Part shown: positions 1 to 26,468 of the stretch, piece by piece
Layout of the letters: each line of letters begins with the position of its first letter
How positions within the stretch are numbered: position 1 is the first letter of the stretch
Origin: a virus
Virus record (IMG/VR): IMGVR_UViG_3300049783_001579
Span: 1-26,468 of that record
Direction: 5' to 3' (one strand)
Length of the DNA: 26,468 nt
Made by a program: the position numbers and the translations under genes
Notes under the pieces: model-generated
Databases searched by the model: none
The model's input: the letters and a program-made list of their open reading frames with translations, nothing else
Told to the model about the DNA's origin: nothing

Positions 1-395
1 AAAAAAAGAAAAGAAGATTTTTTTCTTTTCTAAACATTAGATAACATTAAATGGGTAGTATAATTTAATTACTATATTATAATGATTATAAATTCGGGAT
101 ATAAAGTAACATTTTGTTGCAATATATATTATATTACAAGTAACTTTACGTGAAAAATATTATTCTTTTTAAGATATAATTACTTACGAGCCACTAGTAA
201 ATTTTAAAGTTAATTTTATTTTATTAATTTTATATTGAATCGGTCACGGTATGTAGTATTTAAGAAAAATAGCTTAGTAAGTAAAGTTAGTAGTTTACAA
301 AGAAATAAAAATCAATATTCTGGTACAGGTAAAAATACATTTTTATAAAATGGTTACCAGTTCGAGTCTGGTTACTACCCCTAATTTTTTATTAA
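1..395. other. AT-rich non-coding region upstream of the polymerase block
   Basis: There is no convincing gene on either strand in these 395 bases. The first 35 bases form an A/G-rich then T/C-rich inverted repeat (AGAAAAGAA pairing with TTCTTTTCT) that could be the tail of a terminator from the gene upstream, but the low complexity makes that weak. The rest is very AT-rich with several short self-complementary stretches. The right end holds the T-arm-like hairpin listed separately. GGGTAGTA at 53-60 is perfectly complementary to TACTACCC at 373-380, which hints at one folded RNA spanning most of the region. I see no repeats of the iteron type and cannot assign an origin or promoter. Confidence 0.6.
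351..381 (+). ncRNA. tRNA T-arm-like hairpin with acceptor-like 3' strand
   Basis: ACCAG (356-360) pairs with CTGGT (368-372) around the seven-base loop TTCGAGT. The whole reads G-T-T-C-G-A-G-T-C, which matches the tRNA T-loop consensus. The hairpin extends outward to about 10 bp with one T-T mismatch (351-377). The bases that follow, TACTACCC, sit where an acceptor 3' strand would be, and their perfect 8-base complement is at 53-60, over 300 bases upstream. A contiguous tRNA cannot be folded: there is no 5' acceptor partner about 70 bases upstream and no clear anticodon arm. It could be a tRNA relic, an interrupted tRNA, a tRNA mimic or an unrelated RNA. Confidence 0.35.
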
Positions 396-689
396 ATGGA
401 AAAAGAAATAAAACTATTACAAGATTTAGATGTAATAATAAAAAAAGAAAAAAGAGAATTAGACCTTAAAGAGTCTGCATTATCTATTATTATAAATTCT
501 CTAAATAAAAGTAATAAAAAAGAATTATTTTATAAAATTTATAAAATAAAATCAAAAGAAAACCAAGGAGTATCCCTAGGGCATAAAGTTGGTGGAATAG
601 ATTTTATTGGTAACGAGCCACACGCTGTAGAAGCAATGCAAGGTATACCAATAGAAAACCCCAATGGAAATGTTTTTCCTAACTTTTAA
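396..689 (+). CDS. Hypothetical 97-aa phage protein
   Basis: I do not recognise this protein. The first 55 residues are highly charged, Lys/Glu-rich and predicted helical or coiled-coil (EKEIKLLQDLDVIIKKEK and onward). The C-terminal 40 residues change character, with Gly/Asn/Pro-rich segments (VSLGHKVGGIDFIG, then IPIENPNGNVFPNF). The ATG is preceded by an A/T-rich stretch (TTTTTTATTAA) with no Shine-Dalgarno motif, as in most genes here. It is the first gene after the non-coding region and lies 17 bases before the polymerase start. No function can be inferred. Confidence 0.7.
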   Translation: MEKEIKLLQDLDVIIKKEKRELDLKESALSIIINSLNKSNKKELFYKIYKIKSKENQGVSLGHKVGGIDFIGNEPHAVEAMQGIPIENPNGNVFPNF

Positions 690-706
690 ATTTAAACATA
701 TAAAAC

Positions 707-1555
707 ATGTCATTATTTAAAGATAATGCATGGGTATATGATTTAGAACAATTTCCAAATTTTCACTCTGGTATATTTTATAATATAAATACAGGTGAAT
801 ACAGAGAGTTTGTAATACACAAATCTAGAAATGATATTAAAGAGTATATCAAATTTTTAGAATCATGTGATGTATTAATAGGGTTTAATAATATTAATTA
901 TGATTACCCTTTACTGCATTATTTACTAACTCATAAACATTGTTCAGTTGAGGAACTGTACAGAGAATCACAACGTATAATAAAAGAACTATTTCCAGCA
1001 ATTAAAATGAAAAACGTTCTTATTAAACAAGTTGATTTGTTTAGAATTTGGCACTTTAATAATAAAGCAAGAATGACTAGTTTGAAAAAACTACAAGTTG
1101 CTATGAGATGGAAAAAAGTACAAGACTTGCCATTACATTATACAAGTTTTATTAAAGAAGAACAAATTCCAGAAATACTAAAATACAATAAAAATGATGT
1201 TGATTCAACGTATCAATTTTTTATCGAATCTAAACAAATTATAAAGTTAAGAGAAGATATAAGTGAAACGTATAATATTGATGTTATTAACAAATCTGAT
1301 GCGGGAATGGGAGAAGATATATTTGCTTCTTCTATGTCTAAAGCATTAAATGTTTCTATGTATGATCTTAAACAGCTAAGAACACATAGAGATACTATAA
1401 ATTTTAATGACTGTATTCTTCCATATGTTAAATACGCAAGTGAAGAGTTTAGTACATTATTGAATAAATTAAAAAATACAATTATTTCAGAAACAAAAGG
1501 CTCTATTAAAGATAGTGTCATTTATAAAGGTTTTAAATACGATTTTGGAACGGGT
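707..1555 (+). CDS. Family B DNA polymerase, exon 1 (3'-5' exonuclease domain)
   Basis: This is the N-terminal 283 residues of the phage replicative DNA polymerase, carrying the proofreading exonuclease. The DnaQ-like motifs are visible: Exo I YDLEQ (D12, E14), Exo II FNNINYD (D66) and Exo III YNKND (Y160, D164). The reading frame runs on to a TAG at 1565-1567, but family resemblance stops at FGTG. The conserved continuation GIHGC resumes at 4243. Joining 1555 to 4243 keeps the frame and gives a 607-residue protein with exonuclease then polymerase domains in the normal order. Without splicing, translation would give a 286-residue exonuclease-only product ending KLN. Confidence 0.9.
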
Positions 1556-1569
1556 AAACTTAATTAGAT

Positions 1570-2334
1570 ATGAACATAATAAATAATTCTAATTCTACAT
1601 ATAATTTAACAGAAAATAGATGTGGAGATAATTTTATGAATAGAGGAGGAGATAAACATGATTTTATTATAACAATACCAAAAACTTATTCAAAAATAGG
1701 ATACTCATTAAAAATAGCTAAGGATTTATTTAAGGCTAATGTAGTAGAAGAAAATGAAAATTTTAAAATAATCTTTGGTGATAAAAAAGGAATGTATCAA
1801 CTCTATTTTAGATATCTTAGAGATGAATTTAAAGATGAAACAGATTGTACTATAAGAATATACGAGTTAAAACACAAAAAACCAAACTGGTCTTTGTTGT
1901 TTTGCGCATATTTAATAATGCAATGTAAAAAAATGCCTGACTACTCATTAAATGGAGGATTTATAAACTCTTATCCTAGTTATGGCATGGCACAACTTGG
2001 TGGATATAATTATAAAAACATAGCACCTTTCTTAATTACAGAAGAGTTTTTTATAGATTACTTTAATGATTCTAAGTTCAAAGAAAAAACAGTATCTGGA
2101 AATGGGATGCTTTATAATAGTTATTATAAATTTGCAATAAATACAAAAAAAGAATGGGAATGTTATAAAGAATTTTTTAAACATTATGATAATTTACAAG
2201 CACCTTTTCTAAATTTAATTTCTATTGAAGAAAGAACTAACTTGTACGATTTAGGTAAATTCACTAAATTAGGTAAAATATTAGATCCTTTGAATAAAAG
2301 GTATATTAAAAAACAAATAAAAATACAAGCATGA
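1570..2334 (+). CDS. Hypothetical 254-aa intron-encoded protein
   Basis: I do not recognise this protein and see no nuclease motif. It is mixed alpha/beta in appearance, rich in aromatic residues, with a central segment (KPNWSLLFCAYLIMQCKKMPDY) and a Gly/Tyr-rich stretch (NGGFINSYPSYGMAQLGGYN). The ATG at 1570 follows the exon 1 TAG by two bases. An in-frame ATG at 1636 (MNRGGDKHDF) is an equally good start, because the intervening residues are Asn-rich and look like extended leader sequence. The end overlaps the next gene by ATGA. It lies in the presumed P1 loop of the intron, so it may be cargo, or ordinary phage genes moved there. Confidence 0.65.
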   Translation: MNIINNSNSTYNLTENRCGDNFMNRGGDKHDFIITIPKTYSKIGYSLKIAKDLFKANVVEENENFKIIFGDKKGMYQLYFRYLRDEFKDETDCTIRIYELKHKKPNWSLLFCAYLIMQCKKMPDYSLNGGFINSYPSYGMAQLGGYNYKNIAPFLITEEFFIDYFNDSKFKEKTVSGNGMLYNSYYKFAINTKKEWECYKEFFKHYDNLQAPFLNLISIEERTNLYDLGKFTKLGKILDPLNKRYIKKQIKIQA

Positions 2335-2915
2335 ATGTAATTTGTAAAGACAAGAAGAAATTTTCTTTAACAGTAGATAAGCCTTATGAGGTTTTAGAAG
2401 AAAATAATAGTCGTTTTACCATCATTAATGATAATGGTAAAACACAAAAGTATAGTAAACTTTTATTTGAAGAAGAGGTTATTGTACCTGATGAAAGTAC
2501 ATCAAATAATATTATTGAAACTATTTCTATATCAGATCAAATTATTTTTGTAGTTGATGGTGAAGAAGTATCAGTAGAAAATATTACTTTATCTGAAGAC
2601 ACAGAAATGAGCTGTGGTGTTCATCAAACATATAATATTTCAGGACTAATTGATGATTTAATAAAAGTTTTACCAGAAAGAGATAATCTTCGAAATGAAG
2701 TAATTGCATATATTGTAAAAGAAGTATTAGTACTTCATGAGCAAGAAGACTCTTGTGCTTTTAGGTTATTGAGTACTAATACTAATTCAACTAATTATTC
2801 TTATGTTGAAAATGCATTAGATCATTTAACTACAAGAAAAATGACTTCTCACAATCCTAGCTCAAAAAATGAGATTACTTTGTGGGTTGTGTTAGGTGCT
2901 TCATTAAGAAATTAA
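2331..2915 (+). CDS. Hypothetical 194-aa intron-encoded protein
   Basis: The N-terminal 45 residues look like a small beta-barrel (SH3/KOW-like) module: FSLTVDKPYEVLEE, then FTIINDNGKTQKYSKLLF. Modules of this kind are common in small phage proteins. The middle is acidic and beta-rich (residues 50-85). The C-terminal 100 residues are helical with a Leu-rich stretch (ISGLIDDLIKVLPERDNL). I recognise no enzyme motif. The ATGA overlap with the gene before and the one-base gap to the next gene suggest a co-translated trio (1570-3204) located within the presumed intron P1 loop. Confidence 0.65.
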   Translation: MNVICKDKKKFSLTVDKPYEVLEENNSRFTIINDNGKTQKYSKLLFEEEVIVPDESTSNNIIETISISDQIIFVVDGEEVSVENITLSEDTEMSCGVHQTYNISGLIDDLIKVLPERDNLRNEVIAYIVKEVLVLHEQEDSCAFRLLSTNTNSTNYSYVENALDHLTTRKMTSHNPSSKNEITLWVVLGASLRN

Positions 2916-2916
2916 T

Positions 2917-3204
2917 ATGAAAAGTACAGACATTTTAAAAAAAGAAATAAACTTGCTGGAACATAAACTTTCCAGCAAGTTTATTAAATCTGAAATCAAA
3001 AATGTTATAGAAAGTAAGATAAAAGACTTACAAAGTAAAATACCAAAAAATAAAATAGGTTACGTAAATGATTTTACTAAACCTAAATGGATAGATAATA
3101 GTTCTTCCATGTGCACAGGATGTCGTCGTAATTATCTTTTACCAGGCGAAGCTTTTTGTGAAGTTTGTGAAGATTCATATGAAAATAACTATCTTGGTAT
3201 TTAA
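2917..3204 (+). CDS. Hypothetical 95-aa protein with C-terminal zinc-ribbon-like cysteines
   Basis: The N-terminal half is Lys/Glu/Leu-rich and probably coiled-coil (KKEINLLEHKLSSKFIKSE). The C-terminal third carries CTGC and CEVC about 14 residues apart, which is a plausible four-Cys zinc site, followed by an acidic end. The gene contains a perfect 15-bp inverted repeat near its start, listed separately. It ends six bases before the first recognisable intron core element. No function is assigned; a small nucleic-acid- or protein-binding zinc protein is the best guess. Confidence 0.6.
   Translation: MKSTDILKKEINLLEHKLSSKFIKSEIKNVIESKIKDLQSKIPKNKIGYVNDFTKPKWIDNSSSMCTGCRRNYLLPGEAFCEVCEDSYENNYLGI
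2947..2984 (+). repeat. Perfect 15-bp inverted repeat within a coding sequence
   Basis: ATAAACTTGCTGGAA (2947-2961) is exactly repeated in inverse orientation at 2970-2984, with an eight-base loop CATAAACT. In RNA this gives a very stable hairpin for such an AT-rich sequence. It begins about 30 bases after the ATG of the 95-aa ORF and is not followed by a T-run, so it is not an ordinary terminator. It could be a structured part of the intron P1 loop, an RNA processing site or a translational control hairpin. Confidence 0.75.
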
Positions 3205-3690
3205 AAAACTGCCCCCTTGTACAGTAATGTGCATTGAACAACTCGGAATCCGTAAGGGGTATGTATACATCAAAAATAATGGTATATATGCTAACGGGGA
3301 AACTCTTAATTAATTAAATATGAAACAACAAAAAATAGTAGAATCTAGAGACTTATGGAAAGCCTTAATAGATGGATGGATAGTTAAGTTTGATTATCGT
3401 AATGCTAGAAAACATTGTGGGTATATAGTTGAAAAAGACAATCCCGTGCCGTCAATTGATAATGTTATATTAATAGCAGCTAGAACTTTACATCAAAATA
3501 GTAAAATTTTTACTTATACAGAATGTGAAAATCTTGCTAGAATACAATATAGTATAGAATTACAAAACGGCGTAGAGACTGACAACGAGCAGCCTAAAAT
3601 AAATACATGTAGAAAAGGTTTTAATGGTTGTGATAACTATAAACAAGACTCTGTATGTAGATGTAAATAGGTTGATGAGACAGTCCAGAC
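3205..3690 (+). ncRNA. Group I intron catalytic core (td-like)
   Basis: Proposed pairings, found by eye: P1 = exon GGGT (1552-1555) with GCCC (3211-3214), with the splice-site U facing G; P2 = CCCTT (3214-3218) with AAGGG (3254-3258), enclosing two small hairpins; P3 = TGCT (3289-3292) with AGCA (3588-3591); P4 = ACGGG (3294-3298) with CCCGT (3443-3447); P7 = GACTG (3577-3581) with CAGTC (3681-3685); P8 = AGCCTA (3591-3596) with TAGGTT (3668-3673). Their order matches a group I ribozyme. The remaining 3' elements are after the 168-aa ORF. P5 and P6 were not resolved, and P6 and P8 contain coding sequence. Confidence 0.75.
3320..3670 (+). CDS. Hypothetical 116-aa protein overlapping the intron core
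   Basis: The N-terminal part reads like a compact phage protein (RDLWKALIDGWIVKFDYRN, then EKDNPVPSIDNVILIAARTL). The last 22 residues are Cys-rich (CRKGFNGCDNYKQDSVCRCK). The ORF covers the 3' strand of P4, the 5' strand of P7, the P3 3' strand and the P8 loop, and its TAG stop lies in the P8 3' strand. The start ATG follows TTAATTAATTAAAT. Translation through the core would compete with folding. The Cys-rich tail, which corresponds to ribozyme sequence, may be only a read-through of structured RNA. I am moderately sure that the N-terminal half is coding. Confidence 0.5.
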   Translation: MKQQKIVESRDLWKALIDGWIVKFDYRNARKHCGYIVEKDNPVPSIDNVILIAARTLHQNSKIFTYTECENLARIQYSIELQNGVETDNEQPKINTCRKGFNGCDNYKQDSVCRCK

Positions 3691-3712
3691 TACAACTATT
3701 TAACAAAATAAT

Positions 3713-4219
3713 ATGATAAAAGAAAATAAAGCATGTGAAGAAATACCTTTAGAAGTAAAAAAAGAAGTCTGTGATAGTAAAGAAACAAGTAAATTAAAAT
3801 ATACTGACTTTATAGATCCTGAAACACCTCCTAAATATTCTGAAACAAGAGGTTTTCATAATTGGACAATGTATGGTAGATTTAATTATAAAAATTGTTC
3901 AATATGTATTAGTGATTTTCAATCAGGATGTAATATTGGTGTTTTGTATAATTATACAGGAATGGGTTATGGATATGCTAAAGATGATAAAATAGAAAAC
4001 AATGACTTTACTAAACTTTTAAAAATGGTTATAGTTGAGCTAGAAAAACCTGGTGAGCATAACTATGGTAAACTAATTACTTCTAATGGTACATCAAATA
4101 AATATATTAGACCTTTTGAAGATGCTGGTTTTAAAACAATTGATATTATCCAAAACTTAGCACATGGTCGTGAGTCTACAGATAAACAAACGTTTATGCA
4201 TTATAATTTTGTTAAATAA
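3713..4219 (+). CDS. Hypothetical 168-aa intron-encoded protein
   Basis: I do not recognise this protein. It has a Lys/Glu-rich N-terminus, then an apparently globular region with aromatic and Gly-rich segments (FHNWTMYGRFNYKNCSICISDF, GCNIGVLYNYTGMGYGYAK). It ends with a segment (KYIRPFEDAGFKTIDIIQNLAHG) loosely reminiscent of the end of an acyltransferase-type fold, which is not enough for a call. It lies between P7/P8 and the P9-like hairpin, a usual place for an intron ORF, but no homing endonuclease signature is visible. It stops two bases before the P9-like hairpin. Confidence 0.65.
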   Translation: MIKENKACEEIPLEVKKEVCDSKETSKLKYTDFIDPETPPKYSETRGFHNWTMYGRFNYKNCSICISDFQSGCNIGVLYNYTGMGYGYAKDDKIENNDFTKLLKMVIVELEKPGEHNYGKLITSNGTSNKYIRPFEDAGFKTIDIIQNLAHGRESTDKQTFMHYNFVK

Positions 4220-4242
4220 GCTTAGGTGACTAAGTGTGGTAG
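4220..4242 (+). ncRNA. Intron 3' end: P9-like hairpin and terminal G
   Basis: CTTAG (4221-4225) pairs with CTAAG (4230-4234) across a GTGA loop, a typical stable tetraloop of the GNRA class. After it come TGTGGTA and the terminal G at 4242, then exon 2 (GGT ATA CAT, encoding GIH). The position fits P9 plus omega-G of a group I intron. The exact 3' splice site is fixed by the polymerase reading frame as well as by the G. Confidence 0.7.
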
Positions 4243-5217
4243 GGTATACATGGTTGTATAAAACCTGGGGTTTATGAAAACTCCGAAACTGAAATAATTG
4301 TAGATATTGATGTAAAAAGTTATTATCCTAACTTAGCAATATCTAATAACTTTTATCCAAAGCATTTAGGATTAAAATTTTGTGGTGTTTATAAAAACCT
4401 TTATGAGGAAAGAAAAAAACATGCAAAAGGAACTCCTGAAAACTATGGATTAAAAATTGCATTAAATGGTGCTTATGGTAAATCTAATGATGTGTACAGT
4501 TTTCTGTATGATCCTAAATTTACTATGGACATAACTATTAACGGACAATTACTTTTAACAATGTTGGCTGAAAAGTTGGTAGACAATATACCTAACTTGA
4601 CAATGTTACAAGTCAATACAGATGGTGTTACTGTTAAAATTAAAAAAGAATACTATGATAAACTTATTAATATATGTAATTCATGGGAAAAACTTACTAA
4701 TTTAGAACTAGAGTACGCTGAGTATTCTAAAATGATAATACGTGATGTAAATAATTATATTGCTGAATATACGAATGGTGATACAAAATGTAAAGGTAGC
4801 TTTGAGATAGAAAGAGACTGGCACAAAGACCAATCTATGAAAATAGTACGTAAATCAGTTTTTAATTATTTTATAAAAAACATACCAATTGACGAAACAA
4901 TTGAAAAAGGAGATGCTTGGGATTTTATAAAAGCTTTTAGTGTTACTAAAGGTTGGACGGCTGAAGAACATACTGTAAAAGGTGTTAATAAGCTTCAAAA
5001 AACAAACAGATACTTAATTTCTAAAAATGGTAATGGTTTTTATAAACATCATGAAGATAATCGTTTACATGCAATAGAAGCAGGATATGGGGTTATAATA
5101 TTAAACGATATTAATAACCCAAATAAATACAGTGATTGTATTAATAGGCAGTATTACATTAAAGAATGCTGGAAAATAATTAATGCTGTTGAAAATAAAC
5201 AATTAACTTTATTTTAA
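4243..5217 (+). CDS. Family B DNA polymerase, exon 2 (polymerase domain)
   Basis: This is the C-terminal 324 residues of the replicative polymerase. Numbering on the joined protein, motif A is DIDVKSYYPNLAI (catalytic D306), motif B is KIALNGAYG (K354, N358, Y361, G362) and motif C is QVNTDGVTV (D410). The canonical motif C is DTD; here its first acidic residue is Asn408. The exon has no start codon of its own before motif A. A GTG at 4492 is internal and would give a fragment lacking motifs A and B. A strong hairpin follows the stop, so this ends a transcription unit. Confidence 0.9.
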   Translation, partial: GIHGCIKPGVYENSETEIIVDIDVKSYYPNLAISNNFYPKHLGLKFCGVYKNLYEERKKHAKGTPENYGLKIALNGAYGKSNDVYSFLYDPKFTMDITINGQLLLTMLAEKLVDNIPNLTMLQVNTDGVTVKIKKEYYDKLINICNSWEKLTNLELEYAEYSKMIIRDVNNYIAEYTNGDTKCKGSFEIERDWHKDQSMKIVRKSVFNYFIKNIPIDETIEKGDAWDFIKAFSVTKGWTAEEHTVKGVNKLQKTNRYLISKNGNGFYKHHEDNRLHAIEAGYGVIILNDINNPNKYSDCINRQYYIKECWKIINAVENKQLTLF

Positions 5218-5251
5218 TTAAGAGAGAGAGTTTAAAAGCTCTCTCTTAATT
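5216..5251 (+). terminator. Strong hairpin after DNA polymerase
   Basis: AATTAAGAGAGAG (5216-5228) is perfectly complementary to CTCTCTCTTAATT (5239-5251) with a ten-base loop. The stem is followed by a short T/A-rich stretch rather than a long T-run, and the next gene starts 12 bases later. Its place between the polymerase and the following genes suggests a terminator or an RNA-stabilising 3' end. Confidence 0.65.
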
Positions 5252-5263
5252 TACTTAAATAAT

Positions 5264-5875
5264 ATGGAAAAAGAATCAGTAATTACTGTATTTGATGAAG
5301 TTAAAAAAGAGTTACTATTAGAGCCTATTTTATATTACAATAACAAAACAATTAATAATTTTTTTTCAAAGAAATTACCATCTATCAATGAGGTTTCTAA
5401 TGAAAATACAGTTGTTGAAATTATTGTACCTGATGACAAAATAACAATAGAATGGGTTTCGTTTTTATGTAGTATAGATTTAAAATGTTTTTATGATGGA
5501 GTTAGTGTTAATATTTATAAAAAAGAACATACTCAACTATCATTTAAAATAACTTTAGTTTTAGTAAATTATTTAATGTTAAAACGTAAATCAATATTAT
5601 CTACAATAACATGGATAAAATATAATTTTCCAACATTAACTAATTGGGAAAAACTAATTTTAGCACATTACAGTAATAATCAAAGTTATCTTGAAAATAC
5701 TATAATACCTAAATGTTATTTAAAAGACTATAGTAAAAACTTTAAAAAATACAAAAAAATAGACTCATTATTTAATAATGAAATACCTGAAGATGTTAAA
5801 AATAAAATATCTTCAGCATTAGACACAAAAAATATTAAAAATATTAAAAAACTATTATGTCAAATAAAAAAATAA
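5264..5875 (+). CDS. Hypothetical 203-aa protein
   Basis: I do not recognise it. The N-terminal 100 residues mix beta and hydrophobic segments (IEWVSFLCSIDLKCFYDGVSVNIYK), the centre has a hydrophobic helix (ITLVLVNYLMLKRKSIL), and the C-terminus is a run of Lys/Asn-rich helices ending in repeated KNIKNIKKL. It overlaps the next gene, the gamma-glutamyl hydrolase-like gene, by 19 bases. It may therefore be translated as the first gene of the amide-ligase block, or be unrelated. Confidence 0.7.
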   Translation: MEKESVITVFDEVKKELLLEPILYYNNKTINNFFSKKLPSINEVSNENTVVEIIVPDDKITIEWVSFLCSIDLKCFYDGVSVNIYKKEHTQLSFKITLVLVNYLMLKRKSILSTITWIKYNFPTLTNWEKLILAHYSNNQSYLENTIIPKCYLKDYSKNFKKYKKIDSLFNNEIPEDVKNKISSALDTKNIKNIKKLLCQIKK

Positions 5876-6558
5876 GAGTATTTTGTCCTAGAACAACTAA
5901 ATATACTTCAAAAGAACTTATTGGGTGGTTACCAAATACAGAACATGCAGATAAAATTGAAGATTGTGATTTGATTATTTTTCAAGGAGGTGCTGATGTT
6001 AATCCATCATTGTATAATCAGTTAGAAAATACCAGAACTAGACCAATGGGACCTAATGCTGAACTTGTTGATATCAATGCATATCGAACAGGAATGATTA
6101 ATAATATACCTATGATAGGTATATGTAGAGGTGCTCAATTACTTACAGTAATGAATGGTGGTAGGTTGATTCAAGATGTTGAAAATCACGGTAAAGATCA
6201 TAAAATTAAATTTAATGATGGAGAAGTGCATTTAATGACAAGTACACATCATCAAATGATGAATCCATTTTTTGATTTAAAAGAAGGTGAGGATTTTGAA
6301 ATTATTGCACAAAGTGAAGTTCCTTTGTCTACTTATTACATGGAAGAAAACGGTATAGATGTTAGACTTGGTTTAAGAACTTATTCTGATAAAAATGATG
6401 TAATTAGAGAACCCGAAATTGTTTTTTATCCAAAAACAAACTGTATGTGTATACAAGGTCACCCTGAATATACATGGGCTAATAAAGAAACAGTAAGTAA
6501 AATCAATAAAATTATTAATGAAAAAATGAAAATTTATGAATCTATGCTTATTGCCTAA
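5857..6558 (+). CDS. Class I glutamine amidotransferase / gamma-glutamyl hydrolase-like (peptidase C26)
   Basis: The 233 residues form a complete flavodoxin-like class I amidotransferase domain. Visible signatures are IIFQGGADVNPSLY (residues 40-53), the nucleophile elbow GICRGAQ (Cys90), STHHQM (129-134) and the His/Glu of QGHPEYTW (H202, E204). All three catalytic residues are present. Proteins of this type (for example PuuD, gamma-Glu-GABA hydrolase) cleave gamma-glutamyl amide bonds and often sit next to GS-like ligases. Here a GS-like ligase lies two genes downstream. It probably hydrolyses a gamma-glutamyl bond in the cytoplasm. The substrate is unknown. It could instead supply ammonia as an amidotransferase subunit. 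Confidence 0.85.
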   Translation: MSNKKIRVFCPRTTKYTSKELIGWLPNTEHADKIEDCDLIIFQGGADVNPSLYNQLENTRTRPMGPNAELVDINAYRTGMINNIPMIGICRGAQLLTVMNGGRLIQDVENHGKDHKIKFNDGEVHLMTSTHHQMMNPFFDLKEGEDFEIIAQSEVPLSTYYMEENGIDVRLGLRTYSDKNDVIREPEIVFYPKTNCMCIQGHPEYTWANKETVSKINKIINEKMKIYESMLIA

Positions 6559-7216
6559 TAATTCAGCACTTATTGAATCATATAAAACTTCATCACCAGT
6601 ACCTAATCTTGTTTTATGTGATAACAAAGGTAACGCTCTTACTGAAAAAGTAAGATGTAAAGATTACTTTCAAGATGTATTCTGGGGACAATACCAAAAA
6701 AAAGTAGGAGAATCCGTTACTAAATATGGTTTTACTTGGAAAGTTATACCTAAATATCATAATAAATTATGGTATTATTTAGGAATGTCTTACATTAATG
6801 AAGATATGAATAATTATTCTAGTAATTTATTATCTTTTTTAAATAAAATTGAAGATAAATTAGGTTTTAAAAAATCAACAATTATTGTAACAGATGATAC
6901 TAAACATCTTTTAATTAGGTTTAATAAATCTTGGACTAAAAAACCATATTTATTAAGTTCTTTTTTGTTATTTAGTAGAATTGGTTTAAAGTATGAAAAT
7001 ACAACAATATCTAATTTTTTAAAAAAATGGCCAGATAGTCAAGAAAAATATGATAATGCTAATATAAGAAATTCGATGCCTCTTTTATTAAAAATAGTAG
7101 ATGGAGTTGTTTTTAAAGATACATGGAAATCTATTAGAGATATTGAGGAATGTCATAGTAATAGCGGTGTAGTCGCTTTTAATAATAAAAATTATAAAAT
7201 TATTAATAATGAGTAA
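6536..7216 (+). CDS. Hypothetical 226-aa protein within the amide-ligase cluster
   Basis: The protein has no family I recognise. Segments such as WGQYQKKVGESVTKYGFTWKVIPKYHNKLWYYL and a later FKKSTIIVTDDTKHLLIRFN suggest an alpha/beta globular protein. The ATG overlaps the preceding gene by 23 bases, and the end overlaps the COOH-NH2 ligase by 8 bases, so it is embedded in the cluster translationally. That makes it a candidate partner, substrate-recognition protein or modification target. It is missing from the enzyme families usually listed in such clusters. Confidence 0.75.
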   Translation: MNLCLLPNNSALIESYKTSSPVPNLVLCDNKGNALTEKVRCKDYFQDVFWGQYQKKVGESVTKYGFTWKVIPKYHNKLWYYLGMSYINEDMNNYSSNLLSFLNKIEDKLGFKKSTIIVTDDTKHLLIRFNKSWTKKPYLLSSFLLFSRIGLKYENTTISNFLKKWPDSQEKYDNANIRNSMPLLLKIVDGVVFKDTWKSIRDIEECHSNSGVVAFNNKNYKIINNE

Positions 7217-8006
7217 AAAAAAAGTTGAGTTTATAGCTTTTGGTACAGATCCTGAAGTTTTCTTAGTTGATAATAAAGGTAATGCTGTATCAGCAGAAGG
7301 TTTGATTGGAGGTACTAAAGAAGAACCTATTCCAATAAGTGAGCATGGTCATGCGTTACAAGAAGATAATGTAATGGTGGAGTTTAATATCCCTCCAGTT
7401 AGAGATGCTGGAAGACTTAAACGAGAAATTTCATTTTGTTTAAAAACTATTAAGAATAGAGTAGGTTATGAAATAGCAATTGTACCATCTATACTTTTTA
7501 CTGAAGAACAGTTATCTACTGACCAAGGAGCTATGTTTGGATGTTCACCAGATAATGATGTATGGTCTAGAATGGAAAATCCAACTGTTGAGCCTGAGGC
7601 AAATAGACGTTATGCAGGTGGTCATATACATATAAGCTACAATAAGTTCACACCAGAAGTCACAGAAGATTTAGTTAAAGCAATGGATTTGTTTTTAGGA
7701 GTACCTTCTGTAATTATGGATAGTGATGAAAATCGTAAACGTGTATATGGTAAAGCAGGTCGTTTTAGATTTACTGAATATGGTTTTGAGTATCGTACAT
7801 TAAGTAACTTTTGGTTAGTAAATGAAGATTTAATGGAATGGGCTTTTAACCAAACTATGCTTGCTATAGATTATGTAAATGAAGAGAATGAAATTAAACA
7901 GTTTGCTGAAAAAATACAAACTTGCATTAACACAAATAATGCAGAGATGGCAAAAGATATATGTAAAGAAAACAATATTAAATTATTACAACATGTTAGA
8001 GTATGA
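7209..8006 (+). CDS. COOH-NH2 ligase, phiEco32-like type 2 (GS/GCS fold)
   Basis: This is a predicted ATP-dependent amide-bond-forming enzyme of the glutamine synthetase/glutamate-cysteine ligase superfamily. Diagnostic segments are FGTDPEVFL at residues 11-19 (E16), VMVEFNIPP (E58), AGGHIHISY (H139, H141) and EYGFEYRTLSNFW (E194, R196). The acidic and His residues should bind the metals and ATP. The length (265 aa) and order match the phage COOH-NH2 ligase family described from phiEco32-like phages, where association with ATP-grasp, amidotransferase and cyclotransferase genes led to a prediction of cell-wall or peptide modification. The acceptor and donor are not known. Confidence 0.88.
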   Translation: MSKKKVEFIAFGTDPEVFLVDNKGNAVSAEGLIGGTKEEPIPISEHGHALQEDNVMVEFNIPPVRDAGRLKREISFCLKTIKNRVGYEIAIVPSILFTEEQLSTDQGAMFGCSPDNDVWSRMENPTVEPEANRRYAGGHIHISYNKFTPEVTEDLVKAMDLFLGVPSVIMDSDENRKRVYGKAGRFRFTEYGFEYRTLSNFWLVNEDLMEWAFNQTMLAIDYVNEENEIKQFAEKIQTCINTNNAEMAKDICKENNIKLLQHVRV

Positions 8007-8814
8007 GCAAATAACTCCAGAAATAATTAAAGAAGTTTTAAATCAAATAGGTGTTGAGGAAGTTGTTTTAGTAGAAGGAGACGAATATGCTTTTAGTGGT
8101 TCATATAAAAGAAGTGATAAGTACTATAATAGTAAAGGTTTTGTGTATGTAACTTTTTTAAAAAAAATTAAAGTAAATAAACTTAATCTCGAAAGCTATA
8201 ATTGCACTGCTTTGCTTAATGGTGAAGAAATTATATTATATGACAGTTCTTTAGAATATCTAGAAAAATCAGTAGCTATTAACAATAGTATTAATATTAC
8301 TTCAAAAGGTGATGTTTTATATTGTTATCAAAATAGGGTTTATTCTCGTCGAGGAAGAATACTATCAGCTATTCCTAAATTATACAAAATAGGAACAATT
8401 AATGAAAATTTAATAGGAAAAAAAATTAAATTAAAAAAAAACATTGATATAATAGGTTTTTATAAAAAAAATAAATGTTTTGGTCTTTGTTATAATAAAG
8501 AATATATATTTAGTCAGAAAGAAGTTATTCATCTTATAAATGATAACTGTTTTGTGAATGACAGTTCTACTCTTTACACTTTACCTTTTGATGAACTTTA
8601 TGAATTAGATATTACATCACCTCTTTTAAAAGAAGGTGATACTGTAAAAATGATAAAGCATGACAAATCAGTAATAGGTTTAAGAGTAGGTGGTGAATAT
8701 ATAACATCTAAAATTATTCAATGTGGTGGAAGTTTTCTTGTAAAAGTTACAGATGGTAATAAATCTTATACTTCAAATATTAAAAATTTTAAAAAAACAT
8801 GTCGAAAAGAATAA
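7993..8814 (+). CDS. Hypothetical 273-aa beta-rich protein within the amide-ligase cluster
   Basis: The start at 7993 (MLEYEQITPEI) is preferred over an in-frame ATG at 7879, because it leaves only a 14-base overlap with the ligase gene. No enzyme motif is visible. The protein looks like several small beta-barrel modules in a row: residues about 28-60, a Lys-rich middle repeat (IGKKIKLKKNIDIIGFYKKNK), and a C-terminal module (LLKEGDTVKMIKHDKSVIGLRVGGEYITS) typical of phage SH3/KOW-like domains. It overlaps the ATP-grasp gene by 16 bases. A scaffold or substrate-binding role is an inference from context only. Confidence 0.75.
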   Translation: MLEYEQITPEIIKEVLNQIGVEEVVLVEGDEYAFSGSYKRSDKYYNSKGFVYVTFLKKIKVNKLNLESYNCTALLNGEEIILYDSSLEYLEKSVAINNSINITSKGDVLYCYQNRVYSRRGRILSAIPKLYKIGTINENLIGKKIKLKKNIDIIGFYKKNKCFGLCYNKEYIFSQKEVIHLINDNCFVNDSSTLYTLPFDELYELDITSPLLKEGDTVKMIKHDKSVIGLRVGGEYITSKIIQCGGSFLVKVTDGNKSYTSNIKNFKKTCRKE

Positions 8815-9656
8815 TTACAAAATTTAGACCAATAATTTTAAGTAGACATCCATCACATAAAGTGTTAAGAGCTGCTTATAAAGCATTACCTTTAAATCCT
8901 TTTAGATCTATTATTAGATTTGGAAGCACTACATCTAAAGAAATGTATGAATTGGGTAAATTTACGTCTCGTCAAAAAATTAAAGTAGAATTAAATTCTA
9001 TCAAAGCTATTGGAAACTCTAGTAATAAAGTTAGAATGAAAGAGTGTTTTGATAAAGAAAATGTAAATACTTGTAAATGGTGGACAAAATTACCTGACAA
9101 TTTAGAGGAACTATCATTCCCTATAATTGCAAAGTTACGTAATGGTTCTCGTGGAAAAGGCATGGAAATGCTAAAAACAGCTAGTCAATTACAATTATTT
9201 ATTAACTCTAAAAACATATCACATTATATTTTTGAAGAGTATTTTAGTGGTATTAGAGAATATCGTATACATGTTAATAAAAATGGTTGTTTTTATACAT
9301 GTAGAAAAATGATTAAATCTGATACTCCTGATGATAAAAAATGGTTTAAAAACGATAGTAACTGTGTTTGGTATTTAGAATCAAATGAAAATTTTGATAA
9401 GCCACTAAACTGGAATAATATTGTAAAAGAATGTGTTAAAGCCTTAAATGCTGTAGGTTTAGATTTTGGTGCATGTGACGTAAGAGTTCAATCAGGAACA
9501 GATAGAGAAAATAACATTCGTCAAAATCCTGATTTTAAAATTATTGAAATTAATTCAGCACCAAGTTTTGGTGAAAAAAACACAACAGAATTAGAAACTC
9601 ATGTAGCAAAAGCTTATGCTGAAATGCTACCTAAATTATTAAGAGAATATGCATAA
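8799..9656 (+). CDS. RimK-like ATP-grasp ligase
   Basis: The 285-residue protein has the ATP-grasp layout. IIAKLRNGSRGKGMEML (109-125) gives the nucleotide-binding Lys112 and the glycine loop. YIFEEYFSGIREYRIHV (143-159) is the hinge. LDFGACDVRV (221-230, D227) and KIIEINSAPSFGE (247-259, E250, N252) give the metal ligands. Enzymes of this type form an acyl-phosphate on a carboxylate and join it to an amine, as in glutamate addition to proteins or small molecules. It overlaps the cyclotransferase-like gene by 8 bases, a pairing seen in butirosin synthesis (BtrJ ligase and BtrG cyclotransferase). The substrate is unknown. Confidence 0.88.
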   Translation: MSKRIITKFRPIILSRHPSHKVLRAAYKALPLNPFRSIIRFGSTTSKEMYELGKFTSRQKIKVELNSIKAIGNSSNKVRMKECFDKENVNTCKWWTKLPDNLEELSFPIIAKLRNGSRGKGMEMLKTASQLQLFINSKNISHYIFEEYFSGIREYRIHVNKNGCFYTCRKMIKSDTPDDKKWFKNDSNCVWYLESNENFDKPLNWNNIVKECVKALNAVGLDFGACDVRVQSGTDRENNIRQNPDFKIIEINSAPSFGEKNTTELETHVAKAYAEMLPKLLREYA

Positions 9657-10041
9657 AGTATTTGTATATGGTACTTTACGAAAAAGTAAAGGTAATCATA
9701 GATTGTTAACACAAATAAATGCTGCTTTTATAGGAAATGCAGTAACAGTTAATAAATATCATCTTACAACAAGTGGTCTTCCGTTTGTAAACAAAAATAT
9801 AGAAACTAGTCAAATAGTTGGTGAAGTATACCAAGTAGATGATAGTGGTTTATCTTCTTTAGACGGATTAGAAGGATACAATCCTAATAACCATGAAGGA
9901 AGTTGGTACAAAAGAGAAGTGATACCAGTTCTTCTAGAAAATGGAAATACTGATGAAGCTGCTTTATATTTTAATGAAGATCAAGGAAATACTGTTGTTT
10001 ATAACGGTGATTTTGTTAACCCAATTACAGAAAAAAAATAA
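9649..10041 (+). CDS. Gamma-glutamylcyclotransferase-like protein (AIG2/GGCT family)
   Basis: The 130 residues form one complete GGCT-type barrel. It opens with VFVYGTLRKSKGNHRLL (the YGTLR substrate loop, residues 7-11), includes LPFV and GEVYQV strands, and carries LDGLEGY with the probable catalytic Glu75. WYKREVIPVLL (86-96) is the usual Tyr/Arg strand. The family releases a gamma-glutamyl group as 5-oxoproline. Next to an ATP-grasp ligase, it most simply removes a glutamyl group that the ligase added. It is separated from the amidotransferase-like gene that follows by only three bases. Confidence 0.88.
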   Translation: MHKVFVYGTLRKSKGNHRLLTQINAAFIGNAVTVNKYHLTTSGLPFVNKNIETSQIVGEVYQVDDSGLSSLDGLEGYNPNNHEGSWYKREVIPVLLENGNTDEAALYFNEDQGNTVVYNGDFVNPITEKK

Positions 10042-10044
10042 AAA

Positions 10045-11394
10045 ATGTGTGGATTATTAGGATATAGCGGTAAACAACCGTTTAACAAAGAAAAACTAAG
10101 ATTATTATTTTATGCTAACGAAACCAGAGGTAGGCACTCTGCTGGTTTTTATAATGAAAATAAAGCAATTGTTTTTGAAAATAGACTAGAAAAAACATTA
10201 GGAGAAGTTTCTGAAAAAATGTTACCAACATTTGAACCTGTTGAAACATCTTTGTTTATTGGTCATACTAGAGCAGCAACCCTAGGTGAAAAAACTATTG
10301 AAAATGCTCACCCTTTCTTATTTGGTAATGTAATAGGTGCTCATAATGGCACATTAAAAAATCATAAATATTTAATATCAAACTATAACAAAGCATTTCC
10401 TAATAGAGGATTTGATGATAAAAATATTAACATGGATTCTAAGATTTTCTTTCATTATATTAATGAAGTAAACTCTTTAGATATTGTTAAAGATTTTGAC
10501 GGTGCTGCTGCATTAATATGGAGAGACGCTAGACATGAAAAAGATATTGTAAATATCTGGAGAAACTATGAGCGTCCTTTGCATTATGGCTATATTGATG
10601 ATGGAATGTATATTTCTTCTGAAAAAGGACCATTAGCAGCTATTGGTTGTGTTGACATTAAAAGTTTTGATGTAAATAAACATTATGAAATTCTAGATGG
10701 TAAAATTTTAAGTGAAACTGTTTTAATAAATTCTCCAAAAAGAATAAGTACAGTTAATGCATTAGCTAATTTTACAGACTACAAGAATGTACCTGAAATG
10801 GTTGATGATATTTTAGAATATTTAAAATTATCTACTACAACACTTTTTTATCATGATATTTCAAATGAAATTCCAGTTAGTTCTTTAAAAATTCCAGGAA
10901 AAAGAGGTATACTTTATAAGTATAAAAATGGTGAAGAAGACAAAATCATTACTGAAAAAGGTAAAGATAATCGTGTATCTACTGTTACTTATTTTGATAA
11001 TAAATTAAATACATTTATTATAATAACTACTTATTTATCAGGAACAATCACTAAACGTAGAGTTTTTATTGATAGTTCTTTTGCAAATAGCTTTTGGGAT
11101 TTTATTGAAAAAAAGAGAAATGGCTTGTTGGGAACTAAGAAGAACGATAAGCCAGCGTTTGAAAATAATTTCTTAGAAGAAGATGATGATGAAGAAGATG
11201 ATGGTTTTGTTGAGTTACCAGTAAGTGAAATAAGATTATTACTAAATAATATAAATGTTAGTGTTTCAAAAGTTATTAATCATTTAAATGATGCAAACTA
11301 TAATAACAAAATTATAGAAGAGCTTGTTGTCACACAACATGACGTTGCTGAATTTTTAAAATTAGTAGAAATAGATGAAACTAAAGAGGTCTAA
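10045..11394 (+). CDS. Class II glutamine amidotransferase-like Ntn hydrolase with C-terminal extension
   Basis: MCGLLGYSG places the nucleophile Cys at residue 2, exposed after Met removal. Other class II amidotransferase motifs are TRGRHSAGFY (27-36), HTRAAT (74-79), NAHPF (87-91) and AHNGT (99-103). This domain releases ammonia from glutamine, or cleaves a gamma-glutamyl amide as a peptidase. There is no synthase domain such as the GlmS isomerase domain. Instead residues about 230-360 are an unassigned beta-rich region. It is followed by an acidic tract (EEDDDEEDD at about 378-386) and a helical tail. The ligase that uses the ammonia would be a separate protein. Overlap with the next gene, an amidoligase, is 20 bases. 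Confidence 0.87.
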   Translation: MCGLLGYSGKQPFNKEKLRLLFYANETRGRHSAGFYNENKAIVFENRLEKTLGEVSEKMLPTFEPVETSLFIGHTRAATLGEKTIENAHPFLFGNVIGAHNGTLKNHKYLISNYNKAFPNRGFDDKNINMDSKIFFHYINEVNSLDIVKDFDGAAALIWRDARHEKDIVNIWRNYERPLHYGYIDDGMYISSEKGPLAAIGCVDIKSFDVNKHYEILDGKILSETVLINSPKRISTVNALANFTDYKNVPEMVDDILEYLKLSTTTLFYHDISNEIPVSSLKIPGKRGILYKYKNGEEDKIITEKGKDNRVSTVTYFDNKLNTFIIITTYLSGTITKRRVFIDSSFANSFWDFIEKKRNGLLGTKKNDKPAFENNFLEEDDDEEDDGFVELPVSEIRLLLNNINVSVSKVINHLNDANYNNKIIEELVVTQHDVAEFLKLVEIDETKEV

Positions 11395-12949
11395 AAATAA
11401 AAAAAAAGTAAATTCAAAAGTAATTGATTCTTTAGGTAGAAAAATATCATCAGAAGATGCCGTCCTTATAGATGGCATCTTCTATGATGCTACTAAAAAT
11501 AACCCACCTTTAATTATAATGAGAAAAAACCATTTTGGTTATTCATATCCAAGTTGTGTGTTATTTGATGAAGAAAGCTGTATAAAATATAAAAACAAAT
11601 ATTATCATAAAAATGACATGATTAAAATTTATTTAAAAGACGGAAAAGAATTAATTTTTTCAGATAGAAATGATGCTTGTTGTGAGATAGGTGAAGAAAA
11701 GTTTAGTAAATTAATTCCTGGTAGAAATCAAGACGAATTATTATTTTTTGAAACACTAATTATTGCATCTAAAAGAAAATTTGGAATTTGTTTAAAAGAT
11801 ACTGAATATTTAAAACCATTAAAAGAATGTGTATCTGACAAAAAAGATAAAGTACAATATAAAAAAACTAAATTTTCTGCATCTTCTTCAGATTCATATA
11901 CTAAAAAAGAAGCTATTAAATTAGGTGTTTCAACAGCCACTACTATTGGTACAGGGGGATTAGACTATACTTTTGGTATAGAAATTGAAACTATTTCAGG
12001 AAAAATACCTGATTGGCAATATAAGCATAATTCTTTAAACTTAGATGCTGTACATGATGGATCTTTAAGAGATGAAGATGGTAATGTTTATGGTGGTGAA
12101 TATGTAACAGGTGTTTTAAAAGGAGATGCTGGATTAGCAAATCTTTATCGTTGTGTTAAAACAATTCATGAATATTGTAGCATTACTAAGCAATGTGGTA
12201 TACATGTACATGTAGGTGGAGCTAATTTTAATGAAAAGTTTACTATTGATGCTTATTTACTAGGACTACAAATAGAAAGAGAAATATTTGAAATATTTCC
12301 TCCTTCTAGAAGAACTAATGATTATACAGGTTTTTTAAAAAAATGGGACTTTAAAAAATACATTAGTGAACATGGTGACAAATATGGCTATGCTTTAGCA
12401 TGGGAAGCTTTATTTAAAGATATGGCAAATATGTCTCATGTAAAAAATAGAGAGTTAGGTGAAAATTTAAATAGATTTATAAATCATCCTGGAGGCAGAT
12501 ATACTGACAGATACAGTCATAATGTTCCTTTAGCAAATTTATATCGTTACAAATGGTTAAACCTTATTACTTGCAACTTTAATACTAGAAATGTTGAACC
12601 TAAAAAAGATGGATTAAATAATGGTGTTCCATTTACATTAGAATTTAGACCACATAGTGCTAGTATGAATTTTAAAAAAATTAAAAACTGGTTGTTATTT
12701 TGTATGGCTTATGTTAACTATGTTGAAAACAACAGTAGTGAGATAATTAAAAGAGATGATATAACAATTAGTGATATTTTAACGTTTACTTATGGTAAAA
12801 CTAAAGTAAATCATACAGATATTATTAATTATTTTGAAGAAAGAAAAAATAGGTTTAAAGGTAATGCAGGTAAAACTAATGAACTTTTAGAATACAGTGA
12901 AAAAGTTTCACATAATGCAACTAGAACTAGAGAAATAATAAACACTTAA
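11375..12949 (+). CDS. Putative amidoligase (GS/GCS-fold, amidoligase_2 type) with long N-terminal extension
   Basis: The catalytic domain begins near residue 197: LDYTFGIEIETISG (E203, E205), LDAVHDGSL (D228), YGGEYVTG (E242), CGIHVHVGG (H277, H279) and TLEFRPHSASMN (E423, R425). These are the metal- and ATP-binding positions of the amidoligase family related to glutamate-cysteine ligase. The first 190 residues are extra: a Lys-rich start, then two or three small beta modules (VLIDGIFYDAT, KYKNKYYHKNDMIKIYLKDG) and a Ser/Lys-rich linker. The extension could dock a partner or substrate. It is the second GS-like ligase of this cluster and not a close duplicate of the one at 7209. Confidence 0.88.
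   Translation: MKLKRSKNKKKVNSKVIDSLGRKISSEDAVLIDGIFYDATKNNPPLIIMRKNHFGYSYPSCVLFDEESCIKYKNKYYHKNDMIKIYLKDGKELIFSDRNDACCEIGEEKFSKLIPGRNQDELLFFETLIIASKRKFGICLKDTEYLKPLKECVSDKKDKVQYKKTKFSASSSDSYTKKEAIKLGVSTATTIGTGGLDYTFGIEIETISGKIPDWQYKHNSLNLDAVHDGSLRDEDGNVYGGEYVTGVLKGDAGLANLYRCVKTIHEYCSITKQCGIHVHVGGANFNEKFTIDAYLLGLQIEREIFEIFPPSRRTNDYTGFLKKWDFKKYISEHGDKYGYALAWEALFKDMANMSHVKNRELGENLNRFINHPGGRYTDRYSHNVPLANLYRYKWLNLITCNFNTRNVEPKKDGLNNGVPFTLEFRPHSASMNFKKIKNWLLFCMAYVNYVENNSSEIIKRDDITISDILTFTYGKTKVNHTDIINYFEERKNRFKGNAGKTNELLEYSEKVSHNATRTREIINT
11452..11483 (+). repeat. 10-bp perfect inverted repeat in amidoligase gene
   Basis: AGAAGATGCC (11452-11461) is complementary to GGCATCTTCT (11474-11483) with a 12-base loop. 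It lies about 80 bases into the amidoligase gene, and no T-run follows. In such AT-rich sequence a 10-bp perfect stem with four G-C pairs stands out. It may slow ribosomes or polymerase, or be chance. Confidence 0.45.
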
Positions 12950-12954
12950 AATAT

Positions 12955-13680
12955 ATGTGCTTAATTATAGTAAAAAAAAGAGGTACTAAAGTAACTTCTG
13001 AGCTGTATAAATCTATATCTAGGTCATATGCTTTAAGAAACAAAGATGGGTTTGGATTTTCTATCAAAAAACCAAATTCAGATATATACATTTCAAAAGG
13101 ATACTTAAATTTAAAATCTTTTATACTAGCAATTAAATCTCATCGCCCTTCAACAGGTGATGAATTAATGATACATTTACGTAAAGTATCTGCTGGTAAA
13201 AAAAACGTTGAAAATTGTCATCCTTACGTGTGTTCTGATAAACATGATGAAATAATTCAGGAAGAAGGGTATGTAAAGAAACCAGTAATGTCACATAATG
13301 GTACTTTTATAAAGTATAGTTATGACAAAGATCATTCTGATACATATCTTTTTGTAAAAAATGTTTTATCAGATATAAATATGGCTAATATTCTTAAATA
13401 TTTAAATAAAAAAGACTATACCTCTTCTATATCATTGTTTATTCAAACATCAAGAGTTGCTATTATGTATCCTAACATAAATAAAAAGTTTAACAACCCT
13501 TTGTGTATGTTAGGTAAATGGGAATTCGATGAATTAAGTGGTTTATATTTTTCTAATACTAGCTATCTTGGAGATAATTGTCCCCAACATGGAGAAAATT
13601 TTAAAAATATGCCTTATTGGGAAAAAGAAGAAAGAAAAACAAAAAATAAACAAATAAGAATGCCTTTAGTAATGGATTAA
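12955..13680 (+). CDS. Second class II glutamine amidotransferase-like Ntn hydrolase
   Basis: MCLIIVKKRG again puts Cys at residue 2, as expected for an N-terminal nucleophile. NKDGFGFS (34-41) corresponds to the RxxDGxG-type loop, MIHLRKVSAG (about 74-83) to the HxR strand, ENCHPYV to the NxHP loop, and MSHNGT (about 111-116) to the oxyanion HNG motif. At 241 residues it is a single domain. It is clearly different from the larger homologue at 10045, so the cluster has two. It probably deamidates glutamine or cleaves a gamma-glutamyl or N-terminal amide for one of the two ligases. It closes the block; a helicase gene follows four bases later. Confidence 0.83.
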   Translation: MCLIIVKKRGTKVTSELYKSISRSYALRNKDGFGFSIKKPNSDIYISKGYLNLKSFILAIKSHRPSTGDELMIHLRKVSAGKKNVENCHPYVCSDKHDEIIQEEGYVKKPVMSHNGTFIKYSYDKDHSDTYLFVKNVLSDINMANILKYLNKKDYTSSISLFIQTSRVAIMYPNINKKFNNPLCMLGKWEFDELSGLYFSNTSYLGDNCPQHGENFKNMPYWEKEERKTKNKQIRMPLVMD

Positions 13681-13684
13681 AAAA

Positions 13685-14863
13685 ATGAAAATAGACTTAA
13701 AAAAAGAAGAAATAAGTCTAGATGCTTTTTCAGCATGGAAAGCGCAAAGTAAAAAAGGAACTGTAGAAATGTCTACTGGTTCTGGTAAAACCTTTGTTGC
13801 TCTCCATGCTGTAAATAGTATGAAAGACAACAATAGAATTATATTTTTATTTGAAGTTACTGATAGAAAAAAAGAAATAATTAAACAAATTCAGTTGTAT
13901 AATCAAGTATATAAAACTAATTTATTTACTAGATACAGAATTGAATATAGAACTTATCAGTCAGCTTATAAATTAGAGTCTGAGAAATATGATTTAGTTG
14001 TTGCTGATGAAATACATGACAGTTTAACACCATCTTATTTTGAGTTTTATAATAATAACACTTTTGATGCTATAATTGGTCTATCAGCAACTATAGATAA
14101 AGAAAAATTATATAGTAATGGTTATACTAAAGGAGATTATCTTGACTCAGTAGCACCTATATGTTTCACATACACAGTAAAAGATGCTCAATTAGATAAT
14201 GTCCAACGTAAAATTAATGTTTATGTTATTTCTCATCAGTTAGATACTATAACTAAGAATATTACAGCAGGTAGTTTAAAAAAACCTTTTCAAACAACAG
14301 AGTATAAAAACTATGAATTTTGGAACAAAATGTTTAATCAATCTTTTTATTTTGAAGAAGGTAGTGAGTTTATGATGAAAAAATCAAGCAAAAAACGTGC
14401 TGAAATTCTGTATAACTTACCTTCAAAAAAGAAAGAAGTTTTAAAATTAATTGAATATTTAAAAGGAAAAAGTATTATATTTGCTAATTCTATAAGTGCA
14501 TTATTAGAAATAACTGATAATGTAGTTAGCTCTAGAAATAAAGATAACGTTAATGAAAAAATAAAAAATGATTTTCAATCAAATGTAATAAATGTAATTG
14601 GTTCATTTAAAAAATTAGCACAAGGTGTTAACTTAGACGAGTTGGCTAATGTTATTTTACATAGCTATTATGGTAAGACTAAAGATTTTATACAAAGAAT
14701 AGGAAGATTACGTAAAGACGGTGATAAAATAGGAAATGTATTTATATTTGTTACAAAAGGTACACAAGAAGAAAAATGGTTTAACTTGATGTTTCAAGAC
14801 GACACTTTTAATATTATTTATTGCGTTAATGTTGAAGATTGTTTGCTTAAAATGAAAAAGTAA
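13685..14863 (+). CDS. SF2 DEAD/DEAH-type helicase
   Basis: The 392 residues hold two RecA-like domains. Motif I is STGSGKT (30-36), motif II DEIH (108-111), motif III SAT (134-136) and motif VI QRIGRLRKDGD (about 337-347). It resembles the short phage helicases related to UvsW/RecG-type branch-migration or type III restriction-like helicases, probably acting in recombination-dependent replication. The N-terminus before motif I is short. It starts four bases after the amide cluster's last gene, and the spacing suggests the same transcript, but I see no functional link to that cluster. Confidence 0.88.
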   Translation: MKIDLKKEEISLDAFSAWKAQSKKGTVEMSTGSGKTFVALHAVNSMKDNNRIIFLFEVTDRKKEIIKQIQLYNQVYKTNLFTRYRIEYRTYQSAYKLESEKYDLVVADEIHDSLTPSYFEFYNNNTFDAIIGLSATIDKEKLYSNGYTKGDYLDSVAPICFTYTVKDAQLDNVQRKINVYVISHQLDTITKNITAGSLKKPFQTTEYKNYEFWNKMFNQSFYFEEGSEFMMKKSSKKRAEILYNLPSKKKEVLKLIEYLKGKSIIFANSISALLEITDNVVSSRNKDNVNEKIKNDFQSNVINVIGSFKKLAQGVNLDELANVILHSYYGKTKDFIQRIGRLRKDGDKIGNVFIFVTKGTQEEKWFNLMFQDDTFNIIYCVNVEDCLLKMKK

Positions 14864-14867
14864 AAAA

Positions 14868-15053
14868 ATGGGATTAAAAGAGGAATATGACAACTTAGTA
14901 AACGTTTTAGAAGATTTAGAAAATTATTATGAACAAACTGATCCTGGATGTAGTAAAGATGTTAATAAACTAAAAGAATATTTTAATTATTATTATAGTT
15001 ATGAAGTTTCGGATTATGTAATACATTTATTAACAACTAGAATATTATGTTAA
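14868..15053 (+). CDS. Hypothetical 61-aa protein
   Basis: It is an acidic, Tyr-rich, probably helical small protein (EEYDNLVNVLEDLENYYEQ, then KLKEYFNYYYSYE). The ATG follows TAAAAAA, four bases after the helicase stop. No family is recognised. Its end overlaps the next small ORF by seven bases. Confidence 0.6.
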   Translation: MGLKEEYDNLVNVLEDLENYYEQTDPGCSKDVNKLKEYFNYYYSYEVSDYVIHLLTTRILC

Positions 15054-15217
15054 ATACAATTGATATGTTACTAGAGGAACATGGTATAAAAAACTTATGC
15101 ATGAAATGTTGTAACACAGGAGAATATTATAATGGAAAAGAAATTAAACACTGTAAGTGTAAACTTACAAAAAATCAAGAAAGCTCAAATAACGCCAAAT
15201 TGTTATATAATTCTTAA
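15047..15217 (+). CDS. Small 56-aa zinc-ribbon-like protein
   Basis: The ATG at 15047 overlaps the end of the 61-aa gene. The translation has CMKCCNTGEYYNGKEIKHCKC at residues 18-38, i.e. CxxC and CxC pairs spaced as in a zinc ribbon or knuckle. That is unlikely to be chance in such Cys-poor sequence. The last 86 bases overlap the start of the next gene in another frame. Either both are read, or one start is further downstream. The role is unknown; the location points to replication. Confidence 0.55.
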   Translation: MLNTIDMLLEEHGIKNLCMKCCNTGEYYNGKEIKHCKCKLTKNQESSNNAKLLYNS

Positions 15218-15659
15218 AAATATGTTTGAAAAAAACATTGATATTTTTTGGGATGATAAAGAAGATTTACTATATTTACATAAAACAGGATATATATCAG
15301 ATGACCAACTTACAGAAAAAGCAATAAAAATATTCTCTAACAACAACTTTAATAGTTGGATGAAAGAATGGTTATTATTGTGGCCTACTGAAGTGTTGTC
15401 AAATGGTTATAGAGTTTCAGGTAATACATTACAATGTGTTTCCAACATGAATAGATTTTTAATAAACTTTCCTGAATACACAAAAGAAGATGTAACAGAA
15501 GCTACTAAAAGATATTTAACTCAAAGAGAATCAGATAACTGGAAATATGTAAAAAAGAATGCTAAATTTATAAATGATAGTGAAGGTTCTACTTTAGAAG
15601 CTGAATGTCAAGCGTTAAAAGAAAATAAAAAAATACAAACTAATAATAAATATATATAA
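15132..15659 (+). CDS. Hypothetical 175-aa protein, possibly helicase-associated
   Basis: The protein is largely helical: LQKIKKAQITPNCYIILKNM, then DLLYLHKTGYISDDQLTEKAIKIF, a Trp-rich centre (WMKEWLLLWPTE), and FLINFPEYTKEDVTEATKRYL. The C-terminus is low complexity. It lies directly before the DnaB-like helicase gene, sharing one base. Helicase genes in phages are often preceded by a loader or accessory gene, so a loader role is possible by position. I have no motif to prove it. The start overlaps the zinc-ribbon ORF by 86 bases. Confidence 0.75.
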   Translation: MEKKLNTVSVNLQKIKKAQITPNCYIILKNMFEKNIDIFWDDKEDLLYLHKTGYISDDQLTEKAIKIFSNNNFNSWMKEWLLLWPTEVLSNGYRVSGNTLQCVSNMNRFLINFPEYTKEDVTEATKRYLTQRESDNWKYVKKNAKFINDSEGSTLEAECQALKENKKIQTNNKYI

Positions 15660-16732
15660 TGTCAAGTTTTGCACATTTCATGGAAGATGTGCAAAAAGGT
15701 ATCAATGGGGAACAACTATGGTTACCTCTTAGACAAGGCAAATTAGGTTCTAATATAATGTTTGGTAAAAACATGTATTATTTATTTGGAGGATTACCTG
15801 GATCAGGTAAAACTGCAATTGTTGACACAATGTTTGTGTTAGAACCTTACAGATGGTGGTTAAAGAACCGCGACAAAGTAAAAACTAAACCTTTTTGGAT
15901 ATACAGGTCAATGGAACGTAGTAAGTCTCTTAAAATAGCTAAATGGACTGCATATTTAATGCATGTAGACCACGGCATATTAATAGATGTACCTACTATA
16001 ATGAGTTGGCCTAATAAGTTAAGAGATTTAACAGAAAAGGAGATAAATCTAATAAAATCATATGAACCATTTTTTGAAGAAATGGAAAAACATATAATTA
16101 TTATTGATGGAAGTGCTCATCCAACTAAAATTAAAAGTTTTGCTTCTGATTTTGCAAAGTCTAAAGGAGAAATAGTCCAAGTAGACAAGCATAATAAAAA
16201 ATATATACAAAATGACCCAAATGAAATATTTATACATGTTACTGACCACGTAGGAAAGATAACAACAGAGCAAAAGTTAAATGATAAACAAATATTAGAC
16301 TTACACTCTCAGTATATGGGAGAATTAAGAGATTATTTTGGTTTTGCTATTATAGATATATCACAATTAAATAGAGAAATTGAAAGTACATACAGAGGTG
16401 TTAATACAAATTTAGATATTTTACCTAAAGATTTTAAAGGTAGTGCTGATTTGTATGAGAATGCAGATGTTGTTATTGGATTAATGAATCCATACAAACT
16501 ACAGTCTTATACTTACGGAGGATACGATATATTAGATTTTGTTAATAGTAATGGTTATAATAGATTTAGAGGTTTAAAAGTGATTAAAAACTCTTATGGT
16601 ATTGATGATTTTACAATAGGTTATCAATTTTTTGGAGAAAATGGGTTAATGGTAGAATTACCAACAGGTGATGAAATAAATTATAACAAATTAAAAAAAG
16701 GAGAATATGCCAGAGAATTCCTCAGTAGATAA
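15659..16732 (+). CDS. DnaB-like replicative helicase (RecA-fold ATPase)
   Basis: This 357-residue protein has a RecA/DnaB-type core. Walker A is GGLPGSGKT (44-52) and a Walker B-like strand is FGFAIIDISQLNRE (about 224-237), followed by the DnaB-like KGSADLYENADVVIGL segment and a C-terminal arginine-rich region (NRFRGLKVIKNSYG). It lacks the DnaB N-terminal domain, so it is short compared with bacterial DnaB but typical of phages. It would unwind the fork ahead of the polymerase. Its last 26 bases overlap the next gene. Confidence 0.87.
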   Translation: MSSFAHFMEDVQKGINGEQLWLPLRQGKLGSNIMFGKNMYYLFGGLPGSGKTAIVDTMFVLEPYRWWLKNRDKVKTKPFWIYRSMERSKSLKIAKWTAYLMHVDHGILIDVPTIMSWPNKLRDLTEKEINLIKSYEPFFEEMEKHIIIIDGSAHPTKIKSFASDFAKSKGEIVQVDKHNKKYIQNDPNEIFIHVTDHVGKITTEQKLNDKQILDLHSQYMGELRDYFGFAIIDISQLNREIESTYRGVNTNLDILPKDFKGSADLYENADVVIGLMNPYKLQSYTYGGYDILDFVNSNGYNRFRGLKVIKNSYGIDDFTIGYQFFGENGLMVELPTGDEINYNKLKKGEYAREFLSR

Positions 16733-16913
16733 AATAGTTGAAGAAGTTAGAGAAGACTTACTTCAACGTTCACAAACAGGGATAAAAAAATATGGCGTAA
16801 CACTAGACAGAAATGATTTAGAATTAGTAGATTGGTTACAACATGCTTATGAAGAATGTTTAGACCAAGCAAATTATTTAAAAAGAGTAATTGTCGAATT
16901 ACGTACAGACTAG
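16707..16913 (+). CDS. Small 68-aa conserved-type phage protein
   Basis: All-helical, with QTGIKKYGVTLDRNDL and LVDWLQHAYEECLDQANYLK. The EExxDxxNYL pattern is frequent in small phage proteins and resembles one helix pair of MazG-like or related all-alpha nucleotide pyrophosphohydrolases. The protein is too short for the complete fold unless it oligomerises. It overlaps the helicase end by 26 bases. I would not assign an activity. Confidence 0.7.
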   Translation: MPENSSVDKIVEEVREDLLQRSQTGIKKYGVTLDRNDLELVDWLQHAYEECLDQANYLKRVIVELRTD

Positions 16914-16923
16914 TATTGAGGAA

Positions 16924-16949
16924 CTAAAAATTTAATTATTAATTTTTAG
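16924..16949 (+). promoter_or_regulatory. 9-bp perfect hairpin before the AAA ATPase gene
   Basis: CTAAAAATT (16924-16932) is complementary to AATTTTTAG (16941-16949) across an eight-base loop. It fills most of the 48-base gap between two genes, in a region where gaps are usually below 10 bases. It might be a weak terminator or a leader structure. With only two G-C pairs its stability is low. Confidence 0.4.
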
Positions 16950-16961
16950 AATATTAAGAAC

Positions 16962-17699
16962 GTGGAATTACCGACAGAAAAAATAAAAGCTACAAGATTA
17001 GACCCAAAACGTCTATTATTATTTGGTTTACCTAAAGTAGGAAAAACTACAATCATGAGTCAGTTAGATGATTGTTTAATAATAGATTGTGAAGAGGGTT
17101 CAGATTATGTAGATGCATTAAAGATTGACGTTTCAACATTTAAAGATGTAGAAACTTCTTTAAAATTATTAAGTGAGAATAAAGGAACTCATAAAAAAAA
17201 TCCTTACAAATATATTGCTATTGACACAGTTACAGTATTAGAAGAGATAGTTCTTCCTTTTGCTGGGCAGTTATATAAGCAAGAACCAATGGGAAAGAAT
17301 TGGAAAGGAGATAACGTAACTAAATTACCAAATGGTGCTGGTTATCAATATTTACGAGACGCATTTTTTAGAATTATAGATGCATATGCTAAATATTGTG
17401 ATACAATCATTTTAATTGGACATGTTAAAGATAAACTCTTATCCAAAGAAGGGGAAGAATACACAGAGAAGTCAGTAGACTTAACTGGTAAAATAGCTTC
17501 AATGGCTGCTGCTAAAGTAGATGCTATAGGTTATATGTACGCCAAAGATAACGATAGATATATTGATTTCTCACCATCTGAAAATACTGTAGCAGGAAAT
17601 AGAGCTAAGCATTTGTCAGGTAAAAAAATCAAAATATCTGAAAGGTTAGAAAATGGTGAAGTTAAAGTAAATTGGAACGAAATTTTTATAGAAAAATAA
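16962..17699 (+). CDS. RecA-like AAA ATPase (Sak4/AAA_24 type)
   Basis: GTG is the start used here; no in-frame ATG lies nearer. Walker A is GLPKVGKTT (22-30), and KYIAIDTVTVLEE (about 82-94) is the Walker B strand. A third motif is CDTIILIGHVKD, with its sensor His. This is the phage single-domain RecA-like ATPase family, members of which (Sak4) act in single-strand annealing and recombination together with a partner SSB. The next gene is indeed an SSB-like protein. Length 245 aa is normal for the family. Confidence 0.83.
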   Translation: MELPTEKIKATRLDPKRLLLFGLPKVGKTTIMSQLDDCLIIDCEEGSDYVDALKIDVSTFKDVETSLKLLSENKGTHKKNPYKYIAIDTVTVLEEIVLPFAGQLYKQEPMGKNWKGDNVTKLPNGAGYQYLRDAFFRIIDAYAKYCDTIILIGHVKDKLLSKEGEEYTEKSVDLTGKIASMAAAKVDAIGYMYAKDNDRYIDFSPSENTVAGNRAKHLSGKKIKISERLENGEVKVNWNEIFIEK

Positions 17700-17703
17700 A
17701 CAT

Positions 17704-18495
17704 ATGGGATTTATAAAGAATCATACAGAATCAGAAAATAAAGGAGTGCAGTTGTATACAGGAGTTGCTAACATGAAAGTTATTGCAATTAATCCTAATG
17801 CTGCTCAATTATCTAAAATATACGATAAAGAAGTATCAACAGAACCAGAATATGTGTCTGAAAACGATAACGGAAAAAGAAAAGTAAGACTTGACATCTT
17901 TCTTCATAACGAAGAAAAAGATTGCATTGTTAAATTTCCTTTTTGGTTAGAAGATGAGAAGCGCATGTCTCAGGCTGGAAATACTCAGTTTATCAATAAA
18001 AAAATACAATCAACTTGGTCTACTTCTTTAGAAGACTTAAAAGAAAACGCTAAAATGGAGTGGTTTGATAATACAACAACTCGTGAAGCTAAAGTTGGTG
18101 AAGTTGCATTGTATGAGTTTCTTGTAAAATGGACAAATGCTGCTACTGGTGAATCAGTAGATTTAGAGTTAGACAATTTTGAAGGTCTACTTAAAGGCGA
18201 TATGTCTGAATTGCATGAAATTATGGAAAAACTAGGTAAAACAGTAAACGTTTTACTTGGTGTAAACGATGCAGGCTATCAGTCTGTATATAATAAATTC
18301 GTAAACCGAGGTCACATTGCAAGCACTAATGGATTTGCAAAAGCACTTGGTGAAGATTACGGAGAATTTAAAGCAAATTACGGAAGTACTTTTAAGTTTC
18401 AAGAGTATGACGCTAATGCTTCTGTTCCATCTGAAGATGTAACAACTATTGATACTCCAAAAGGAGAAGAAGCATCAGAAGAAAAATACTTCTAA
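17704..18495 (+). CDS. Single-stranded DNA-binding-like protein
   Basis: The central part is beta-rich (KVRLDIFLHNEEKDCIVKFPFWLEDE, then VALYEFLVKWTNA), consistent with an OB-fold. The last 25 residues are acidic and end in EEASEEKYF, the acidic-aromatic tip with which phage and bacterial SSBs bind partners. It follows the Sak4-like ATPase by four bases and ends a transcription unit at a terminator. No enzyme motif is seen. SSB is a call from layout and tail rather than from a strict sequence signature. Confidence 0.7.
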   Translation: MGFIKNHTESENKGVQLYTGVANMKVIAINPNAAQLSKIYDKEVSTEPEYVSENDNGKRKVRLDIFLHNEEKDCIVKFPFWLEDEKRMSQAGNTQFINKKIQSTWSTSLEDLKENAKMEWFDNTTTREAKVGEVALYEFLVKWTNAATGESVDLELDNFEGLLKGDMSELHEIMEKLGKTVNVLLGVNDAGYQSVYNKFVNRGHIASTNGFAKALGEDYGEFKANYGSTFKFQEYDANASVPSEDVTTIDTPKGEEASEEKYF

Positions 18496-18513
18496 TATCC
18501 ACACATTTTTAAT

Positions 18514-18543
18514 AAAAAGGGAGTCTATATGGCTCCCTTTTTT
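18514..18543 (+). terminator. Rho-independent terminator after the SSB-like gene
   Basis: AAAAAGGGAGTC (18514-18525) pairs with GGCTCCCTTTTT (18531-18542) around a TATAT loop, giving a 12-bp stem with one G-T pair and a following T-run. It is the clearest terminator in the window. An ATG at 18529 lies in its loop, so that ATG is unlikely to be the start of the primase gene. Confidence 0.85.
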
Positions 18544-18555
18544 AATATTTTAATA

Positions 18556-19641
18556 ATGCATGTAGTAAAAAAAGAAATGGTATTAACAAAACTTTTAATA
18601 TTATCAAAAACAACAGAAGAAGAAATATTTGCATTTTATATTAAATTTGCAGGAGGTACTTTTAGATTAAACGGTCTTATGCTTAATCCGTTAAGAGAAG
18701 ATAATAATGAAGGATGTACATTTTATTATAATAAATTTGGTAGACTAATATTTAAAGACAATAGTGATGGCCATTACAGTGGAGATTGTTTTAACTTTGT
18801 AAAATCTTTTTATCAACTAAATAATAATGAGTTTTACAAGATACTAGAAAAAATAGATAAAGATATGGGGTTAGAACTTGCTCCTAAATCGTTTAACAGT
18901 CCAACAAGTATAAGAGTTGTTGCTAAAAATAATATTGTAAAACCTAATACTTCTTTTCTTAAAAATAAACCAGACACTATTTTTAAAATAGAAAAATATG
19001 ATAAACTTACTCAATTAATATGTGATTATTACGATACTTTTGAAATCAGTATGTCAACATTAAATAAATTTGATATAAAATCTTTACATAAGTTTTATTT
19101 TGGTTTAAAATCTAATCCAAAAACATGGACATCTAGATCAAATGATATATTAATTGCTTATCCAATATGTGAATTTAAAGAAGCTGGTGAAAATTTAATT
19201 AGAACAGGTAACCTTTTTCATCAAGTGTATAGACCTATGGCTGATAGAAAATCAAATAAGTTTAGAGGAAACACAAAAGGATCACCATTAATGGGTTATG
19301 ATAAATTACCTCTCAAAGGAGATGTTGTTTTTATAACATCATCTATGAAAGAAATTATGGTGTATGACACTCATGAACTACCTGCTGTAGCACCTATTGG
19401 TGAATGCACTAATATACCTAAAATGTATATTAAAGATTTACAAAGACGATTTAAACGTATTGTAATTAATTTTGACAATGACGAGGCTGGAATGAAAGCT
19501 ACCGAAACATTACTTAGTCTTTATCCAGACATGTATATGTTATTTACACCAGAAGAACAAAAAGACTTGTCTGACTTTCAACACATGAAAGGTTATAATA
19601 ATGTAGAGGAGTTTTTATATACATTTTTAAACGAATTATAA
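18556..19641 (+). CDS. DnaG-type primase (TOPRIM)
   Basis: A C-terminal TOPRIM domain shows FITSSMKEIMVYD (about 260-272 from this start) and RIVINFDNDEAGMKA (about 303-317) with the DxD-type acidic residues. The N-terminal part (GLMLNPLREDNNEGCTFYY, then GRLIFKDNSDGHYSGDCFNFV) resembles the zinc-binding-like domain of phage primases, but the usual CHC2 cysteines are not all there. I choose the ATG at 18556 (TAATA before it) because the upstream ATG at 18529 is inside the terminator loop. An ATG at 18577 is also possible. It makes RNA primers for the helicase/polymerase above. Confidence 0.85.
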   Translation: MHVVKKEMVLTKLLILSKTTEEEIFAFYIKFAGGTFRLNGLMLNPLREDNNEGCTFYYNKFGRLIFKDNSDGHYSGDCFNFVKSFYQLNNNEFYKILEKIDKDMGLELAPKSFNSPTSIRVVAKNNIVKPNTSFLKNKPDTIFKIEKYDKLTQLICDYYDTFEISMSTLNKFDIKSLHKFYFGLKSNPKTWTSRSNDILIAYPICEFKEAGENLIRTGNLFHQVYRPMADRKSNKFRGNTKGSPLMGYDKLPLKGDVVFITSSMKEIMVYDTHELPAVAPIGECTNIPKMYIKDLQRRFKRIVINFDNDEAGMKATETLLSLYPDMYMLFTPEEQKDLSDFQHMKGYNNVEEFLYTFLNEL

Positions 19642-19642
19642 T

Positions 19643-20182
19643 ATGAGTAATGTAAAATTTATAGGATGTCTTCATTTAGGACATGCTAATTTAGTTAGAG
19701 ATGTAAGAGGTTTTGATGATATTAATAAATATCATGACTACTTAATTAAACAATGGAATTCGGTAGTACATAAAAAAGACTTAGTTTATATATTAGGCGA
19801 TATTACCATGGAAACACCAGAACATTATTATTTGCTTGACCAGTTACAAGGTCGTAAAAAAGTAATACTTGGTAATCATGATATGGGTAAAGATATTCCA
19901 GAGCTTTTAAAACATGTAGAAACCGTAGCAGGTATGTTGCATTATAAAGGTTACTGGATAACCCATGCACCAGTACATCCACAGGAATTGACATTTACTA
20001 GAGGTAATATACACGCTCACGTACATACACAACCTGTAAAATACAGTGAAGTGTATGTAGATTATTGGGATTGTAAAAAAACAATTAAATCTAGAGAAGG
20101 ATTATTATATCATAACGTAGATGCTCAAGTATTAGATTACAAACCATTGACAATAAATGAAATAACAAATGCCAAGAAGTGA
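19643..20182 (+). CDS. Calcineurin-like metallophosphoesterase
   Basis: The 179-residue protein has the family motifs GDIT (about 52-55), GNHD (76-79), THAPVH (108-113) and NIHAHVHT (about 122-129). The first motif, normally D-x-H, reads GCLHLGH: Cys9 replaces the usual metal-binding Asp, while the His is kept. The enzyme may use one metal differently or be altered in activity. Phage relatives are annotated as phosphatases or phosphodiesterases without known substrate. The ATG is one base after the primase stop. It overlaps the next gene by 14 bases. Confidence 0.85.
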   Translation: MSNVKFIGCLHLGHANLVRDVRGFDDINKYHDYLIKQWNSVVHKKDLVYILGDITMETPEHYYLLDQLQGRKKVILGNHDMGKDIPELLKHVETVAGMLHYKGYWITHAPVHPQELTFTRGNIHAHVHTQPVKYSEVYVDYWDCKKTIKSREGLLYHNVDAQVLDYKPLTINEITNAKK

Positions 20183-20576
20183 AATAAAAGTATATGAATA
20201 TACATTAGATGGAAAATTCATAAAAGAATGGAATTCTATGAGTGAAGTTAGAAAACATCATTATCCTAATGATAAAGGTAAACGACCTTTATTTCCTTTT
20301 ACTAAAAATTATAATAGTGTGCCTAATGGAAATTATATTTGTTTAGAAAGAATAGGTAGGGAAGGGATAATTGAAATAGAAAAAAGTAAAAAACAAATTG
20401 TAATTAAACATAAACAAAAAAGAGTAATACTTAAAAATAAAAATAACGAATTTTTAGCTAGTTTTGCAAATGAAGCTATTGCTTCTCAGTTATTAAACAT
20501 ACCTAGAAAGACAATATTTAATAGATTAAGAGTTACTAAAAATGCTAGTGATGGTATAGTCTGGAAACATGAATAA
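20169..20576 (+). CDS. NUMOD1-like DNA-binding protein without a visible nuclease domain
   Basis: There are two similar halves. The first (VYEYTLDGKFIKEWNSMSEV, residues 8-27) has the form of a NUMOD-type module found in homing endonucleases. The second (FLASFANEAIASQLLNIPRK, then TIFNRLR) looks like a NUMOD1 helix-turn-helix. A linker rich in Lys lies between. The H-N-H, GIY-YIG and LAGLIDADG nuclease motifs are not seen in the 135 residues. It could be a degenerate free-standing homing endonuclease, a regulator, or a helper for a mobile element such as the polymerase intron. Confidence 0.65.
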   Translation: MPRSEIKVYEYTLDGKFIKEWNSMSEVRKHHYPNDKGKRPLFPFTKNYNSVPNGNYICLERIGREGIIEIEKSKKQIVIKHKQKRVILKNKNNEFLASFANEAIASQLLNIPRKTIFNRLRVTKNASDGIVWKHE

Positions 20577-20760
20577 TAAACAAATAAATATAAAAATAGA
20601 TGACTGGGACTATACTTGTGGAGATGGCTGTTGTTATGAACAAGGGTCAACCGTTTATTTAAACGGTGAAGAATTAATTGATGTTGACGCAGACAGTGGA
20701 ATAGAGCTAACTAAAGCAATACTAATTAAACTAGGATTTATTGTAAATATAACAAAATAA
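20569..20760 (+). CDS. Hypothetical 63-aa protein
   Basis: A small acidic protein with one Cys-rich strand (YTCGDGCCYEQGSTVYLNGEEL). It resembles small beta-rich phage proteins with a C-G-x-G-C-C turn, but no family name is certain. It overlaps the NUMOD-like gene by eight bases, and its TAA shares an A with the ATG of the next gene. Coding is supported by tight spacing. Confidence 0.65.
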   Translation: MNNKQINIKIDDWDYTCGDGCCYEQGSTVYLNGEELIDVDADSGIELTKAILIKLGFIVNITK

Positions 20761-21059
20761 TGGATAATATATTAAAATACTCAATATTAGTATTTTTTGT
20801 TCAGTTGATATTTATTGGATGTAGAACATGGAATGTAAAAGCAATAGCTAAACAAAACATCCAACAAGTTTTGATTTCTGGTGCATTTGTTCATATGGCT
20901 TGGTTATTAGGAATAACAATAGGTGCTGTATCAATGCATAAAATTATATCAAACTTTGAATGGAAATATTTACCTATAATACTTTGTTCTTTATTAGGAG
21001 GTTTATTAGGTAGTTATATTTCAATGAAAATAAAAAAAAATGACAATATCATTAAATGA
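20760..21059 (+). CDS. Small membrane protein (three TM segments)
   Basis: 99 residues with hydrophobic stretches at about 6-22 (LKYSILVFFVQLIFIG), 41-60 (LISGAFVHMAWLLGITIGAV) and 71-91 (YLPIILCSLLGGLLGSYIS), followed by a Lys-rich cytoplasmic tail. Small phage membrane proteins are often called holins, but the location between a DNA-binding protein and a nuclease rather than beside an endolysin argues against it. I assign no function. Confidence 0.7.
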   Translation: MDNILKYSILVFFVQLIFIGCRTWNVKAIAKQNIQQVLISGAFVHMAWLLGITIGAVSMHKIISNFEWKYLPIILCSLLGGLLGSYISMKIKKNDNIIK

Positions 21060-21240
21060 AATAGGTTCTAAAAATAATCATTCTGAAATAATAGAAATGC
21101 ATATAACTTCCAATAATACAACTTTAATGGAAGATATAACAAATAATGATTATACTGTTGATGAACAGTTTATATTTGAATTAGAAGAGATTGTTTACCT
21201 ATTAAAAGAACATAATAAAGAAGTAGAAGATGGCAAATAG
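21040..21240 (+). CDS. Hypothetical 66-aa protein
   Basis: An acidic protein, Asn/Thr-rich in the middle, ending in a helix (DEQFIFELEEIVYLLKEHNKE). It overlaps the membrane protein gene by 20 bases and the nuclease gene by 11 bases. There is no recognisable motif. The overlaps on both sides are typical of true phage genes here. Confidence 0.55.
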   Translation: MTISLNEIGSKNNHSEIIEMHITSNNTTLMEDITNNDYTVDEQFIFELEEIVYLLKEHNKEVEDGK

Positions 21241-21592
21241 AAACAGAACAGCAGGTCATAATTACGAGAGGCAAGTAGTAAATGAATTCAAAGAAATGGG
21301 TTTTGATACTACTGTTACAGCTAGAGCTGAATCTCGTAATTTAGATAATCTAGGAATAGATGTCTTTGATACTGATGAGTTAATGCCACATGATATACAA
21401 TGTAAAGTAAGTAAAGGTTTTACTTCTAAACAGATACGGGAATTATTAGACCGAGGTAGAGATAAAAAACCTTTAGTTATTTTACATAAACATGTGGAAA
21501 AAAGTGGTGTGAAATTCATGCCAAAAGGAGAATATGTTTATATAAAAAAAGAAACATATTATAAAATGATAGAAGATAACAAAAATTGTTAG
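21230..21592 (+). CDS. PD-(D/E)XK-type nuclease (Holliday-junction-resolvase-like)
   Basis: The 120-residue protein opens with AGHNYERQVVNEFKEMGFD (residues 8-26, E13), followed by TARAESRNLDNLGIDVFD (D44) and DIQCKVSKGF with Q57-C-K59 in place of E-x-K. That order (E, D, [E/Q]xK) is the restriction-endonuclease-like/resolvase fold. Similar phage proteins are called endonuclease or Holliday junction resolvase. It would fit recombination along with the Sak4-like ATPase and exonuclease. It starts in the 66-aa gene and ends before a terminator. Confidence 0.8.
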   Translation: MANRNRTAGHNYERQVVNEFKEMGFDTTVTARAESRNLDNLGIDVFDTDELMPHDIQCKVSKGFTSKQIRELLDRGRDKKPLVILHKHVEKSGVKFMPKGEYVYIKKETYYKMIEDNKNC

Positions 21593-21604
21593 AGAATAAT
21601 TTTG

Positions 21605-21642
21605 GATAGTAAAGATAATTTTACTACCTTTACTATCTTTTT
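21605..21642 (+). terminator. Rho-independent terminator after the nuclease gene
   Basis: GATAGTAAAG (21605-21614) is perfectly complementary to CTTTACTATC (21628-21637), with a 13-base loop and a T-run directly after. A TTG at 21602 that could open the 81-codon frame lies right before this hairpin, so the actual start of the next gene is taken at 21653. Confidence 0.8.
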
Positions 21643-21652
21643 ATATAAAAAT

Positions 21653-21847
21653 ATGAAAGTAAAAATTAAACTAAAAGATACAACAACACCAGTATACTAT
21701 AATAATGTAATTTCTCACTTTATAGAAGGAAATACATTAGCTTTATTATTTGAAGACGGTTGTGTTAGAAATTTTCCAATGATACATATATGGTATTATG
21801 AAACTAAACAACCAAGAGAAAAAACTAAAACACCCTCAGATAAATAA
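21653..21847 (+). CDS. Hypothetical 64-aa protein
   Basis: Starting at the ATG (TATAAAAAT before it), the protein reads MKVKIKLKDTTTPVYYNN, then an amphipathic strand-rich body (ALLFEDGCVRNFPMIHIWYYE) and a charged Pro/Thr/Lys tail. It looks like a small beta protein of unknown role. The frame could extend upstream to a TTG at 21602, but a terminator hairpin lies there, so the ATG is preferred. Confidence 0.6.
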   Translation: MKVKIKLKDTTTPVYYNNVISHFIEGNTLALLFEDGCVRNFPMIHIWYYETKQPREKTKTPSDK

Positions 21848-21849
21848 AT

Positions 21850-22596
21850 ATGATAGCACTTATAGATGCAGATAGTATCTTGTATTTATCATTACCTAAA
21901 AAAGCAAATCCAGATCAAACGTATGAAGAGTGTTGTGATGAAATCCGCTCTAGAGTGGAAGAAATGATAACAACTGTAAATGCTGATGAATACTGTTTGT
22001 TTTTAACTGATGGTAAATGTTTTAGATACAAAGATAAAAAATCGAGTAAAGAATATAAATTATCTAGAAAAAAATATCGAATGCCTCCTATATTCTACGC
22101 AATGAAAGAATATATGAAACAAAATTTTAATACATACGTTTGTAAAGATTTAGAAGCAGATGACTTAGTATCAATTCTTAAAACAGAATTAGATGAAGAT
22201 ACTGTTATTTGTTCTCCAGACAAAGACGTATTGTATCAAAATGCAGGTACTCATTATAATTATAGAACTAGAGAGTTTATTACAACAACAAAAGAAGAAG
22301 CTAATAAGTTTTTGTTTTTGCAACTAGGAATGGGAGATCCAGGAGATGGTATTGCAGGAATAGAAGGAGTTGGTGAAAAAACTGTCTTAAAATGGTTTGA
22401 AGAAATCAAAGATGGTAAGTATCACGAAATAATATTAGATAAATATATAGATAAATATGGAATACATGAAGGTATAAATAGATACTTTGAAACATTTACA
22501 ATGGTTTATATTTTAAGCAATTGGGATGATGTTATGAGAGAACTAAATTACATACCTGAAGGTATTGAATTTCATAGTTACAAAAAAGAACTATAA
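21850..22596 (+). CDS. 5'-3' exonuclease (FEN/PIN-type)
   Basis: 248 residues with the T5/T4 RNase H-like flap nuclease layout: MIALIDADSI (D6, D8), CKDLEADDLVS (about residues 98-108), CSPDKDVLY (about 118-126) and the helix-hairpin-helix region GDPGDGIAGIEGVGEKT. It would remove RNA primers and flaps during lagging-strand synthesis. The gene begins two bases after the preceding stop with AAATA before the ATG. Confidence 0.88.
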   Translation: MIALIDADSILYLSLPKKANPDQTYEECCDEIRSRVEEMITTVNADEYCLFLTDGKCFRYKDKKSSKEYKLSRKKYRMPPIFYAMKEYMKQNFNTYVCKDLEADDLVSILKTELDEDTVICSPDKDVLYQNAGTHYNYRTREFITTTKEEANKFLFLQLGMGDPGDGIAGIEGVGEKTVLKWFEEIKDGKYHEIILDKYIDKYGIHEGINRYFETFTMVYILSNWDDVMRELNYIPEGIEFHSYKKEL

Positions 22597-22598
22597 AC

Positions 22599-23156
22599 AT
22601 GGTCAAAGAAAGTAGTAAGACTTTATCGTTGAGGAACAAATCTTATACTTATCTTTTACCGTTATTAGGAGACAAATCATCAGTTTTTAAAAACTGCTCT
22701 GGTGTTTTTTATAAAGACAATAATAAACCTGAAATTAAAAACAAAGTTTTATTATTATTTAGAATGAACAAAGAGTGGTCTGAAAAACTACATGATTGGA
22801 TAAAAAAGTTACACTTATATAATGATTTTTATAAAGTTGATGAAGAGTATAGTATGTACGTTTTTAACTTACCTGAAGGATATAAAAAAAACTATCATTT
22901 ATTTATAAAAGGTAGATATTCTGAAATGGATGACGAGTTTAAAAGACATATTTTAAAGTTTCATTCTGACTTACAAACAAATCAAGGTAGTGTAGCTGTA
23001 AAACAAGTGTTATATAGAGATGAAAAATTATATCAAAAATGGGAAGAAACACTGGATATTTTAATACCAAGAACCCAAGAAATAAGCTCTATTCCTGATG
23101 ATAAAAGTGAAGTATTTTTTACGTTACAGATGTTAACCGATAAAAATAATAACTAA
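22599..23156 (+). CDS. Hypothetical 185-aa protein between exonuclease and RNR
   Basis: The body is rich in charged and aromatic residues, with LLFRMNKEWSEKLHDWIKKL in the centre, then a strand/loop region (YVFNLPEGYKKNYHLFIKG). I see no conserved catalytic motif. It starts two bases after the exonuclease stop and its TAA abuts the RNR ATG, so it is co-transcribed with the nucleotide metabolism genes. Function unknown. Confidence 0.75.
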   Translation: MVKESSKTLSLRNKSYTYLLPLLGDKSSVFKNCSGVFYKDNNKPEIKNKVLLLFRMNKEWSEKLHDWIKKLHLYNDFYKVDEEYSMYVFNLPEGYKKNYHLFIKGRYSEMDDEFKRHILKFHSDLQTNQGSVAVKQVLYRDEKLYQKWEETLDILIPRTQEISSIPDDKSEVFFTLQMLTDKNNN

Positions 23157-25352
23157 ATGTCAGAAATAGCAAAATATAAATTTCAATCTTCATATGCAAA
23201 ATACATAGATGAACTAGGTCGTAAAGAAACCTGGCCTGAGTCTGTGGATAGAGTGATGCAAATGCACCACACTAAGTTAATCAATAAAGTAACAGATAAA
23301 AAAAGATTTAATGAATACTTAGCAATAGTAAAAAAGGCTTATAAAAATAAAACTATCGCTGGTTCGCAGCGAGCATTACAATTTGGTGGAGCACCAATAT
23401 TAAAACATAACTCAAAAATGTACAATTGCCTGACTAGCTATTGTGACAGACCACAATTCTTCAATGAATGTATGTATTGGTTATTGTCAGGATGTGGTGT
23501 AGGATTTAGTGTGCAAACTAAACATGTAGAAAAATTACCAAATTTAATTAAAAGAGAAAAAGGTGTTAAAACTTTTATTATACAAGATAGTATTGAAGGT
23601 TGGGCAGATGCTGTCGGAGTACTACTGGGTTCTTATTTAGAAAATTCAACATTTGAAGATTTTAAAGGATACAGAATAGACTTTGATTTTAGCTTGATTA
23701 GACCAAGAGGTTCTATGATTTCAGGAGGATTTAAAGCTCCTGGACCAGATGGATTACGCACATCCTTAATTAAAGTACAAGAATTGTTAGACAAAACAGT
23801 TAACTCTGATTCGTTTGACGGAATATTTAAATCTATTGTAGCATATGATGTTGTTATGCATATGTCAGACGCTGTCCTTAGTGGTGGTGTAAGACGTTCT
23901 GCAACAATATGTTTATTCTCACCAGAGGATGAAGATATGTTAAATGCAAAAACTGGAGATTGGTATATAAACAATCCTCAAAGAGCAAGAAGTAACAACT
24001 CTGTTTTATTAGTTAAAAATAAAACAACAAGAGCTGAATTTGCTGAAATAATGAAGTCTGTAAAAAACTGGGGAGAGCCTGGTTTTGTATGGTCAGAAGA
24101 CGAGGATATTTTATATAATCCATGTGTAGAGATAGGTATGTACCCGCAAACAGAAGAAGGAATTTCTGGATGGCAAGGATGTAATTTAACAACAATCGTA
24201 GGTGGTAAAATAAAGACAAAAGAAGATTTTCTTAATGCTTGTATAGCATCTGCAATAATGGGTACAATCCAAGCTTCTTATACTGACTTTAAATATGTTG
24301 GTAAAGAAACTAAACGAATATTTGATAGAGAAGCACTATTAGGGTGCTCATTAACTGGTTGGATGGAAAATCCTACCTTATTATTTGACCCTGCTCTACA
24401 AAGAGAAGGTGCTGAATTAATTAAAAAAATAAACAAAGAAGTAGCTGAATTAATTGGTATTAACCAAGCAGCTAGAACGACGTGTGTAAAACCAGAAGGT
24501 AACTCTTCAGTTTTATTTGATACGTCATCAGGAATACACGCGCACCATTTTAAAAGATATTTTAGAAATGTGCAAGTCAACAAAGAAGAAGACGAAGGTA
24601 AATTCTTTACTAAAATAAACCCCAAAGCAGTAGAAGAATCTGTTTGGTCAGCTAATGATACTGATTGGGTGTTTAGCTTCCCTACTGAAGCTCCAGAAGG
24701 CTCTATATTTAAAGAGTCTGTACTTGGAGTTAAACAGTTAGAATATGTTAAATTAACTCAACAAAATTGGGTTGAGTCAGGTACAAATGTAGAACTATGT
24801 ATGAAACCATACATAAGACACAACGTATCTAATACAATTAATGTAGACGATTGGGATGAAGTAGAAGAATACATATATAATAATAAAGAATGGTTTGCTG
24901 GTATAAGTTTATTGTCTGCAACAGGCGATAGAGATTTTACACAAGCACCATTTCAAGCTGTTTATACACCAAAAGAAATCAATAAAATGTATGGTGATGC
25001 ATCAATATTTGCATCAGGTCTAATTGTAGACGGACTACATTGTTTTGATAACTTATGGCAAGCTTGTGATACAACACTAGGTTTTGGTTTAGATTTATCA
25101 GAAGAAAATGCTAAAAATGCTGTAAAGCGTGATTGGATACGTAGAGCAAAGAAATTTGCTACAAATTATTTCGATAACGACATAAAAAAGATGACTTATT
25201 GTTTAAAAGACGTACATAATTATAAGCGTTGGTCTGAGATAAATAGAGAAATGAAATCTATTGATTGGAAAGAAGTTGCAGTTTCTCCTAAATATACAGA
25301 TATAGATACTATGGGATCTATTGCATGTGCGGGTGGACAGTGCGAGATATAA
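23157..25352 (+). CDS. Class II (adenosylcobalamin-dependent) ribonucleoside-triphosphate reductase
   Basis: The 731-residue protein reduces ribonucleotides to deoxyribonucleotides for phage replication. Signatures of the monomeric class II reductase are SGCGVGFSVQ (about 111-120), GGVRRSATICLFS (about 243-255), CVEIGMYP with GCNLTTI, GTIQASYTDF, TTCVKPEGNSS, and the C-terminal CAGGQCEI with its redox Cys pair. Class II enzymes need vitamin B12 from the host but no oxygen and no second subunit. No intein or frame interruption is seen. The gene follows an unknown protein directly and is followed by a structured RNA. Confidence 0.88.
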   Translation: MSEIAKYKFQSSYAKYIDELGRKETWPESVDRVMQMHHTKLINKVTDKKRFNEYLAIVKKAYKNKTIAGSQRALQFGGAPILKHNSKMYNCLTSYCDRPQFFNECMYWLLSGCGVGFSVQTKHVEKLPNLIKREKGVKTFIIQDSIEGWADAVGVLLGSYLENSTFEDFKGYRIDFDFSLIRPRGSMISGGFKAPGPDGLRTSLIKVQELLDKTVNSDSFDGIFKSIVAYDVVMHMSDAVLSGGVRRSATICLFSPEDEDMLNAKTGDWYINNPQRARSNNSVLLVKNKTTRAEFAEIMKSVKNWGEPGFVWSEDEDILYNPCVEIGMYPQTEEGISGWQGCNLTTIVGGKIKTKEDFLNACIASAIMGTIQASYTDFKYVGKETKRIFDREALLGCSLTGWMENPTLLFDPALQREGAELIKKINKEVAELIGINQAARTTCVKPEGNSSVLFDTSSGIHAHHFKRYFRNVQVNKEEDEGKFFTKINPKAVEESVWSANDTDWVFSFPTEAPEGSIFKESVLGVKQLEYVKLTQQNWVESGTNVELCMKPYIRHNVSNTINVDDWDEVEEYIYNNKEWFAGISLLSATGDRDFTQAPFQAVYTPKEINKMYGDASIFASGLIVDGLHCFDNLWQACDTTLGFGLDLSEENAKNAVKRDWIRRAKKFATNYFDNDIKKMTYCLKDVHNYKRWSEINREMKSIDWKEVAVSPKYTDIDTMGSIACAGGQCEI

Positions 25353-25357
25353 TAAAT

Positions 25358-25424
25358 AAAGCAGTTGGGCATGTCACAGATGAGTGTTTAGTAAGGTTTG
25401 AATCCCTACTTGTCCTACTGCTTT
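25358..25424 (+). ncRNA. Structured RNA with T-arm-like hairpin after the RNR gene
   Basis: An outer stem AAAGCAGT (25358-25365) pairs with ACTGCTTT (25417-25424). An inner stem GGGCA (25367-25371) pairs with TGTCC (25411-25415), separated from the outer one by a single T-T mismatch. Directly adjacent, AGTAAGG (25390-25396) pairs with CCCTACT (25404-25410) around TTTGAAT, with one mismatch. The last hairpin looks like a tRNA T-arm, and it abuts a continuous helix as T-arm and acceptor do. No anticodon arm fits in the remaining 18 bases. The T-run after the outer stem may terminate transcription. Confidence 0.5.
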
Positions 25425-25437
25425 TTAATTTTAATAT

Positions 25438-25659
25438 ATGGAAAAAGTATACATAATAACAAGCTATAGATGGGGTGAACGTGATAATCATTCTTATAAT
25501 GTAGGAATTTTAACAAATAAAGAAAAGTCTATAAAACTAGCAAAAAAACATGCTGAAGTTAGAGGTATTAAATATGAATGCGTTGTAGAAGAATGGTATT
25601 TAAATATTACTAAATCACATATCCAAATATTTAGCACAAAATTAAAAAAGAATGATTAG
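25438..25659 (+). CDS. Small conserved-type phage protein (73 aa)
   Basis: MEKVYIITSYRWGERDNHSYNVGILTNKEKSIKLAKKHAEVRG has the recurring form KVYIxTSYxWG...HSYxVG of a widespread small phage protein family of unknown function, with a strand, helix, strand plan. A C-terminal basic tail follows. It lies after the structured RNA, with TTTTAATATATG upstream of its start. Confidence 0.65.
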   Translation: MEKVYIITSYRWGERDNHSYNVGILTNKEKSIKLAKKHAEVRGIKYECVVEEWYLNITKSHIQIFSTKLKKND

Positions 25660-25661
25660 TG

Positions 25662-25772
25662 ATGAAACGCTATAACAAAGAAAAAGAAGAATCTAAGCGT
25701 AAAGACTTAGAACTTAAAAAAAAACGTAAAGATAAAGAAGATAAGAATAATCTTAAATTTCTTTATTGGTAA
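25662..25772 (+). CDS. Small basic 36-aa ORF
   Basis: The ATG at 25662 is two bases after the preceding stop. The peptide is nearly all Lys, Glu and Asp (RYNKEKEESKRKDLELKKK) and ends in NLKFLYW. It is highly helical and basic, like short phage nucleic-acid-binding peptides. With the A-rich composition a chance ORF cannot be excluded; tight spacing with both neighbours is the only support. Confidence 0.4.
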   Translation: MKRYNKEKEESKRKDLELKKKRKDKEDKNNLKFLYW

Positions 25773-25782
25773 AATAATTAAT

Positions 25783-26142
25783 ATGGAAATGACTAACCTT
25801 GAAATAGAATCTATTTCAAATATAATAAGTGAGAGATTAGATGTAGAATACAAAAGTAAGTTTAAAAACTCTATATTATATAAACAATATCTTGATTATA
25901 AAGAGTTTCATGATAATATGCAAGAAAAATATGATTTATATAATGCATCGTTAACGTCAATAAGCGTGTTAAATCAACCATATTCTGAATATAATGTTTT
26001 TTTTAAATGGAAAAAACAAAATAATATCAAAACGTTAGGTATACAGGATATTAAAGATATTTTAAAAGTAATTTTAAAAAATAAAAAAAGTATATCTATA
26101 GATAGTATAATTAATGAAGCTATTAAAATAATTAAAAAATGA
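25783..26142 (+). CDS. Hypothetical 119-aa protein, first of a tandem pair
   Basis: A helical Lys/Ile/Asn-rich protein. The segment SILYKQYLDYKEFHDNM resembles SDIYKKYLDYLKGYENL in the following gene, and both share Leu/Ile-rich helices before it and a WK motif after it (FFKWKKQ and IWKREIG). The two are probably diverged duplicates. The stop (TGA) overlaps the ATG of the second copy (ATGA). No function known. Confidence 0.65.
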   Translation: MEMTNLEIESISNIISERLDVEYKSKFKNSILYKQYLDYKEFHDNMQEKYDLYNASLTSISVLNQPYSEYNVFFKWKKQNNIKTLGIQDIKDILKVILKNKKSISIDSIINEAIKIIKK

Positions 26143-26468
26143 AATTAAGTAAAACAGAAATAACAGTAGTTGCCAAAAAAATACATACTGCGTTAGAAGA
26201 GAGTAAAAAATCTAAAGAGTTACTAAATGATTTTGAAAAATCTGATATATATAAAAAATATTTAGATTATTTAAAAGGTTATGAAAATTTAAAAAAACTT
26301 TTTGATCGTGATATAAAATTTTACACATCTTCAATACCTAAAAATAGTATTTTTAATATATGGAAAAGAGAAATTGGTATTAATACCGCTTTTGTTTCAA
26401 CAAAAACCATAGAAGATGATATTGTGTTTAAGATAGCAGAGTATAATAATAAAGATCCTCAGCATAAA
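26139..26468 (+). CDS. Hypothetical protein, second of a tandem pair (cut by the window edge)
   Basis: Open reading frame of 110 codons running off the end of the window without a stop. It begins MKLSKTEITVVAKKIHTAL and shares the IYKKYLDYLKGY and WKR motifs with the previous gene. It is translated from an ATGA overlap, so the two are coupled. Its full length is not known. Confidence 0.6.
   Translation, partial: MKLSKTEITVVAKKIHTALEESKKSKELLNDFEKSDIYKKYLDYLKGYENLKKLFDRDIKFYTSSIPKNSIFNIWKREIGINTAFVSTKTIEDDIVFKIAEYNNKDPQHK

Follow-up and report, generated by a model that had tools for sequence, protein, structure and literature searches.

The interrupted polymerase gene

The window analysed here is the whole 26,468 nt stretch of IMG/VR record IMGVR_UViG_3300049783_001579 and comes from an uncultured relative of the crAss-like phages. 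Two segments of the window, exons 1 and 2 in Table 1, together encode a complete family B DNA polymerase (PolB), which as one chain would have about 607 aa. Exon 1 holds the exonuclease region, and exon 2 holds motifs A (DIDVKSYYP), B (KIALNGAYG) and C (NTDG). Exon 1 matches positions 50–332 of the PHROG 1252 profile (DNA polymerase) with an E value of 2.7e-63, and exon 2 matches positions 333–654 (E 2.9e-99). The join falls exactly at 332|333, so that the junction neither drops nor repeats a residue. The joined protein aligns without gaps through (F/V)G(T/L/V)GGIH with uninterrupted polymerases from the crAss-like phages cr125_1 and cr52_1, from ctYwJ313, from a Proteus phage and from an Edwardsiella phage. 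The initial annotation had proposed that joining 1555 to 4243 restores an unbroken family B polymerase, with exonuclease motifs upstream and motifs A, B and C downstream, and had named intron-less relatives as a check on these boundaries; the alignments agree on all of these points. The splice point is unambiguous because a T precedes the 5' site while the intron ends in G, and because the intron begins with A while exon 2 begins with G. The insertion site is continuous in 77 of 80 more distant polymerase loci; of the other three, two run into the end of a contig and one has a short break elsewhere.

Table 1. Features of the interrupted PolB locus, with positions in the window
Feature	Position	Strand	Evidence and remarks
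PolB exon 1	707–1555	+	3'-5' exonuclease region; ends FGTG; PHROG 1252 and alignment to intronless relatives
P1 5' strand GGGU|A	1552–1556	+	last four exon bases and first intron base; pairs with 3210–3214
Group I intron, td-like (tentatively subgroup IA)	1556–4242	+	exon join, core motifs, covariation, ORF coverage; 2,687 nt, 93% ORF
ORF1, 254 aa	1570–2334	+	N-terminal CGDNFM motif; homologue in L002 intron (37% aa)
ORF2, 194 aa	2331–2915	+	family members in L002, L238:3488–4081 and phi14:2 gp039
ORF3, 95 aa	2917–3204	+	two CxxC motifs (zinc-ribbon-like); homologue L002:3503–3823
Internal guide sequence (IGS), P1 3' strand UGCCC	3210–3214	+	pairing with 1552–1556
P2 hairpin, GUAA tetraloop	3218–3233	+	three pairs changed on both sides among five introns
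P3 5' strand CUCG	3242–3245	+	pairs with 3586–3589; tentative
P4 5' strand	3294–3298	+	P motif (3294–3305) exact; invariant pairing with 3443–3447
ORF4, 116 aa	3320–3670	+	spans the core elements P4', P6, P7 5' and P3'
Q motif, P4 3' strand, P6 5' strand	3437–3452	+	GACAATCCCGTGCC exact
P6 3' strand, R motif/P7 5' strand (3577–3581), P3 3' strand (3586–3589)	3567–3589	+	P7 paired change
P8 3' strand, J8/7, P7 3' strand (S motif)	3668–3685	+	conservation with L002
ORF5, 168 aa	3713–4219	+	P9 region; homologue L002:5437–5994 (37%)
P9 hairpin (GUGA tetraloop) and 3' end, terminal G 4242	4220–4242	+	hairpin in L002 too
PolB exon 2	4243–5217	+	motifs A, B, C; ends QLTLF; PHROG 1252 match

Split polymerases occur in some T4-like phages, and gene fission would place the exonuclease and the polymerase on two polypeptides encoded on either side of a set of ordinary genes, with RNA splicing playing no part. 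The reading frame of exon 1 is open from 707 to 1555 and read-through adds K-L-N before a stop at 1565–1567, only a few codons past the site, so that a 286 aa protein is conceivable; the intervening genes are tightly packed and operon-like. However, in-frame stops lie upstream of 4243, including a TAG at 4240–4242 directly 5' of exon 2, and the first in-frame ATG, GTG or TTG of exon 2 is at 4492, downstream of motif A. A separate polymerase subunit would thus lack motif A. In the related locus L002, too, the corresponding open frame contains no ATG before 6283, and the two halves of the gene are separated by a covarying group I core with a matching guide sequence, described below. Fission is considered highly improbable.

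The ribozyme core and its covariation

The insert at 1556–4242 is, on its sequence characters, a group I intron resembling the td intron of phage T4 and is predicted to splice. The exon junction, the core motifs, the paired changes, the ORFs and the relatives are all read directly from the DNA. U1555 is opposite G3211 in P1 (GGGU|A with UGCCC), and this U.G pair is present in five of the five introns compared. The P1 pairing is unchanged in L002, L238 and phage phi14:2 and is altered on both sides in L133. The terminal intron base is G4242, and a G is likewise found at this position in L002, phi14:2 and L238. The P and Q motifs ACGGGGAAACUC and GACAAUCCCGUGCC are present and are common to L143; Q motif GACAATCCCGTGCC has no matches in 100 shuffles. 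The P/Q motif arrangement resembles that of T4 td. The arrangement of P6/P7 is also td-like; the P7.1/P7.2 extensions of subgroup IA are not clearly discernible in the window, and placement in that subgroup is tentative.

P4 is ACGGG/CCCGU. P7 is GACUG/CAGUC in the window versus GACUA/UAGUC in L002 and L133, a paired change. P3 has 4 bp with one paired change, CUCG/CGAG in the window versus CUCA/UGAG in L133 and phi14:2, and P8 has 6 bp in the window, its counterpart in L002 having no clear assignment. Both are short helices, and their assignment is in part tentative. For helices chosen by eye beforehand, six pairs are changed on both sides across the five introns versus 2.2 in shuffles, and 99% of the paired cells are retained as pairs versus 27–49% in slid versions. 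This pair-change count supersedes a substitution-only simulation of helix retention, which gave 0.002. The U before the 5' site and the intron-final G stand as first described. Together with the P and Q motifs and with P1, P2, P3, P4, P6 and P7 covarying in five introns, they bear out the group I identity given in the initial annotation.

The hairpin in the P9 region of L002 differs in its letters (ACUUG-GUAA-CAAGU). The island at 3206–3241 matches the 5' end of an interrupted gene in Staphylococcus phages, adjoining the exon of that gene. A potential helix CCCCUU...AAGGGG (3212–3263) was rejected, as compact relatives place CCCC in the guide sequence and GGGG in a hairpin after P3.

Rfam scans of the window, the intron and the core alone gave no relevant match, none even at an E value of 10, and the covariance-model search that had been suggested as a check of the intron was therefore negative. 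Of the loci that share the P/Q motifs, 10 of the 11 scanned fall below the RF00028 gathering cut-off. The exception, L143, is RF00028 in Rfam at 60 bits. The lack of a match is probably due to the splitting of the ribozyme core by ORFs, in which case absence from Rfam would be a misleading refutation; a match to RF00028 is a criterion for detection of group I introns and not one that defines them.

Related introns

The same site is interrupted in L001, which is 100% identical, and in L002, which has 82% aa identity in exon 2. L002 is the only divergent relative with this insertion in the collections searched; a 15-base pattern scan of genome contigs gave chance matches only. In L002 the same intron also houses, in its P8 region, a LAGLIDADG gene (E 8.6e-33). 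Islands of the core are 88–100% identical between the window and L002 (93.9% for 3669–3701) and are the most conserved DNA of the locus, but the intervening ORFs share only 34–41% identity in protein.

These comparisons bear on whether the intron is dead or decaying, i.e., whether it was inserted and lost splicing, with PolB inactivated or dispensable. The rapid divergence of the ORFs, the lack of a homing endonuclease and the lack of an Rfam match are what a decaying element would display. Yet its core islands are the best conserved part of the locus and its helices are retained via paired changes. Exon 2 is, from its codon position differences (0.15/0.06/0.35), under purifying selection, and a second polymerase was not seen in the window. 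A dead intron is regarded as extremely improbable.

Genes within the intron

The intron has five ORFs; the initial annotation had noted neither these nor the insertion in the P1 loop. ORFs 1–3 occupy the P1 loop, which is 5–12 nt in compact relatives (L133, L238, phi14:2 and L235). At 1.65 kb the P1 loop is unusual, and it is closed by a helix of only 5 bp. ORF1 starts 2 nt past the read-through stop of exon 1, and ORF3 ends 5 nt upstream of the IGS. Ribosomes leaving exon 1 would reach ORFs 1–3, and the intron ORFs are presumably translated from unspliced RNA or from the excised intron.

The P1-loop genes could be a later nested element that needs its own removal before the PolB intron splices. 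The block is a tidy three-gene set in a loop that is very short in relatives, as a nested element would be. However, 1570–3204 contains neither another intron core nor anything matched by Rfam, and the block has different ends in the window and in L002, where the last gene is another one. A nested element is thought improbable.

A free-standing copy of ORF1 is found at L002:7015–7605. ORF1 has a weak resemblance to phi14:2 gp036 and to the first intron ORF of L238 (hhalign E 0.002–0.03), and its structure model (mean pLDDT 48) gave no fold match. Neither ORF1 nor ORF5 has matches in the annotated phage collection. In the data seen, the ORF2 family is full-length only inside group I introns, which include introns of an ATPase gene in a metagenomic contig and in the cultured Cellulophaga phage phi14:2. 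ORF3 has weak Pfam zinc-ribbon matches, below cut-off. The core-encoded segment 'KDNPVPS...NGVET' of ORF4 is also present in L002, L146, L238 and phi14:2 gp038. The fold matches listed for ORF5 are nearly all acetyltransferases; with a mean model pLDDT of 45, this is a hint that ORF5 is possibly GNAT-like.

No homing endonuclease is found among the Pfam, PHROG and NCBIfam matches of ORFs 1–5. The intron had been expected to be a homing element from its insertion in a highly conserved segment of the gene. Its family and site fit this expectation, but a homing endonuclease is detectable in L002 and not in the window copy. The window copy is probably no longer able to home by itself, or homing may proceed through a novel type of endonuclease or one acting in trans.

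Comparison with known introns

The intron shares with T4 td and td-like (IA2) introns the U at the 5' site, the terminal G and a location within a conserved stretch of a replication gene. An ORF that overlaps core helices also has a precedent in td (PMC3073962). The td intron has one GIY-YIG ORF in P6, whereas the window intron has five ORFs, with no recognisable endonuclease among them and with three of them in the P1 loop. PolB group I introns have been published for crAss-like phages of the Delta and Zeta groups (Yutin et al. 2021, PMC7886860). They resemble the window intron in the type of element and of host gene and come from related phages, but they were found primarily via endonuclease domains, which the window intron does not have.

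Phage phi14:2 (L230), which like its host C. baltica #14 has been cultured, has introns at the ATPase Walker A site and at PolB motif A, the latter in the gene that also hosts the window intron; both insertion sites are different from that found here. The ATPase intron, with a predicted junction at L230:6014/8631 (record 13149/15766), shares the IGS (UGCCC), P2, P3, P4, P6 and P7 with the window intron, and it too encodes a member of the ORF2 family and, in its core, an ORF4-like protein. It carries four ORFs, also with no recognisable endonuclease. It differs in having a compact P1 loop; its cargo lies instead in the P5 loop and in the P3–P4 and P9 regions.

The group I introns found in Bastillevirinae have a mean length of 802 nt and mostly one CDS or none, and their loop proteins are classed as endonucleases (PMC11878797). 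They are likewise phage polymerase introns that often give partial model matches, attributed to loop ORFs. The coral mitochondrial ND5 group I intron, as far as it is described where cited in PMC3073962, has 15 genes in P8. On that description it also holds several unrelated genes within one group I intron, but it is mitochondrial, with host genes, another loop and cargo that is not homologous.

Proposed splicing and significance

We consider it very probable (about 0.93) that PolB is interrupted by a td-like group I intron that is spliced to give an mRNA for the full polymerase, and that is laden with genes and has no recognisable endonuclease. In the proposed pathway, the ribozyme core (3208–3700 and 4220–4242) would fold after transcription and the UGCCC guide would pair with the exon end GGGU|A across the 1.65 kb P1 loop. 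Guanosine would attack after U1555, and exon 1 would be ligated to the exon 2 sequence that follows G4242. Splicing itself is inferred from these sequence features. The intron would have taken up phage genes: ORFs 1–3 lie in the P1 loop, ORF4 runs across the core and ORF5 sits near P9. It would probably have lost a homing endonuclease of the kind that L002 still has.

A broader reading is tentative and on balance unlikely. It combines td-like introns as gene carriers in Bacteroidota phages, ORF2 as an intron-dedicated factor and competition between splicing and translation at the P1 loop. ORF2, being full-length only in such introns and at two insertion sites, could be, e.g., a new maturase. 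Ribosomes from exon 1 would traverse ORFs 1–3 and halt 3–5 nt before the guide sequence, so that polymerase mRNA would form only when traffic drops.

Phage group I introns are usually viewed as an RNA shell that encloses a single homing endonuclease, by which they are often found. Introns such as those in the window and phi14:2, with four to five other genes and no recognisable endonuclease, would be missed by endonuclease-based searches. The window intron is missed by Rfam as well, and the host gene then looks broken. New here are the five-ORF intron, its P1-loop gene set, the LAGLIDADG counterpart in L002 and the presence of the ORF2 family in ATPase introns. A family of proteins that occurs solely in introns, and in those of more than one gene, offers a lead towards a new function associated with introns, and the P1-loop gene set provides a testable case of translation versus splicing for a replicative polymerase.

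Interruption of the polymerase gene

The initial annotation described the family B DNA polymerase (PolB) gene as two exons separated by a group I intron, and joining position 1555 to 4243 does restore an unbroken polymerase. In a profile search, 707–1555 matches PHROG 1252 positions 50–332 and 4243–5217 matches 333–654; since the profile positions continue from 332 to 333 across 1555/4243, the exon join is exact. The joined protein aligns without gaps at FGTG|GIHG with intron-less polymerases from cr125_1 and cr52_1, both crAss-like phages, and from other phages. In a wide search the site is continuous in 77 of 80 more distant relatives; of the other three, two are truncated at a contig end and the third has a short break away from the intron site. 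Among the relatives found, only loci L001 (identical to the window over 11.2 kb) and L002 (exon 2 with 82% aa identity) carry the interruption. In a distant PolB gene, L201:3153–3252, approximately 100 bases break the frame just upstream of the site, possibly as a frameshift.

The window is a virus record of 26,468 bases. Its primase is 30–32% identical to crAss-like phage primases, and crAss-like Cellulophaga phage phi14:2 has an ORF2-family member. We call this virus a relative of crAss-like phages; its host is likely a member of the Bacteroidota. Adjoining the polymerase (5857–12949) is a cluster of amidoligase, glutamine amidotransferase, ATP-grasp and COOH-NH2 ligase genes, also present in some other phages.

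Group I identity and secondary structure

Alignment of the window with L002 reveals DNA islands at 3205–3336 (89% identity), 3429–3462 (100%), 3669–3701 (94%) and both intron ends; the ORFs between these islands encode proteins with just 34–41% identity. Conserved islands contain a td-like P motif, ACGGGGAAACUC, and Q motif, GACAAUCCCGUGCC; none of 100 shuffles gives a match to the Q motif. Searching with both motifs finds 20 further viral loci. Rfam recognizes one of 11 scanned loci with these motifs (L143, RF00028, 60 bits) but does not recognize the intron in scans of the window, including 1556–4242. This is probably due to ORFs splitting the core, the reason also given for partial model matches of Bastillevirinae introns (PMC11878797). 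The group I assignment is upheld by the P and Q motifs, P1 with U.G at the splice site and paired changes across five introns.

Positions of exons, intron ORFs and proposed helices
Feature	Positions	Paired with	Remarks
Exon 1	707–1555		
Intron	1556–4242		2,687 bases
Exon 2	4243–5217		
ORF1	1570–2334		254 aa
ORF2	2331–2915		194 aa
ORF3	2917–3204		95 aa
ORF4	3320–3670		116 aa
ORF5	3713–4219		168 aa
P1	1552–1556 (GGGU|A)	3210–3214 (guide, UGCCC)	expected U.G at splice site
P2	3218–3233		hairpin, GUAA cap
P3	3242–3245	3586–3589	
P4	3294–3298	3443–3447	
P6	3448–3452	3567–3571	
P7	3577–3581	3681–3685	
P8	3591–3596	3668–3673	
P9	4220–4235		hairpin, GUGA cap

In the window, L002, phi14:2 and two other viral loci (L133 and L238), 99% of helix cells are paired, vs 27–49% in slid versions, and six pairs change on both sides, vs 2.2 in shuffles, counts that come from few sequences (five) and from helices picked beforehand. 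This pairing offers strong support rather than proof for the proposed fold, with P3 and P8 the weakest helices. A candidate P10 agrees with the 3' site: GGU of exon 2 could form 3 bp with the ACU preceding the guide, and L002 allows up to 5 bp.

The ORF4 reading frame passes through P4', P6, P7 and P3', and in all relatives the core encodes its KDNPVPS...NGVET part. The same kind of overlap in td is termed core creep (PMC3073962). Loop modules are gained and lost in frame: the P8 part is longer in locus L146 than in its near-identical sister L133. These two contigs (L133:10138–11154 and L146) carry a related intron in an SF2 helicase gene, close to motif VI, with a 275-aa ORF between P3 and P4 and unlike P8 modules.

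The P1-loop insertion

The five ORFs cover 93% of the intron; none of 500 base shuffles gives an ORF longer than 100 aa. ORFs 1–3 separate the 5' splice site from the guide. This span is tiny in L133 (GCGU|AAAUUAUGCGC), L238 (GGGU|AGACUAAAUUGCCC), phi14:2 (GGGU|AGACAGAUUUGCCC) and L235, a further related viral intron (GCCCU|AAACUUAUUGGGGC). The island at 3206–3241 is also matched in Staphylococcus phages, directly adjoining the 3' end of an interrupted gene. Because of the compact span in relatives and the Staphylococcus phage match, ORFs 1–3 are identified as a P1-loop insertion.

These genes are closely packed. Read-through from exon 1 ends at a stop at 1567, and ORF1 begins at 1570; ORF1 and ORF2 share 4 nt, ORF3 begins 2 nt downstream of ORF2, and 5 nt separate ORF3 from the guide. 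In L002, the ORF1 start overlaps the read-through stop (ATGA), and the final P1-loop ORF, different from that of the window, ends 3 nt before the guide. L002 also has a free-standing ORF1 relative (7015–7608, CGDNFM motif) immediately 3' of PolB, absent there in the window. Within the start of ORF3, 2946–2985 is a near-perfect inverted repeat (AATAAACTTGCTGGAA...TTCCAGCAAGTTTATT), which produces spurious Rfam microRNA matches.

ORFs 1–5 have no endonuclease match in Pfam, PHROG or NCBIfam. In L002, a LAGLIDADG_2 gene (E 8.6e-33) lies between P7 5' and P7 3', with its own promoter-like sequence, TTG-N-TAnnTTTG. The simplest history would be loss of the endonuclease in the window lineage.

Proposed splicing and related phage introns

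Ordinary two-step guanosine-initiated splicing would join 1555 to 4243. An intact polymerase domain needs splicing, since no usable start precedes motif A in exon 2. Exon 1 translation likely promotes splicing, as reviewed for phage introns (PMC3073962). Ribosomes leaving exon 1 could continue to translate ORF1. The final stop codon of the P1 loop is within a ribosome footprint of the guide, so we propose that translation and P1 formation may be mutually exclusive. PolB group I introns of crAss-like phages are already published (PMC7886860), and non-mobility genes occur in introns elsewhere, e.g., a coral mitochondrial intron (PMC3073962). In the literature searched, no description was found of three genes in the P1 loop of a phage intron, or of a protein family common to introns of different phage genes.

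Full-length ORF2-family members were found at four separate loci: in PolB introns (window and L002), in the L238 ATPase intron and as gp039 of phi14:2. The L238 and phi14:2 introns are inserted between G and K of a Walker A motif (SKVG|KSQ); their removal restores the ATPase, whose window homologue (15659–16732) is uninterrupted. The ATPase and PolB introns have the guide UGCCC in common, and both exons end in GGGU. The L238 intron (1502–4156) contains a LAGLIDADG gene as well as the ORF2-family gene and has one mismatch in P7.

The phi14:2 intron (L230:6015–8630, record 13150–15765) is an unannotated td-like intron in a DnaB/RecA-like ATPase and carries four annotated hypothetical genes, gp036–gp039, without an endonuclease match. 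PolB of phi14:2 (gp029 and gp031) is itself interrupted in motif A, at PHROG 1252 positions 357|358, likely by a group I intron; the interruption (L230:3446–3865) holds a 58-aa non-endonuclease ORF, gp030. No published description of the phi14:2 introns was found in the literature searched, which included few subscription papers. As phi14:2 has been cultured, splicing is directly testable in this phage.

Follow-up and report, generated by a model that had tools for sequence, protein, structure and literature searches.

Which pathway, if any, is encoded by a phage gene block in which enzymes for the formation and cleavage of amide bonds follow one another, and on what does it act? The question is raised by a 26,468-base IMG/VR virus fragment (27% G+C; the window, i.e., the whole stretch of DNA analyzed), in which no tRNA genes were found and to which none of 50,697 phage records is closely similar at the DNA level. 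Nine plus-strand open reading frames (ORFs) stand in succession at positions 5857 to 13680, comprising seven enzymes (C26, LIG2, an ATP-grasp ligase, GGCT, AMLIG, and the amidotransferases GAT1 and GAT2) and two ORFs without a family match. The junctions between them range from -23 to +5 nt, with one exception. An earlier note on this DNA had read this region as an overlapping block of seven amide-bond enzymes, and all seven assignments hold. The features are as follows.

5857..6558, + strand: C26, class I glutamine amidotransferase-fold amidase of the PuuD-like gamma-glutamyl hydrolase family (PF07722, 1e-17; phrog_7218, 1e-31)
6536..7216, + strand: u6536, no known family (no Pfam, PHROG, NCBIfam, or PADLOC match)
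7209..8006, + strand: LIG2, COOH-NH2 ligase type 2 of the GCS/GS fold (PF14395, 7e-14; phrog_3815, 7e-70)
7993..8814, + strand: u7879, no known family (ORF open from 7879; no family match)
8799..9656, + strand: ATP-grasp ligase, RimK-like (phrog_2599, 2e-33; Pfam under the cut-off)
9649..10041, + strand: GGCT/AIG2, gamma-glutamyl(amine) cyclotransferase-like (PF06094, 9e-20)
10045..11394, + strand: GAT1, class II (Ntn) glutamine amidotransferase domain with a unique C-terminal half (PF13522, 3e-14)
11375..12949, + strand: AMLIG, Amidoligase_2 of the GS/GCS fold with an extra N-terminal region of about residues 1 to 190 (PF12224, 2e-11)
12955..13680, + strand: GAT2, another protein with the class II amidotransferase fold (weak PF13230 match only, 0.002; class II residues)

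The catalytic residues that the earlier note had pointed out are invariant or nearly so across relatives of the enzyme families, at 17 to 73% identity to the window. In LIG2, 29 alignment columns are invariant, including E52, E58, H139, H141, E194, and R196, and the AMLIG relatives share E203, E205, D228, E242, H277, H279, E423, and R425. No solved structures similar by sequence to either ligase were found. Foldseek searches matched the AF2 model of LIG2 (pLDDT 92) to plant GCL and YbdK (probability 1.0) and that of AMLIG (pLDDT 84) to YbdK/GCS2, GS, and Dop/PafA; both ligases are thus modeled with the YbdK/GCS/GS fold. Missing active sites, which the earlier note had named as fatal to its reading, were not encountered; the sites are intact.

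The ATP-grasp protein, with invariant residues E154, R156, D222, D227, and E250, is nearest to RimK alpha-L-glutamate ligases and cyanophycin synthetase (PDB profile E value, 1e-8). Its match to TIGR00768 (rimK_fam; 2e-7, 30.8 bits) does not reach the cut-off of 143.4, so it is termed only RimK-like. The GGCT protein has its catalytic Glu75 within an LDxLEG motif, and E75 is conserved in the alignment. C26 contains the class I triad (Cys90, His202, and Glu204), the Cys of which is lost in two relatives (L010 and L012). Its nearest PDB sequences are Lin1909, SpuA-like, and PuuD proteins, and it scores 19 bits against the NCBIfam PuuD equivalog PRK11366 (cut-off, 266, not reached). GAT1 matches GlmS and PurF in PDB profiles (about 1e-17), and no synthetase domain was recognized in it; C2, R76, N101-G102, and D131 are invariant in 20 relatives. 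The corresponding residues of GAT2 (Cys2, Arg76, Asn115-Gly116, and Asp129) are likewise invariant in its relatives. Glutaminase activity is predicted for both proteins from the N-terminal Cys, the Arg, the Asn-Gly oxyanion pair, and the Asp.

The two remaining ORFs are less widely shared. A u6536 homolog occurs in 8 of 52 related cassettes, in some of them elsewhere in the genome, and the sole homolog found for u7879 is a 31% identical protein in locus L003. The u7879 gene probably starts at the ATG at 7993, adjoining the LIG2 stop, rather than at 7879. We also compared u5264, u6536, and u7879 with the uncharacterized genes upstream of LIG2 in PaP3, phiEco32, 7-11, ZRK32, and cr108_1, and no homology was found.

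A family A DNA polymerase is encoded upstream of the block, and the interrupted polymerase gene gave no credible Rfam match to a known intron. Downstream lie genes for a helicase, a DnaB-like helicase, Sak4, a primase, and a class II ribonucleotide reductase (RNR), and an exonuclease gene is also near the block, which therefore occupies a phage replication region. PADLOC models gave no match to 10 proteins, and a reading of the block as an anti-phage defense system was rejected on this basis. No membrane segments were predicted in the block proteins.

The block is almost certainly a phage amidoligase cassette of the kind carried by phiEco32-, LUZ24-, RIO-1-, and crAss-like phages, as the earlier note had suspected for the phiEco32 type. 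It combines the features by which this cassette is recognized: two GS-fold COOH-NH2 ligases (PF14395 and PF12224), an ATP-grasp ligase and a class II glutamine amidotransferase in one block, a GGCT-like cyclotransferase, and a position among replication or early genes. The cassette was described in 2017 as a seven-gene "peptidoglycan modification cassette" of PSA-HP1 (PMC5498523, citing Hardies et al. 2013 and Iyer et al.), with RIO-1, phiEco32, 7-11, PA11, tf, MR299-2, LUZ24, PaP3, and CW02 as further carriers; the same genes are present in UFV-P2 (PMC3890496). The module also occurs in U17, for which two roles were proposed, namely, a block to superinfection or a wall readied for lysis (PMC11945000). 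Mass spectrometry of phage SU10 preparations revealed cassette proteins (PMC4281155). None of the papers that we read demonstrates the cassette chemistry, either biochemically or from envelope data, in agreement with the statement in the earlier note; since 2009 this chemistry has not moved beyond prediction, despite the wide spread of the cassette among phages.

To quantify gene linkage, related viral loci were gathered by LIG2 alone, hidden Markov models were then run on all ORFs, and the 52 loci whose flanks reach at least 6 kb to the left and at least 7 kb to the right were counted. AMLIG, ATP-grasp, and GAT1 were all present in 52/52 loci, a grouping that exceeds chance and that disposes of the concern, raised in the earlier note, that the genes might never co-occur in relatives. 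The gene order varies among lineages, which indicates a linkage beyond the simple inheritance of a single block. A control set was gathered by an unrelated gene, Sak4; in its 13 records no shorter than 40 kb, LIG2, AMLIG, and ATP-grasp were all present in 4 and all absent from 9. Thus, the four-enzyme core (LIG2, AMLIG, ATP-grasp, and GAT1) is obligate, whereas GGCT (42/52 loci) and C26 (37/52 loci) are accessory; their absence from 10 and 15 loci, respectively, shows that cleavage of gamma-glutamyl bonds can be dispensed with. A search for proteins in which two cassette enzymes are fused found none. Both results count against the explanation favored below. These counts (52/52 for the core and 4 versus 9 in the control) are new, and the obligate core shows which genes should be deleted or coexpressed together in phiEco32 or LUZ24.

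LIG2 was detected in at least 311 of the 50,697 sequenced phage records and, judged by this gene, the cassette extends across phages of Pseudomonas, Escherichia coli, Vibrio, cyanobacteria, and Rhizobium as well as crAss-like phages. Where hosts are listed for isolate phages that carry LIG2, every one is of the Gram-negative (diderm) type. Among 84,980 species genomes, a scan restricted by peptide patterns recovered at least 8 LIG2 contigs (a lower bound), 8/8 of which carry other cassette genes. Of the 299 genomes searched in one phylum, the starting-point genome alone has LIG2, and no plasmid has it. This rarity marks the module as essentially viral, and the reading of the cassette as host-derived auxiliary genes was rejected.

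The window has a second amidotransferase in addition to the published core. A tree of 22 GAT2 and 34 GAT1 rows splits the two groups at 100/100 support; GAT2 is therefore an old separate subfamily, and its origin as a recent GAT1 duplicate was rejected. The order GAT1-AMLIG-GAT2 was found in the window and in eleven other contigs, all in one supported AMLIG clade of at least 12 contigs. Pairs of AMLIG and GAT2 also occur without LIG2 (L123, L128, Methylophilales phage MEP401 [L037], and Marvin gp105-106), which makes GAT2 a movable amidoligase partner that joined the cassette in the lineage of the window. A class II amidotransferase gene lies within 70 nt of 40 of the 46 AMLIG genes. Together with the standalone pairs, this adjacency supports a hand-over from amidotransferase to ligase, and the GAT1-AMLIG-GAT2 order points to this partnership as the first subject for an assay.

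The cassette enzymes very probably form one pathway. GAT1 and GAT2 would hydrolyze glutamine and supply the adjoining AMLIG with ammonia or with a gamma-glutamyl moiety, and LIG2 and the RimK-like ATP-grasp ligase would presumably couple carboxylates with amino acids or amines at the expense of ATP. Gamma-glutamyl bonds may be cleaved by C26 and GGCT, either in the editing or deprotection of the product or in the recycling of host gamma-glutamyl compounds. The likeliest single acceptor would be the peptide part of host cell wall precursors, a proposal that citing papers credit to Iyer et al. 2009 and also to Hardies et al. 2013; PMC10580990 cites the former for a wall role in phiEco32. The cytoplasmic nature of the enzymes, the exclusively diderm listed hosts of the isolate phages, and the presence of gamma-glutamyl enzymes make this the best single guess. 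Peptidoglycan precursor as the target is nonetheless a tentative choice, since the ATP-grasp protein is closer to RimK and cyanophycin synthetase than to the cell wall Ddl ligases and no cell wall-binding or transport part was found in the cassette; these two features leave room for small-molecule and protein targets. The usual place of the cassette among replication genes fits nonwall targets as well. As a whole, the explanation that we slightly favor is a known cassette enlarged by GAT2, encoding one cytoplasmic pathway with a cell wall precursor peptide as its likeliest acceptor.

The alternative that survives best, although we consider it rather unlikely, is a small-molecule pathway in which gamma-glutamyl amides or peptides are synthesized or salvaged by the cassette enzymes, in nitrogen or amine metabolism or as a small effector against host defense, and no polymer is changed. 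The GCS-like ligase, the amidotransferases, C26, and GGCT would then form a cycle of gamma-glutamyl protection and deprotection. Analogous cycles operate in putrescine catabolism (Puu), in the ergothioneine pathway (Egt), and in butirosin biosynthesis. The kinship of C26 to PuuD, SpuA, and Lin1909, along with its NCBIfam match to gamma-glutamyl-CDP-amidate hydrolase, agrees with such a cycle, as do a weak EgtC match of GAT1 and the membership of GGCT in PF06094. However, the cassette lacks an oxidoreductase, a carrier, and a transporter, and some loci are missing GGCT and C26. A role in nitrogen metabolism was proposed for the same cassette in phage ZRK32 (PMC10945688, eLife 2024), but the growth effect of that phage was not linked to the cassette genes. 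A bolder proposal, held at a similarly low level of confidence, is that the four-enzyme core represents an essentially virus-only pathway to a conjugate not known in cells, whether a small molecule that is amidated or bears a gamma-glutamyl group or an adduct of the wall or of a protein, with the second amidotransferase in the lineage of the window giving AMLIG two different donors or acceptors.

Modification of proteins is unlikely and ranks below the small-molecule reading. The ATP-grasp and GS-fold ligases would in this case modify proteins of the host or the phage with glutamate or a peptide tag, as in the RimK-S6 or PafA-Pup systems. RimK alpha-L-glutamate ligases are the closest relatives of the ATP-grasp protein, Dop/PafA is among the matches of the GS-fold models, and the title of Iyer et al. 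2009 names protein tagging as one of the predicted roles of these families. The Dop/PafA match is not specific, however, because GS, GCS, and PafA share one fold and YbdK/GCS matches are better. In addition, no tag protein was recognized in the cassette, and several free-standing deamidases or amidases would be superfluous for tagging.

Hypermodification of DNA bases, in which amino groups would be added to a nucleotide or base as protection against restriction, is very improbable. Some phage DNA bases bear amino acids or amines, and the cassette lies among replication genes in the phages inspected, both of which count in its favor. Against it, no base-activating enzyme (hydroxymethylase, DNA kinase, or glycosyltransferase) was recognized in the window, and of 16 restriction enzymes tried on the DNA of the cassette-bearing LUZ24-like phage U17, 11 cut it. 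RsaI, HpaI, EcoRV, and SmaI served for the construction of phage tf libraries, and HaeIII also cuts the DNA of this phage. Among the targets listed in the earlier note (host peptidoglycan or capsule, a DNA-base precursor, a protein tag, or a small molecule), the DNA-base precursor has thus become less likely. Finally, a chance collection of unrelated amide-bond enzymes by a gene-rich phage, with no shared pathway, is scarcely credible: gene overlaps are normal in compact phage genomes and gene order does vary from lineage to lineage, but the four genes co-occur in every locus despite differing orders and identities down to about 20%, the Sak4 control is all-or-none, and LIG2 was never seen without AMLIG, ATP-grasp, or GAT1.

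Comparison with the closest known systems places the preferred reading, the GAT2-enlarged cassette, in context. The RIO-1/PSA-HP1 cassette resembles the block in its two GS-fold amidoligases, ATP-grasp ligase, GGCT, glutamine amidotransferase, and location in the replication region; the window has GAT2 and two uncharacterized ORFs in addition and a different gene order, and its phage is AT-rich and unrelated to RIO-1/PSA-HP1. The phiEco32 genes phi32_77 to phi32_86 and PaP3/LUZ24 orf42 to orf48 share with the window GGCT, ATP-grasp, a GAT1-type protein, Amidoligase_2, and the COOH-NH2 ligase. They differ from it in that C26 was not found and GAT2 is absent. In phiEco32 and PaP3, a protein of about 200 amino acids with no known function (phi32_85 and PaP3 orf47) lies between the ligases; its homology to C26, which would have accounted for the absence of C26 there, was rejected (hhalign probability, 0.1). 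The crAss-like phages phi14:2 and cr108_1 carry ATP-grasp, LIG2, GAT1, and AMLIG in that order between the primase and later replication genes, with ATP-grasp proteins 44 to 47% identical to that of the window; both lack GAT2, and in the stretches examined phi14:2 has GGCT but no C26, whereas cr108_1 has C26 but no GGCT. Mycobacteriophage Marvin (gp105-106) and MEP401 have GAT2 adjoining an Amidoligase_2-like protein, as in the window, whereas LIG2, ATP-grasp, C26, and GGCT were not found alongside. Rhizobium phage RHph_N3_13 encodes all seven families, with amidotransferases of both the GAT1 and the GAT2 type, but its genes are spaced by small ORFs and GAT2 follows ATP-grasp rather than AMLIG.

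The claim of the earlier note that two ligases and three amidases or amidotransferases exceed the known form does not survive these comparisons. Two GS-fold ligases, an ATP-grasp ligase, and a glutamine amidotransferase are present in phiEco32 (phi32_77, phi32_80, phi32_83, phi32_84, and phi32_86), PaP3, 7-11, and RIO-1, and GGCT accompanies them in almost every case. Two ligases are thus the norm for this cassette, and seven genes (PMC5498523) or all seven families (RHph_N3_13) have precedents. The sole addition over the published core is GAT2, which is itself recurrent, and the block is a real, correctly annotated, and slightly extended ordinary member of a known phage cassette.

The family A DNA polymerase gene of the window (707-5217) is split immediately upstream of the DIDVKSYYPN motif, and its two pieces, separated by approximately 2.7 kb with unknown ORFs, align with consecutive parts of the intact polymerase of the related contig L005:

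725-1561, 5' piece, residues 2-279 of the L005 polymerase
4243-5214, 3' piece, residues 278-601 of the L005 polymerase

The polymerase genes of two other related contigs (L003 and L004) are interrupted at the same site. Searches of the window interruption yielded no credible intron match in Rfam and no endonuclease match in Pfam. Shine-Dalgarno-like motifs precede only 2 of all 34 gene starts in the window, and the leaders are rich in A at positions -2, -3, and -11. Both features match expectations for a phage of Bacteroidota, suggesting such a host.

Another contig carrying the amide-bond enzyme cassette (L114) was binned into a MAG labeled "uncultured archaeon," probably erroneously; a truly archaeal origin would be evidence against peptidoglycan as the cassette target. 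Two cassette homologs of the C26 amidase are apparently pseudoenzymes, judging from the loss of the catalytic cysteine:

L010:8397-9083, C26 homolog
L012:5904-6608, C26 homolog

C26 was not found in lineages that encode, between the ligases LIG2 and AMLIG, an unknown protein (~200 aa) of the PaP3 orf47/phi32_85 family:

L028:7734-8357
L029:8803-9408
L039:17704-18321

This family was rejected as a C26 candidate, there being no detectable relation. Stand-alone class II amidotransferases of the GAT2 type, mostly annotated as "hypothetical," occur at six loci (L036, L037, L123, L128, L136, and L137) from phages of Christensenellales, Methylophilales, and Mycobacterium, where most adjoin an amidoligase; a Bifidobacterium phage also encodes a GAT2-type protein.
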